Positions 1-64,000 of a stretch of 64,000 nucleotides of DNA are shown in pieces (position 1 is the first letter of the stretch; every line of letters starts with the position of its first letter). The position numbers and the translations under genes were made by a program. The notes under the pieces are model-generated. The model saw nothing but the letters and a program-made list of their open reading frames with translations, did not search any database and was not told the DNA's origin. Origin of the DNA: Siphonodentalium dalli (Eukaryota > Mollusca > Scaphopoda > Gadilida > Siphonodentaliidae); NCBI GenBank assembly GCA_032622095.1, contig CP136069.1:84218958-84282957 (forward strand), in the 5' to 3' direction.

Positions 1-430
1 ATGTAAGCTAAATAGTCCAAAATCCCTTGAGAAGACATTTTAAGAATTACTATAGAGACATATAGTTATGTCCCTGGTCCCACCCTATTTAACCGGGTGA
101 CACCATCTGAATAAATTTGAATCCCAGACACCAAAGAACCCTTCATACATATCATAAATATCAGTCAAATATACCTGATGGTCCTTGTGAAGGAAGCATA
201 TTAAGAGGGAAACTGTCCTTCGCTTGGCCCCTATTTGACCAGGTGACCCCATTAAAAAAATCTGAATTGCAGTCAAGGAAGAACATTCCATTCTATATAA
301 GCCAATTAGTTCTTGCAAACATATTTTAAGAATTACTATGTAGTGAAATAGTTAAGTCTCTTGCTCTGCCCTTATTTGACTTTGTGATCCCATTTTCACA
401 AATCTGATAAGGATAAAAATTGAATTTCCC
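1..430. repeat. eroded pearl-like core repeats
   Basis: Three diverged copies of a unit recognisable by a 'ccctg...tatttgacc..gtgaccccat' framework start near 67, 220 and 355. The same framework recurs more clearly at 1431-2160, so this is an older block of the same tandem family. Reading frames here belong to the repeat; I see no gene. Confidence 0.5.
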
Positions 431-960
431 CAGTTGAAGTTGGTGATGTTCACCCATTGGGCCCCTCAATTATGAATTTTATCTTCTGCAAATTAGGGGA
501 TATAGAAACTTCCTAGAAGGGAAATTTAACTAACAACAATGTAAATTTGATACTATAGATACTTCCCAGAAGATGAGGCCTAAGCAGAATGAGGTCCCCA
601 AATGGTGAATTTGGTGATGCTAGCCTTGAATCAAGCTTTGAAATAGTCTGTCTGTTATTTGCAGAATGAGGTACCCAGAGGGTACAGCGGGATAGCCTCA
701 CTAAATTCACCCTCTGGGGACCTCATTCTGATAAGGCCCTCAACTGCTATGGAAGACCTAGAATAAGATTGAAGTTCCCCAGTTGAAATTGGTGATGTTC
801 ACCCATTGGGCACCTCAATCATGAATTTTATCTTCTGCAAATTAAGGGATACAGAAACTTCCTAGAAGGGAAATTTAACTAACAACAATGTAAATTTGAT
901 ACTATAGATACTTCCCAGAAGATGATGCCTAAGCAGAATGAGATCTTGTGACTCTAGATA
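415..960. repeat. tandem duplication of ~340 bp
   Basis: Two direct copies (about 415-620 and 757-960) share long nearly identical stretches, including ttggtgatgttcacccattg and the segment reading 'cttcccagaagatgaggcct'. Hairpin modules at 661-730 and 983-1079 punctuate the array. No coding signal. Confidence 0.6.
661..730. repeat. hairpin module, family H, copy A
   Basis: Inverted repeat with arms reading gcagaatgaggtacccagag and its near reverse complement ctctggggacctcattctg. The same hairpin occurs at 983-1079, 11279-11397 and 19811-19910, so it is a dispersed MITE-like foldback. Confidence 0.6.
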
Positions 961-982
961 CTTCCCAGAAGATGAGGCCTAA

Positions 983-1079
983 GCGGAATAAGGTTCTCAG
1001 AGGGTGTATTTGGTTATGCTAGCCTGCTGTGTAGGATAGCGTCACTAAATTCACCCTCTGGGAACCTCATTCTACAAAT
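983..1079. repeat. hairpin module, family H, copy B
   Basis: Arms ggaataaggttctcagaggg and ccctctgggaacctcattct pair with each other around a loop of about 50 bases. Same family as 661-730. Confidence 0.55.
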
Positions 1080-1430
1080 GCCAGGCACTCTGAGAAAATG
1101 AAATTAATCTGATTTTAATGACCACTGAGTGATAATGTAAACAACAAGGGTGCTTCATTGATAACACCATTAATCTCATTTAAATTATGGATGACATGAA
1201 TACACTCCCTGGGGACTCTGCCTATCAGTTCATAGGAGAGTTGCCTTGTAATGGGAATTTAAAAAAAAAAAAACTTTATTTACCTGTGAGTTAGGATATG
1301 AGATAGGGTGGAATGCTGTTGGTTGGGGGCAGGGTGGGGTTCTGGGTCATGTGGGGGGGGGGTGATATTTTTTTTTGTATGTTAAATTGATCAAGGAGTT
1401 CCTGAATTTTTTATTATTTTTTGGGGAATT

Positions 1431-2253
1431 ATGGCCCTGGCTCCACCACTATTTGACCCAGTGACCCCATTTGAACAAATCTGAACCCCAGTCATTCAAT
1501 GACCCCACATACCAAATATAAACTAAATCGGCATAATGGTTGTTGACAAGAAGTCGTTATAAGAATTACCAAGGAGGAATATAGTTATGGCCCTGGTTTC
1601 GCAACTGTTTGACACAGTGACCTCATTTGAACAAATCTTAATGACAGTCACCTAGGGAACATCCACACCAAATATGATCAAAATGCAAAAATGTAATTTT
1701 TTGGTTTTTAGAGTTATGTCCCTGGCTCTGCCCCTAATTGACCCAGTGACCCAATTTGAACAAATCTGATTCCCAGTCACCCAAGGTCCCTCAGTACCAA
1801 ATATAAGCTAATTCGGCCAAATATTTTTGTAGAAGAAGTCATTGTAAGAATTACTATGAGTTATGGCCCTGGTTTCTCAACTAATTGACCGGGTGACCTC
1901 ATTTGAACAAATCTGAACACCAGTCACCCAAGGACCCTCCATACCAAATATTAGCTAAATCGGCACAATGGTTATGGACAAGAAGTTGTTGTAAGAATTA
2001 CTGTGGAGGAGTAGAGTTATGGCCCTGGTTTCGCAACTATTTGACCCAGTGACCTCATTTGAACAAATCTGAATGAGAGTCACCTAGGGAACATCCACAC
2101 CAAATATGAACCAATTCGGTATGATGGTTTCAGAGGAGAAGATGATTTTAAAAAAGTTGACGGACGGACAGACAGACGGACAGACGGACCGACGGACGAG
2201 GAGTGATGACTATAGCTCCACCGGAGACTTCGTCTCAGGTGAGCTAAAAAGCT
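1431..2253. mobile_element. pearl/Helentron-like element
   Basis: Core units begin with 'atggccctgg' near 1431, 1587, 1716, 1863 and 2019, a spacing of 129-156 bp. They are followed by an ACGG/ACAG microsatellite (about 2160-2205) and then a short hairpin (gagacttcgtctc) just before gtGAGCTAA. Core repeats, a tetranucleotide microsatellite and a 3' palindrome together are the organisation described for bivalve pearl elements (recalled). Non-autonomous; no replicase frame is present. Confidence 0.6.
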
Positions 2254-2525
2254 CTACTCGAGAGAGTTTGTCCCTGGTGAGCTAAAATCCACAATATTCA
2301 TTTTCTGAGATGCATTCTAGTGCTCGAGAATCATGTATCTCTTCTCGGCCAAAATTTCAACAACAATATTTTTATAAAACTCGATTCCCAGACTACATAT
2401 ATCTTTTCTGTGAAGATTCAGTAAATTATCTCTATAAAGGCATAATAAAGTTGTTTGTATTTCATTTTGATTCGAAATTACTTTTGTCTTGATGGGTGCT
2501 AACAAAATAGAATTCTCCCTCTTAC
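2254..2525. other. no gene seen
   Basis: AT-rich DNA between the pearl-like element and a small MITE. Only short chance frames occur. Confidence 0.5.
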
Positions 2526-2527
2526 TA

Positions 2528-2739
2528 CAGTAATGCCCAAAACATATGACCCTTTAACCACAGTAGAATTATGGGTACTTTTTCAAGATTTATGGGAAAT
2601 ATGGCTTGTTACCATTCATCGGAAAGCTCTTATCGAGAATTGCAGCAAGCCATATTTCCAACTAAATCAGTGACTAAATCCTGAAAAATTTCCCATAATT
2701 CTGCTGTGGTTTAGGGGTCGATTATTTAGGACATTACTG
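2528..2739. mobile_element. mariner-like MITE, 212 bp
   Basis: Imperfect terminal inverted repeats of roughly 60 bp begin CAGTAATGCCC on the left and (reverse complement) CAGTAATGTCC on the right. TA dinucleotides flank both ends (2526-2527 and 2740-2741), as expected for Tc1/mariner target duplications. A second inverted segment (gggaaatatggcttg / caagccatatttcc) lies inside. No transposase. Confidence 0.65.
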
Positions 2740-2959
2740 TATACTCCTAATGTTTCCACGAGATCGCCTCAAGTTTATTTTATAATAATAACCCGTAAAA
2801 CTGTCCGAAAGGTTGTATGTATTATACCAACCAAATAGAAAAAAAAGTCAAAATTAATTGATAGCATTTCCTGACATGGGGCCTTTGTTCATATTTATTA
2901 TTTTATAAATCGGAAACTACATTAGCCTTGTAAGGAAAAATTGTGTATCTCTTTCTCCA

Positions 2960-3560
2960 TTATTTATAGAAAAACAAGGAAGGATAACTCTAGAACAGAA
3001 TATGCAAACAACATCATTGACCCCCTCTTTGAAAGCACTCCAGAAGGCGATCCTCCATAACAAATTTCATACAGATCTGTTAACCCATGGCTGAGATACT
3101 CAAGCAGACTGACAAAGTAATTTATTTCTATAAATTATGAACTAAGTCAGATAACTCTAGAACACAAAATACAAATAATTTCATTTGGGCACTTTTTTGA
3201 AAGCACTCCCAATGGTAAACATTCATATAAAATTTCAATGAGATCCACTGAACCATCTGAGAGGACAGTAAAAAAAAAAAAGATTTCCAGATAAACAAAG
3301 AAGGATAACTCTAGAATAGAAAAGGCAAACATCTCTGGCCTATTTTGAATGTAGTCATATGATGGTGAACCTCCATACCAAATTTTCTTCTGATCTGATA
3401 GCCCATGGTTGAAACATGCACAGTATTTTAAGCATAAATGAGTAAATTAAGATAGATGGCTAAGATATATGCCTGGGCTGATAGACGGCTACACAGACAG
3501 ACCAACAAATTAATTTATAACAAGTGGACCACCCAGAGTATCCCCTGCCAAGGTGGATTT
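2960..3560. repeat. tandem ~155-bp core repeats
   Basis: The phrase 'aaggataactctagaa' or a close variant recurs near 2980, 3150 and 3300, each time followed by a similar 'caaatttc..tctgat..gcccatgg' segment. A short (ACAG)-like tract lies at 3480-3510. A diverged relative continues to about 3800. Probably another pearl-like remnant. Confidence 0.5.
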
Positions 3561-5036
3561 TCGCTGAGGTTTATTAATTTTATGATGTGTCTTATTTCGA
3601 AAGATGTCTTAATCTGGCCTGTGATAACTGAATAAAACAAAAACTATTGAAATCGGTTCAATATTTGGTTGCTTATCCAGCCGGACAGACAAAAATTAAC
3701 AAATTTAATGTTGATAACTCAGACAATATGAAATTGCAAACAATGCCAAAAGGGCAATCGGGATGGCAAACTTCCGTACAAAATTTCCCATTACTCAATA
3801 AGGGCAATAACTGAAAAATCAATTGACGATCCCCGCTGTTTGTAAATACTTCCCCCTCCCCCCATGTTGGTTCATCAACTTACCGAAGATCATTAAAATC
3901 TGACTGACGGTGACAAATATATAATGCTTCAAAGTTTTAGGGACGGACGGAGCCCATTGCTATATCCTCTGCCAAATTTCATTTTAATCATGATTTCATT
4001 TAAATTTAACTCACACATTATGTTCTGAACTTCAAATAATGAAAGTTTTGAAAGTTTTGGTATTTAAAATCGTTGGAAATATCATTCAAATTCAGTTTAA
4101 ACATTAAACTCATAACATGTCAAAAGGAACTGAAACTAAACATACACTCATGAAACACTCTCTTCAATTTTTCGTGTTCATTTTCAAATTTAACGAGTTA
4201 ACAGGGAGTAAAAATAATAGATACAGCAAAGCATTTTGCTGCATCAAATATTGTAGAATGTTATACAATTTAATATTTTCTATAAATGTAGCATGACTGA
4301 GTCCAGTTACAACTGTTACATATAGTTGTTCTACATAGCTCATTGTGTTTACCGAACAAAAAATGGTGGTATCTCTCGCCTGAATCCGTTGTAGCAACAC
4401 AAAACTAACTGTTTTGTTCCTAATAAACCCATGGAACTGGAACTGGAACGGAAACTGTCATATGTTTAGAAAACCTGAACAGTTCAAAACATTCATATGG
4501 AGAGATAATACATTTTCGATCTTATAACTCGTCTGGATTGGCTCACAACCACACCAATACTTGTTTTTGTTATGCCCTAAGTACTGGATTCTACAAAGTT
4601 TTATATATGATTACAGTCTGTACGTGTGCGTGGATATGGATACAAGCATCTATTCTATTATTTATACTGATACCTGTTTTAGGGGGTAGCAGGAAGACAG
4701 CCCGATAGGGCTAGGCTACCCCCCCCCCCCGACAATATACTGCTTTACCTTATTATGTATTTCTGCCATCGTATAATTCATGTATATTGTAAATAAATTA
4801 TCCTATCCTATGTGTAATGTATTCCAAACCACTTCCAGCCAACCTTGTAAGTTTTCCAGTGATAGTAGATAACAGGTACTTCAATAAAAGTTGGGACGAC
4901 TAGAAGAGATGATATTTTGGAACTCTTCCGAAATACATGTAACTGGATTCAGACAATAAACTTTAAGACATATATATGCTGTTTTACTGTGCAAATAGTA
5001 GGAGTTTTAGAAATCCGTTAGCTTCAAAAATTTACT
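3561..5036. other. no gene; retroelement 3' tail near 4690-4810
   Basis: I find no supportable coding region. About 4680-4810 carries a C-run and then 'aataaattatcctatccta', which resembles the polyadenylation signal plus short tandem tail of a non-LTR retrotransposon. The rest is unassigned AT-rich DNA. Confidence 0.4.
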
Positions 5037-5040
5037 TTAA

Positions 5041-5739
5041 CCCTTCCATGACTGGAGCTTCTTGAAATTTTGCGAATACCCTGTGCCAATGCATATATGC
5101 GAGTCTCCTATTGGTAGCCTTGCATATAAGAGAATACATTGGCCTAACAATATTTGCATTCTCTTATATATGCGAGACTCCCTATTGGAGACTTGTATAT
5201 ATAAGAGAATGCACTGGCACAGGGTCTTTAATGCTGCACCAGCACAGCTCCCTTCATGAAAAGGTTAACATGAAATCTCTCAGAAACCACTTTATGGCTG
5301 TTTCATTACGCTATCCTGTTTGTTGCTTAAAGCACAAAGTTGGTGCAGTGTTTGGGTTTCTTAGAAAAATAAAACTGCCCTTCAAAATGGCCGACTTGCT
5401 ACTCTATTTACCAATTTGATATTTAAATTGCTATGGAAAACAAAACAGTTATTTACTCCCTTAGAATTAATGGTGAATGTTGATAGGTTTTCACCCTTTC
5501 ATGATAGGAGCTGCGCTGATGCAGCATTAATGATCCTGTGCCAGTGCATTCTCTTATATATGCAAGTCTCCCATAGTGAGCCTCGCATATATAAGAGAAT
5601 GCACTGGCTTCCAAGGTCAAGGTAAATATTGTTAGGCCAATGTATTCTCTTATATACAGTATGCGAGACTCGCATATATAAGAGAATGCATTGGCACAGG
5701 GTTTTCGCAAAATTTCAGGAAGTTCCAGTCATTGAAGGG
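5041..5739. mobile_element. foldback element with TTAA target duplication
   Basis: TTAA flanks both ends (5037-5040 and 5740-5743). Termini read CCCTTCCATGACTGGAGC and, on the other strand, CCCTTCAATGACTGGAAC; the inverted arms extend about 240 bp each. The arms contain further nested hairpins built on 'catatataagagaatgca'. TTAA duplication plus CCC termini indicate a piggyBac-mobilised non-autonomous element. Mirror-image ORFs in the arms on both strands are products of the palindrome, not genes. Confidence 0.75.
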
Positions 5740-5759
5740 TTAATGATAAAAATCACTGC

Positions 5760-8190
5760 GATTGCTCAGTAATACTTGTGTAAAGTTAAATTGTAAGTTG
5801 AAACAGTAAGGGGGGGGGGGGCTTTTTGTCTCAAGATTAAAACCTTCAGATTATGATTTTGTGTTATCATAAATGAAACTGTTGTGTAAAATATGTCCCA
5901 ATTGTTCTTTATGGAGATTTTCTCCATGCTGACAATAATGCAAATTATGATGCAGGAAAAAAAGAACAAACAGTATGTGAGCCTTTAAAAAAACTCACAG
6001 CCTTCAAATTTAGTTCATGTCAAACAACATAAAAGTCTGTAAAACAAGTATCGTAAACAAGTACATGAAAATATAGATTGACTTCGTCCTTATTTTCAGT
6101 ATTAAGATCTATTAATAACTTAATAACCTATTTGCTTGTCAGAACAATTGTTATCATCAACAGTGGAATTAGCAATAAAAGTCCAATTAGTCCAATAAGG
6201 TACCAAAGTTTAATCAAAACTTGACAGTAAACATTGGAGACGATAAAAGCATTGAAAAATATTCTGAAAATCATAAATGGACTAAAAAATTTGAACTTAC
6301 TGCATGTTTAGGCCATAAAAAAAAGATTGTATGATTCCGGTAACGGAGCGAAAAAATTAGGGTAGGTAGGTAGGGAATTATTTTGTTTTAATTTTATTTC
6401 GATATTTTTTATCCAGCTGCAGAAATACTGTACTACCTTGACCAAAGTGACATAAAATGCCAACCCGTGCTGTGGGGAAAGTATTACTTGATCAACACAG
6501 TGGAAATATACATTAAGATTGATAAAAAATCAAACTTACTTCATGCTTAAGTATGTTTTTTATTATTCACATACCACATTTTCATAAATTTGGCTATAAA
6601 CTTGGTACGAAAATGATGTCACTAACTTTTTATCATAATTTTACCAATAATACCGCCAATATACCGTACTTGTATTGTGACGACTACATCCCATTGTCTG
6701 GGGGTAGCCAGTACGCCCACCGAGCATGCTTGGTTTTTGGAAACAGTAGCTATACCCCTAACATATGTGGTGATAACCTCTATACATGTATATATACAGA
6801 TACACACCCACCATGTCTGTTCACAGTGTTCCATAAGTCCCAAACAAGACATAAAGCAGGCAGGAGTTCCACTCTCAGGAAATTAAAATTGCAAAATGTA
6901 GGCCCATCAATCCACAACCAATCACACACCTGGGGCTTTTGAGACAGGCTCAGACAGCTGTCACCTCGTGGTCAATTTTCACAATGATATATGTTAGTAA
7001 CCATGTGTTTTGCACACTAAAGATCATCAATATTTATGAGCATTAGTGGTAAAAACAGTAAAAACAATATCAATAAAAAGTTTAGGGTCGGCGGGTTATT
7101 TTTAGGGTCGGTCGATGTACGGAAACATAGTTTCTTTTTTTCTTTGGCCTTAGCAATATAGATAACAATTGTTTCGAAATGTAAAATTTCATTGGAGAAC
7201 TATCAATAATGAATATAAGAACAAAGTTATCTATTTCTCCATGTTCTTCTTAGTGGTGTTGTTTTAACAGACTTTTGTGTAGTTTTTGCATATTTACCCA
7301 CTGTGAGTGCTTTGGTTCCTTTTAAAGATGCATAATCCGATTAACGCTCGCAAATTACTATTTCCTTGGCTTCTTGGGTAAAAAATATTTGATTTGAGGA
7401 ACATCAAAGCTCAGAGTGATCAGATATCGATTCTTGAAATCTATTATTTTTCACCACCGATAATTTTAAGTGGCCCAGTAAACAGTCGACGAGAAGACAT
7501 TCTCTGACCAAATTGTGGATGAAGATGGATAACTATAAAATCAAGTGGCTTTTTTGTGTCAGATATTTGACAAAGCGGCAAAATTTCGTTGAACAAAATG
7601 TTGATAAATAACAGGTTTTGAGCAATATAGTTGACTGTGGTTAGTATTATTTTTCGGCAATTACTCGATTCTGATAACTGAAGCGGCATTTAAACAAAAT
7701 TGCTGTTGTTGGAATCTGATCATATGGGGAACATCCAATTGGACTGAGTACCTTTAAGTTTAACAAACACTATGTTTAAAGATGTATTCAGGATTCCATA
7801 CCTCCAATTACAACAGCATACACTTATCACTATTTTACACTGAAAAATTGTTGACAACATAATCTAACACATAAACTAGACTTAGGAATACAAAAGAAAG
7901 TCATTTTGTTATTGAAAACTTCACAAAATAATTAGTGCTGTACCTCAAAAACGTCGTAACTATCAGGATTCAGGAACTATATGCAATCAATATGGGTAAA
8001 AATAATTATATCTAATCATATCAAACAAGATTATTACATATCTATGGAATCTACTCTGTTTCAAATTAGTTATTTTATGGTCTAGTATCTGAATAACAAG
8101 AGCATCGCTAGGGTGTGGCAAAATACATGTAAATTCATATACCAAATTTTATTCCATTCAGTTCAGAAACGAAAACTGAGTGCAAATTCC
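5760..8190. repeat. segment X, copy 1
   Basis: Diverged duplicate of 15880-19530. Shared landmarks include 'aaaatatgtcccaattgt' (near 5890 and 15970), 'cagatatcgat' (near 7420 and 18730) and 'gcatcgctagggtgtgg' (near 8103 and 19442). A third partial copy lies at 54415-54900. No intact gene; ORFs conserved between copies are short and interrupted. The pearl-like element at 8200 interrupts this copy; it resumes at 11067. Confidence 0.65.
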
Positions 8191-8199
8191 AACAATGAA

Positions 8200-11066
8200 A
8201 GTGTCAATGACACTGTAGCTCAACTTAGGTAGGGGAATAATTTAATGGTCGACAGTAAATGGAGGAATAGGAAAAGTGCTAATTGAAATGTCTAAGTAAG
8301 ACCAGATGTACATGTCAATATCAACATTCATAACAGGTTTCATAATGATCGGATCAGGGATGTGGTGATTATGGTGTGCCAAAGGATTTATTGATGCAAA
8401 GAGTAAATTCTAAAATGGCCACCGACAGCCATGTTTTTTTTCCGAATTACCCCAAAATGACTTGTTCCCATCTACAGCCTTTACAAATCTCATAATGATC
8501 TGATCAAAGGTATGACCTGTAGCCTGTGCCAATGGATTTAGTCATGCAAAGAGTAAAATCCAAGATGGCTGCTGGCGGCCATGTTTTTCGGCTGAACGAC
8601 CCCAAAATGACTCGTTTCCCATCTACATGTCATTGTTAACATACATGACAAATTTCATTGAAGTTCCGACCAAAGCTACGACCTGTAGCCCGCACCAAAG
8701 GATTTATTCATGCAAAGAGTAAAATCCAATATGGCTGCTGGCGGACATGTTTTTTAGCCAAACGACCCCAAAATGACTCGTTCCCATCTACATGTTAATA
8801 TTAACATCCATGATAAATATCATGATCAGACAAACAGTACGACCTGTAGCCCGTGCCAATGGATTGAATTTTGAAATCCAAGATGGCTGCCAGCGGCCAT
8901 GTTTTTTGGCCGTATGACCCCAAAATGACTCGTTCCCATATACATGTCAATATCAATATTCATGACAAATTTCATAAAGGTCAGACCAAAGGTACGACCT
9001 GTAGCCCGCGCCAAAGAATTTAGTCATGCAAAGAGTAAAATCCAAGATGGCTGCTGGCGGCCATGTTTTTTGGCTGAACGACCCCAAAATCACTCGTTTC
9101 CCATCTACATGTCAATATTAACATCCATGACAAATTTCATGATGATCAGACGAACAGCACGACCTGTAGCCCGCGCCAATGGATTGAATTTTGAAATCCA
9201 AAATGGCCACCAGCGGCCATGTTTTTTGGCCGAATGACCCCAAAATGACTCGTTCCCATCTACATGTCAATGTCAACATTCATGACAAAATTCATAAAGA
9301 TCAGACCATAGGTACGACCTGTAGCCCGCGCCAAAGGATTTAGTCATGCAAAGAGTAAAATCCATGATGGCTGCTGGCGGCCATGTTTTTTGGCCGAACA
9401 ACCCCAAAATCACTCGTTCCAATCTACATGTCATTGTTAACATCCATGACAAATTTCATGAAGTTCTGACCAAAGCTACAACCTGTAGCCCGCGCCAAAG
9501 AATTTAGTCATGCAAAGAGTAAAATCCAAGATGGCTGCTGGCGGCCATGTTTTTTGGCTGAACGACCCCAAAATCACTCGTTCCCATCTACATGTCAATA
9601 TTAACATCCATGACAAATTTCATGATGATCAGACGAACAGCACGACCTGTAGCCCGCGCCAATGGATTGAATTTTGAAATCCAAAATGGCCACCAGCGGC
9701 CATGTTTTTTGGCCGAATGACCCCAAAATCACTCGTTCCCATCTACATGTCAATGTCAACATTCATGACAAAATTCATAAAGATCAGACCATAGGTACGA
9801 CCTGTAGCCCGCACCAAAGGATTTAGTCATGCAAAGAGTAAAATCCATGATGGCTGCTGGCGGCCATGTTTTTTGGCCGAACAACCCCAAAATCACTCGT
9901 TCCCATCTACATGTCATTGTTAACATCCATGACAAATTTCATGAAGTTCTGATCAAAACTACGACCTGTAGCCTGCGGCAAAGGATTTAGTCATGCAAAG
10001 AGTAAAATCCAAGATGGCTGCCAGCGGCCATGTTTTTTGGCCGTATGACCCCAAAATGACTCGTTCCCATATACATGTCAATATCAATATTCATGACAAA
10101 TTTAATAAAGGTCAGACCAAAGGTACGACCTGTAGCCCGCGCCAAAGGATTTAGTCATGCAAAGAGTAAAATCCATGATGGCTGCCAGCGGCCATTGTTT
10201 TTGGCCGAACGACCCCAAAATCACTCGTTCCCATCTACATGTTAATATTAACATCCATGACAAATTTCATAATGATCAGACGAACAGTACGACCTGTAGC
10301 CCGCGCCAATGGATTGAATTTTGAAATCCAAAATGGCCACCAGTGGCCATGTTTTTTGGCCGAATGACCCCAAAATGACTCGTTCCCATCTACATGCCAA
10401 TGTCAACATTCATGACAAATTTCATAAAGATCAGACCAAAGGTACGACCTGTAGCCCGCGCCAAAGGATTTAGTCATGCAAAGAGTAAAATCCAAGATGG
10501 CTGCTGGCGGCCATGTTTTTTGGCCGAACAACTCCAAAATCACTCGTTCCCATCTACATGACAGTGTTAACATCCATGACAAATTTCATAAACTTCCGAC
10601 CAAAACAACGACCTGTAGCCCGCGCCAAAGGATTTAGTCATGCAAAGAGTAAAATACAAGATGGCTGCTGACGGCCATGTTTTTTGGCCGAACCACCCCA
10701 AAATCACTCGTTCCCATCCACATGTCATTATTAACATCAATGACAAATTTCATGATGATCAGATGAACAGTACAACCTGTAGGCCGCGCCAATGGATTGA
10801 ATCTTGAAATCCAACATGGCTGCCAACGGCCATGTTTTTTGGCCGAATGACCCCAAAATGACTCGTTCCCATCTACATGTCAATGTCAACATTCATGACA
10901 AATTTCATGAAGATCAGACCAAACGTACAACCTGTAGCCCGCGCCAAAGGAAATTGTTGACGGACACACGGACACACGGACACACGCACACACGCACACA
11001 CGGACACACGGACGACGGACGCCAAACCATGGCAATAGCTCAAACTTACAAGTAAGTTGAGCTAAA
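8200..11066. mobile_element. large pearl/Helentron-like element with ~16 core repeats
   Basis: About sixteen tandem units of 155-166 bp, traceable by 'gacctgtagcccg' near 8514, 8680, 8841, 8996, 9161, 9316, 9480 and 9644, and onward to about 10935. Two unit types partly alternate: a longer one with 'tttagtcatgcaaagagtaa' and a shorter one with 'gaattttgaaatcca'. The array ends in a (GGACACAC)-type microsatellite (10960-11025), then a perfect hairpin CTTACAAGTAAG and TTGAGCTAA. The left end carries tagctcaactta, the inverse of the right end. Segment X copy 2 lacks this insert. ORFs inside are repeat read-through. Confidence 0.75.
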
Positions 11067-11440
11067 AAGGGCCATAACTCTAGTGAGAGGCAGAACCCAA
11101 CTTTGAAGTTTACCTGTATTTTGTGATATTAAACCCACATGCCAAATTTCATTCCATTCGGTTGACATCCAGAATGATTCATAAAAATTGGGACGGAACC
11201 CTGAATACATCATTAAATTCTAATGCAGTGGACCTGCTAGGCTATTAAATAACTTCTGAACAAGCCTGCAAATAGTGTGTCTGTCATTTGCAGAATGAGG
11301 TTCCCCAGAGGGTGAATTTAGTGATGCTATTCCGCATGGTGGACTAGCATCACCAAAATCACCCTCTGGTAACCTCATTCTGCAAATGACAGACACTCTA
11401 TCTGCAGGCTTGCTTCTGAATATCAGTAGTTTGAGTCCAT
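11067..11440. repeat. segment X, copy 1, continuation
   Basis: Matches 19540-19930, with shared phrases 'aacccaactttgaa', 'ccctgaatacatcatta' and 'ggacctgctaggctatta'. Homology resumes directly after the pearl-like insertion. It includes hairpin H copy C (11279-11397). Confidence 0.65.
11279..11397. repeat. hairpin module, family H, copy C
   Basis: Near-perfect inverted repeat: gtcatttgcagaatgaggtt pairs with aacctcattctgcaaatgac, with internal arms 'cagagggtgaatttagtgat' and 'atcaccaaaatcaccctctg'. Confidence 0.7.
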
Positions 11441-11982
11441 TGTTAAAGGTGGATTATCTCTTTGTAAACATGTACATGTATTGTATGGTTACCGGGGTAT
11501 CAAATATTAGGTATGAATCGAAGACTCCTGTCCGGAAATGCTTCTATCGATTAATATTGAATTTATTTAGAATATTTTCTAGTCTAAAAAGGTGTCGTTG
11601 TTCAGCTAAGGAACAATAGTGGTTACTGTTAACAGAGACCAGAAATTTTATTGTGTAATTTTCTCACAAATAAACGTTAATCAGACTCATTGTCACTTAT
11701 TACTATGGAATAAAACAATCCAATCAATCAGTCTGGGGCATTTGATGTTCGGTACGTAGCTATGGGAACAGCCTAATGCTCTCTATCGCTATATGGTATC
11801 ACACGAATGGTCAGTACTAAATATAGACAAATAAAGTGTCTCAATTGATCATAATAAAATATTCAAAATAAAATAAATATTAATTGATAGAAGCCTTTTC
11901 GGACAGGGGTCTTCAATTCATATTTATTATTTTGTACCCACGCAACTATTTCAAATTTGTTATTTAAAGATATAATCCATCT
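11441..11982. other. no gene seen
   Basis: Contains a short segment resembling 20848-20910 (atgaatcgaagac...) and, near 11885, a segment resembling 2860-2910. Otherwise unassigned. Confidence 0.4.
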
Positions 11983-11986
11983 TTAA

Positions 11987-12816
11987 CCCTTTCAGTGCCA
12001 AGTCCGATTTTTGTATCAAACAATATTTCCTTGATCATTTTTCAAATTTATTGATTATAATAATGTGATGGAAAGAGCTCATTGATGCCAAGCTGTGTAT
12101 TAAAAACATAGGAATTTTTTTATTTTGTTGTGATATTGCGTTTTTCGGATTTAGGACACATAACATAGATGCTACGAATAGGTTATAGTTCATTAATCAA
12201 CATGGTTTGTTCCTTGGTACTCAGCATACAACGAATAGGTTATAGTTCATTAATCGACATGGTTTGTAGTCGTCACCCATACATACGATGCTCATGTCCA
12301 TATTTTCCTCCTGCATATCACATGCCTTCTACAGAATCAATTTTGATGTTTGCATTCGCATAATATCTACATCTAACTTAAGCCGCACCATATCTTGTGA
12401 ACTCATTTACTATTGATCCCTTGATTGACTTTTATCCATACTGGTTATATATAATTCCCATCCATGTTAGTAATTCAAACATGATGCGATTGTATAACCC
12501 TAATGATTTCAATACCAATACTTTCCTTTTAATAATTTGTTCGTTCTCACTGACGAATGATTACTTGATTTACCAGTAACTATTTATGGATATCCTTATA
12601 ACTTGATTTTGCCATGATCCTCACTTGCATATATGATATAACTTATTGATACAACGTTTATGTTCGTAGTTAGCTGAGGTGCCTACATTTAACTCTTGTA
12701 TCGCTTTAATTTAAAAATTAATCCACTAATGATTACTTGTAATTATAATCAATAAGTTTGAAAAATGATCAAGAAAATATGGGTTGATACAAAAACCGGA
12801 CTTGGCACTGAAAGGG
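11987..12816. mobile_element. TTAA-flanked MITE, 830 bp
   Basis: TTAA at 11983-11986 and 12817-12820. Terminal inverted repeats of about 80 bp begin CCCTTTCAGTGCCAAGTCCG on both strands and continue with few mismatches. CCC ends plus TTAA are piggyBac hallmarks. Inside, an approximately 60-bp direct duplication ('cgaataggttatagttcatt') occurs near 12174 and 12231. No transposase. Confidence 0.75.
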
Positions 12817-12920
12817 TTAACTCTTCTCCATGGATGCTCATTCTGATTTTGTCTCTCTTCTTGTTCCATCCTTTAGTGAATGTTCCCTTTACTTATATTT
12901 CAATACTCCACCCTTTTGTG

Positions 12921-13929
12921 TTACAGTTCTTCATTGTTTGTAATTCCTTCCTCTTGTGCATGTTTTCGTTTTCCGATCATGTTTTGTCTGTATCCTATAC
13001 TAGTAGTATCACAGTTTCTTTTTAGGTGATTTTCCGCCAGAGCACTTATGTTTCTTGTAAGCAAATTAGTAATAAAAACATCTTGGCAGCACAAACATTG
13101 AAGTACATCGTTTCTAAATGATGACTTCCTTTCATCGATGCACTTGTGATTCCTGAAATTAGTGTTGTTAGAGAGAATGGAGCCACACGTGTCACACAAG
13201 CGAGATTCCTTCTCTGCAGCTTGGCAAATAACAGCGTTATCTGTTTCATGTTTTGATAAAACGTGAGCCTTGTAACTCGAAATAAAATAGTAAGATGATG
13301 GACATTTATCACAGAAATGTCTTCTTTTTTTTCTCATGAACACTTTCCTGATGAGTTTTCATATCATATTCGCAGAACCATGAGTTCTCACATTGGGGAC
13401 ATTTGAGTTTCTGTTCATGTCTGCCCATGTGCTTTTTGTAATCATGTATAAAATGGAAGACTTTATTGCACTGTTCACAACGCCAGCCAATACCATTATG
13501 ATTGTTGCAATGTATGATATATTTTTTTTTATTATCAAAGACTTTTGGACACATTGTGCAATGGAAGGGCGGGCCCACTCTGTGTTTGGAGTGGTCTTGC
13601 AAATGTCTTCTAAAACACACCTGATCAACAAATTTTAACCCACAGAAATCAAACTTGCACCTGAAAATCACTTTTGGTTTATTTTGTCCAATTTTCCTTG
13701 TCATAGATTCTAAACTCATCTGGCAAATTTGGCATTGACACATACCGCTTTTGAGATGATTTTTCTTTAAATGGACAGATAAAACATGCATCCTCACAAA
13801 TAATTTGTCACAAGCCATACATTTATATTTATCTCCTTTTTCTATATCTTTCTGATGTGCTTTTTCCATAATAGTATGAGAAGAAAGTTGCCTATAACTG
13901 GTGAATGTCTGTATTCCCAATTCTACCAT
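12921..13929 (-). CDS. C2H2 zinc-finger protein, 3' exon, frameshifted
   Basis: Minus-strand reading gives about seven C2H2-type fingers, for example CMACDKLF...H...H, FRCKFDFCGLKF...HLQDH, WRCEQCNKVF...HMGRH and CDKCPSSY...H...H, so a nucleic-acid-binding nuclear protein is likely. The reading is split into two frames (13929-13309 and 13343-12921, stop at 12921). They join across a run of eight A on the minus strand at about 13328-13335; losing one A would restore the finger spacing. The exon probably begins at an acceptor shortly upstream of 13929, because a stop lies just beyond. The finger half 'TFTSYRQLSSH' at its start appears to complete the Cys-Leu-Cys half at the end of the upstream exon. 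Whether the indel is real or a homopolymer error cannot be told here. Confidence 0.65.
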
Positions 13930-14516
13930 AATGATAACAAACTACTAAAGCAATCAGCCAGGCCATCGTCGGTCAGCGTTTATTGTTCCGACGACATGTA
14001 CATATACATGAATTCATTATACACCCTACTCTACCAATGCTGTGCAGCGGTCCAGGAACAACCACCCATAAAAACCCTTTTAGGGAAAACCATGATGGAA
14101 ACCTGTTATCCGAACACTCTGCATGGACACAGCTAGTGTCGGAAATACACTCTCAATGAAATTTTACACAGAAAAATTTCTTACTCTACACGTTCCATAT
14201 TTATATAGGAACACCTGAATATCATAAGATAAGAACTTTAAACTATTTTGTATAACAGTGACATGTCTGTCTATCTTAAAATGAGATCAATGAAAATTCT
14301 CAAACAAAATCAAATATTTTCAAAGTTTGACAACAAAAATTTTCAAACTCACTATCTCCAAATTGAGCAATATCGCACACTTTAATTGAGTTAATTAAAT
14401 AAAAATTTGTGTGCTGAACCAACAAAGTTAGGACTAGAAGTGACTACACTCCACTGATTTCCCGCCGAAATCAATTCTCCAATAACAACTTTTCATTGGC
14501 TTAATGAAAACTCCGC
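13930..14516 (-). other. probable intron of the zinc-finger gene
   Basis: No coding frame. It separates the two minus-strand exons. An exact donor and acceptor could not be fixed: several GT sites lie near 14600 and several AG sites near 13930-13945. Confidence 0.4.
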
Positions 14517-15153
14517 CTACTCATAACATACATTATTCATCGAGCTGTGAATACAATACTTTCCCGCTAATACAAGAAAACGCGGGAAAGTTATCATTCC
14601 ACACAGAGCACAACCTATCTCAGGGCTAATATCCAAATCATCACAAGTTGACTCAGCATATTCACTAATGTCGCCAATATTGTAAGCGTGTAGAGTAGGG
14701 GATTCGTCAGTCAAGCATTTCGGTACATTTGACTTCTTGGCAACGTTCTCAGCTTGAGTTGCTGAGGATTTCATTTGGATGTCACTGATCAAATCTCTGG
14801 ATGAATAAGAGTGATCTACATCCATGTTGGCTGGGACTTCTGTATTACTTGCATGAGAAATGCCAGACTGGGGCTCATTCTCTGACAGAGGCTCACTCTC
14901 AGTACTACTGAAATGAGTAGATTGATCATATATTCTTTTTCTGTTAGTCTCTCTACTGCCCACCTTATCATGCGAAACACATAAGTTCTGCTCTCTGATA
15001 TCCGTTATACCACTATCTGAATCCACCTCCACCGACCGTGACTTCTCTGGGTCGCGCGTATTCACCAAGTTGGTCCCTATATCTTCCAAGACTCTGATTG
15101 GTACAATTTGCTGTTTCACAAGACAGTTCCAAGGGACAATTGTTTTGGAGTGG
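14517..15153 (-). CDS. upstream exon of zinc-finger gene
   Basis: Open minus-strand frame of just over 200 codons ending with the stop at 14517; coding sequence probably stops earlier at a splice donor. It is rich in Ser, Asp and Glu (mid-region 'STESEPLSENEPQSG'), likely disordered, and ends in 'EIGCALCG', the first half of a Cys-x2-Cys finger that the downstream exon could complete. There is no convincing ATG: the computed start at 15119 is GTG, and the frame stays open only to a TAA near 15154. It is therefore an internal exon, or its start is spliced. The 5' end overlaps repeat segment Y, a relative of which sits at 20020. Confidence 0.5.
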
Positions 15154-15790
15154 AATTATTGTTTTTTGCTTTCTGTTGTTTCTTTCACTGACATCTGTGT
15201 GGGCAATACATGTACCTGTGGAAGAGATAACAATACAATGAAATCTAATTATATCCCTCTATACGTGTCTCTGACATCAAATTCGGACTTGATTTGCAGA
15301 TTCCTGCATGTCAAACTACACACCAAATCCCATGGGATGCTGAGTAATATTGTTGAAGGTACCGGGTATGTCTGATCATGACAACCTGGACGGATTATTA
15401 TAAATACATGTACATGTAGTCCTCTGAAATAATATAATAAAATTAATAATACAGACACAACAAGAGTGGGGGGGGGGGGGTGTTTTCACTGGTTCCACTT
15501 GTCATTCGTGAGGATTTTAATGCATTGACTGGAACAAAATGTGCATGGTTTGCAGGAAAACCCAGACGTCTCCTGATATTATTAAGAAGACAATTGGTCA
15601 ATGTAAGTTTGCTTCATATATTTTTCTGTTTTGCAGTAATCAATTTGGTGAACTACAAACTATTATCATTCAAATACATGTAACAACTTTAGATTATTGC
15701 ATCTGAGAGGGATCATCCTATTATCATTCAAGTTATATAACTCTGGCAAAAAATCTTCTCAACCTGATGCCTACAAATAGATTTAAAGAT
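15060..15790. repeat. segment Y, copy 1
   Basis: Duplicate of 20020-20830, sharing 'caagttggtccctatatctt', 'acaagacagttccaagggac', 'ctgacatctgtgtggg' and 'ctattatcattcaaatacat'. It follows segment X in the order X-Y twice in the window, so X+Y was duplicated in tandem. Confidence 0.65.
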
Positions 15791-17013
15791 GGTCTATCTC
15801 TTCCTAACACTAACACTGGGATTGTTCATATTAGCACATATAGTGAGTCTGTGAGATGACATTGAATATCATCATAATGCTTGTGTATGAGGGTTTGTCT
15901 CAAGATTAAAATATCTAACCTTTAGATTATAACATGGTGTTATCATAAATGAAACTGTTACTGTTGTGTAAAATATGTCCCAATTGTCCTTTGTGGAGAT
16001 TTTCTCCACACTGACGATACTGCAAGTTATGATGTGAAAAAAAATGAACAAACCATAAGTGAGCCTTTAAAGGGACTCAAGGTCTTCGAATTGGGTTCAT
16101 GCCAAATAACATAAAAGTCTGTAAACAAGTATCATCAACAAGTGCATAAAAATATAGATTGACTTAGTTCTTATTTTCAGTATTAAGATCTATTAATAAC
16201 TCTCCAATAATGAGATTTGCATGTCAGAACAATTGTTATCATCAACAGTGGAATTAACACTAACAGTCCAATTAGTCCAATAAGGTACCAAAGTTTAATC
16301 AAAACTTGACAGTAAACATTGGAAACGACAAAAGCATTGAAAAATATTCTTAAAATCATAATCGGACTAAATAATTTGAACTTACTGCATGATTAGCAAT
16401 GTCTGTTGACAAATCACTCTGACAGTTTTGTTTAGATAACAATTGTTTCAAAATGTAAAATGTCATTGGAGAACTATCAATAATGAATATAAGAACAAAG
16501 TTTTAATATCTATTTCTCCATGTTCTTCTCAGTATTGTTATTACAGACTTAAAAAATTGTAGTTTTTTCACATTTAGTGTTTACCCACTGTGAGTGCTTT
16601 GGTTCCCTTTAAAGGGGTACTGTACGCCATTTTCAATAAATTTCCGGTGATAACAACGATCTATTATCGATAATATATAGAAACATAAGTAATTTGAGTC
16701 GAAGATGTATTCTGTAAACGCTCAGGTTAATAGGCTATCTTAAAATTTAATAGTTTAAAATAATAATTTTATATAAATTGAATTTATGGCTGGAGCCATA
16801 AAATGGCGTAAATTAAAAGACGAATTTCCTTGTACAAGACGTAATCAAATTATAATTGAGGGATACTGGATTAGTAAACCCATTGCACACACGATCGTTT
16901 GAAACATTATGCTGATACGGGGAGAAAACTCAAGCCACTCACTGACTAGTGACGATACAATAACATAAATGAGTACATGGGACTAGTATGCATATATAAT
17001 ATAACTTTTATTT

Positions 17014-18426
17014 GGGTAGGGTTCTCTATTCCGAAGGTTCATTATTCCGAAGGTTCGCTATTCCGAAGGTTCATTATTCCGAAGATTCCCTATTCCGAAG
17101 GTTCATTATTCCGAAGGTTTTCTATTCTGGGCGTATTTAACCAGAAATGATCAAAATTTGCAAAAAAATACTATTACGCTAGTATTCAAATATAGTACAT
17201 TTATACACCCACTTATAATTCCCAAAATTGTCCCAGATGTCGGTTATTAATAGCAAGAAGACAGTATCAGTTTTGTCGTTTATTATGGAAAGTTGAAAAC
17301 ACGACGACTGAAATAAACTACATGTAAGAGATATAGTTTGTCCGAACTGACAATCTGTATTTGAAAGAAACATCAACATTAAAGGCCCACTTAATTTTCA
17401 AACCCCCAGATCATATATATAAAATGTATGCCAGCATATATACTATTTGAAATAGGAAGCTGTCTAACACTGTATTATCAGCTTATCCGGTGTACTAAAC
17501 TGTGGACATATTGTTTTTGTTGAGTTAACGACGTGTTTTTGTGCTTAAGGTTCATCTGGTTTTCTTGCACAAAGTGTATTATTTTCAATGGAGGGGGAAT
17601 AACTCTATATGTTAAATATAGTGTTATTCCCCTTCAATTGAAAATACATTAGGTTGAATTCTGTTGCATTCTGGGAGCCATAACGGGGGGAATCTTCTTA
17701 TGATTTAAGCTGTTTTATATTTCTCCATGGGTATCTTCTGATACAGACGTTTCAAATGGTGATGAACTATAGTATTTTAATCATATTTTATCGCATAGAT
17801 TGTTATTAAAACCTGATATCAAGGCACTATAAAAATAATAGTCGGTAACTTGAAAATTAAGTGGGCCTTAACATTCAATACAAATTCACAATTTCAACGA
17901 CTCGAAAAGTAAGTGGGCCTTAAAATTCAATACAAATTCGGCTATTCAACGACATTCTGATACGCAGTATTCATTAAGAGTTATAGCCCCACTGTTTTAA
18001 TCCGCCTTTAGCTGGCGTATTCTTGCCTGTAAGATTATTGAGATATATCGTCATGCGTGATGACATTAAATCGTATGGAAACATAGCAATTGTGTGGGCT
18101 GCCTGACGTGAATATGTATTGGGAAATAACGTCATACGTAATGTCATTAAATATCAAGGAAACCCGCGAAAAAAAAATCACATTTATTGTTTCAATGTTT
18201 TAAGTTATTTCCTTCATAAAAAGATTCTTCGTGATAAAGAACCCTCTCAATACTTTAGAATATAGATTTAACCTTTAAAATAACAAAAACCTTCGGAATA
18301 GTGAACCTTCGGAATAGTGAACCTTCGGAATAGAGAACCTTCGGAATAGCGAACCTTCGGAATAGTGAACCTTCGGAATAGTGAACCTTCGGAATAGCAA
18401 ACCTTTGGAATAGAGACATGTTCCCC
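17014..18426. mobile_element. element with terminal 15-bp minisatellites and 8-bp TSD
   Basis: Flanked by TTTTATTT at 17006-17013 and 18427-18434. The ends read GGGTAGGGTTCTCTATTCC and, inverted, GGGGAACATGTCTCTATTCC. Just inside each end is an array of the unit 'ctattccgaaggttc' (about 17021-17120 and, inverted, 18283-18415). A partial copy with the same left end and array lies at 61959-62360. An 8-bp duplication suggests hAT-type or similar mobilisation; the array-built termini are unusual. No transposase. Confidence 0.65.
17383..17867. mobile_element. innermost inverted-repeat element, 485 bp
   Basis: TTAA at 17379-17382 and 17868-17871, with termini AGGCCCACTTAATTTTCAA and ttgaaaattaagtgggcc. 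The related copy at 61959-62360 reads through the corresponding site (near 62360) without it. A solo end 'aagtgggccttaa' follows at about 17910. Confidence 0.55.
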
Positions 18427-19810
18427 TTTTATTTGATACATTTGGTTGAAAACTGTACAAAAATTACTCGACAACAATTTGTATTTTTGCATTCCGGTAA
18501 ATTTGCCATCCGTAACACTACTTCGTACTCAACAGACTTTCAAATAATGGAAAAATTGTTACCTTATTCTCAGACTCAGAGACTATAGAACCCAACAACA
18601 ACATTTGGGTACAGTATCCCTTTAAAGATGCATAATCCATATTAACACTCGCAATTATTATTTCCTTGGTTTCTGGGGTAAAAAATATATGATCCGAGTC
18701 AATGAACCCACCCATCAAAGCTCAGAGTGATCAGATATCGATGCTAGAGATCTATTAATTTTCACCACCGATAATTTGAAGTGGCCCAGTAATCAGTTGA
18801 CGAGAAGACTTTCTCTGACCAAATTGTTAATGAAGATGGATAACTCTAAAATCAAGTGGCTTTTTTGTGTCAGATGTTTCACAAAGTGGCAAAATTTCGT
18901 TGAACAAAATGTTAATAAATAACAGGATTTGAGCAATTTTATACTATAGTTGACTGTGGTTAGTATTATTTTTCGGCAATTACTCAATTCTGATAACTGA
19001 AGGCGGCATTTAAAAAAATAATTGTTGTTGTTGGAATCTGATGATATTGGGAACATCCAATCAGATTGAGTACCTTTAAGTTTAACAAATACTATGTTTA
19101 AAGATGTATTCAGGATTCCATACCTCCAATTACAACAACATACACATATCCCTTTTTTACACTGAAAAATTGTTGACAACATAATCTAACACATAAACTA
19201 GACTTCGGAATGCAAAAGAAAGTCATTTTGGTTATTGAAAACTTCACAAAATATTAGTGCTGTCCCCCCGAAAACATCGTAACTATCAACATTCAGGAAC
19301 TATATGCAATAAAATAAATATAGGTATACATGTGTAAACATAATTATATCTAATCATATCAAACAAGATTATTACATATCTATGGATTTCTACTTTGTTT
19401 CAAATTAGTTATTTTATGGTCTAGTATCTGAATAACAAGAGCATCGCTAGGGTGTGGAAAAATACATGTAAACTCACACACCAAATTTGATTCCATTCAG
19501 TTCAGAAACGAAAACTGTGTTCAAATTCCAGCAAAAAGGGACATAACTCAGGCGGAACCCAACTTTGAAAGTTGATATTAAACCCACATACCAAATTTCA
19601 TTCCAATCGGTTGAGACGATCTAGAGTTATCATCTGGAAACTAAAATCGAACAGACAGACAGCAAGACAGACGTTTTTATAAAAAGGGTGTATACAAACA
19701 CCAAGAATGATTCACAAAAATTGGGACTGACCCCTGAATACATCATTAAACTCTAATGCGGTGGACCTGCTAGGCTATTAAATAACTTCTGATTACAAGC
19801 CTGCAAATAG

Positions 19811-19910
19811 TGTCTGTCATTTGCAGAATGAGGTCCCTCAGAGAGTGAATTTAGTGATGTTATCCCAAAATCACCCTCTGGTGACCTCATTCTGCAAATA
19901 ACAGACACAC
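19811..19910. repeat. hairpin module, family H, copy D
   Basis: Inverted arms 'tgtcatttgcagaatgaggt' and 'acctcattctgcaaataaca'. Located at the position in segment X copy 2 equivalent to copy C in copy 1, so it predates the X duplication. Confidence 0.65.
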
Positions 19911-20019
19911 TATCTGCAGACTTGCTTCTGAATAGCAGTAGTTTGATTCATTTGGGAACAATGAACAGCTCGTTGCTTGAGAATTCCCACTATGATCAAT
20001 AACATCCATACCTATGCCT

Positions 20020-20830
20020 CCAGTTGAATTCAACCAAGTTGGTCCCTATATCTTCAAGACTCTGATCGGTACAAACTACTGGTTCACAAGACAGTTCCAA
20101 GGGACATTCGAAGGGACAATTGTTTTGGAGTCGAATTATTGTTTTTTTGCTTTTTGTTGTTTCTTTCACTGACATCTGTGTGGGAAATACCTGTGGAAGA
20201 GATAACAATACAATGAAATCTACATTTAATTATATCCCTCTACATGTGTATGTGTCTCATCAAATTCAGCACTTGATCTGCAGATTCCTGCATGGTCAAC
20301 TACATGTACATACCAAATCCCATGGGATGCTGAGTAATATTGTTGAAGTTACAATGTACATGTATATACTAGTATGATAACGACAACATGGACAGATTAT
20401 TATAAAAACATCTAGTCCTCTAAAATAATTTAGTAAATTTAATAATACAGACAACAAGAGCTGGGGTGGTGTTCCACTGGTCATTCATGAGGATTTCAAC
20501 ACAATGGTTTCAATGGTACAAAATGTGCATGCTTTGCAGGAAAACCCAGACAGAAGTCTGTCTCTTTTTTATTATTGAGAAGACAATTGGTCAATGTAAG
20601 TTTGCTTCATATATTTTCCTGTTTTGCAGGCAATCATCTGGTGAACTACAAACTATTATCATTCAAATACATGTACGGTAACAACTTTAGATTATTGCAT
20701 CTGAGAGGGATCATCCTATTATCATTCAAGTTTTATAACTCTGGCAAAAAACTTCTCAACCTGGTGCCTACAAATAGATTTATAAAGATGGTCCATATCT
20801 TCCTAACAAGTTATATAACATAGCTTCCGG
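20020..20830. repeat. segment Y, copy 2
   Basis: See 15060-15790. In this copy the zinc-finger exon's start region is out of frame, so it holds no functional exon. Confidence 0.6.
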
Positions 20831-22096
20831 GAATAGAACTAGAAATATGAATCGAAGACACCTGTACAGAAAAATGCTGCTATCAATTAATATTGATTTT
20901 GTTTCGATTCATTTCTGGTATAATACATACAACATTTTTACGGACATATTTTAGACTAGAACTCCCATGTTCATGCACAATACCATTTGCACCCCCTATG
21001 AATTGAAGCTTTCCAACTAACAGAAATTTCTGACCAGTCACCCCACAATACTTTGACAAAATTGTAGGAAAATATGCTCCTCTTGGGCTAAAAATGACAT
21101 ATTCCTCACTAATTACTGGTTGAAAAATCATACAATTTAGTTACAACCTATACATAGTGTAAAAATTTCCAAAGCTAATGTTGTGCCAGTCATGAAATTT
21201 CCAACTGTTGAAAATAATGCAGGTAATAATATATTACTCTAGACGAATCTGCAAGCCGATTTTGATTTGCGTTAAAATCAACAAATTTACCCCCGGATAA
21301 TCAATGCATGTTGATCACTAAAGCGCCTAAATTGTGTAATCTAGAGTTGGGACATTCACATACTGTGAAAATACATATTTAAGGAAAATGTATCAACTAC
21401 AAAATTGTTCTACCTGCGTCATTGTTTCAATGTTGTAAAGTTCCCTGTCAAACAGTATCAGAGCTTCAAAGATGTTCACAAGTTTTGGAACATGATCGCT
21501 ATGATTGCAGTCAGAGTAGAGGTTCATGGCATGATAGACTTTGATTGCAACTTGTAAGGATACTCACAAGTGTCCACACATGAAATAAGTTCTTACCTGA
21601 TATAAAGTCTATCTCAAATTCAAAGGTGGACTCGAGTTTGACAATGAATAATTGAAAATTGATTTTGGATGCCACAGGTGAACATTTAGAGTGCGAAAAT
21701 AGAAAGGCCTGGTGTACAGTAATACCCTAATACATGTACTAGTACATGTACATGGAGGCAAAATATGATTAAACTCAGGATTGTTTAAGGGATGACATTC
21801 AAGTGATCCTTCAGACTATAGGGGTACTAGTACTAGTATAGCCCTCTCAAGTTTTGTTGGTAAGTTTTAGAGAGGGGAAAATGTCATGCTTTACAGTCAC
21901 TGGAGCGATAAGGAGTACAGAAAATTTAAATGTTTAAGTAATACCAGAGGTCAACCAGCAGAGCCATATGAAATTTAGGATCAAATGGATGATTAAAACT
22001 TTTTTGACTGTGTATTTCCGGGAAGTTTTGGGACTATTATACTTACTCTAACTTCCTTGTTTGTTGGGACCATAAGATGGGTTTCAACCTACATGG
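20831..22096. other. no supported gene
   Basis: One ATG-started minus-strand frame of 82 codons (21131-20883) has unremarkable composition and matches nothing I recognise. Several 'acatgtac/gtacatgt' and 'actagtact' short palindromes occur at 21730-21840. Otherwise unassigned AT-rich DNA. Confidence 0.35.
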
Positions 22097-22426
22097 TAGG
22101 GTCCTGCGAATTGGATATTTTGATCGAATCGAATATCGAATCGAATTCACGAAATTGAATCGAATATCGAATCGAATCATATCTGTGTGTTGCATTCTCA
22201 ATTAGGTATGTTTTGTCAACGATTAGATTATTTGTGAAACGTTCCATGAACTACATGCATGAAGTTCCATCAGAACTTATGTGGCGATAAACCGTCCTTT
22301 GATATACTATTAACTTCAATTTATAATTGTCAAGAAAACAAAGCAGATTAAAACGTCCATGCAGCCATCACAACGATTAATATATTACCACTAAACGGAT
22401 TATCAAACTAAAATCACACGAAATTT

Positions 22427-22681
22427 CTACAGTTTGCATGTACATGCAAATTTGCAAATTGGCATTCGGAAACACCCGTTGTTATAAACTTGAAGACGCA
22501 ACAACAGTCGCAGTGTAGCCTCTTCATGTATTGGTTGATGCTTCTTGAACAGATGATTCCATAGATGGGTCATTGTCCCAGATGCTTGCGATGTATACAC
22601 CATGCATGTTGCATTCATCACATGTGCCTGCAGCTTTACATGTTTAAAATAAACATGAATGATGGACGACATTTTGTCCAT
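22427..22681 (-). pseudogene. BED zinc-finger-like remnant of a hAT transposase
   Basis: An 84-codon frame with an ATG at 22681. Its centre, 'SGTMTHLWNHLFKKHQP', resembles the last half of a BED finger (Ser/Thr...Leu..HL...H), the DNA-binding domain at the N-terminus of hAT transposases. Only one Cys (ATCMVY) precedes it, so the metal site is incomplete. It lies inside the hAT-like termini, which supports the assignment. Eroded; unlikely to be functional. Confidence 0.45.
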
Positions 22682-23264
22682 TGTAAAAGAAAACTCCGAA
22701 ACTGAAAGTCAACTTCAAAAGAGAACAGTGCCAAAATGCACTTTTCGACACCAGGAACATGTGTTGTTTACATTCTCACCCATATTACATAACGCGGAAT
22801 CGAATAGACGATGGAAGGCCAAAACGAAGAATACCCGTGTTAGGGTAACCCGCCCGCCCCTACTCAAAACCTGCCGCCAAATTCCATTTTATCGTTTTTC
22901 AAAAATGTCCTCCGACTTCATTTTATTTTTTTGCAATTAGGAAATCGCGACTACGGAATTAGCTTAAACAAGTAAACCATTTCCTTGCAAATATCGTCAA
23001 TTCACGAAAAACGGAAGTGCCGCCATTGTTGTTGGTAGTATATTCGTATTACCTCGTCATAGTTCAGCAAACCTCGTCGATTTCTCGAAAGCGAAAACCA
23101 GAAAACACGCGATACTTGTGCCGGAATATGTATTAACTAGCAAATCGAAAGTAATCGGATATTTTTCCGATTGCACATGTCGATTGAATATGGCGGAAAC
23201 ACTTCCGTGTGCGGATAGATCCTGAGTTTTACTAGTAGCTATTAAACTTCACAAATGCGTTCAT

Positions 23265-23444
23265 ATGAATCAGAATAGAAACATCATGGCGCCTGTCAAC
23301 TATAGCACAGATATTTTGTCGTGCGTGAACCGGTACCACACAGATTCTGAACTGACAGAAAAGGACATAGTAATAAAATGTCGGATTAAATATAATTCTG
23401 ACACTTTGGAAATCGACCCAAAGCTCAAAATTCCATTATTATAG
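23265..23444 (+). CDS. small unrecognised ORF inside the hAT element, 59 aa
   Basis: ATG at 23265, TAG at 23442-23444. Polar, with even residue composition (for example 'ELTEKDIVIKCRIKYNSD'). It could be a captured host exon or chance. No homologue recognised. Confidence 0.25.
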   Translation: MNQNRNIMAPVNYSTDILSCVNRYHTDSELTEKDIVIKCRIKYNSDTLEIDPKLKIPLL

Positions 23445-23709
23445 TTTATCCACCTCTCACCGCATCCACCCTGAAAATTATAAGCCTGATGTAACATTGA
23501 GTCTGTATGTACCCATGCAGTAGGAGAGGTATGTGCCTGGTAGAACTTAATTTTTTCCTAGTAGAACTATTTCTCATTAAATATTCATTAGTTCTACAGA
23601 AAGCCGGACCCGATGAATCAACATCTTCTGTGTCGCCATGATCTGAATGCAACAGTCATAGGGTAATCAATGCACATATATTGTTCTTGGTGCTTACTTT
23701 GTTTTACAG

Positions 23710-23985
23710 GTGTTAATGCCACCACCGCTTTACATATTGATTATGTTATGTACGTCACATTGGCGTTGCCGCATGTATGTGCCATTTCCAATGGAGGAAC
23801 TCTTGTTAAATTCACCTTCTGAGTTGAATATTTCACAAAATTTCTTAGTATTCGAGTCGGTGGATAAACAAAATATCATAAGTGTCTTGTGTGGGAAATT
23901 GAAAAGTAATATGTCCACTCGTAGGATTTGGCCTGTAATATCCGAGCTTCAGCGTGAACATAAACCGTTTAATTTCCAACACTAG
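23710..23985 (+). CDS. possible captured exon inside the hAT element
   Basis: The frame opens directly after a good acceptor (tgttttacag, ending 23709) and runs 91 codons to a stop. It includes 'FLVFESVDKQNIISVLCGKL'. It could be the terminal exon of a host gene fragment carried by the transposon. Not recognised; no matching donor was located with confidence. Confidence 0.25.
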   Translation: MLMPPPLYILIMLCTSHWRCRMYVPFPMEELLLNSPSELNISQNFLVFESVDKQNIISVLCGKLKSNMSTRRIWPVISELQREHKPFNFQH

Positions 23986-24637
23986 ACACTTATTCTATAT
24001 ATAATATCATTTAATATCACGCTGTATATGTACATGTCATTGAACTTCTGCAACACCATTAAACTTATTAAAGCTACCATGACATCGATTAGTGTGACAA
24101 TGACTTGCCCAAGCTATATACGAGTGACACTGGCAGACGATTAGAAGGCACGAATACTTAAATACTATTCCCCGTGAAAAATAAAATGAAAAAATAAAAT
24201 AAAATGAAGTACCGCCCGCCCGCCCCTGTTTTTTCCCCTCATGTTACCCTAAACTCAGGTATTCTTCCTTTTGGCCTAACGCTATCGGTAGCCCAGTCTC
24301 ATAGCTATTATAATTTACCGCGTCGTCGGTCCATTGGCTATCTGCTAGCTTTTGCTACCATTTTAAAGCTATATAATTCAGACGTATTTAGTCGTCCTAT
24401 CGTGGCTAATTGTTGGCTATGTACAATTAGAATTATCATGTGCATATATACATAATTTTCTGGAATTAAATGCCACAAACAGCTAAGATCGACATGTGTA
24501 CTTGTCCTGAAACAGCCTATACTTTTCCGTCATAGTATATTAAAAATTTCGAGTTGGCAATTTCGACTCGAATTCGAATCGAATTTGACTTTCGAATCGA
24601 ATCGAATATCGAATATTCGCAGGAGCCTACTACATGG

Positions 24638-25320
24638 AGAATATTACAGCTTGGGCCGGTATTATGATATTTTTATTTCAGACGATATTATTGACGATAT
24701 CAAAATTTAATCCGGCTATACCCGATATATTGTAATATCGCCCCTGGAGCACTAATGAGTATGTTATTTATAGGAAACAGGTGACAAGTACCGGTATGCC
24801 AGGTGTTTAGTGCTTTTATTTCAGATATGTTTGTCTGGCCATTTGGTAATTATTTCATTATTGAGCAATCTAACTGATAATCAATTTATCTCGCTGATTT
24901 TAGGGAATGAGGACACTTGCGCAGACTCGGAATTGTTTTCGGTGTATAGCAATTTTATTGTGGACACATCGACATTCCTAATGCATGCCTGCAAGTTAGT
25001 TACCGGTAACTGAATGTAGCTGTACCGTGACTGTAAATAGCTGATTAACTCCATGAGTGCACGAGGCTTCAGTACAGTGACACTTGTTGACCATACCACA
25101 ATATGTATATATTTATCATTTATGTGTAAGACTGTACATTATTTGTATAATATCCGTATATGAACATACAATACTCTCCTCGATGGAGGCTAATAAAGAA
25201 TATATAAACAGAAACATTGCCATTGACCCAATGGCAATGAGCAAAATTACATTGGGCCAATGTTAGTTGCCAACGTTGTCCCAACCATTCAGAGGCTGGT
25301 TGTGACAACGTTTGACCAAC
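24638..25320. other. no gene; small inverted repeats
   Basis: Short hairpins occur near 25220-25320, for example 'cattgacccaatg' with 'cattgggccaatg' and 'gttgtccca' with 'tggttgtgacaac'. No gene is supported. Confidence 0.4.
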
Positions 25321-26133
25321 CATGTTCGAATGAAATTAACAAGGATTAACCATTATTTACTCGAGAATGGTCCTGAATTATGCTTTATTGAGAAAGTAAT
25401 ACTTATATTATTAAATTTCATCACATGCATGGCTGTTATCTTTGATGTGATAGGAATGAAAATTAGTTAATTACCGCACATACATGTAGCATGAATGCCA
25501 AGCTTTGGTGGTCCAACTATATCCCATGGATTGTTTGCGAGATTGGCTTTTTTTTTTTTGTGAAAGGGAACTTTCCACTTTGAAGATTGGTTTCGGGAAT
25601 ACCTGTTGTGATAGCTAGGCTTGTGACTAATTATCAATTATTAGTAGGCCTACTGTATAATAGACATTCATTTTGGTATTGAGAGATCTTCGCATAGATC
25701 TACGCAAATGACGCGAGTACGTCAATATACCTCATAATTCATCAGCGTTTAAATTTGCAACATTCTAAATGTTGTATTCGCATGCCGGTTTTTTTTTATT
25801 TTCACGGTATGTATAATATATATAATATATAAGGTGAGAAATGAATACCCATTATCAACTGTGCACCAGAGATCGTCTCAACGTTGCACCTGACATCGCA
25901 TATCACGGTTACCATTTGTGATATTCACACATACATCATTGAGGGTCAAATTTGATGTTGTGTTAGTGGCGATGTTTCGACTAATTTGATATAGTTTTAT
26001 CAAGTGGGAGACAGGTTGATAAACTTATATTGATTCGGTAAAGTCTCATCAGAGTGTGAACCGTTTTTTTTTTTGAAACAACCAAAAAATAGTGAGCAGA
26101 ATCGAGCTCTTAGTTATTTTAGATAAATTGTGT

Positions 26134-26149
26134 GGCCCTGAAAAGGGCC
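26134..26149 (-). terminator. histone-type 3' stem-loop in MULE copy 1
   Basis: On the minus strand: 5' AAAAA, GGCCCT-TTTC-AGGGCC, then ACACAA. Stem and loop fit the replication-dependent histone consensus. It lies about 970 bases downstream of the transposase remnant, in the same orientation. A U-rich/AATAAA-containing stretch lies in between, so its use is uncertain. Confidence 0.5.
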
Positions 26150-26290
26150 TTTTTAAATCTTGGACTTTCATATTCTTCGCTATGGAGCTAGAAATTCACC
26201 TGATAAACTTGAAAAACATTAATAACTCCACCTGAAATTAAACGTGAAATTAAATAATTTTAATAATATATATAGGCCTAGCATTTATGA

Positions 26291-26616
26291 CACGATCATA
26301 ATCCTACTGATGTCTAGCTCGTTTTCCGATATGTTTACCAAGGAACTCCACGTTCAGCGCGTGTCACTAACGGTGACTCGCCCCAAGGTGAGTTGGGCAT
26401 CAGTAGAATTACGCATATATCTATGGTATTATTTAACATTAAATTATAATATAGATCAATATAAGCATTTACATAATGGCACGATCATCATCCTACTTAT
26501 ATCCAGCTCTCGTTTCCCGATACGTTTACCAGGGAGCTCCACGTTCAGCGTGTGTCACAATCGGTGACTCACCCCAAGGTGAGTTGGGCATAAGTAGGAT
26601 GCATCGTGTCATTATA
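26291..26616. repeat. tandem pair of long imperfect hairpins
   Basis: Unit 1 (26291-26414) and unit 2 (26475-26616) share sequence and folding. The outer stem of unit 2 pairs 'cacgatcatcatcctacttat' only approximately with its mate 'ataagtaggatgcatcgtg'. Internal hairpins gactcaccccaaggtgagtt and gtcacaatcggtgac are kept in both units, with some compensating changes in the outer stem (actgatg/catcagt against acttat/ataagt). The pair recurs at 47591-47916. Confidence 0.5.
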
Positions 26617-27102
26617 CCATATATACAACGGAGTCAACGCCATGGAGAGGGTGCAGTTCCGCCCAGCTACCATAAGGTCGGTCGGGGCGCCCAATCTCTT
26701 ATATATAGTGATGCAATGCCATGTTCGACTTTTTCTTTCTTTTTATTTTTCTCTTTTCTTCTCTAGAACTAAAAACAAATATCTGTGACTACACGTCAAT
26801 AAAACCATGCAGTCACATATGCCTTAATTGTCGTTCTACTTTATTTTTTGCTCTTTTTCGGGGCTGGCTTCTTGGTACTGCTTGGTAATTTCGGGATGGT
26901 TGTCGTTTTGGCATTTCTTTTTCTTTTTCTTTGTCCTGGTTTCTTTCCGCCATTCAATGAAATGAGCACCGATCTAAGGCCGTCTGTCGTTCGCTGGTAT
27001 CGGTCTCCTGCTGGCTTCGCCGTCTTGAGAAATCGCTGGTAATGTCGGTCGCGATCCTCTTTTGATTTTGTCGCCCAAACATCAGGTTTTACAGTAAAGC
27101 GC

Positions 27103-28355
27103 CTATATTCGGGAGCAAGTTGATATTGTCCGAACCCGGCCGATCATACTGCGTTGCAGCTCCTTGTATTCGCCGCTAAACACGTCATACAGTTTTGTAA
27201 TTAAATCGCTCAAGTTCTGTTTTTTCCAATTCACTGCTTGTTTGAGAATATGATTAAGGCTTTCACAGTTGTTGTTAGTCCAATTAACTACGTCGAGAAG
27301 GGGCCCAGGTTGAGTCGATGTGACGAAATTTTCTTTCAAAAGCGGAGTCAGTCTGTTGTCAAAGTAGTCGTCAAATTTTGTCTGTGCCGTCAGTTTTTGA
27401 TTTCTGATTTCTTGCTTGGCTCTTAGTAGTCGGGATTCAAATGTCAGTGTATCGTCTGATGAAGTAATACCTGTGTCTTTGTCGAAAATGGCATCTACAA
27501 TTGGCTTCCTCTGTTCTGTTGATGCTCCCACCACGTCCTTCAGATAGTCTAATACATTTGTTTTCAGATGACGATTACAAGAAAGTCGGTTCCCGGATGG
27601 AAAGCAAGAGTCGATCGCTTTCCGCATTGCCAATTCATCGTCCGTGCCTATTGTTGGACTGTGGGGTGCGTCGGCGATGACTGTCGCAATTTCGCCGAAA
27701 AACGAACGAAAAGACGGGAAGTCACTATTCCCATGTAAAAAAGCTGGACCTGGAAATATTGGATGCTCGTTGGTGTCCTTGCGAATTACAGATAACTGTT
27801 TATAGCATCCTATCGTCACATGACCGTCTCCTAGATTGAAAGTCTTATCGAAACCCAAGGGTGTTGTAATTGCGGTGGGGAAATTACAGCAAAATCTCTT
27901 AATGTCGTTGATTTGATCCTGGGTGTAAAGAATTACCATCGGAATTTTGTCTTTTGTATGAATAACCTTTTGCACGAATGGGTGATATTGGACTAAGTTC
28001 TCAACTTGTTGAACATGATCTGCAAATTAAGTTGCGGCGATTTCCTTCAACGTTGTCGTTTTTCTTTTTTTCCTGATATTTGATGTTCTGCACTTGCTTT
28101 AGGGACCTTGGGGCTGAGTAGATATCTTCTTCTTCGTTGACCAGTTTTCGATATACTTGATGCGGCTGTCCTGTCGTTGCTTGTTTTTTTATTTTGTCCA
28201 TAGCTGCTTTAGGCATCCTGACATAATCCGCAGACAGTTTAGTGCTTTTGCCATGTGGCGCTGCTCCCGGAAATTTGCCGACATATTCAATCATTGCACG
28301 TTTGTTGATTGACAGGTACTCGTGATCGATCCAAGTTATTCGTTTTTGGTATGTC
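27103..28355 (-). pseudogene. Mutator-like (MULE) transposase, copy 1, broken
   Basis: Same protein as copy 2 (48137-49766). Catalytic landmarks on the minus strand are 'LGFDKTFNLG' (first D), 'IGTDDELAM' (second D) and 'NNCESLNHIL' (likely E). Three lesions are present. The Polinton interrupts the N-terminal region at 28355. A +1 frame change separates the N-terminal frame (ending TGA at 28001) from the core frame, as in copy 2. A 4-bp insertion near 27137 replaces the C-terminal ~86 residues with a short wrong-frame tail ending at 27103. Non-functional. Confidence 0.8.
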
Positions 28356-28647
28356 AGTAGTAATGGTGGGCACTATGGCCCAGTACCCCCCCAGACATGG
28401 GCACTATGGCCCAGTACCCCCCAGACATGGGCACTATGGCCCAGTACCCCCCAGACATGGGCACTATGGCCAATGGGCCATAGTGCCCATGTCTGGGGGG
28501 GTACTGGGCCATAGTGCCCATGTCTGGGGGGTACTGGGCCATAGTGCCCATGTCTGGGGGGTACTGGGCCATAGTTCCCACCCTGAGGATAGATGTTCCT
28601 GTCATTGATGTGACATTTCTGATCGAAAAAATGAAAATGGACTTAGA
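28356..28647. repeat. Polinton left terminal inverted repeat
   Basis: 292 bp. After AGTAGTAATGGTG come over three tandem copies of a 30-bp unit (gggcactatggcccagtacc + ccccagacat), then the same unit inverted over three times. The terminus itself is therefore a large palindrome of about 110-bp arms around 'ggccaatgggcc' (near 28468-28479). The inner part (to acttaga at 28647) matches the right end. Confidence 0.9.
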
Positions 28648-29023
28648 CATTTTTTTCATTACTAATTTAAAGTTTGTATAATTCTGACCAGAGATGACAC
28701 ATCGACACGAACAGAATCAAATGGTGGGGTCCTACAGTGAAAACGATTTTGTTGAAATTTATCATTTTATTTTTCAAAAACAAGAACAAGAACAATGAAC
28801 AATAATATATTATTATACATCAATAATATTAAAAAAAGAACAATAATTTATGTACAAAACAAGGTCTCAGATTTGAAGAAACTTAATTGAACATCCTACA
28901 ACATCCTACGCTGAATCAATAACAAAAGAGTCTATTTTGTGGAGTTGTTGACACATTCGTTGTTATCTGGTCGTCGTCTTCTTTGCGTTGTATGTATATC
29001 AGCCGTCGATGTCCTGGTGAAGT
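28648..29023. other. Polinton left non-coding region
   Basis: AT-rich, no ORF. On the minus strand it contains AATAAA within gaaaaataaaatg (about 28760), suitable as a poly(A) signal for the capsid-gene cluster. No histone-type hairpin is present here. Confidence 0.5.
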
Positions 29024-29497
29024 TTAATTCAACAGCAAATTTGCTTTTCTGTATAATCGACCATAGTGCTTTCCAAACCATCGAACTATTGTTCTGTCAT
29101 TCTTGAAGAAATCCCGAGAATTGAATAATATTTTCATCCTCTTTCCTTTCATCATGTGGTGGAGTGCGAATATACAATATAATCCACACACATTTGTCGC
29201 ACGATGTTGATATCGTGTTGTATTCATAGTCCATGCTGATGAGTTCCTTTTTATGAATGGTAACATATATCGTCTCGGTGGTGGTAGTCCAAATGAGTCG
29301 AAGTATACAGCTGATCTTCCCTTGAATAACATCAATGTCCAGTGTTCTCCTGGCTGATCCGATGAGTGCGTGTTCACAATATATGCTTGAATATGCTGTG
29401 GTTTCTTCTCTGGTAACAGATCTCTAGCACAAACATGTGTGTTAAGTTTACACAACCAGGAATTGTCCAGAATATATTGAAGTTCAGCTGTCTGCAT
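29024..29497 (-). CDS. PRO: adenain-like maturation cysteine protease
   Basis: 157 aa, ATG at 29497. It is the Polinton PRO gene, related to adenovirus protease and the Ulp1/C5 fold, expected to cleave capsid and core precursors during particle maturation. The catalytic set is visible in order: His52 in 'GEHWTLMLF', Asp67 in 'VYFDSFGLP', Gln97 in 'RYQHRATNVCG' and Cys104 in 'NVCGLYCIF'. Length is slightly below adenain. The start overlaps the preceding gene by 14 nt. Probable substrates are the GG-motif proteins at 34569 and 34988 and the basic core protein at 31251 (inference). Confidence 0.9.
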   Translation of the reverse strand: MQTAELQYILDNSWLCKLNTHVCARDLLPEKKPQHIQAYIVNTHSSDQPGEHWTLMLFKGRSAVYFDSFGLPPPRRYMLPFIKRNSSAWTMNTTRYQHRATNVCGLYCIFALHHMMKGKRMKILFNSRDFFKNDRTIVRWFGKHYGRLYRKANLLLN

Positions 29498-29942
29498 CGT
29501 TGTAATTCTCTTTGACTCGCTGTGACCACATCAGAGTCCACTCTGCGTCGATTTTTTTGCGGTTGAGCTCCAAACTGTTTCTCAGATGATCATACATGAT
29601 GAATGCTTCGAACTTCTCCTTGCAGTGTGGGTTTAACCACATCAGCTTCGGGAACCATCTTTCCATAACATTGTATATGTCAATTTTAATCAGCGCTAAG
29701 TCGATAAACTGGTTTGTCCAATCATCAGTTGTAGAGAACAAACACAGAACATGTTCACGTTGACTAGGATGTTCTATTTTACATCCTTCACAGTTTGCTG
29801 ACACTTCCTTGCGAATAAGTTCTTGTAGTTCTTCAATCATAGCGTTGTTGAGTGTGTCCAAGATCAGGCTCCATCTCGGAGCAAAGTTTTGTGAACGTTG
29901 GTGTTCTTCATAGTAGTTCCATAGCTGTGATGTGAAATCCAT
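29484..29942 (-). CDS. conserved-type Polinton protein, unknown role
   Basis: 152 aa, ATG at 29942. It contains a compact Cys/His motif 'CEGCKIEHPSQREHVLC' (residues about 52-69) that could bind zinc, and Trp-rich flanks. I recall similar CxGC..HPSQ..H proteins next to Polinton capsid genes in invertebrates, but not a function. Two nucleotides separate it from the capsid gene upstream, and it overlaps the protease downstream, so it is part of the late cluster. It could be a small virion or regulatory protein. Confidence 0.6.
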   Translation of the reverse strand: MDFTSQLWNYYEEHQRSQNFAPRWSLILDTLNNAMIEELQELIRKEVSANCEGCKIEHPSQREHVLCLFSTTDDWTNQFIDLALIKIDIYNVMERWFPKLMWLNPHCKEKFEAFIMYDHLRNSLELNRKKIDAEWTLMWSQRVKENYNDADS

Positions 29943-29943
29943 C

Positions 29944-31248
29944 CTAATAGTCAGTAAGCACTTCTCTCAAAGCTGTGATCTCTATTTCACTGTCGAATTC
30001 AGCATACACCAAAACGTTGACGGCTGTAGTGAGAGCTGTCAAGAACTGAAGCTCCAAACGCAGGTTCCCTGTCTTTATAGGATGTAGATGTCCCTCGTCA
30101 CTTCCTTGGTCCGGTGTCAAGTCGAAACCCCACAAACAATATCCATTCATATATTCTTTTAAATTAATGCCAATTGATTTGTTAACACCAAACATTCCTA
30201 AAGATTGATACAAAGATAAATATGATCTGAGACATTGTTTTGTTGCGAAGTTTGGTTCAAATGGACGGTTATGTATTGTATGACCGTCTTGACTAACTTC
30301 CAATTTATTCAAACTGAAATGTTTGAAGTGGAATGGATTGGTACCCAAATCTCCATTCATATCTTTATTTTCGACCAACGCAATAAAAATTCTCTTTGGT
30401 AATTGTCCTTGAAATAAGTGGTCTTCAATTTTTGATCTAAGTCCAATACTAATTGTGAAAGTTTTTATTTCTACTCGTCTGATAGGTATTTTCATTTTTG
30501 ACTGGACAATTTCTTGATTTAATTTATTTGAGACCGCTGGAAAGAGACTAACTGTTCTGACATGGAACACAGCTGATTCGAAAACAATTTGTCCATCCTC
30601 GGCGCCAATGAGGCAAAATTTTGATGGTGATCTGTTTAATCTGATACGAATTTCAATTCCATTTGGTAAATATTTTTCTTGAAGAAACAGATCAGTGTGT
30701 AAGCGTCCACATAGTTCAACAATTTTACTACCACCGATCAAACTTTCTCTAGAAGTTAATCCAGCATTGCCACCACCTTTGGTATTCTCTTCAAATTGTT
30801 CTGCTGTATCGCCATACCACATTTCTAAATTTGCTAATTGATTATCTTTATATTCTGGAGAGTATCCCAACAGATTTTCGAAATATGCTCGGTATGGGTA
30901 AGTGTCAGAATTCGAAGTTATCAATTTGTTGTTCAAGTAAACATCGATACTGCTGAACATGCTATGAAAGAAATTGTTAACAGGTGCTAATTCCGTACCA
31001 GCTAGCAAATTAGTTCCATCTTTTTTTGTAATTTTGAATTTCACATAAAGATAAGATTGGTTAATATCTGTCCACTTTTCGGTTTGAGATGGTATGACAA
31101 ACTCTATCGGAGCAGAATTATTCAGCGGTGCAATCGGATGATTTTCGATCCACTGCGATTCTGACATTGTAGCCACCGTTGGTGGAACATGTGTTATATC
31201 AAGTTCCGATTTATTGCATTCGCATGATCCATTTACCATTTGTGCCAT
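29944..31248 (-). CDS. MCP: major capsid protein, double jelly-roll type
   Basis: 434 aa, ATG at 31248. It matches the Polinton/adintovirus major capsid family (also seen in databases as F54H12.2-like proteins). Recognisable segments are the N-terminal 'IEFVIPSQTEKWTDINQSYL', the early 'NNFFHSMFSSIDVYLNNKLI', the mid-region 'YPYRAYFENLLGY' and the late 'FKHFSLNKLEVSQDG'. The family folds as two beta-barrels and forms trimeric capsomers. Beta-rich, with no signal peptide or membrane segment. It sits between the basic core protein (2 nt) and the unknown at 29484 (1 nt). The intact frame implies capsid coding was under selection until recently. Confidence 0.9.
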   Translation of the reverse strand: MAQMVNGSCECNKSELDITHVPPTVATMSESQWIENHPIAPLNNSAPIEFVIPSQTEKWTDINQSYLYVKFKITKKDGTNLLAGTELAPVNNFFHSMFSSIDVYLNNKLITSNSDTYPYRAYFENLLGYSPEYKDNQLANLEMWYGDTAEQFEENTKGGGNAGLTSRESLIGGSKIVELCGRLHTDLFLQEKYLPNGIEIRIRLNRSPSKFCLIGAEDGQIVFESAVFHVRTVSLFPAVSNKLNQEIVQSKMKIPIRRVEIKTFTISIGLRSKIEDHLFQGQLPKRIFIALVENKDMNGDLGTNPFHFKHFSLNKLEVSQDGHTIHNRPFEPNFATKQCLRSYLSLYQSLGMFGVNKSIGINLKEYMNGYCLWGFDLTPDQGSDEGHLHPIKTGNLRLELQFLTALTTAVNVLVYAEFDSEIEITALREVLTDY

Positions 31249-31250
31249 GA

Positions 31251-31625
31251 TTAATCAAAAATATCAAGAGCTCGACTGCTAGGATGTTTTTTCGACTGAC
31301 TTTTTCGGCGTTTGACAGCTGAATGATTCATTTTTGAATTCGCTACTCTTTTTCTAGGTTTTTGTCTCGAGTTCAAAATTTGATTTTTAGCTTGTGTGCC
31401 AAAAGATTTTAAAGCTTTTTTACCTTCAGACATCAACGCTTCTTTCGGACTTTTACCTTGATTAATAATTTCATCTGCAACACCAAAAGTGTGTTTTTTC
31501 GCAAGTTGTAAAGCTGTCCGACCAATCGGTTTTAGAAATGGTACAGCAGATCTCATAAGTGATTTGAAAATTGAACCAATACCGTTACCATATTGCCGTG
31601 GTACACCTCTATACACGGGAAACAT
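31251..31625 (-). CDS. basic virion core protein, adenovirus pX-like
   Basis: 124 aa, ATG at 31625. The N-terminus 'QYGNGIGSIFKSLMRSAVPF' is an amphipathic glycine-containing helix region; the C-terminal third is very basic (KPRKRVANSK, KRRKSQSKK). Small basic proteins with this G-x-G-IF start are found between capsid genes in Polintons and adintoviruses and are compared with adenovirus pX/core proteins (recalled). Likely role: DNA condensation in the particle, after cleavage by the protease. Spacing to the neighbours is 2 and 5 nt. Confidence 0.65.
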   Translation of the reverse strand: MFPVYRGVPRQYGNGIGSIFKSLMRSAVPFLKPIGRTALQLAKKHTFGVADEIINQGKSPKEALMSEGKKALKSFGTQAKNQILNSRQKPRKRVANSKMNHSAVKRRKSQSKKHPSSRALDIFD

Positions 31626-31630
31626 TGTTT

Positions 31631-32482
31631 TTAGAACTCCTCTCGTTTTCTGAAATGCAGCTTCGCCAAAGACTTACCACCAATAAACTGAATTGATTCT
31701 CCTGTGTCGCCACTTATATTTACACTAATTTTGTCAAAGTATGACTTTGAAACTGGAACATAATGTAAATTTAAAAATTCATGTTTTACATGTAATCCGT
31801 CGATATCTCTTTTAATTCTGAAAGAAACAACTCGTAAAATTTGTACTTCAACATTTCCAACAATTGTGAAATCGGCAATATCAGAATAAACAAACATTTG
31901 ATTATGACCAACAAACAAATCTACACCAAACGGAAATCTACTATTTGAATAAAAATCTTCAGAAGCGTTTTCAGTTTTGTAACCCAACTTGTGCAAAAGA
32001 CATTGTGGTAATTCAATTCCTAGTTTTGGGATACTTAAACTCTTGCGAATAATTTTCACACGTTTTGTAACTTTTGAGTACTTGATGTGAAATCCGTATT
32101 CGTTTTGCATTGCTTCTCCAAGTGTTTCATCAATTACATCTTGCATTGTATCAAGTAAATCTGTCGCAGAGGTATACGAACCTTCGCGTATCTGTATTTC
32201 AATTGCACGAACGCCATCAGGTCTCGTAAATATCTTTTCTTCAAAACGATTTTGAAGAACAGACAGTATTATTGCATCAGTTGTAATCAAATTGAATTTA
32301 CACGAATCCCCTGTAACATTGTATGTTTCTGAAGGTGTTATCAGTTCGACTAATGCAACTTCCCATTTTTCTTTATCAATTTGAATTGGTTTTGGTAATT
32401 GTACAGTAATACAACATTGAGAATTGTTTGGATACATCACCATTGAACTGTCGCTCGGAATTGTAATGTAGAAAGGATTCAT
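31631..32482 (-). CDS. mCP: penton-like minor capsid protein
   Basis: 283 aa, ATG at 32482. The N-terminus 'NPFYITIPSDSSMVMYPNNS' followed by 'FTVQLPKPI'-like strands ('CITVQLPKPIQIDKEKWEVA') and 'LVELITPSETYNV' is characteristic of the Polinton minor capsid/penton protein, a single jelly roll forming the fivefold vertices. The mid-region 'GYKTENASEDFYSNSRFPFG' fits the same family. Its ATG overlaps the stop of the membrane-protein gene upstream (ATGA). Length is within what I recall for the family. Confidence 0.8.
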   Translation of the reverse strand: MNPFYITIPSDSSMVMYPNNSQCCITVQLPKPIQIDKEKWEVALVELITPSETYNVTGDSCKFNLITTDAIILSVLQNRFEEKIFTRPDGVRAIEIQIREGSYTSATDLLDTMQDVIDETLGEAMQNEYGFHIKYSKVTKRVKIIRKSLSIPKLGIELPQCLLHKLGYKTENASEDFYSNSRFPFGVDLFVGHNQMFVYSDIADFTIVGNVEVQILRVVSFRIKRDIDGLHVKHEFLNLHYVPVSKSYFDKISVNISGDTGESIQFIGGKSLAKLHFRKREEF

Positions 32483-32742
32483 ACTTTCAAAATTTCTGTC
32501 GACTGATTTTTCAAATATTTCAAACGCGGTGTTGGTAAAATGTATCCCAAAGAACTACTGAGTAAAATTAACCACAGTTCGTTATTTTCACTTTGTAAAC
32601 TTAAATGAACAATTGCTGTAGCGATTATACCAACAATTATAATAATTTGTGTAAAATATGTCACTTGATTTTTTGCAATTTTTTCTCCACAGATTTGAAA
32701 TTGTGATGGAGCATCCAGATCAACTGAACCATTTTGAGCCAT
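32479..32742 (-). CDS. two-helix membrane protein of the Polinton capsid cluster
   Basis: 87 aa from the ATG at 32742 (MAQNGSVDLD). A longer upstream reading overlaps the integrase and is rejected. Two hydrophobic helices, 'YFTQIIIIVGIIATAIVHLS' (about 31-50) and 'LWLILLSSSLGYIL' (about 57-70), flank a short polar loop. The segment 'PSQFQICGEKIAKNQVTYFT' resembles a conserved small Polinton protein I recall beside the penton gene. Possibly a membrane component or a release factor. It begins 10 nt after the integrase stop and overlaps the penton start by 4 nt. Confidence 0.65.
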   Translation of the reverse strand: MAQNGSVDLDAPSQFQICGEKIAKNQVTYFTQIIIIVGIIATAIVHLSLQSENNELWLILLSSSLGYILPTPRLKYLKNQSTEILKV

Positions 32743-32752
32743 GTTAAAAGTT

Positions 32753-33847
32753 TTATACCAAATTTGTGGCAGGAATCCAACTGTCAAATTTTTTAGGATA
32801 ACCAGCCCAATGAACTTTAATTTCTCTAACTGATTTACCAGCAACTTTTCTTGAACGTTTACCAACAACTGATTCAATTTCGTAAACTTTATTATCTTTT
32901 ATATGTTGAATTTCTTTACCATAAAATGATCCTGCGATGTTTTCACCATCTAAATCTACTAATTTGTAAGTTAATGGTGTACTTTTACAAACTCTACTAA
33001 TTTTGAAAATTTCTTTTGTCCAATTTGGAAGATATCCTTTATCAAAAGTTCTCTTTGTTTTATTTATTCTAACAAAATCTCCAACTTTCAAGATCTTATC
33101 TTTTTTCGTTTTTAACTTTCCATAAAGATTTCTGGAAACTTCAATTTCATTTTCTCGAGTTACTAAAACTGGTGCCATCTTAATACTTCTATGAAAACTT
33201 TTGTTGTAAGAATTCACAAAATCGTGCAAAACATCATTGTATTTCAAAGTTTGATTATGTGTAAAATATTTCCACATCTTTGTTTTCAATGTCCGTTGAA
33301 AACGTTCAACTATACTTGCTTTTGTCTCTGGATTCTCTGTTGTGAAAAAATGAATTTTCTTAGATTTCAAAAATTGTAAAAATAATTTATTTTTGAATTC
33401 GGAACCTTTGTCAGATTGAAATGAAACTGGTTTTCGTTTTGATGATTTGAGAATTTTCTGAAATGTTTTAACTAAAGTTTTACCAGTTTTGTCTTTAATT
33501 TTTTCAACCCATGCAAATTTTGAGAACACATCAATAACACAAAGTAAATATCTGTAATTGTCATTGTGCTTTTGCAAAGTTTGCAAATCTGCCAAATCAG
33601 CTTGCCACTGAATATCAATTCCTGCAACAATAGTTTTACGTCTGCGAAATTTCCGAACAATTGGTTTGTGCAAAGTATATGTTTTTTGCCATTGTAACCA
33701 TTTTTTAACATCTGAAAGTTTAATTTTGTTATTTGTTTGTTTCGCATTTTTAAAAAGTTGATTTGCTCCACTGAAACCACCAACTTCTTTTGGATTGTAG
33801 TAAATTTCAGTTAGAAGTTTGTCAAATTTTATGTAAGTGGGGACCAT
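32753..33847 (-). CDS. INT: retroviral-type DDE integrase with chromodomain
   Basis: 364 aa, ATG at 33847. The RNase H-fold core has Asp84 in 'QWQADLADL', Asp146 in 'FQSDKGSEF' and Glu181 in 'IVERFQRT', giving the D,D(34-35)E spacing. An SH3-like strand region follows (about 255-300). A C-terminal chromodomain spans about 320-364 with 'VYEIESVVG' and 'VHWAGYPKKFDSWIPATNLV', which probably guides insertion to particular chromatin. It inserts the linear element with 6-bp staggered cuts, matching the TATGTC duplication seen. The start overlaps the end of the 239-aa gene by 19 nt. Confidence 0.93.
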   Translation of the reverse strand: MVPTYIKFDKLLTEIYYNPKEVGGFSGANQLFKNAKQTNNKIKLSDVKKWLQWQKTYTLHKPIVRKFRRRKTIVAGIDIQWQADLADLQTLQKHNDNYRYLLCVIDVFSKFAWVEKIKDKTGKTLVKTFQKILKSSKRKPVSFQSDKGSEFKNKLFLQFLKSKKIHFFTTENPETKASIVERFQRTLKTKMWKYFTHNQTLKYNDVLHDFVNSYNKSFHRSIKMAPVLVTRENEIEVSRNLYGKLKTKKDKILKVGDFVRINKTKRTFDKGYLPNWTKEIFKISRVCKSTPLTYKLVDLDGENIAGSFYGKEIQHIKDNKVYEIESVVGKRSRKVAGKSVREIKVHWAGYPKKFDSWIPATNLV

Positions 33848-34548
33848 TCTTTCAAAATAGATTTTCTGGTTTTAGGAAAACTTTGAGGTGTGAAAATATC
33901 AACTGAACGTTTTCTTGACTTGCCACTGCTAGGAGTTGCATGAGGTGTATGAAACTCATCACCAGTGTGACCTTTTAAATGTCTTTGTATCCACAACCAT
34001 CGATTCCTGTTACCTACATAATCTTGTGGTACATTAAGTTCCCCCAATCCACGTAGGAATGTTTCATAACCAACTGGGTCAAAACCTTTTCGGTGACGAA
34101 CAACATCGTTTATCAAATCAATTATATTTGATCCAGTAACTGTTTCTGTTCCATAAATTAATTGTCCACGATCATCCCATCTAAGTTTAGGATTAGTTGA
34201 CAACAATGTTAAAATTTGTTGTGCTTTACCACGAAGTTTAGATGGAACACTTTCCAATATATGTTCACTCATGTTCCCAAAGTTTTCAGATAACTTTTGT
34301 TCAGGTAAACTGAATTTTGAATTTAAAGATTTTTGTGAAGTTTTCAATTTGTACAAATTTTCTCCAAATAACTGTGACTTTTCTGATTCAGAAATATTTT
34401 TATCATAAACTGATTTCAATTCTTTGTAAGAATCTGAAACATTTGAAATTGCAGGATCAGGAGGTAATTGAGGTTTATTCATTTCTGACATTTTCCATTG
34501 TTTGAAATCTTCCAACATTCTGAATGGTACAATAACCATTTTCTTCAT
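33829..34548 (-). CDS. Polinton protein of unknown function, 239 aa
   Basis: ATG at 34548; a second ATG three codons later is also possible. N-terminal hydrophobic start 'VIVPFRMLEDF', a polar middle, then an ordered C-terminal region 'LRWDDRGQLIYGTETVTGSN' and 'GYETFLRGLGELNVPQDYVG'. Similar 'G(Y/F)..FL..L....VP' proteins recur in Polinton copies in my memory, without a known role. It lies between the 120-aa GG-motif protein and the integrase, inside the late-gene cluster, so a structural or assembly role is plausible. A basic tail (SGKSRKRSVD) could bind DNA. Confidence 0.55.
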   Translation of the reverse strand: MKKMVIVPFRMLEDFKQWKMSEMNKPQLPPDPAISNVSDSYKELKSVYDKNISESEKSQLFGENLYKLKTSQKSLNSKFSLPEQKLSENFGNMSEHILESVPSKLRGKAQQILTLLSTNPKLRWDDRGQLIYGTETVTGSNIIDLINDVVRHRKGFDPVGYETFLRGLGELNVPQDYVGNRNRWLWIQRHLKGHTGDEFHTPHATPSSGKSRKRSVDIFTPQSFPKTRKSILKEWSPLT

Positions 34549-34568
34549 ATTTATTTGAGATTTAGTTT

Positions 34569-34931
34569 TTACAAAATATTTTTAACAACTGCACCTAATG
34601 TTTTGCTAATCAATGGAGCAAGAAATAATAATGGTAAAAAGCCACCTTTTTGATTCAAAATTTTCTTCTTTTGTTGCAAAGGTTTGTTCTTGTCTGCAAG
34701 ATATCTGATATGTTTACGCTTCGAATGTAACTTGCGGTTCTGAGCTTCATTCAGTTTTACATTACCTTTTAAAAGATTTTGACAACATTCTGAAATGCAA
34801 TCCATCACTTGTTTCGGAGCATCGTTGATCATTTTCTTTTTATATGCAGATGGAACTTTACTCATTGCAACAATCAACTCCCCATATTTTTTTATCAGCG
34901 GTATTTTCCGGCTCTTAGTTTTTGAAGGCAT
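34569..34931 (-). CDS. small basic protein with GG motif and hydrophobic tail
   Basis: 120 aa from the ATG at 34931 (a GTG two codons upstream is not needed). Helical basic N-terminal part with a Cys pair (ISECCQN), then 'KKKILNQKGGFLPLLFLAPL' and a hydrophobic C-terminus. The GG junction before a hydrophobic helix resembles the cleavage-site context of adenain-type proteases and membrane-active virion proteins such as adenovirus pVI (inference). The neighbouring 195-aa gene carries the same arrangement, suggesting paralogues. Confidence 0.55.
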   Translation of the reverse strand: MPSKTKSRKIPLIKKYGELIVAMSKVPSAYKKKMINDAPKQVMDCISECCQNLLKGNVKLNEAQNRKLHSKRKHIRYLADKNKPLQQKKKILNQKGGFLPLLFLAPLISKTLGAVVKNIL

Positions 34932-34987
34932 CTTCACAGTCTAAGTAGTTGTCTCAAAATGAGCAGAAAAATTATATGTTTCATCTT

Positions 34988-35575
34988 TTATCTTTTCTGA
35001 TTGAACCATTCTAAAGCTTCGAATGCCGATTTCGATGGATCAGACAACGGCATAAATTTAGAAAATTCAAGATCAATAACTGGTTTTTTTTGTAACGGTT
35101 GATGTTGAGGGTTCTGCTGAGAAGGTATAGGTGTAAATTTAGAATGTTGATTTTGTTGAGTTTGCATCGGTGTAAACTTTGAATGATTTAGAGAAAGCTT
35201 TGTTTTACGTTTAGATTCTTTTTGATTACCCCTTTGTTGTGTTTGCATCAGTGTAATCTTTGAACGTTTTGGAGAAACCTTTGATTTACTTTTAGATTGT
35301 CTACCAGTTTGTTCAAATGAATTTTTCAAAAGACTTCTAATTAAAACTCCCCCAAGGAACCCACTACCACCTCGTTGTAAAATTAATTTGCGTTTTGTTT
35401 CCATATCAGTTGATCGATCAGAGATTTTTTTAAGAACATTTTTATTTCTCTGAAAAAACTTTTTTGTCTGTGATGGTAATTTCCAATCATGTTCAAGAAA
35501 TAATTCAGCTGCAAAAGTGAAGAAATTTATAATTTGTGACAGTTCATCATGACTAAACATCTCGGTGGACGACAT
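34988..35575 (-). CDS. GG-motif basic virion-type protein, 195 aa
   Basis: Start taken at the ATG at 35575 (MSSTEMFSHDELS); the longer reading starts at TTG. N-terminal helical domain to about residue 70, then 'KLILQRGGSGFLGGVLIRSL', a counterpart of the 'ILNQKGGFL' motif in the downstream 120-aa protein. Next comes a basic, Gln-rich region with three repeats of a 'SKFTPMQTQQ'-like segment. Charge and repeats suggest a DNA-binding, disordered tail. Probably a virion core or scaffold precursor processed by the protease (inference). Confidence 0.5.
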   Translation of the reverse strand: MSSTEMFSHDELSQIINFFTFAAELFLEHDWKLPSQTKKFFQRNKNVLKKISDRSTDMETKRKLILQRGGSGFLGGVLIRSLLKNSFEQTGRQSKSKSKVSPKRSKITLMQTQQRGNQKESKRKTKLSLNHSKFTPMQTQQNQHSKFTPIPSQQNPQHQPLQKKPVIDLEFSKFMPLSDPSKSAFEALEWFNQKR

Positions 35576-35608
35576 GGTTCTAAAATGAAAAAGTAACAAC
35601 AACTGAAT

Positions 35609-36259
35609 TTATACTTTTGAATAAATGACAGGACCTCGGTCATTAGCTGTCAACCATTTATGGAAAATATCAGTTCTAATTCGCAAATAATTTTCTGTTC
35701 TAGGATGAAAATCTACTAAAATATATCCATGATTTATTGAAGTTGCATCTTCGTATGCTTGTTTCAAATGATTGGTTTGCATTTGATGAGCCAAAACTTT
35801 TATTTGATTTTTATCTCGAACGCTTTGAAATAAAACCATGTAGTGTGCATTCAAACTTATAGTTCTGCTACTTTTTGATTTTTGGAACATGTTTTGAGTA
35901 ATGTAAATTATTGAAGCATTTCGATGATGACCTTTTCTAGTAAACCAAAGCATTATTTTGTCTTCATCTTGTTCCCCCATCATGTCATCGAAAACAACAA
36001 GATGAGGAAATGATTTATCTGATACAATTTCCTCATCATCGTCTGGAATACCATCGATAAACTCAACGTTATCAATTTCTTTTATACGATTGTATGTGTC
36101 TTGCCATTCTTTGTAACACCAAACTATTTTCTTTGGTGGTGTTTGGAATAAATCGTGTTTAAATTCAATAACTTTTTTAACAAATTCTGTTTTACCTGAT
36201 CCACTAGGTCCGCTGATAAAGAAATTACACGGATGTTGGAAAAGTAAAGATTCTTCCAT
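35609..36259 (-). CDS. ATP: FtsK/HerA (A32)-type genome packaging ATPase
   Basis: 216 aa, ATG at 36259. Walker A 'GPSGSGKTEF' at residues 17-26, Walker B 'HLVVFDDMM' at 86-94, and a downstream 'SIIYITQNMF' sensor-like strand. This is the compact packaging ATPase shared by Polintons, virophages and nucleocytoplasmic viruses; it would pump the element's DNA into preformed capsids. Length matches the short Polinton forms. It lies between the 216-aa unknown (33 nt) and the GG-motif gene. Confidence 0.9.
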   Translation of the reverse strand: MEESLLFQHPCNFFISGPSGSGKTEFVKKVIEFKHDLFQTPPKKIVWCYKEWQDTYNRIKEIDNVEFIDGIPDDDEEIVSDKSFPHLVVFDDMMGEQDEDKIMLWFTRKGHHRNASIIYITQNMFQKSKSSRTISLNAHYMVLFQSVRDKNQIKVLAHQMQTNHLKQAYEDATSINHGYILVDFHPRTENYLRIRTDIFHKWLTANDRGPVIYSKV

Positions 36260-36292
36260 GTTGTCACTTTGATGTCTAATCAGAGAGTGAAC

Positions 36293-36943
36293 TTAACGAC
36301 GTGTGAATTTAGTTCTTAAAGAGAAATCTCCAAAGCTGTAAATATTTCCATACATTTCAATAATCCAATTATTATAGTCTTCTATTCTTCTGTACTTTGT
36401 TCTGTAAATATAAAAATCATCCCCCAAAATGTTTTGAATTTTTGCATGTGTTGACATTTTTTTTGTTAACAAATACCCATAGATCCTAGGAGCTGATTCA
36501 AAAGTTCCCCCAGCAAGAGGAAAATGATCTTCATACTTTGTATAATGAATATAGTCATGTTCATCAAAAGTTCCTAAATCTAAATCTAAATGGGGTTGAT
36601 CACCACCAAATATCCAAAAATCAGATATTTTTTCAATGAGAAAAAATGTTTTGAATTTAATAAATGATTCAATATATTTTTGAGAGAAATGAGAAGATAT
36701 ACTTGACTCAAGATAGGCCAATCTCTGTAAACATTCGCCGACATCACAGCATCGTAGTATTGCTTTCTTTTCTCTTTCAAACCAGACTTCTTGTAATTCC
36801 TTCTTTATCTCTGGAATAAGCGTTGACTGTGCCACCAAATATCCATAAATCTTCTCAGCAATTTCTGGAGGTACTACTCCTGCCAACATCTTGACATGAA
36901 ATGACTCAACATCTCCATCCGTATGGATATGTATGAATACCAT
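36293..36943 (-). CDS. unknown Polinton protein, 216 aa
   Basis: Start set at the ATG at 36943; a longer reading to 36997 begins with GTG and lies within polymerase coding sequence. It overlaps the 3' end of the polymerase gene by 38 nt. Mixed alpha/beta composition, two adjacent Cys residues (ILRCCDVGECLQRL) and aromatic-rich segments 'DFWIFGGDQPHLDLDLGTFD' and 'YNNWIIEMYGNIYSFGDF'. I recognise no domain. Position directly after polymerase suggests an early or replication-linked role, for example terminal-protein or single-strand binding; this is speculation. Confidence 0.5.
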   Translation of the reverse strand: MVFIHIHTDGDVESFHVKMLAGVVPPEIAEKIYGYLVAQSTLIPEIKKELQEVWFEREKKAILRCCDVGECLQRLAYLESSISSHFSQKYIESFIKFKTFFLIEKISDFWIFGGDQPHLDLDLGTFDEHDYIHYTKYEDHFPLAGGTFESAPRIYGYLLTKKMSTHAKIQNILGDDFYIYRTKYRRIEDYNNWIIEMYGNIYSFGDFSLRTKFTRR

Positions 36944-39900
36944 TGACGAGTTTTCGTTTTGTGTACACCGATCTGAAAGTTTTGGTTTGACACTCACTAA
37001 TCAGTTGATGGTTCTTTTGTCTTTTAATTCTGGAAGGATACTCAACAACAGTTTTGAAATTTTCACGATCATTAACACATTGTACCATTGTTTCAAAATT
37101 AACTTTTTGACTTGTGCTGTAATCAAGAGTGATACCTTTTACCTTACATTTGGTGTATCTTCTCCCATCTTTGATGTATTCATATCCGTAGTTCTTTGGC
37201 CCAAGTCCAACAAATTTGACAATCTTTGCATCTGGATGTTCGTCGCTCCATTTCCCCAATCTTCCTTCGATAGTTTTGATGTTCTTCTTTGATGGATCAC
37301 TGACATACATACAGCTGTCTGTATCAAAATACAGCACTCTATCTCCAAGTTTTTTAAAAACTTTATACAATTGTAATCTTGCATACGCTGTAACAAAAGA
37401 AGCAACAACAACATTTGCTGAATGATGAGGTTCAATATTATCTAAAATATCAACATAATTTACCAGAATGAATTTGTCACCATCAAGAAGTGTAACATTT
37501 TGAACAATTATATTGTTACTAGTAAGCAATTCAAAATAACGTGATGGTTTATCCACATACTCTGTTTTTGACATAAGATTTCTTTGTGCATTCTTACCCC
37601 ATATACAATTAATCATAATTTTAGATATTTGGCGTTTTCCTGGATTCTTCTCGATGTTCTCCAATTTTATACCCTCAGCTGCATAATAATCCTGTACAAA
37701 CTTTTGCTTCTGTTCTTCTGTCTCAACACCAAATGGATAACCACTACATTCCTGTTTGATCTTTAGATGTTTGTCGATATAGGATTTGTATATTTCATCT
37801 GTCCAATCTGTCCAATGCCAAATTTGGTACACATCAAGTATTTTGTAGCCAACATCCATTGCTTTGAATAATTCTGGCGTGGTCCACACTCCGGTTATAG
37901 CTCGATCTTCTTCTGAATGGTTACATGCCTCGTTCTCATTGATGGCACAAGTGTTGCACAGAGTAAAAACCATTTTCTTGTTACAATGAATCGGTAGAAC
38001 TGGAATATACAATTTCGATGGTGGTAAAATTGTACATTTAACAAGCCCCGCATAGTCTCTAATGTGTTCTTGATCGATCTGCTCTTGGCTCAAAATTTCT
38101 GGATGTCCAACAGGGTAGAATTTATATTTGTTGCAAAATGGATACAACGAACACACATCGATGAACTTGATTTCTTTTGTGGAATCTTGATCAATTTCCT
38201 CGTACAATTTGATGGCATTTGTACGTCCACCAAACAATGCTTCTCTTGGCAAAATGGGGTCTCGATGTTTGTAGAAAGATTCCATTTGTTGTTTGAATTT
38301 CACATCCGATTTCATTCTTTCGTCGATCTGATGCTCCCAAATTGATTCAACTCTGTAACCAAGACTTTCCAGTTCATCTTTCTTCTGTTGAGTTCTTGTA
38401 TATAATTCTTCCATGGTGAGCATCGTATAGGGATTCTTGTATTGTCTGTTGTTGTAACATTTTGGACATCCATGAAACAGACATCCATTCATCTCAAAAA
38501 CTGTTCTTGTGGCTTCCTCATATCCATCGACGTAGTGTCCACCAATCTTGATTTCTCCTCCATTCAAAGCATGCTTGATTGTTATCATACGTGACAATGA
38601 TATATGTTGAAGCCAACGTATCGCTTTCATGGAATAGTTTTTAGCACATGGGTATCCACCATCTGGAATGATTCCAATTGTTTTCTCTGGCATTGAATTC
38701 TTCCTCCATGCCAAATTGCAAACTTGCGCCAATGTTATTGACTCAATGAACGGGTCAATCTGTTCTGTTTCCAATATGTATTTCCTGAATTTTCCACATC
38801 CACGGCGAAGAATATCCACGTCTGATTTGCAGTACTTCTCCATCTCTTCTTGGAAGTTGAATATCACGTAATTTTCTATTTTCTCATTGTACCATTCAAA
38901 GAATTTCTCTCGATTTTCCACGCTCATCATGTCTGGTTTGTAGTAATCAGAAGCCAAGTAATGTCCAATGTAATTTTGAAACTTTGGTGAATTCGCCCAA
39001 TGTGGAAAGTGTCCTTTCGCCATCTCATTCAGCTGAAAAGTTTGTGGAAACTTTGAAAGCGGCATCATCAGAAAACTCAGAGAATCAATAACTTTCACGC
39101 TGTTGCATTTTAAACTGAGAATCTTGTTTCCATTCATGATCAGTTCTGGTTTATGAATTCCACTTTGTATGAGTGCTTGAAGTAGAAACTGTGCATCGTA
39201 TCCCTGAGCATTATGTGCTATTGCAACACATCCTTTGTGATCTTGGTGGAATAACCAGTTTGTGAAGTCTGTTAAAACGTTGTCACCCTTGAATACAAAT
39301 TCTCTGGAATCCGGTCCGCATGTTTCACATTTTTCTTCGATTGGTTTGCACATGCAATCTCCACAAGCGGTATGTGCAACACAGAAGTTTGGAATATGAA
39401 CACCTGTGTCTTGTCTGCATTCAAAGTCAAAGAATACATATGGAATCTTTGCAGGTTTCTTTTCCGGTGATTCATATTTTGGAATGTAGCACCTGTGATC
39501 TGCTTCAACGATTTCTTTGCAATGTTTGCATTTCTTCAACCCCGCACATATATGTCTGCTTGATTTATTGATGAGAATTTCTTCATCACAATTGTTGCAT
39601 AGTTGAACCAAATCACATATTTTTCTTTTCTGTTTTCCTTCCGTCTTCAAATGGTTGTCGAAACATGATTTACTTCTGAATGATCGTCGACACGTTCTAC
39701 ACTTCACCCAATTTGTGAAATTACACGGTGTCAATGACCAGCATGCACAAACAAATCTGCATCGATGATCGCCACGCATATGGAATCCAATGTCGCAGAA
39801 TTCGCAGTAGTAGCTGGTGCCTAGAAATCCTTTGATTGATGTTATGGTGTCGAAGTGATTGTTGTTGTAGTAGATGTGTACACATTTGCTATCCGAACAC

Positions 39901-41015
39901 ATTTCTGCAGGTTCAAATAGAAATCCAGCGCCAGCAAATTCATTGTGAATTTTCACAACATATTCTGGATACAATATTTCTTGAATCTTGTGGAACTCAT
40001 TGATACTGCAAACTGTATCGTGTGGAATGCCAGCACGGTTGAGTAGATTTTTTGCTGCATCTGTTTGTGCTGTGTATATTGATTGTCTTATTCTTTTCCA
40101 TATCTTTGACCAGCACGCAGATCCATCACTATCTGCCTTACACATTCCGACGACAATAGATCTTGCCATACACATAACATCATCAGCATTTTCAATCCGG
40201 ACAATACTTCTTTTTACTTTTGTCAGCTTGTTCTTGTCTGCAAATGGTCCATAATGTAGTGAGTGTCGTGTACCACCTTCCGGAATATCTGTAACGAAGA
40301 TTTCGAAATTGAGTGCACCGTCATGAATTGTAAAGGCTGCATTTGATTGAACCACATTTTGAATATTATCCATGAGTGTCCCACCATTCAATTCACTGGC
40401 TTTTGTGAATGGAATGAAAATGCTCATATCAAGTCCTGGATGATTTATCGTAACTCTGATTCTTGTCTTCTCATTTGCTGAACATTTCTGTTTCAATTCT
40501 TCTGTCAACTTCTCAAATATCTCTGGAATGTTTTCGATTGGATCTGTAAATTTCTCGAATTTCACACCAAATTGTCGTGATGCTGATTTAAATTTTCTGG
40601 AAAATTTCTCCGAGTTCAGCTCCATTTTGAAATATTTTGTTGGATTGAACACAACACGCTCTCTAGCCAGACTTCTCTTTCTCTTCCCACCAATTTCTCT
40701 ATTCTGTCTTCGACCGCGTCCAATCTGCCCATCACTAGAACTTTCTTCACTTTCTGCCCTATCAGTTTCCATATCGCTCTCTTCACTTTCTGCCTCATCA
40801 GTTTCCATATCGCTCTCTTCACTTTCTGCCCTATCAGTTTCCATATCGCTCTCTTCACTTTCTGCCTCATCAGTTTCCATATCGCTCTCTTCACTTTCTA
40901 CCTTATCAGTTTCCATATCGCTCTCTTCAATAACTGCAGGCCTTGGTCTTTTTCTAACAATATCTTCTTCGCTGGCGGCGTCGTCTGAAACAGGTCTTTT
41001 AATTCTCTTAAACAT
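36906..41015 (-). CDS. POLB: protein-primed family B DNA polymerase
   Basis: 1369 aa from the ATG at 41015; an 8-codon upstream extension starts at TTG and is rejected. N-terminus: basic nuclear-localisation-like 'KRIKRP' and 'RKRPRP', then an acidic region of repeated SDMETD-type units (about 32-92). A Cys/His-rich region lies at about 400-515. 3'-5' exonuclease motifs: FDFE (529-532), HNAQGYDAQF (601-610), YCKSDVDIL (728-736). The 'NGCLFHGCPKC' motif (843-853) is typical of Polinton polymerases. Polymerase motifs: DVCSLYP (953-959), KIMINCIWGK (1132-1141), YFDTDS (1229-1234). It replicates the linear element by protein priming at the termini. All catalytic residues are intact. The first 32 residues are shared with the divergent zinc-knuckle gene. 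Confidence 0.95.
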   Translation of the reverse strand: MFKRIKRPVSDDAASEEDIVRKRPRPAVIEESDMETDKVESEESDMETDEAESEESDMETDRAESEESDMETDEAESEESDMETDRAESEESSSDGQIGRGRRQNREIGGKRKRSLARERVVFNPTKYFKMELNSEKFSRKFKSASRQFGVKFEKFTDPIENIPEIFEKLTEELKQKCSANEKTRIRVTINHPGLDMSIFIPFTKASELNGGTLMDNIQNVVQSNAAFTIHDGALNFEIFVTDIPEGGTRHSLHYGPFADKNKLTKVKRSIVRIENADDVMCMARSIVVGMCKADSDGSACWSKIWKRIRQSIYTAQTDAAKNLLNRAGIPHDTVCSINEFHKIQEILYPEYVVKIHNEFAGAGFLFEPAEMCSDSKCVHIYYNNNHFDTITSIKGFLGTSYYCEFCDIGFHMRGDHRCRFVCACWSLTPCNFTNWVKCRTCRRSFRSKSCFDNHLKTEGKQKRKICDLVQLCNNCDEEILINKSSRHICAGLKKCKHCKEIVEADHRCYIPKYESPEKKPAKIPYVFFDFECRQDTGVHIPNFCVAHTACGDCMCKPIEEKCETCGPDSREFVFKGDNVLTDFTNWLFHQDHKGCVAIAHNAQGYDAQFLLQALIQSGIHKPELIMNGNKILSLKCNSVKVIDSLSFLMMPLSKFPQTFQLNEMAKGHFPHWANSPKFQNYIGHYLASDYYKPDMMSVENREKFFEWYNEKIENYVIFNFQEEMEKYCKSDVDILRRGCGKFRKYILETEQIDPFIESITLAQVCNLAWRKNSMPEKTIGIIPDGGYPCAKNYSMKAIRWLQHISLSRMITIKHALNGGEIKIGGHYVDGYEEATRTVFEMNGCLFHGCPKCYNNRQYKNPYTMLTMEELYTRTQQKKDELESLGYRVESIWEHQIDERMKSDVKFKQQMESFYKHRDPILPREALFGGRTNAIKLYEEIDQDSTKEIKFIDVCSLYPFCNKYKFYPVGHPEILSQEQIDQEHIRDYAGLVKCTILPPSKLYIPVLPIHCNKKMVFTLCNTCAINENEACNHSEEDRAITGVWTTPELFKAMDVGYKILDVYQIWHWTDWTDEIYKSYIDKHLKIKQECSGYPFGVETEEQKQKFVQDYYAAEGIKLENIEKNPGKRQISKIMINCIWGKNAQRNLMSKTEYVDKPSRYFELLTSNNIIVQNVTLLDGDKFILVNYVDILDNIEPHHSANVVVASFVTAYARLQLYKVFKKLGDRVLYFDTDSCMYVSDPSKKNIKTIEGRLGKWSDEHPDAKIVKFVGLGPKNYGYEYIKDGRRYTKCKVKGITLDYSTSQKVNFETMVQCVNDRENFKTVVEYPSRIKRQKNHQLISECQTKTFRSVYTKRKLVNGIHTYPYGWRC

Positions 41016-41306
41016 TTTTGTCTTGAGTTTTGTCAGCAAAAAATATTGCGACTGGCTTCTTCAGAGTTGAAGTGTAAAGTGTAGAATTACACCTGCTTTT
41101 ATAGCATTCGCGATGAAAATGCTATAAAAGCAGATGTAATTCTACACTTTACACTTCAACTCCGAAGAAGCCAGTCGCAATATTTTTTGCTGACAAAACT
41201 CAAGACAAAAATGTTTAAGAGAATTAAAAGACCTGTTTCAGACGACGCCGCCAGCGAAGAAGATATTGTTAGAAAAAGACCAAGGCCTGCAGTTATTGAA
41301 GAGAGC
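40920..41306. promoter_or_regulatory. 387-bp palindromic bidirectional promoter and shared 5' coding region
   Basis: Two ~190-bp inverted arms centred at 41113 are almost identical, with a small unpaired centre (cgcgatga) and very few mismatches. Each arm holds a TATAAAAG box (41123-41130 plus; 41096-41103 minus), then about 80 bp of leader, then the first 32 codons of a gene. Polymerase B runs left and the zinc-knuckle gene runs right. Identity ends abruptly at gagagc/gctctc. Third codon positions match as well, pointing to gene conversion or DNA-level constraint. Confidence 0.85.
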
Positions 41307-41813
41307 TATATTGAGCTACATAAAGAAGATTCAAAAAAATCTACACAGCCACAGACTAGAAAAATTCAAGATAATCTTGTCGAAATGAGACAGATCTCTG
41401 CCAATTTGTTTAAACTTTGTAACAAAATGCAATGGCAAGAGAAACAAGAGAAAAACAAAGCTGATAAAAATTGGAAACCGCCATATGGTTACTGTTACAA
41501 ATGCGGACAAGAATCCCATTGGTCCTTCCATTGTAAAACAGATTTCGGCGACAAAAAAAATGTGAAAACTATACAAAAATGTCTACAAGCAGTAACAATA
41601 CAAGAACAAAATGCAGATATCAAAACTGAAGAGATGTCTACAACATCAGATGTTTTCAAACAACCCCGACCTGTTGATCCTACGAATGATTCACAGAACA
41701 AATCTGAAGATAAAAATCCAGATTTTGAAAATTCCAAGAAAACTTCCAAGAAAAAGAAGCTGAGACCATTCTACATTCCAAAAACAGATAAACGAATCGA
41801 TACAAACATTTGA
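41211..41813 (+). CDS. CCHC zinc-knuckle protein sharing polymerase N-terminus
   Basis: 200 aa from the ATG at 41211 (the upstream TTG reading is rejected). Residues 1-32 equal the start of polymerase B and include 'KRIKRP' and 'RKRPRP', probable nuclear signals. A single retroviral Gag-type zinc knuckle, 'CYKCGQESHWSFHC' (C-x2-C-x4-H-x4-C, about residues 94-107), follows a coiled, polar helix. The C-terminal half is Lys/Asp/Ser-rich and ends in a basic stretch (KKTSKKKKLRPF). Likely a nuclear single-strand nucleic-acid-binding protein, perhaps assisting replication together with the polymerase (inference). A 3' AATAAA lies near 41830. Confidence 0.7.
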   Translation: MFKRIKRPVSDDAASEEDIVRKRPRPAVIEESYIELHKEDSKKSTQPQTRKIQDNLVEMRQISANLFKLCNKMQWQEKQEKNKADKNWKPPYGYCYKCGQESHWSFHCKTDFGDKKNVKTIQKCLQAVTIQEQNADIKTEEMSTTSDVFKQPRPVDPTNDSQNKSEDKNPDFENSKKTSKKKKLRPFYIPKTDKRIDTNI

Positions 41814-41828
41814 AAATTATGTTGTGTG

Positions 41829-41918
41829 AATAAATTATGAATTGAACAATCGTGTTTTGTTTTTTTCAGCTATGAAAGAGTAACCTTTTGGGGAATGTGG
41901 GTGGCCCTGAAAAGGGCC
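41829..41918. repeat. shared flank Z, copy 1
   Basis: About 90 bp closely matching 43577-43669: 'gaataaa.tat.aattgaacaatcgtg', 'tttttcagc.atgaaagagta' and 'accttttgggg' occur in the same order. It ends in the histone-type hairpin of the following minus-strand gene and holds a plus-strand AATAAA for the preceding plus-strand gene. Confidence 0.75.
41903..41918 (-). terminator. histone-type 3' stem-loop for the 120-aa gene
   Basis: Minus strand: AAAAC-GGCCCT-TTTC-AGGGCC-ACCCACA, 19 nt past the stop at 41938. Six-base stem, UUUC loop, A-rich 5' flank and ACC 3' flank all fit the replication-dependent histone element. The downstream 'CCCCAAAAGGTTACTCTTTC' is kept in the second cassette and may take the place of the U7-binding element. 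Confidence 0.75.
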
Positions 41919-41937
41919 GTTTTTTCTTTTCCAGAAT

Positions 41938-42300
41938 TCATAAAAATTCTGCCAAATCAGGATATATCCCGTTGGGATTAATTGTCACAGACCAAGTAGG
42001 ATTTGATCTGTGCGCCGCAGCAGCCTGAGCGAAGCTGTCAATTGCTGCATTGCACAGATCTTTCTTCGAGATCTGTGACAAGATCTCCACGAGATCAAGA
42101 TTGCTTGATTCTTGATTCTTGATTGCTTGATCGCATACTTCAGGCGATGGTCGTCGCCGAGCCAGAAAATCTCTTAGCATCTGTTTCTGTACCACCTTTT
42201 GTTCAGGAGAATCCTGCCATTTCCTATATGTTCTTATTTTCGTCTCCTCTGAATCTCTCTTCCTCCATAACTTCTTGATAAATTTCTTTAACGACGGCAT
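41938..42300 (-). CDS. cassette 1 minus gene, basic 120-aa protein
   Basis: ATG at 42300. Strongly basic amphipathic start 'MPSLKKFIKKLWRKRD', a helical Arg-rich middle (FLARRRPSP), and a neutral C-terminus with an Ala-rich helix (SFAQAAAAH) ending 'PDLAEFL'. No family recognised. A TATA-like box (TATAAAAATA on the minus strand, about 42332-42341) lies about 35 bp upstream. It shares promoter and 3' end architecture with the gene at 43692 but not its sequence. Confidence 0.55.
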   Translation of the reverse strand: MPSLKKFIKKLWRKRDSEETKIRTYRKWQDSPEQKVVQKQMLRDFLARRRPSPEVCDQAIKNQESSNLDLVEILSQISKKDLCNAAIDSFAQAAAAHRSNPTWSVTINPNGIYPDLAEFL

Positions 42301-43196
42301 AATGAATGAAGTTCACTGAAAAAGTGAAAATATTTTTATACATTTGACACGGGCGTCAATGAAATCACATGTCGCGTTGGCGTTAAAATTGACAAATGTT
42401 TCCTGACGTTGTGTTTTTTCAGAACCGGATCAACATGCATATTTTTCTTGATCATTATTGCATAGCGATCAAACAAATGTTTTTAATTTCGTTAGATCAT
42501 TATCTATTATTTGGTACACATGATTGATATATTTGTTACCTCGTTAGGCAAATATGGAATGTTTTTCTAGTTTTTGTTTTTGGAATTGTACATATTTTAT
42601 ACATAAAACTGAACACAAGATTGTTACACGGGCGTCAATGAAATCACATAATACTTTGGCGTTAAAATTGACAAATATTTCCTGACGTTGTGTTTTTTCA
42701 GAACCGGATCAACATGCATATTTTTCTTGATCATTATTGCATAGCGATCAAACAAATGTTTTTAATTTCGTTAGATCATTATCTATTATTTGGTACACAT
42801 GATTGATATATTTATTACCTCGTTAGGCAAATATGGAATGTTTTTCTAGTTTTTGGTTTTGGAATTGTACATATTTTATACATAAAAACTGAACACAAGA
42901 AACATACTGAACATTTTTCTTCATCATTACAATTGATAACTTTACTTGGTCATCGTTTATGAACGAAGATGAATTCATATGTTAAAACATCTTAATTAAT
43001 TGCGTATACTATCATGAATTTAATCTATAACATATCGAAATAGTAAAACTAACAGATAATGCACTGTAAAGAAACACAACGCCCGGAAACATTTGTCATT
43101 TTTAATGCCAACGTGACATGTGATTTCTCTACCGCCCGCGCAATCGTGATATATGTTCAAACACGGCCGTGAACAATTTTTATTCTGCATTCAAAG
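42301..43196. promoter_or_regulatory. cassette 1 bidirectional promoter with 279-bp duplication
   Basis: The region between divergent genes. A block starting 'acacgggcgtcaatgaaatc' at 42347 is repeated at 42626 (period 279 bp) and again in cassette 2 at about 44238. An inverted counterpart lies near 43075-43160 (arms 'aaatcacatgtc..gttggc' against 'gccaacgtgacatgtgattt'). The left TATA is at about 42332-42341 (minus) and a gatatatg box lies at about 43147 (plus). The plus-gene leader ends attcaaagATG, as in cassette 2. Confidence 0.7.
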
Positions 43197-43385
43197 ATGT
43201 CCGAAATCCCCGAACCGTTGATGTCTATACTAAGAGGAACGATAGGGCTAACACCCCAGATAATGCGGGCCGGACACGCAAAAGAAGTAACCGCCAGTGC
43301 AAAACTGGTTATGCAAATATGCAAAAAACAACAACGTTGGAACAAAAGCAAAAGTCTCAAAAGAAAATCGTGGCGTGAACTTTGA
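43197..43385 (+). CDS. cassette 1 plus gene, 62-aa basic protein
   Basis: ATG at 43197, chosen because its leader (attcaaagATG) equals that of the cassette 2 plus gene at 44805. A competing frame at 43169-43378 lacks this. Hydrophobic/helical first half (PLMSILRGTIGLTPQIM), then a Lys/Arg-rich tail (KSKSLKRKSWREL). Not recognised. Two histone-type hairpins follow 13 nt after the stop. It could be a small nuclear or antagonist peptide; no function is claimed. Confidence 0.5.
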   Translation: MSEIPEPLMSILRGTIGLTPQIMRAGHAKEVTASAKLVMQICKKQQRWNKSKSLKRKSWREL

Positions 43386-43398
43386 TGCCATACAAAAC

Positions 43399-43442
43399 GG
43401 CCCTTCTCAGGGCCAAAAACAAAAACGGTCCTTTTCAGGACC
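43399..43442 (+). terminator. tandem histone-type 3' stem-loops
   Basis: First hairpin 43399-43414: AAAAC-GGCCCT-TCTC-AGGGCC-AAAA. Second 43427-43442: AAAAAC-GGTCCT-TTTC-AGGACC-AACCAA. The second differs by a compensated C-to-T/G-to-A base pair, which argues that the RNA stem is under selection. A purine-rich tract 'caaaaagaaaaac' follows 14-26 nt later, like a histone downstream element. Confidence 0.75.
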
Positions 43443-43653
43443 AACCAATTTTTTCAAAAAGAAAAACTTTTAGCATTGCTTAAGAACTAATAATGTTCTT
43501 TGTACCCTATGTTTTGTTTTGAAAAAATCACGCCACGAATAATTTAAAACAAAATATACTTGCAAATATTTGTTGTTGAATAAAATATAAATTGAACAAT
43601 CGTGTTTTTGATTTTTTCAGCAATGAAAGAGTAACCTTTTGGGAAATGTGTGT
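43443..43653. repeat. spacer and shared flank Z, copy 2
   Basis: After the downstream element of cassette 1 comes about 110 bp without signal, then block Z (43577-43669) as described at 41829. No gene. Confidence 0.6.
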
Positions 43654-43669
43654 GGCCCTGAAAAGGGCC
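43654..43669 (-). terminator. histone-type 3' stem-loop for the 162-aa gene
   Basis: Minus strand: AAAAC-GGCCCT-TTTC-AGGGCC-ACACACA, 22 nt beyond the stop codon at 43692. Same stem and loop as at 41903 and 45289; downstream 'CCCAAAAGGTTACTCTTTC' is conserved with cassette 1. Confidence 0.75.
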
Positions 43670-43691
43670 GTTTTAAAATTATCATCTGACT

Positions 43692-44180
43692 TTAACATCG
43701 TTTTGTGTTTTTCTTATATCTTGACATATCTTTCCCATGAGAACCAATAGCTTTTGCGAATTCATCACTTTTCTCTGTATCTTTAGATTCTTTACAAGGA
43801 AGACGAAATCTGACTTTTGTCTCAGTAGAAGGCTTCATGATACTTTTAGGTTCTTTTTCTTTCGCCGCCAATATTTTTTCTTTTTTGATCTGTTTCTGTT
43901 CTTTCGATCTCTGAACATCATGAACCCTGATTGGTATATCTATCTCTTCTGCAACGAAACGAAGATTCACTTTTACTTCTTGATGCGTTACTTGTGTTTT
44001 CACGTCAATATCCCTGCGAAGACATCTCAGTTCATCTAAAATCGCTTTTAAAATGAGTGTATCACCACCTATAGTCATTGTCGTATTAGCTTGGCCTGTT
44101 GACTGTGGTGCCGCATATGTATTCTGTACAACAGGATTACTGTATATCTCACTCTGAAGAAATTCTGTTAACGGATCCAT
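43692..44180 (-). CDS. cassette 2 minus gene, Lys-rich protein with SILK/RVxF-like motifs
   Basis: 162 aa from the ATG at 44180 (MDPLTEFLQS). The longer reading from 44234 starts inside the TATA box (ATGTATAAAAAT) and is rejected. Thr/Gln-rich N-terminus, a short helical region (LILKAILDELRCLRRDID), then a Lys/Glu-rich segment. Residues 113-116 'SIMK' and 122-125 'KVRF' resemble, in the usual order and close spacing, the SILK and RVxF docking motifs of protein phosphatase 1 regulators. That is a motif match only; short motifs occur by chance. No family recognised. Confidence 0.55.
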   Translation of the reverse strand: MDPLTEFLQSEIYSNPVVQNTYAAPQSTGQANTTMTIGGDTLILKAILDELRCLRRDIDVKTQVTHQEVKVNLRFVAEEIDIPIRVHDVQRSKEQKQIKKEKILAAKEKEPKSIMKPSTETKVRFRLPCKESKDTEKSDEFAKAIGSHGKDMSRYKKNTKRC

Positions 44181-44804
44181 CTTTGATAGCAATGCAATGT
44201 AACGTTGATCAAATTCGAAAATATTTTTATACATTTGACACGGGCGTCAATGAAATCACATGTCGCATTGACGTTAAAATTGACAAATGTTTCCTGGCGT
44301 TGTGTTTTTTCAGAGACGGATCAGCATTCATATTTTTCTTGACCATTATTGCATAGCGATCAAACAAATGTTTTTTATTTCGTTAGATCATTATCTATTA
44401 TTTGGTACACATGATTGATATATTTGTTACCTCGTTAGGCAAATATGGAATGTTTTTCTAGTTTTTGGTTTTGGAAATGTACATATTTTATACATAAAAC
44501 TGAACACAAGAAAACATACTGAACATTTTTCTTCATCATTACAATTGATAACTTTACTTGGTCATCGTTTATGAACGAAGATGAATTCATATGTTAAAAT
44601 ATCTTAATTAATTGCATATACTATCATGAATTTAATCTATATCATATCGAAATGGTGAAACTAACAGATAATGCACTGAAAAGAAACACAACGTCAGGGA
44701 GCATTTGTCATTTTTAACGTCAAAGTATTATGTGCTTTCTCTACCGCCCGCGCAATCGTGATATATGTTCAAGACGGATCTTCAGACTTATTCTACATTC
44801 AAAG
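44181..44804. promoter_or_regulatory. cassette 2 bidirectional promoter
   Basis: Closely matches cassette 1: the 'gggcgtcaatgaaatcacat' block at 44242, 'cttgaccattattgcatagcg', 'aacatactgaacatttttct' and 'accgcccgcgcaatcgtgat' all occur in the same order. Minus TATA (TATAAAAATA) at 44222-44232; plus box gatatatg near 44760. It has one copy of the 279-bp block instead of two. Confidence 0.7.
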
Positions 44805-45269
44805 ATGACTGCTGTAAACATAACAGATCTTGACGAGATAATGGCCGGTGGGGTATACTGTAAAGCAGTGTACGGTGAAGAAATATCGCTGTTTTGGAGG
44901 GCACTCAGCCTCGGGGTTTACGGGACGACCGATGGATGGATGATTCTGAGAGATGCGGCAGTTGACCTGTACTACGCAGAGAGTGACGAACTTGGTGCGT
45001 CGGCACAAGATTTACGGCGCACACCACTTTTGGCTGAATCAAGATTGATGGTTGAATTAGCGGCGACTGTTATACAGCGACCTATCGTCATGTTTGATGC
45101 TACCAAAGGCGGCTACAAATCAACACCAAGATTCAAGTCATCAATAACTCTAGTGTGGATCCCACACGTTTGCCACGAGCATTATTGTGAATGCGAAATA
45201 TGGATGAGGCGAGGAGACAAATCAATTGAAGTTTTGGCGAACAAAGAAGTTCAATGTGGCGGATTCTAA
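44805..45269 (+). CDS. OTU-like protein, catalytic Cys position replaced by Ser
   Basis: 154 aa from the ATG at 44805. The pattern 'EEISLFWRALSLGVYG' (25-40) followed by 'LRDAAVDLY' parallels the OTU signature DGNCLFRALS..LYG....LR..; Ser28 stands where the nucleophilic Cys is expected. 'MVELAATVIQRPIVMFD' (82-98) matches the conserved E-LxALAxxLxRPIxVF helix-strand. 'HEHYCEC' (124-130) supplies the HY motif with the catalytic His (His126). OTU proteases remove ubiquitin or ubiquitin-like modifiers. Ser instead of Cys suggests a binding-only pseudo-enzyme, or that a different residue acts. Possible host-defence antagonist (inference). A histone-type hairpin follows 19 nt after the stop. Confidence 0.55.
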   Translation: MTAVNITDLDEIMAGGVYCKAVYGEEISLFWRALSLGVYGTTDGWMILRDAAVDLYYAESDELGASAQDLRRTPLLAESRLMVELAATVIQRPIVMFDATKGGYKSTPRFKSSITLVWIPHVCHEHYCECEIWMRRGDKSIEVLANKEVQCGGF

Positions 45270-45288
45270 ACTATAACAAAAATAAAAC

Positions 45289-45304
45289 GGCCCTTTTCAG
45301 GGCC
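45289..45304 (+). terminator. histone-type 3' stem-loop for the OTU-like gene
   Basis: Plus strand: AAAAC-GGCCCT-TTTC-AGGGCC-ACCAAA, beginning 19 nt after the stop. It is followed at about 12 nt by 'cgaaaagaaaaactc', a purine-rich tract like the U7-binding histone downstream element. An AATAAA overlaps the 5' flank (45281-45286). This is the closest of all copies to the canonical histone 3' end. Confidence 0.8.
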
Positions 45305-45384
45305 ACCAAATATTCGAAAAGAAAAACTCTTGATTGCTAATTGATATTTTCCAAAGTGAGATTTTCCTTTTGAAAAAAAATAAT

Positions 45385-45582
45385 TCTAAGTCCATTTTCA
45401 TTTTTTCGATCAGAAATGTCACATCAATGACAGGAACATCTATCCTCAGGGTGGGAACTATGGCCCAGTACCCCCCAGACATGGGCACTATGGCCCAGTA
45501 CCCCCCAGACATGGGCACTATGGCCCAGTACCCCCCAGACATGTCTGGGGGGTACTGGGCCATAGTGCCCACCATTACTACT
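45385..45582. repeat. Polinton right terminal inverted repeat
   Basis: 198 bp, inverse of the left end from tctaagtcc to the terminal attactact. It has three inner and one outer copies of the 30-bp unit in inverted arrangement, so it is shorter than the left repeat by unit number only. Followed by TATGTC (45583-45588). Confidence 0.9.
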
Positions 45583-46142
45583 TATGTCTGCGACACTGTG
45601 TGCTTAGAATAATTTCTGTGAATTTTGAGGGTATGACTTTGCGGCGGCTGTGGATCTAGCTCCAGGTACACTGTCTTATTATCCCTTCGGCGTTTTAAAC
45701 AATATGCTTATATGTTTATATTATTATGGTAAACATGAAGAGCGTTCTTTGTTGCTGAATTCCTGATATAGAACTAATAAATAGCGTTTATATCATTTGT
45801 GTATGATTAGCCAGTAACACTGTGCTTTCTTCTGTGACACAATCAGACTCTTGCTTTAATAGGTAAAATATAGTAGGTCTTTATGATTTACCACATGTGG
45901 TTTTACTTAGCTTTCCATATATGGAAGTCATGAATAATTCAAAAGCGCCATACTAGTATATGGAGATGCTACTCCAAAACTTTGACAAGTCCAATTTATT
46001 GTGTGCGAATTCGTGCAATATATATATATGTGTGTATATATATATTGCACGAATTCGCTAATCGATGGTGATTAATCTGGTGTAAAGAGCGTGTTGGCGA
46101 TATCAAAGCAGTTGATACAACTGATGCGAGGTAAGTGCAAAT
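45583..46142. mobile_element. MULE-bearing segment, copy 1, right part
   Basis: Nearly identical to 49642-50199, starting at the duplicated TATGTC. It contains the 5' end of the MULE N-terminal frame (minus strand) and the palindrome at 46005. Homology ends at ...gaggtaagtgcaaat in both copies. Confidence 0.85.
46005..46058. repeat. perfect 20+ bp palindrome around a TA/TG tract
   Basis: gcgaattcgtgcaatatata... pairs exactly with ...tatatattgcacgaattcgc. The second copy at 50064-50115 has the same arms but a shorter TA tract. Confidence 0.8.
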
Positions 46143-46622
46143 ATGAATTTCTGTGCATACTATTTATCATGGATGTTAAAATGGACATGTAAATAGGAAT
46201 GAGTAATTTTGAGGTCATTCGGCCAAAAAAACATGGCTACCAGCGGCCATCTTGGATTTCAAAATTTGCAACAAAATACAACACGATAACTGCCTGCAGT
46301 CAGTTTACCAGTTAGAATTACATTATTTCTCTCATTCAAACTGATTCAAAGTGTTTTTGAAGCCCAACTCATTGCCAAAACACTAAAAACAAGCAGGAAT
46401 TTTTTTTTTTAGTTGCGGAAAAAATTGCTTGTTGGTGGCTTTGACCACCCACCCACCCCGGCATACGTGCCGGAAGAAATTTTTTCACCCCCCCCTGGAA
46501 CATTCGGTAATTAACATATTACCGTACGCGATTTTGGTGATTAATCAGTGAATTAACTGATGCGGGTTTCACTAATTGATTAACCCCTGGATACAGTGTG
46601 TGATATAAGGGTCGATATAAGC
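46143..46622. repeat. dispersed repeat R (inverted, truncated) plus unassigned DNA
   Basis: 46143-46500 is an inverted copy of the repeat also at about 55555-56045 and 62565-63050; it ends at a C-run. 46500-46622 is unassigned and separates the two MULE segments. No gene. Confidence 0.65.
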
Positions 46623-47433
46623 CATGTTCGAATGAAATTAACAAGGATTAACCATTATTTACTCGAGAATGGTCCTGAATTATGCTTTATTGAGAAAGTA
46701 ATACTTATATTATTAAATTTCATCACATGCATGGCTGTTATCTTTGATGTGATAGGAATGAAAATTAGTTAATTACCGCACATACATGTAGCATGAATGG
46801 TAAGCTTTGGTGGTCCAACTATATCCCATGGATTGTTTGCGAGATTGGCTTTTTTTTTTGTGAAAGGGAACTTTCCACTTTGAAGATTGATTTCGGGAAT
46901 ACCTGTTGTGATAGCTAGGCTTGTGACTAATTATCAATTATTAGTAGGCCTACTGTATAATAGACATTCATTTTGGTATTGAGAGATCTTCGCATAGATC
47001 TACGCAAATGACGCGAGTACGTCAATATACCTCATAATTCATCAGCGTTTAAATTTGCAACATTCTAAATGTTGTATTCGCATGACGGTTTTTTTTAATT
47101 TTCACGGTATGTATAATATATATAATATATAAGGTGAGAAATGAATACCCATTATCAACTGTGCACCAGAGATCGTCTCAACGTTGCACCTGACATCGCA
47201 TATCACGGTTACCATTTGTGATATTCACACATACATCATTGAGGGTCAAATTTGATGTTGTGTTAGTGGCGATGTTTCGACTAATTTGATATAGTTTTAT
47301 CAAGTGGGAGACAGGTTGATAAACTTATATTGATTCGGTAAAGTCTCATCAGAGTGTGAACCGTTTTTTTTTTTGAAACAACCAAAAAATAGTGAGCAGA
47401 ATCGAGCTCTTAGTTATTTTAGATAAATTGTGT

Positions 47434-47449
47434 GGCCCTGAAAAGGGCC
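47434..47449 (-). terminator. histone-type 3' stem-loop in MULE copy 2
   Basis: Identical to 26134-26149: AAAAA-GGCCCT-TTTC-AGGGCC-ACACAA on the minus strand, about 690 bases downstream of the transposase stop. Confidence 0.5.
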
Positions 47450-47590
47450 TTTTTAAATCTTGGACTTTCATATTCTTCGCTATGGAGCTAGAAATTCACC
47501 TGATAAACTTGAAAAACATTAATAACTCCACCTGAAATTAAACGTGAAATTAAATAATTTTAATAATATATATAGGCCTAGCATTTATGA

Positions 47591-47916
47591 CACGATCATA
47601 ATCCTACTGATGTCTAGCTCGTTTTCCGATATGTTTACCAAGGAACTCCACGTTCAGCGCGTGTCACTAACGGTGACTCGCCCCAAGGTGAGTTGGGCAT
47701 CAGTAGAATTACGCATATATCTATGGTATTATTTAACATTAAATTATAATATAGATCAATATAAGCATTTACATAATGGCACGATCATCATCCTACTTAT
47801 ATCCAGCTCTCGTTTCCCGATACGTTTACCAGGGAGCTCCACGTTCAGCGTGTGTCACTATCGGTGACTCACCCCAAGGTGAGTTGGGTATAAGTAGGAT
47901 GCATCGTGTCATTATA
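47591..47916. repeat. tandem pair of long hairpins, second location
   Basis: Same two units as 26291-26616, with only a couple of substitutions. Confidence 0.5.
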
Positions 47917-48136
47917 CCATATATACAACGGAGTCAACGCCATGGAGAGGGTGCAGTTCCGCCCAGCTGCCATAAGGTCGGTCGGGGCGCCCAATCTCTT
48001 ATAGTGGTGCAATGCCATGTTCGACTTTTTCTTTCTTTTTATTTTTCTCTTTTCTTCTCTAGAACTAAAAACAAATATCTGTGACTACACGTCAATAAAA
48101 CCATGCAGTCACATATGCCTTAATTGTCGTTCTACT

Positions 48137-49318
48137 TTATTTTTTGCTCTTTTTCGGGGCTGGCTTCTTGGTACTGCTTGGTAATTTCGGGATGGTTGTC
48201 GTTTTGGCATTTCTTTTTCTTTTTCTTTGTCCTGGTTTCTTTCCGCCATTCAATGAAATGAGCACCGATCTAAGGCCGTCTGTCGTTCGCTGGTATCGGT
48301 CTCCTGCTGGCTTCGCCGTCTTGAGAAATCGCTGGTAATGTCGGTCGCGATCCTCTTTTGATTTTGTCGCCCAAACATCAGGTTTTACAGTAAAGCGCCT
48401 ATATTCGGGAGCAAGTTGATATTGTCCGAACCCGATCATACTGCGTTGCAGCTCCTTGTATTCGCCGCTAACCACGTCATACAGTTTTGTAATTAAATCG
48501 CTCAAGTTCTGTTTTTTCCAATTCACTGCTTGTTTGAGAATATGATTAAGGCTTTCACAGTTGTTGTTAGTCCAATTAACTACGTCGAGAAGGGGCCCAG
48601 GTTGAGTCGATGTGACGAAATTTTCTTTCAAAAGCGGAGTCAGTCTGTTGTCGAAGTAGTCGTCAAATTTTGTCTGTGCCGTCAGTTTTTGATTTCTGAT
48701 TTCTTGCTTGGCTCTTAGTAGTCGGGATTCAAATGTCAGTGTATCGTCTGATGAAGTAATACCTGTGTCTTTGTCGAAAATGGCATCTACAATTGGCTTC
48801 CTCTGTTCTGTTGATGCTCCCACCACGTCCTTCAGATAGTCTAATACATTTGTTTTCAGATGACGATTACAAGAAAGTCGGTTCCCGGATGGAAAGCAAG
48901 AGTCGATCGCTTTCCGCATTGCCAATTCATCGTCCGTGCCTATTGTTGGACTGTGGGGTGCGTCGGCGATGACTGTCGCAATTTCGCCGAAAAACGAACG
49001 AAAAGACGGGAAGTCACTATTCCCATGTAAAAAAGCTGGACCTGGAAATATTGGATGCTCGTTGGTGTCCTTGCGAATTACAGATAACTGTTTATAGCAT
49101 CCTATCGTCACATGAACGTCTCCTAGATTGAAAGTCTTATCGAAACCCAAGGGTGTTGTAATTGCGGTGGGGAAATTACAGCAAAATCTTTTAATGTCGT
49201 TGATTTGATCCTGGGTGTAAAGAATTACCATCGGAATTTTGTCTTTTGTATGAATAACCTTTTGCACGAATGGGTGATATTGGACTAAGTTCTCAACTTG
49301 TTGAACATGATCTGCAAA
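48137..49318 (-). CDS. Mutator-like (MULE) transposase, catalytic part
   Basis: An open frame of 393 codons from just after a TAA at 49319-49321 to the stop at 48137; it has no ATG at its beginning because it continues the N-terminal frame through a +1 shift. It matches invertebrate MULE transposases: 'HPFVQKVIHTKDKIPMVILY', 'LGFDKTFNLG' (first catalytic Asp), 'PIFPGPAFLHGN', 'IGTDDELAMRKAI' (second Asp), 'CNRHLKTNVLDYL' and 'NNCESLNHIL' (likely Glu). The C-terminus is Lys-rich (nuclear). It would cut and paste MULE DNA. Intact here, frameshifted in copy 1. Confidence 0.85.
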   Translation of the reverse strand, partial: FADHVQQVENLVQYHPFVQKVIHTKDKIPMVILYTQDQINDIKRFCCNFPTAITTPLGFDKTFNLGDVHVTIGCYKQLSVIRKDTNEHPIFPGPAFLHGNSDFPSFRSFFGEIATVIADAPHSPTIGTDDELAMRKAIDSCFPSGNRLSCNRHLKTNVLDYLKDVVGASTEQRKPIVDAIFDKDTGITSSDDTLTFESRLLRAKQEIRNQKLTAQTKFDDYFDNRLTPLLKENFVTSTQPGPLLDVVNWTNNNCESLNHILKQAVNWKKQNLSDLITKLYDVVSGEYKELQRSMIGFGQYQLAPEYRRFTVKPDVWATKSKEDRDRHYQRFLKTAKPAGDRYQRTTDGLRSVLISLNGGKKPGQRKRKRNAKTTTIPKLPSSTKKPAPKKSKK

Positions 49319-49766
49319 TTAAGTTGCGGCGATTTCCTTCAACGTTGTCGTTTTTCTTTTTTTCCTGATATTTGATGTTCTGCACTTGCTTTAGGGACCT
49401 TCGGGCTGAGTAGATATCTTCTTCTTCGTTGACCAGTTTTCGATATACTTGATGCGGCTGTCCTGTCGTTGCTTGTTTTTTTATTTTGTCCATAGCTGCT
49501 TTAGGCATCCTGACATAATCCGCAGACAGTTTAGTGCTTTTGCCATGTGGCGCTGCTCCCGGAAATTTGCCGACATATTCAATCATTGCACGTTTGTTGA
49601 TTGACAGGTACTCGTGATCGATCCAAGTTATTCGTTTTTGGTATGTCTGCGACACTGTGTGCTTAGAATAATTTCTGTGAATTTTGAGGGTATGACTTTG
49701 CGGCGGCTGTGGATCTAGCTCCAGGTACACTGTCTTATTATCCCTTCGGTGTTTTAAACAATATGC
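49293..49766 (-). CDS. MULE transposase N-terminal frame
   Basis: Frame open from 49766 to the TGA at 49293. Reads 'KRITWIDHEYLSINKRAMIE', 'YVGKFPGAAPHGKSTKLSAD', 'YVRMPKAAMDKIKKQA' and 'QVYRKLVNEEED', matching the region upstream of the catalytic core in mollusc MULEs. It runs into the core frame after a single-base (+1) shift around 'atttgcagatcatg' (reverse strand, near 49305-49318), the same in copy 1. No ATG is obvious at its 5' end; the first internal Met is at 49586. In copy 1 the Polinton splits this frame. Confidence 0.7.
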   Translation of the reverse strand, partial: AYCLKHRRDNKTVYLELDPQPPQSHTLKIHRNYSKHTVSQTYQKRITWIDHEYLSINKRAMIEYVGKFPGAAPHGKSTKLSADYVRMPKAAMDKIKKQATTGQPHQVYRKLVNEEEDIYSARRSLKQVQNIKYQEKKKNDNVEGNRRNLICRSCSTS

Positions 49767-50199
49767 TTATATGTTTATATTATTATGGTAAACATGAAGA
49801 GCGTTCTTTGTTGCTGAATTCCTGATATAGAACTAATAAATAGCGTTTATATCATTTGTGTATGATTAGCCAGTAACACTGTGCTTTCTTCTGTGACACA
49901 ATCAGACTCTTGCTTTAATAGGTAAAATATAGTAGGTCTTTATGATTTACCACATGTGGTTTTACTTAGCTTTCCATATATGGAAGTCATGAATAATTCA
50001 AAAGCGCCATACTAGTATATGGAGATGCTACTCCAAAACTTTGACAAGTCCAATTTATTGTGTGCGAATTCGTGCAATATATATATGTGTGTATATATAT
50101 ATTGCACGAATTCGCTAATCGATGGTGATTAATCTGGTGTAAAGAGCGTGTTGGCGATATCAAAGCAGTTGATACAACTGATGCGAGGTAAGTGCAAAT

Positions 50200-50712
50200 T
50201 TCCATGTTAATGTTATAAAGAGCGTTTACTTTGATATTAAAAAAATTTGTAGAAATTAATCCACACATTTTTATCTAGCAAGTCTTGTTAATCTATATCT
50301 TGATATAAAAGATATCGACCCAATAAAAGCCAGAAATAAAGAGCGTTCATCAATACTTTGTTTATAGAAATATGGTATTCCATCAAGTTCAGATTCAGAT
50401 CACAACATGCAGTTACCAACGCTCGTTCCAAATTAGTTGTAAAATGTATCTTTATAAATATCCTTTGTGGCGTACAATAGTAGTCGTGTTGCATGCATGA
50501 TGTCTAAGATTGTAACCGGATTGATTTTCTGCAACGTGAAGAATGTCACGTGAGTCGTGTAATCTGTTTTCATACACCCATGACGACAAACGGTAGAAGT
50601 TACAAGTTTTCAAATCGCAACCTGACTATAGTATCAATATACATTCGGCCATCGGCACTTGCATGGCCATGTATTCAGACCATCGATAGCGGATCGGAGA
50701 AGCTTGTTTTAC
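50200..50712. other. no gene seen
   Basis: AT-rich, after the end of the MULE-segment homology. Short frames only. Confidence 0.4.
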
Positions 50713-50979
50713 TTATCGACGCATATTCACTATCATCTCGAATAGGAAGTATGTATAATATACGAACCTGTCTAATGCTGCAATCACATTGTAGCTTCCG
50801 TCATAGTTGAAGCCGCACACTTTGCAATAGAATTTTAGCTCGGGAGAGTTCCATTTTTTCAACATTTCTGGGGTCATTGGAACACACCGACGATGTATCC
50901 ACACTGAACACATTTCGCACTGAATGCTGTTGGTACCACATCCAGAAGAACAAACACCACATGGATATTTTGAAGACAT
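50713..50979 (-). CDS. PHD-finger exon
   Basis: ATG at 50979. The C4HC3 pattern is complete: Cys7-x2-Cys10, Cys21-x2-Cys24, His29-x2-Cys32, then 'FYCKVCGF' supplies the last pair; the WIH core (VWIHRRC) is present. PHD fingers bind histone tails. The frame after 'YNVIAALDR' loses similarity and a plausible donor (cag|gttcgt near 50768) lies there, so only about 70 residues are probably coding. Similar PHD starts occur in mobile-element-encoded proteins of molluscs (recalled); gene or transposon cannot be decided. Confidence 0.6.
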   Translation of the reverse strand: MSSKYPCGVCSSGCGTNSIQCEMCSVWIHRRCVPMTPEMLKKWNSPELKFYCKVCGFNYDGSYNVIAALDRFVYYTYFLFEMIVNMRR

Positions 50980-51185
50980 GCTTATAATTTTATCAAACTT
51001 CGGAAAGTGATAACCATTGTTGTTGTTGTTGTGTAGTTTCCGGCCGCAGGCCGGGTAGGATGGTCGGAACGCATTGTGCTATTCCCTTCACCCTTTCTTG
51101 ATATGTTCGATGAAAATCGATTGTTGAGGCTGTTGATGTTGTTCAGATGCGGAGGCTGACCGGAGGCAAAGTGAGGTTGGGATGT

Positions 51186-51641
51186 TTAGCTTTTGCTGGT
51201 TGCTTTTAGCTTTTTTCTTTTCTTGTTTTTACTTTTCGGAGGATATATTTTATCAAAGGCTGCCATTGCTGTTATTCTAGTCTCTTCTGCTTTCTTAATT
51301 GATTCGTCTAGGCTGGCGTGATATTTAGCTGATTCTTTCATGTAGTTTTCTCTCTCTAGGCGGGTGGCATCTGTTTCTTGTTCGGTTACCGGTGATATAG
51401 GATTGTCAGGCTCTGGCTCGTTGTATTCCGGAGTCTTCGGGATGAAGTCGGAGGTGTCCGCGTCTGGCCGTAGAGGCGATGGTGGTGGTGATTCCATCTC
51501 CTGGACAGACTGGGTCGGGATCTCGACTGCATGGGAGGAGCTGGCTGGTGTAACATCCGTCGCCTTCTTCTCTTTCCACGCGGCTAGTCTCTCGGCATCT
51601 CTTTTTTTCCTTGATGGTGTTTTCTTCTTTTTTTTGTTCAT
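51186..51641 (-). CDS. Lys/Pro-rich ORF, likely mobile-element-derived
   Basis: 151 aa, ATG at 51641. The start 'KKKKKTPSRKKRDAERLAAW' resembles the KKxPSxxRRDxxR segment I recall in Gag-like/accessory ORFs of mollusc elements. The middle is Pro/Ser/Asp-rich and disordered (ESPPPSPLRPDAD); a helix and a basic tail (KSKNKKRKKLK) follow. No catalytic domain. The 86-codon frame at 51648-51908 lies directly upstream. Confidence 0.45.
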   Translation of the reverse strand: MNKKKKKTPSRKKRDAERLAAWKEKKATDVTPASSSHAVEIPTQSVQEMESPPPSPLRPDADTSDFIPKTPEYNEPEPDNPISPVTEQETDATRLERENYMKESAKYHASLDESIKKAEETRITAMAAFDKIYPPKSKNKKRKKLKATSKS

Positions 51642-51647
51642 CTTTTG

Positions 51648-51908
51648 TCATGGTTTCCGTGCTGATCTGGTATTTTCCGGTCCGGTAGGGAGCCCTGAAA
51701 AGGGCTGTGCCGGGCCGGTTTGGAAATCCAGAACCAGCTGGTATCCGCCTTTATGAGCATGAAGTGACCAGCTCAGACAAGGCGTGACATGCATGGCGTC
51801 CAGCATATTAGTGACACTAATTGGTATTAACGGTGGTGAGTTCATCCTGAGAAGTGGCGATCCAAGCTCTCTGGAGGTCCGACTGCTAATGGTGATAACC
51901 ATATTCAA
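51648..51908 (-). CDS. short ORF upstream of the Lys/Pro-rich ORF
   Basis: 86 aa, ATG at 51908. No domain recognised (MNMVITISSRTSRELG...). The sequence agccctgaaaagggct at 51691-51706 within it forms, on the minus strand, a histone-like hairpin (AGCCCT-TTTC-AGGGCT) with a weaker closing pair. It may be a leader and not coding. Confidence 0.25.
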   Translation of the reverse strand: MNMVITISSRTSRELGSPLLRMNSPPLIPISVTNMLDAMHVTPCLSWSLHAHKGGYQLVLDFQTGPAQPFSGLPTGPENTRSARKP

Positions 51909-53782
51909 GAGAAATCGTATTTATATCCAATGATGGCCGAACCTGATTATGTATTAATGTATAATTGTATAATCACTGTGATATCAATTTCACTCTGAAA
52001 CCTAAATAAAGCTGTTCTATCACCAATAGACATAATAAATTATACGATATTCACACTATAGGATGTTTCCGAACATGGCATATTGTGATGGATTCTAATC
52101 CCTTCTTAGAAATATGTGTGTAAAACAAAGCGGATTTTATTGTATAATCATTGTGATATCAATTTCACGGCAAACCCTAAATAAAGCTGTTATATCACCA
52201 ATAGACATATACGCTATTCACACTACCAGAGTGTTTGATATTGCTATTGGCCCTGATCCCTTCTTGGACATTTATATGTAAAACAAAGCGGGTGTTACCG
52301 ACCGATGGGAATGCCATAAAAGTATATTCGATGACTTAATCACACACATCTTTAAACCGACGTGCTGTGTAGGGCTTTTGTTCGACTTCCATTTCATGTG
52401 CCAGTCATAACTAGATCCAAGACAAAGACGGCATGTGTTAAATCACCACTGCATCCTCTGACCATATTATACTGACCAAATTTCCTACATATCTGACAAG
52501 GAAGAGCTCTTATTCAGTTAAATTAATTATTATTGCCCTTTTAAGACATCTAATAACGCTCTCCGGGTAGAATTAACCGTTTATACACATTTCAGCCCCG
52601 ATGGTCAATCCGTTCGATCGCCTATATGCGGACAAACGAACGGACAAATAAACAAACAAAATTTAGTTTTATTTAATAGTATAGATACACAAATTTTGTC
52701 AAACATAATATAAATAATCACCACAAAAGTATCGTCCAAAACATACAAAATAACGATCACAAAGTATATCAAAAACAAAAGATATAACTTAAACAAATGA
52801 ATGATATAATAATGTCCCTAAAAAGAAAGATATATTACATTTGAGATTTTAAAATAATACTCAAATAGTTATTCCCGCCCAGGCTAAAAGGTGAGACGAT
52901 TCGGTCATCCCGACCGAATCTTATTCCGACCGAATCAAGCTCATAGAACAGTTATCTCCCTTCGGGACTTTCGGTATTATCATGTGACTTTCTGTGTTAT
53001 CGACGACTTTCGGTAGCGCGAGAGACTTTCGGTGTTGAGGACGACCCAGATGGACATGTTGTCGATAAAATAACCGGAAATGGGTCTGTTCATTAGACGT
53101 TCTGTTGCTTTATTGTGAGGGTGGCTTTGTACCATGTCATGTCACACGGTGTACTTCATACATTGACTAGGGCGGTTTCATCTTTGCTCCAGTAAAAAGG
53201 AACTAAGTAAAAAGTGCTCCTCCTAAATAGAAAATAGTTCATAAAATTCGTAAGGTACACGGGAGTGGTGCCTCGGCAAACAAACGGGAGAAGATTATTC
53301 AAGACGAGACACGTTCAGTTGTATATTTTCGCGCTCCGTCCGCGTGTATAATGTTTCGCTGATTCTTGGTAGCGGGGTAATGTCATATATGGCAAGAGCT
53401 ATACTCGTCCTTGACCTCGATAAATGGTATACTCGTAGGGCGCGCATCTGTAATCTCAAATCGACTCCATTCCACCCGCATGTGCAATTTGACTTGTATA
53501 TCAAGATGTTCACCCACCTTGGTGTTCTAGAAACCACCCGAAAAAGACCCGTTAATTAGTTGAATTTAACGTGACTGAAAATTCTGAGGTGAAGGTCGAG
53601 TACGTATAGCTCTTGCTAGCGACATTACCACTCTACCCTATGTATACATGGGTCATGGGCGTTTTATTTATAGAAATGGGAATTTTTGGGACGGATTAAA
53701 AGTCGAACTGCGACCCGGAGGCCGAGTCCGGTAAAAGGTGAAATTGGTAATTTATGAGTTAGTCATTCGTGAACGGTGAAAC
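51909..53782. other. no gene; 180-bp tandem duplication
   Basis: 51964-52140 and 52144-52290 are diverged direct copies ('cctaaataaagctgtt', 'atcaccaatagacata', 'gtaaaacaaagcgg'). A short run of 'gaccgaatc' inverted motifs sits at 52890-52930. The remainder is unassigned. Confidence 0.45.
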
Positions 53783-54122
53783 ATATGGGAGGCCAAATTC
53801 ACATGTATTAATAATTGCACCGAAGCGCAATCCAGCTTGATTCATATATTAATTACGCTGAAGCGCAATTATTGTTACAAGCTTACACCCCTGAATAGAT
53901 AAGTTATTCCATTAATTAACTGGGGGTTCCCATATATGGGAAAATAATTGCGCTGAAGCACAATTGAATTGCGCTGAAGCGCAATTAATTTTCTATTGGA
54001 TTTATTCGTTAATTAACTGTATATATATTGCGCTTCAGTGTAATTAATTTTCAATTGCGCTGAAGAGCAATTGAATTGCACTGAAGCACAATTATTAATA
54101 AATGTGAATTTGGCCTCCCATA
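53783..54122. mobile_element. MITE made of GCGCTTCAG/CTGAAGCGC palindromes, 340 bp
   Basis: Inverted termini 'tatgggaggccaaattcaca' on both sides; probable 5-bp target duplication GAAAC (53778-53782 and 54123-54127). The interior is a series of 'aattgcgctgaagcgcaatt'-type self-complementary words, at least eight in both orientations. Confidence 0.65.
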
Positions 54123-54127
54123 GAAAC

Positions 54128-55270
54128 CAATATATTTTATATTCTATAATTACAACCATGGGTAGGCCCTATATACGGCAGCTAATTAGGCTTATATATG
54201 ATCTTGAGTGCGTTACCATTTCTGACCTTGGTTTTCTTGGTATCTAATGTACGTAGGCTTATGTCGTATAATATTGGCCCTAACGTACGGTAGCTGAATG
54301 GCTCGTCATCATTTTGACGTTTGGTGATCCAGCTTTACGAAAAGGTGTTTTGGGTAGGCATACTCTTTGTGTGACAGTCGCTATGTTGTCAGCACACATT
54401 TGATACAGTCTTAAGGGATGCATTATCCGAATTAGGGCCTAAGTAAATTAACTCTCCCAAATTACTATTTCTTCAAAAAAAATTTGATTCGAGTCGAGGA
54501 ACCCATGGTGACCCGTCATTTAATTGAAGCTCAGAGTGATAAGATATCGATTTTTGAAGTGTGTTATTTCTTGAGATTTGTGGGCCAGAAAAACGTCGTC
54601 AAACGGTTCCTCGTTGGCCTACACAATTGCAGATGAAGATGGATAACTCTAAAATCACTTGAGTTATATATACAGCAAAATTTCGTGATATCAAGTGATA
54701 ATACGGTCGTATTTCGTTGAACAAAATGTTGATAAATGACACGTTTTGGGAAATGTGATACCATAGTTCACAGTGGTTTGCATTATTTTGTTGCAATTAA
54801 TCGATTCTGATAACTAAAGCATATTTTGAAGAAATGCTGCTGTTGTTGTATCTTGATGATATGGGAACCGTCTGCTCGGATTGAATAGCTAGGCCTACCT
54901 TTAAACTTATTAAGGAGATCAGTGACTTGCGCAGTGTCTTCACATGTGAAATGGGACGTGTGATGTCCATTCGGACCATTGTAGCGATCAATAAAAATAA
55001 ATTCATATTTCTAATTTGTCGGCCTGACCAGTACGTTGACTCGGAAAGAACGGGCGTTTTTGGACCAGATATATAGAGACAACCACACCCTCCACCACTC
55101 ACAATCTTATTTTTTTTTTCATTTTGCGTGCGCACACAAACACGTATGAGCCATTCTAAGATCACGTGGACCAATAATTAAAAAAAATCGCAAAAAACAA
55201 TTGTTCTTATAAACCAGTGCAAGTTATTTTATTTTTAAAGACAGATATTCAGTATAGACATCACAGACAG
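54128..55270. repeat. segment X, partial copy 3, and unassigned DNA
   Basis: 54415-54900 matches 7325-7790 and 18640-19110 ('gctcagagtgat.agatatcga', 'gatgaagatggataact', 'cgttgaacaaaatgttgataa'). The surrounding DNA has no supported gene. Confidence 0.5.
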
Positions 55271-55272
55271 CA

Positions 55273-56237
55273 CAACGACGTCGGCCCGACGTCGGGTTCC
55301 AGACGTCGGCCCAACCGTCGGTATGTCCGTCGGGGCGACGTCGGCCCGACGTCGTTGTGAAATAGAGATGGTCGGCAACAGGTCGGCACCCGACGTTCAC
55401 TAGATCTCGCCAGAACTGGAGGTCGACATATGGTCGCCTGCCGACGGGAAACTGACCAGTGATAAATAAATCGCGGAATATTTATATATCACGTACCATA
55501 TTGATGCCCGAAGTCGTATATTAATCTTTGCTACATAAATTCCACCCTTGACAGGGGGGGGGGGTGAAAAAAAAAATTCCGGCACGTATGCCGGGGTGGG
55601 TGGGTGGTCAAAGCCACCAACAAGCAATTTTTTCCGCAACTAAAAAAAAAAATCCTGCTTGTTTTTTAGTGTTTTGGCAATGAGTTGGGCTTCAAAACCA
55701 CTTTGAATGAGATAAATAATGTAATTCTAACTGGTAAACTGACTGTAGGCAGTTATCGTGTTGCATTTTGTTGCAAATTATGAAATCCAAGATGGCCGCT
55801 GGCAGCCATGTTTTTTTGGACGAATGACCTCAAAATGACTCATTCCTATTTACATGTCCATGTTAACATCCATGATAAATAGTATGCACAGAAATTCATA
55901 TACAGCTGTTTACAGTGAATTTCCCCCCGCAAATCTCTGTTTTGGTGTTAAAAGGGGGGGTGGGTGTCAAAAAATGGTCGGAAAAAACTGCCGTAAACGG
56001 AAAAAAATTTGGCGGTGGGGGTGGGTGGGTACAAAAAATGATCGAAAGGGAAAAAATGCCATACGTGCCTGAATTTTTTTTTCCGACCCCCCCCCCCCCC
56101 TGCCCTTGAAGGTTTATTGCACGTTCCATGCTTGTATAGTAGTTTTTGAATTGATTGTTGTTGTTTTCATACATTGGTCGGTAACACGTCGGTTGCCGAC
56201 CGAAAACGTCATTGTCGCTAATATGACGTCGTTGTAC
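55273..56237. mobile_element. possible MITE with GACGTCGG-rich ends
   Basis: The left end is dense in gacgtcggcccgacgtcgg-type words (55275-55440). The right end (56180-56237) carries 'cgtcggttgccgaccg' and ends 'gacgtcgttgtac', the inverse of the left 'acaacgacgtc'. Dispersed repeat R sits inside. Boundaries are tentative. Confidence 0.4.
55555..56045 (+). repeat. dispersed repeat R, copy 2
   Basis: Begins at a G-run, then 'ccggcacgtatgccggggtg', 'caaagccaccaacaagcaat', one pearl-type core ('aaatccaagatggccgctgg'), and ends in a G-rich 'gggtgggtgggtacaaaaaa'. Also at 62565-63050 and, inverted and truncated, 46143-46500. Confidence 0.7.
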
Positions 56238-58699
56238 GTCTCATCTGCTGCGTCAATTTGAAAGCTTCGGTCACATTATTTTCGACTTTAAATTCGTTGC
56301 TGATTGGAGCCTAACATTATTATTTCTTCTCTGATGTGGAAAATTAATCACAATCGGTGTTAATGATTACGCAGAGGACCATGGATACATTTCCAGGGCG
56401 GAATAATAAAGGTAAGTTTAATATTTATCCAAAATATATTGCACACTCATGGAAATCATCTGAAGTTCCGGGCTTGATTGGTACCCCTAAATAAAACAGC
56501 TTAATATATATAGCCACATTTGTCTCTATTGTATAGAGTTTCTCATTGTATCAAACAGATTGTTACGTTTTAGACTTTTAGTATGTTAACACGCCAACAT
56601 TTATTTAATGTTGGTCTATTGTCAGCGCAGTCGGCAACCCGACGTTGGTCCGACGTCGGCAATCGACGGTGTCGTATTTATTAATTATTATCTATTGTCA
56701 GGTACATACTTACATGTACCGGTATGTAATGTCTCAAATGTACTTGAATGTCAATTGAAGGTCCAAATTATGTTCTATTTTGTTACATCGCGGCCCAGTT
56801 CTGGAGGGATCAACCAATTAGGTCTACACATTATGCTTAACATTAACGTTATATTCGCCCTCTTTATGCCACAGCAAGATTAATATTAGTGATATAATTG
56901 AGAACGTTTGGGCCCAGAACTTTCTTCGGCATTGATCAATGAAGCGTTTCTTCAATTTCCTTGTTACGATCTATAGTCTTCACATCGTACATGTATAAAT
57001 AAAGGGCACACATGTGCGAAAATTCAATGTAGATTGAACCTAGTTCTGACATTAACAGGATTGTCCATGCCATAGGCAGTAACTGTTGATATGGCGTATG
57101 GATCAACATAGTGTCACCTTCTTCCAAATCACGTCAACAAAGTTAACGTTAAAAGTTCTAATGAGCCATGTCCGTTTAAATTGTTGTAATGTATTCTATT
57201 TATATAACCGTTACATGCATATTCCTGGATTGGATATTAGGGCAACAGTCTCTTTTGTTTAAAAAAAATGCATGTTAAAATTTAATATATGCATGATGAA
57301 AGCGAAGAGCGTTTAGCAAGCGCTATTATGAATTGCACGAATATACTATTGGCAAAAACAATTGTTTCTATTGACATGCCACATCGGTCCTCCCGCCCGT
57401 CTGTCCCAAGAGATAACTCGGCCATATATTAGTATTATAGGTCATCAGATATCTTTAAACATTGAAAGGTATGTTGGTCAGCATTGGGGTCGATCGGGTA
57501 CTTTCAAGTGTGCAAGTGTGTTTAGTATTTCCCTCTATATCTTTACAGGACCACTGTTGGATATGGTAATAACAGCGTATAACGCCCGTGAATGGAGATG
57601 TTGGTGTGTGCATGGGACATCGATGTAAATGGTTGTCTCAAGGGAGCAATGTCGGTCGTCTTAAAACTTGCTGCATGATGGTGACAAATTAATTGTATGT
57701 TAGAAGCAGGATACATGTATCAGAGAATTAAATGGAGACACGGACCCAGTGTATATGAGTGTTAATGATTGCTTCAAATGCGCTTGCTTCAGTGAGTGAA
57801 CACATTCTCATTTCTTATCGACATGGCTATGCATGTATCGATCGTAATGGCACATTGAGATGTCCCTCAACTCGGATCAACCTTGAAAATGGGTCCCGAT
57901 TTTCGCATATATCGGGGTTCAAATCGTGACAACCTAATCTAGCCCAGATTGCGATGATCTAGGAATCGTTCACGATACATATGGGAGATTTCCGTGTGCT
58001 GCATGGTGTTTATCATTCTGTACGTTGTTCCCCGAAGAGGAGTATATCACATTACGTATACGTATGTGACATGAGGTGTGAATCCAGAGTCCCTACATGC
58101 ATGTGCAAAATCCCACCATGCAGACTGAACTCTCGGTCGAACTATATATGCGTAGATATATATGATGTGAACTGGAAAGTTTATCGGAATTTCGGAGTAT
58201 TGGAGCTTCGTGTTACAGAGTTTTGGACCTTCAGGCAATCGAACCCAAGAAGATTAGGCCGGAAAAATCTTAGTACAGGAAACTCTGGGATATAAAATTT
58301 CAATTTCAAAATTCCAGACATTATGTCTAAAGCAAGTCTGACGAATTTCACAGAGAACTATATACATGCGGGCTGATTTATTAGAGACAAGTTAAGCACC
58401 ATTTCGGACACCGTTGTGTAAATATTTAACACTACTGATCGATCCACTATGAGTATATACATAATAAATACCGTTATACGTTTTTTTGCGTTGATTTTTA
58501 ACATTATAAATTGTTGGCAGCTATTTGCGGTCTGGGTCGTATATACGCAATGCTATAATTTTCCACTTGAATTATATATATCCCTATCAATATCAGTAGC
58601 TTTGTTTGATTTGTAATGTATAATTATATCAACACGATTAAACATTGACAATTAGCCATTTTTCTTCTGGCATTTATAACCGTTTCAAAATTAGTTTTG
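56238..58699. other. no supported gene; GACGTCGG patch near 56620
   Basis: A patch at 56620-56680 resembles the GACGTCGG-rich termini and may be the left end of an element closing near 58950. Frames of 80-105 codons occur, but none has recognisable domains. Confidence 0.35.
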
Positions 58700-58950
58700 T
58701 GACTTGTTGGTTAACCGGTCGGTTAACTGTGGTCGGCATGGCGTCGGCTGCCAGCCATTTGCCAACGTCGGCTGCCGACGTCGGGCCGACGGCCACGCCG
58801 ACGGTCGGGCCGTCGTCGGCAAATGACATCGAACCGACGTTGGTCGGCATGACGTCGACTGCCAACCATATGCCGACGTCATAGCCGACGGCCACGCCGA
58901 CCGTCTGGCCGACGTCGGCAGCCAACGTCGAGCCGCCGACGTCGGGTGGC
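58700..58950. repeat. GACGTCGG/GCCGACG-rich tandem-palindromic block
   Basis: GC-rich island of short inverted words (ccgacgtcgg, gccgacggccacgccgacg), in contrast to the AT-rich surroundings. Open on both strands only because of the repeat. Confidence 0.55.
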
Positions 58951-59059
58951 TATCTGGGATACGTACATGAAGTGGTTTCCTTTTTAATCAAAGATAACCA
59001 CATATATGACCGCATGAAGTTCCCACCAACTTGTGCGACAGATACGTTACCATACTGGC

Positions 59060-59382
59060 GCTGAAGGGGTCACTCTCACAAAAAAAGTGCTGAAGGGAAC
59101 ACAGGTTTTGAAAATGTGCTGAAGGGTACACATGTTTTGAAATTTCGTTCTACATGATGTTTAGTTTTCGTATCTGCCATGATTTATGTCAGAGAATAAT
59201 TGTTTACGTTCCAATGAACATTAAAATGAACTGAAAACAAACTGCTGATAGTCGCCAGACTTTCAGAAACACAGTTTAAGTAACCGTGTTAGAGCCAATC
59301 ATAAACCTGTGTACCCTTCAGCACATTTTAAAACCCTGTGTACCCTTCAGCACTATTTTTTGGTGGTAGTGACCCCTTCAGC
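59060..59382. mobile_element. MITE with GCTGAAGGGGTCACT ends, 323 bp
   Basis: Termini 'gctgaaggggtcact' inverted on both sides, each followed by two further 'tgctgaagggtacacagg'-like words, so the arms are about 80 bp. No coding sequence. Confidence 0.6.
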
Positions 59383-60800
59383 CATATATACTGGCCTACT
59401 TGATATTGCTGGTTCTTCGCCTAAGCAGGTGTTCCGCGATGCAGCACCCATCGATATTCGGCATCGACAACATCAGGACATCCGATGCGTTAACCCATAC
59501 TCCATACAACATAATTCTAATTCTTAGTGTTCTACTTAATATGCCGGTAGGCATATTAATATGGTCGTGGTACACGAACAAGGGGTTGACCAAGGAGCAA
59601 TTGGTAAAGAAGCGATTTTGTTATCATTCGACACGGGGAGACACCAGGAATAATATATTCAAAATCCGCTTTTGGGAAAATCCAGGATCCATGATGGCAT
59701 CCAACATTGCCGCCGTTGGTTAAAAGAGACACTGGCTGAGATTGATTCGATTTTTAGGGAAACACTTTTGGGAAATATATACAAATTTATATCTCTTTTT
59801 GATGCTATCACGTAATGCTAGCTTTAAGGACAAACTTAGAACTCCTTACCCAACTGACACGTGACCACATACACAAATTATGCTACCATCCATTTGCATG
59901 GACACCAGATTATGTGCTTCTCTGCGTCTTTTCCAGCTTCTCCATCTCTGGATGACCCATTACGACATAATGCCATTGTATATGCATCTTATATCATCGA
60001 TCCCATATATTTACTGGAATCGTTCAGAATCGTGGTTATACGTAGAAATTGGCACTGGTTGTAATATTATATGGATTCGTAAGAAATTTGAATTATCTCT
60101 ACGTAATTTCCAGGTAGTCCCCCATAGTAAGTGGACATCACGTTTTGGTCCTTCAGTAGATACTGCCCAGTGGAACAATTGTGGGCTGATAGGTGGGAAT
60201 TATTGTGTTGGAAAATAGTATTGGCACCGTTTAATGAGTTTGGCACCGATAACGCACAGTCGGAAAGTTGTTTCGGTGTGCTTCTCAGCAGAACCTAAAA
60301 CTTGACAATTTTCGGCGACCATTTTGGTAGCCATATTCAAATGTCGAATCGTGCTCGGCTACTCACACCTTCCAAAGCATTCCGTACTGGTTGAATTCAG
60401 TGCACAGGTCCCCAGAACAAAAATTTACCCCACCCCATTGATTCTTATAATCCTATATGATTAAGTATCAATGGGGGTGGGGTCAATTTTTGTTCTGTGG
60501 ACCTGTGATTCAGTGATGTATATTGGTGCCGAATTCGCGTTTGTCTTGTGGATTTTCATAAATAATTACCTATTTGTGATTACCATTATTATCGGCCGCC
60601 ATGTTTCATTCTGGATTTTCCCAAAGCGGATTGTGGGTATGTTCTACAAAAGATTCCGCGTCGAATGACACCAAAATCGCTTCTTTGTCAATGTCTTCTG
60701 GGTCTAACCCTCCGACGACCATACACATGTGGTCTGATATAGACTTCATATAACGTTCCAAAACGAAGGACACATTTCATTTGTGGCGTCTCAAAACTGC
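59383..60800. repeat. large inverted arms and central hairpin
   Basis: 59603-59700 and 60600-60690 are inverted relatives (shared 'aaagaagcgatttt', 'atcattcgac', 'aatccgctt', 'gggaaaatcca'). A separate hairpin at 60396-60514 has arms 'ttcagtgcacaggtcccc' and 'tggacctgtgattcag'. A 47-codon minus-strand frame ending at 60606 has protein-like composition and may be an exon fragment. Confidence 0.45.
60606..60749 (-). CDS. possible exon fragment, 47 codons
   Basis: Minus-strand ATG at 60749 to TGA at 60606-60608. Reads 'VVGGLDPEDIDKEAILVSFD' and 'HTHNPLWENPE'. The inverted relative at 59603-59700 keeps parts of the peptide (KEAI..SFD). Not recognised. Confidence 0.2.
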   Translation of the reverse strand: MKSISDHMCMVVGGLDPEDIDKEAILVSFDAESFVEHTHNPLWENPE

Positions 60801-61958
60801 GGGCCTTTGATAAGATCTATTTTAAAACCGGTAACGTATATTTCGCGGTAACGTATCTGTCGAACGGAAACATTTATACTGGCCGATTTGGAATATATGT
60901 CTTAATCTTCTTTCCAACTTTAGTTATTTGATTTCTAGGCGAAGTTGTTAAATGTTCAGAACACATTAATTAAATAGTTCCAGCATGTATTGATATACAG
61001 CGGAAAATGTTGGTAAGGTATCTGTCGAAAAATAACGTACCACTTCACAGGAGAAGAGTATATCTTGTCCGTGTGTCAGATATCCACGGGCTAGTAAGCT
61101 ATCATCAACATATATTTGATGCTTGTTATTTGAAGGACTTGTAGATAATTTTAACTTGGAAAATCTGGTGAGCTTTTAATTAATCCATTTGGAATGGTCA
61201 TATCTTGGTAACGTATCTGTCGCGTATATTTGCGACAACAACCCCCGAGGTGCAGCATGCAATTTACAAGCAATCTTCGGCCCACAGAGGTGTACAAAAA
61301 TTGCCGCCCCTTCAGGCATGGCGGAATTACTAATAATCCAGTGCATTTATGAGAAAAAAATGCCAAACCCGGAACTAATTGCAACAGATTTTTTTTTGCT
61401 GGAATAAGTACATAAACCCTCCATAAACAACATACTAAAAATCGGCAAAAATCGGAGAAAGGGAAATTGGTGAATTTCGTCAAATAAATTTGGGGAAATT
61501 TTGTCAAATCATCAATTTATGAATTTTCATGGATGTATATAAAACATTCAAATTCACAAATCCTACAAATAGCATGTGTATTGTGTCGACCTCAATTTCC
61601 TGAACCCAGTACTGAAAACCAATCCCATATTCATTAAGTATTTTTTTTTAGTTGTGCAACTTGTGTGCCTTCAACAACGCGAGTTTACCTGATTTCGGCC
61701 CATTTTCCGGGCCTCAATTTCGCAGAATGAGCCAAAATGCCTTATATTATGGTTAATTATTTAAAAACTAGAGCAAACTGTAGGGGTTTTTCAATGTTTC
61801 AGTAATTTCCTCACTAGATTAAACACAAACAATTATTAATATGTGACATTATGTGTATCTATAAGTAAGAAGAAGATTATATTTTCAAACAAAATGTGTG
61901 TTCCATTGTATGGACTTAGCCAATTTTGCCTCTGAAACTGAAATTGTGTGATGGAATG
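60801..61958. other. no gene seen
   Basis: Unassigned DNA. The motif 'ggtaacgtatctgtcg' recurs near 60848, 61015 and 61205, suggesting an old tandem repeat. Confidence 0.4.
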
Positions 61959-62360
61959 GGTTAGGGTTCTCTATTCCGAAGGTTCATTATTCCGAAGGTT
62001 CGCTATTCCGAAGGTTCCATATTCCGAAGGTTCATTATTCCGAAGGTTCGCTATTCCGAAGGTTCGCTATTCCGAAGTTTTTCTATTCTGGGCGTATTTA
62101 ACCAGAAATGAATAAAAATGTGCACCCCACAAGAGGAATGAAAAATACTATTACGCTAGTATTCACATATAGTACATTTATATACCGCATTCTAATTCCC
62201 AGATGTCGGTTATTAATAACAAGACAGTATCAGTTTAATAGAGTTTATCGTTTATTATGGAAAGTTGAAAGCACGACGACTGCATGACTGAAATAAACTA
62301 CATGTAAGAGGTAGAGTCTGTCCGAACTGGTAATCTGTATTTGAAAGAAACATCAACATT
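61959..62360. mobile_element. partial copy of the minisatellite-ended element
   Basis: Same left end (gggttctctattccgaaggt) and array as 17014-17120, and similarity through about 17378. No right end was found. It lacks the inner element present at 17383. Confidence 0.65.
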
Positions 62361-62564
62361 TCACTTTATTTCTTTCATTTTTCAGGAAACTGACTCCAAA
62401 TTTTAACGTTCGTATAGGGGTAGGAAAAATCACAAAATGCAATCTTATCACCAAATAAGAGCCGACACAATGTTGTTTTCTTCCAGTTTGTGTACATTCC
62501 TGTTGCATTAAAAAACTGCTAATACGCTATCGGACGTTGATTTAGAATTTTATGGCTATGTCGG

Positions 62565-63050
62565 GGGGGGGGGGGGTGAAAAAAAATAAATCCGGCACGT
62601 ATGCCGGGGTGGGTGGGTGGTCAAAGCCACCAACAAGCAATTTTTTCCGCAACTAAAAAAAAAATTCCTGCTTGTTTTTTAGTGTTTTGGCAATGAGTTG
62701 GGCTTCAAAACGACTTCGAATTAGAGAAATAATGTAATTCTAACTGTAAACTGACTGCAGGCAGTTATCGTGTTGTATTTTGTTGCAAATTTTGAAATCC
62801 AAGATGGCCGCTGGCAGCCATGTTTTTTTGGCCAAATGACCACAAAATGACTCATTCCTATTTACATGTCCATGTTAACATCCATGATAAATAGTATGCA
62901 CAGAAATTCATATACAGCTGTTTATAGTGAATTTCCCCCGCAAATCTCTGTTTTAGTGTTAAAAGGGGGGTGGGTGTCAAAAATGGTCGGAAAAAACTGC
63001 CGAAAACGGAAAACAAATTGGCGTGGGGGTGGGTGGGTACAAAAAATGAT
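62565..63050 (+). repeat. dispersed repeat R, copy 3
   Basis: High identity to 55555-56045, starting at a G-run and ending in gggtgggtgggtacaaaaaa. No gene. Confidence 0.7.
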
Positions 63051-63691
63051 GTATATGTTGTATAAAAACTATCTCAAAATGCCAATTTGACATTTCACTG
63101 CCAAATTATGAACGAATGTTTAGGATCACCTATAGATACGAGGTATTGTATTTGACACTTTTATTATGTTTGCAGTGCACCTGTATAGGTATGTATGCAC
63201 GCAAATTTAACACAACTTTATATGTCATTTTGTTCATAACTCCTTGCTCTATCTTACGGCTCTACTGTAGTATAATTATGTGATGTTCGTGAAAATACGC
63301 GACCAAAGATGGAACCAGTATAATATATTGGTCCCAGATCAAAGGTAGCAGGAAATTCAGACCATAATTAACGGGTCACTTCGGGCAGTAAAGGATAACC
63401 CTTCGTTTGGGCTACAAAACATTTATTTTATATCATCGCTGACAACGAACCATGCACATGTGATACGTCGTCAACTGGGAACCTGATTCTATGTTTAAGA
63501 AGATTATAATTAGCGCTGTCAGCATCACAATAAATATATCAGATTTGTAGCACAAGTGGAGAAAGATAGAGAGAGGGAGAGTAGGAGAAATCTAACAAAA
63601 TACCAATTACAACCAATCTGGGTATAACACAATACCAGTTCTACGAACATCCATGTGTAATTTAGAACCAAAACCAATGGGATAACGACCC
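63051..63691. other. no gene seen
   Basis: AT-rich; no supported feature. Confidence 0.4.
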
Positions 63692-63695
63692 TTAA

Positions 63696-64000
63696 AGGGG
63701 TACTGTACGCCATTTTCATTAAATTCCCGGTGACAACAACGATCTAATATCGATAATATATAGAAACATAAGTAATTTGAGTCGAAGATGTATTCTGTAA
63801 ACGCTCAGGTTAATAGGCTATCTTAAAATTTAATAATTTAAAAGTTAATAATTTGATATAAATTGAATTTATGACTGGGGCCATAAAATGGCGTCAATTA
63901 AATTACGAATTTCCGTAATCAAACAAAGTAATTGAGGGATACTGGATTGTTAAACCGATCGCACACACGATCGCTTAAAATATTATGATGAATCGGGGAG
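63696..64000. mobile_element. left end of second TTAA composite element, runs off window
   Basis: TTAA at 63692-63695, then AGGGGTACTGTACGCC; the sequence follows 16613-16925 closely to the window end. Confidence 0.7.

Follow-up and report, generated by a model that had tools for sequence, protein, structure and literature searches.

Why would genes that encode no recognizable histone end in the 3' stem-loop of replication-dependent histone mRNAs, and what could a mobile element obtain from such an ending? The question is raised by a 64,000-nt stretch of the Siphonodentalium dalli genome (GCA_032622095.1, CP136069.1:84,218,958-84,282,957, forward strand), hereafter the window, in which all positions are counted. 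The element at issue and its main core genes, the latter all without a histone hairpin, are as follows.

28356..45582, unstranded, Polinton with terminal inverted repeats, 17,227 bp
29944..31248, minus, capsid-like gene
32753..33847, minus, integrase with chromodomain (Pfam rve, PF00665, 2e-12; Chromo, 2e-05)
35609..36259, minus, A32-type packaging ATPase (Pfam Pox_A32, 8e-09)
36906..41015, minus, PolB gene (DNA_pol_B_2, Pfam PF03175, E 8e-36)

The element is a Polinton. It combines PolB, the rve integrase, the ATPase and a C5-type protease (Pfam Peptidase_C5, 0.0005, just short of the Pfam cut-off) with inverted terminal arms (28356-28391/45547-45582 and 28496-28656/45376-45536), AG...CT ends, a Polinton trait, and a 6-bp target duplication (TATGTC, 28350-28355 and 45583-45588); an empty site lies near 49647, where the flanking repeat occurs a second time. 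PolB is presumably of the protein-primed type known for the family. The name capsid-like is provisional: the gene is 38-46% identical, by piece, to genes of L002-L004, which had been detected using a motif from that same gene, and its structure model (confidence 31) is too poor for judging a double jelly-roll fold.

The same element holds four intronless accessory genes, A to D, arranged as two divergent pairs (A/B and C/D) around bidirectional promoter regions.

41938..42300, minus, accessory gene A, 120 aa, no Pfam match, pN/pS 0.35 (8 intact copies)
42326..43160, unstranded, A/B promoter region with direct repeats D1 and D9, the shared element in either orientation and an incomplete extra copy
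43197..43385, plus, accessory gene B, 62 aa, no Pfam match, pN/pS 0.43 (7 intact copies)
43692..44180, minus, accessory gene C, 162 aa when read from the probable start, no Pfam match, pN/pS 0.46 (7 intact copies)
44217..44772, unstranded, C/D promoter region, 96% and 93% identical to the A/B region
44805..45269, plus, accessory gene D, 154 aa, no Pfam match, pN/pS 0.44 (9 intact copies), homologue in a second family

The proteins of A-D match no Pfam family even at a cut-off of E 10, none being recognized as a histone, and those of A and C show no similarity to each other by BLASTP. In gene C, a further ATG lies upstream at 44234, overlapping a TATA-like box. An assignment of gene D as an OTU protease was dropped (no Pfam family matched at E 10 or below, structure model confidence 36), and its PDB hits, on ribosomal protein L3 with E values no better than 0.05, are weak and were put down to chance. 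One promoter element is common to all four genes: it occurs at 42361-42403 (minus) and 43085-43127 (plus) of the A/B region, with the extra copy at 42640-42682 (minus), and at 44252-44294 (minus, 2/43 mismatches) and 44697-44739 (plus, 10 mismatches) of the C/D region. A histone origin of this promoter was considered and dropped, as the best of 20 comparisons, in which it was aligned locally with the promoters of five host histone genes, had a score that 6/300 shuffles reached and is not significant.

At their 3' ends, the four genes carry five hairpins, scored here with the Rfam histone 3' stem-loop model RF00032 (curated threshold, 34 bits).

41903..41918, minus, stem-loop of gene A, 40.2 bits (match 41879-41923, minus), same in 31/31 alignable copies
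43399..43414, plus, first stem-loop of gene B, UCUC loop, 21.4 bits, sub-threshold, GGCCCTTTTCAGGGCC in 28/30 other copies
43427..43442, plus, second stem-loop of gene B, GGTCCT/AGGACC, 37.1 bits (match 43422-43468, plus), same in 27/30 alignable copies
43654..43669, minus, stem-loop of gene C, 40.1 bits (match 43630-43674, minus), same in 30/31 alignable copies
45289..45304, plus, stem-loop of gene D, 41.8 bits (match 45284-45330, plus), same in 24/25 alignable copies

The first-pass annotation had placed five such hairpins here, each in the sense of the preceding gene and 13-22 nt past its stop; the hairpins are present as described, and the spacing applies to the first hairpin of every gene (A 19, B 13, C 22 and D 19 nt), the second of B lying at 41 nt. 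In the covariance search, four of the five pass the curated threshold, and the first B hairpin falls below it probably because the next hairpin begins 12 nt later. Its UCUC loop appears to be private to the copy in the window, since GGCCCTTTTCAGGGCC is found in nearly all other readable copies. The window has seven strict self-complementary matches against 0.03 expected from first-order Markov shuffles, and a hairpin lies within 300 nt past the stop of 4/4 accessory genes, compared with 0/13 other Polinton genes. Two further strict hairpins, at 26134-26149 and 47434-47449 (both minus), lie outside the Polinton in a duplicated MULE-bearing repeat.

A palindrome may also act at the level of DNA, as a recombination or replication site aiding the movement of cassettes, and it is true that similarity between cassettes stops near the hairpins and that the flanking MULE repeat has hairpins with no gene end close by. 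However, a DNA palindrome would need neither the gene-sense loop and the preceding AAAAC, found in all five hairpins, nor the purine element that follows four of them, which makes such a role extremely unlikely.

The purine element resembles that of the histone genes of the host, and it is clearest after the two plus-strand genes, as had been suggested from the first reading of the sequence.

43455..43470, plus, purine-rich downstream element of gene B, candidate U7 site, AAAAAGAAAAAC versus host AAAAAGATAAAC
45315..45329, plus, purine-rich downstream element of gene D, candidate U7 site, aligned with host histone 3' ends

The H2A, H2B and H4 genes of S. dalli end in the same 16-nt hairpin as the Polinton genes, with similar flanks, and gene D matches host histone 3' ends at 85-86% over 58-60 nt, from the hairpin through the purine element. 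The element of A and C, AAAAGGTTAC, is less like that of the host than those of B and D. A search for the host U7 gave no match, and none was obtained in control genomes either.

Poly(A) signals are distributed unevenly among the four genes. Beyond the D stop, AATAAA follows after 11 nt (45281-45286), just ahead of the hairpin, and beyond the B stop it follows after 193 nt, which allows for polyadenylated forms. The transcripts might then be mainly polyadenylated at these sites, with the hairpin serving stability or translation or being used only in certain cells; histone 3' regions carrying hairpin and poly(A) signal together have been described for C. elegans (PMC1924863). Such dual use seems rather unlikely here, as A and C lack AATAAA and ATTAAA within 300 nt past the stop and the hairpin is followed by a purine element as in host histone genes.

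How widely is this arrangement kept? Another 32 copies of the Polinton were ascertained through the polymerase, that is, independently of the hairpin, and in these the hairpins are the same in 140/147 alignable cases. Seven are changed, one of which retains pairing through G-U, and broken hairpins are also found in L013, L016 and L022. The stem GGTCCT/AGGACC, proposed earlier as a compensatory change, is real and recurs in most copies of the second B hairpin, and pairing is likewise kept in the variants GGTTCT/AGGACC, GGCTCT/AGGGCC and GGTCCT/AGGGCC. It should be noted that agreement among copies is weak evidence on selection, because the copies are young; many are near-identical, and polymerase frames are open in 24/34 scored copies. 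Across the whole genome, the strict hairpin pattern has 2,958 matches, compared with 105 for the reversed control.

In some relatives, the cassette holds a true histone. The statement of the first-pass annotation that no histone gene is present nearby stands for the window, where tblastn with human histones found none, but not for related copies of the same Polinton, which have H4. At ten loci, the Polinton promoter is joined to a host-derived H4 gene. The Polinton H4 is 94-96% identical in DNA to a host gene array and keeps its stem-loop. The three H4 copies read have derived changes in common (one extra codon and one Gly-to-Ile) and an intact stem-loop. H4 has been captured from the host into the Polinton cassette in one sub-lineage.

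This recent capture in the same cassette, together with unrelated frames flanked by similar promoters and 3' ends, would suit the idea that the hairpins are functionless leftovers of histone genes that had been captured and whose coding parts then gave way to other frames. A second, distant family speaks against it: there, a hairpin with one stem mismatch follows the homologue of D (34-42% identity, E 7e-13), another follows a C-like gene (weak homology, E 0.012), and the purine element is also present, despite other non-coding flanks too diverged for alignment. Given this retention, and pairing mostly preserved in the stem variants, the remnant origin is improbable. Absence of the hairpin from related Polintons, which would have counted against the histone signal, was not observed. 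Among viral sequences, IMG/VR scans with the genes for polymerase, capsid and ATPase retrieved no relative, and neither the exact hairpin with its flanks nor the capsid-motif pattern had a match; a degenerate hairpin pattern hit one phage-like contig, where Rfam finds no histone stem-loop, and was judged chance. In GTDB genomes, the capsid motif retrieved three animal-type Polinton fragments inside bacterial MAGs; the stretches examined, being the capsid side without the accessory genes, have no strict hairpin.

The proposal that Polinton accessory genes carry the histone mRNA 3' element is therefore well supported, by Rfam score, sense position, host-like purine element, other copies and the distant family. 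Judging from these sequence features, A-D probably constitute an accessory regulon that relies on host SLBP/U7 histone 3'-end formation to yield tail-less, S-phase-coupled mRNA. The element is a recently active animal Polinton in which each accessory gene has the shared promoter element at its start and the host-type stem-loop and purine element at its end. Its A-D transcripts would most likely be bound by host SLBP and cut by the U7 machinery, leaving them without poly(A) tails and made and kept chiefly in S phase, presumably the time of Polinton replication or integration, and the core genes, which lack the hairpin, would undergo ordinary polyadenylation. Promoter and 3' end together may act as a cassette that receives different reading frames, with host H4 in one sub-lineage. 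More tentatively, this could be an animal virus or transposon with a histone-mimic regulon, in which the portable cassette confers an S-phase, poly(A)-independent programme on any gene it holds, and the altered host H4 possibly dresses or manipulates newly replicated element DNA.

If non-histone Polinton genes do use the signal, a transposon-virus would have a concrete route for tracking S phase and evading poly(A)-based control, and A-D would be a natural non-histone substrate set for SLBP and U7. The number of such hairpins in the genome might also burden the host SLBP system. With many near-identical copies and polymerase frames largely open, expression could be sought in the living animal.

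With respect to known systems, the element resembles Polinton/Maverick elements and adintoviruses in PolB, rve integrase, A32-type ATPase, C5-type protease, capsid-like gene, terminal inverted repeats and 6-bp target duplication. It differs from them in its accessory regulon, whose genes end in a histone-type signal, and in the H4 of one sub-lineage, neither of which is described for Polintons in the literature searched, including a term search in PMC11071308. Stem-loop and downstream element have been described as hallmarks of replication-dependent histones (PMC5011920), and the accessory genes share with that mRNA 3' end (RF00032; SLBP, U7 snRNP) the 16-nt stem-loop, the A-rich sequence before and ACC-type sequence after it, the purine-rich downstream element, weaker in A and C, the short 3' UTR and the lack of introns; unlike replication-dependent histone genes, they are non-histone genes of a transposon-virus and have AATAAA near two of the four. 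Histone relatives in an animal DNA virus group are also on record in adomaviruses, whose 'Histoid' genes are described as remotely similar to histones (PMC11071296), whereas the Polinton H4 has 94-96% DNA identity to a host array and retains its stem-loop.

Five histone-type 3' hairpins were claimed in the first-pass annotation to follow the accessory genes of the Polinton, and all five are present as stated, by Rfam cmscan and by sequence check:

28356-45582: Polinton, TATGTC on either side
29944-31248, minus: capsid-like gene
36906-41015, minus: PolB gene
41903-41918, minus: hairpin of gene A
41938-42300, minus: accessory gene A
43197-43385, plus: accessory gene B
43399-43414 and 43427-43442, plus: first and second hairpins of gene B
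43654-43669, minus: hairpin of gene C
43692-44180, minus: accessory gene C
44805-45269, plus: accessory gene D
45289-45304, plus: hairpin of gene D

Four of these hairpins exceed the curated threshold of the Rfam histone 3' stem-loop model (RF00032), whereas the first B hairpin falls below it (21.4 bits versus 34). The window holds six matches above threshold in total, the other two lying in the flanking duplicated repeat. The first hairpin begins 19, 13, 22 and 19 nt after the stops of A, B, C and D, respectively. Under strict self-complementarity, the pattern GGYYYUHHUHARRRCC occurs seven times in 64 kb versus 0.03 times in shuffles, and a strict match within 300 nt after the stop is found for none of the 13 other Polinton genes. 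The two stem-loops of the flanking MULE-bearing repeat (26134-26149 and 47434-47449, both minus) resemble each other in sequence and are in sense with the MULE-like frame, ~690 nt beyond its stop in the intact repeat copy.

This repeat has two direct copies, the first broken by the Polinton and the second representing the empty site, from which the limits of the element are derived. The duplicated segment (25322-28355, 45583-45882 and 46622-49941) could be a true tandem duplication or two haplotypes juxtaposed by assembly. Pfam search identifies PolB, an integrase with a chromodomain and an A32-type ATPase, with a C5-like protease slightly below the cut-off. The capsid-like gene is piecewise 38-46% identical to genes on Polinton fragments from three bacterial MAGs, retrieved by a motif taken from the window's own capsid-like gene; their protease and penton-like genes match as well. 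These fragments (L002, L003 and L004) are of animal type, two coming from mussel and tubeworm symbionts, and are probably host contamination. Through a 212-nt inverted repeat (40897-41329, arms 95% complementary), PolB and the zinc-knuckle gene that diverges from it (41211-41813, plus) have a near-identical N-terminus and promoter, and the Polinton termini (28367-28580 and 45452-45573) carry 30-bp tandem repeats that are also self-inverted. In the host genome (2.23 Gb, 9 contigs), a polymerase search, with the best 34 of 4,140 first-look candidates scored, yields at least 34 full-length copies at 98-100% identity, and 24 of the 34, the window's own counted, are without a stop. Given this identity and these open frames, recent activity is inferred; the family appears young and is possibly active.

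The accessory genes, located between PolB and the right end, form two divergent pairs, A/B and C/D, whose promoter regions are 93-96% identical, with an extra partial copy at 89%. A 43-nt element lies upstream of A (0 mismatches), B (3), C (2) and D (10), recurs in the partial promoter copy, and is absent elsewhere in the window at up to 16 mismatches. Because the A and C proteins show no similarity by BLASTP, yet their 3' regions (94% over 69 nt, 77% over 57 nt) and promoters are alike, promoter and 3' end can be read as a cassette around differing reading frames. Searched against Pfam up to E 10, none of the four genes gives a match. Averaged over every pairing of intact copies (8, 7, 7 and 9 of A, B, C and D, broken copies left out), pN/pS is 0.35, 0.43, 0.46 and 0.44, which suggests constraint on the genes; in some pairs of close copies, pN reaches pS. 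LxCxE is a motif used by some viral oncoproteins on Rb. Its sole match among 17 proteins scanned, LPCKE in gene C, is seen in seven aligned intact copies and absent from the second-family homologue; it may be due to chance.

Host histone genes were compared through a genome search in which the best 75 of 409,530 candidates were scored: 12 loci, the top five included, are Polinton copies, and 63 belong to tandem arrays on contigs C5 and C8, in which stretches L017, L024 and L025 contain genes for H4, H2B and H2A, all ending in the stem-loop. The host histone 3' end reads aaacGGCCCTTTTCAGGGCCacccaaattttccaaaaagataaacta and that of D aaacGGCCCTTTTCAGGGCCaccaaatattcgaaaagaaaaact, with 85-86% identity over 58-60 nt by BLASTN, the purine element included. 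The purine element of A and C, AAAAGGTTAC, matches the host less well.

The hairpins recur in related Polintons. Among the first 13 stretches, the 10 Polinton ones were picked by hairpin and form a biased sample; the count was therefore made on copies found through the polymerase, with the accessory region taken from 32 of the 34 (the window and one stretch already examined left aside). There, 140 of 147 alignable hairpins are unchanged (A 31/31, first B 28/30, second B 27/30, C 30/31, D 24/25), those not alignable numbering 1, 2, 2, 1 and 7 of 32; in three inspected copies of the seven lacking the D hairpin, gene D is there and the stretch stops within it. One of the seven changed hairpins is still paired; broken or altered hairpins also occur in L013, L016 and L022, and altered ones still paired by G-U in L008, L019, L020 and L023. 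Since the copies are young, this agreement shows a trait of the active family and does not imply strong selection.

Hairpins are also present in more distant stretches. Among five isolated hairpins checked, those on L058 and L061 lie in pieces of the same Polinton and those on L059, L060 and L062 in a different element, which we infer to be a second Polinton family, although these stretches are short and show no polymerase. Downstream of a D homologue on L064 and L062 (34% over residues 70-154, 42% over 16-41, E 7e-13) stands a hairpin whose stem has a single mismatch, and in all three stretches a C-like frame precedes a perfect hairpin. The L060 frame matches C weakly (tblastn, E 0.012, 22.7%) and the L062 frame has no match up to E 1; an IDIPI-x-VH motif common to C and the C-like frame, judged by eye, speaks for the likeness as well. 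The gene that follows in L059 and L060 has its match in window gene 36293-36943 (E 3e-8 and 8e-8). By BLASTN, the only non-coding sequence to align besides hairpin and purine element is 34 nt about one hairpin start. The second family is our best evidence that the hairpin is maintained by selection.

Genome-wide, the pattern GGYYYTTTTMARRRCCAM has 2,958 occurrences versus 105 for its reversed control, and by hand count 79 of the first 100 listed places (part of contig C1) make up 17 clusters, each of three to five hairpins spaced as in the accessory region. By extrapolation, most such hairpins in this genome would be Polinton-borne.

In L057, which belongs to the polymerase-chosen set of 32, H4 takes the place of genes A to C and of the zinc-knuckle gene, with H4 and D divergent about the Polinton promoter and a stem-loop on each. 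Its H4 DNA is 78% identical to a C5 array H4 and 94-96% to an H4 of L065, a separate host tandem array (C9:143.80-144.27 Mb) encoding canonical H4 and the likely source; besides the coding region, the likeness takes in ~60 nt of leader and, on the 3' side, the gene end up to and including the purine element, but not the promoter. H4 usually tolerates little change in sequence, unlike that of L057, which has 12 substitutions, 10 of them protein-changing, and one inserted codon. A promoter-H4 junction search (best 40 of 1,199 candidates scored) gave 10 matches spanning the whole query (85-100% identity) and 30 to the promoter part only; at nine of the 10 loci, a match to H4 that extends through the stem-loop is seen as well. 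Because L057 and the two further copies read, L066 and L067, share the derived inserted codon and a Gly-to-Ile change in their DNA, one capture followed by spread with the Polinton is concluded; the 16-nt H4 hairpin is identical in all three, and L066 has a 2-nt deletion besides. The capture is recent relative to the second-family split and is therefore an unlikely source of the older hairpins; it demonstrates a route by which a hairpin can enter a Polinton.

No description of histone-type 3' ends in Polintons was found in the full-text literature searched, in which subscription papers are thinly covered. An AATAAA immediately before the D hairpin and another beyond B count against a histone-type programme, while the sequence parts of the histone 3'-end signal are present on the accessory genes in host style. 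A U7 snRNA search gave no match here or in any control genome. On this reading, the accessory genes would run on the SLBP/U7 histone 3'-end programme and the core genes off it. For histone genes, it is established that stem-loop and downstream element together bring in SLBP and U7 snRNP to yield tail-less, S-phase-tied mRNA (PMC5011920, PMC1924863).
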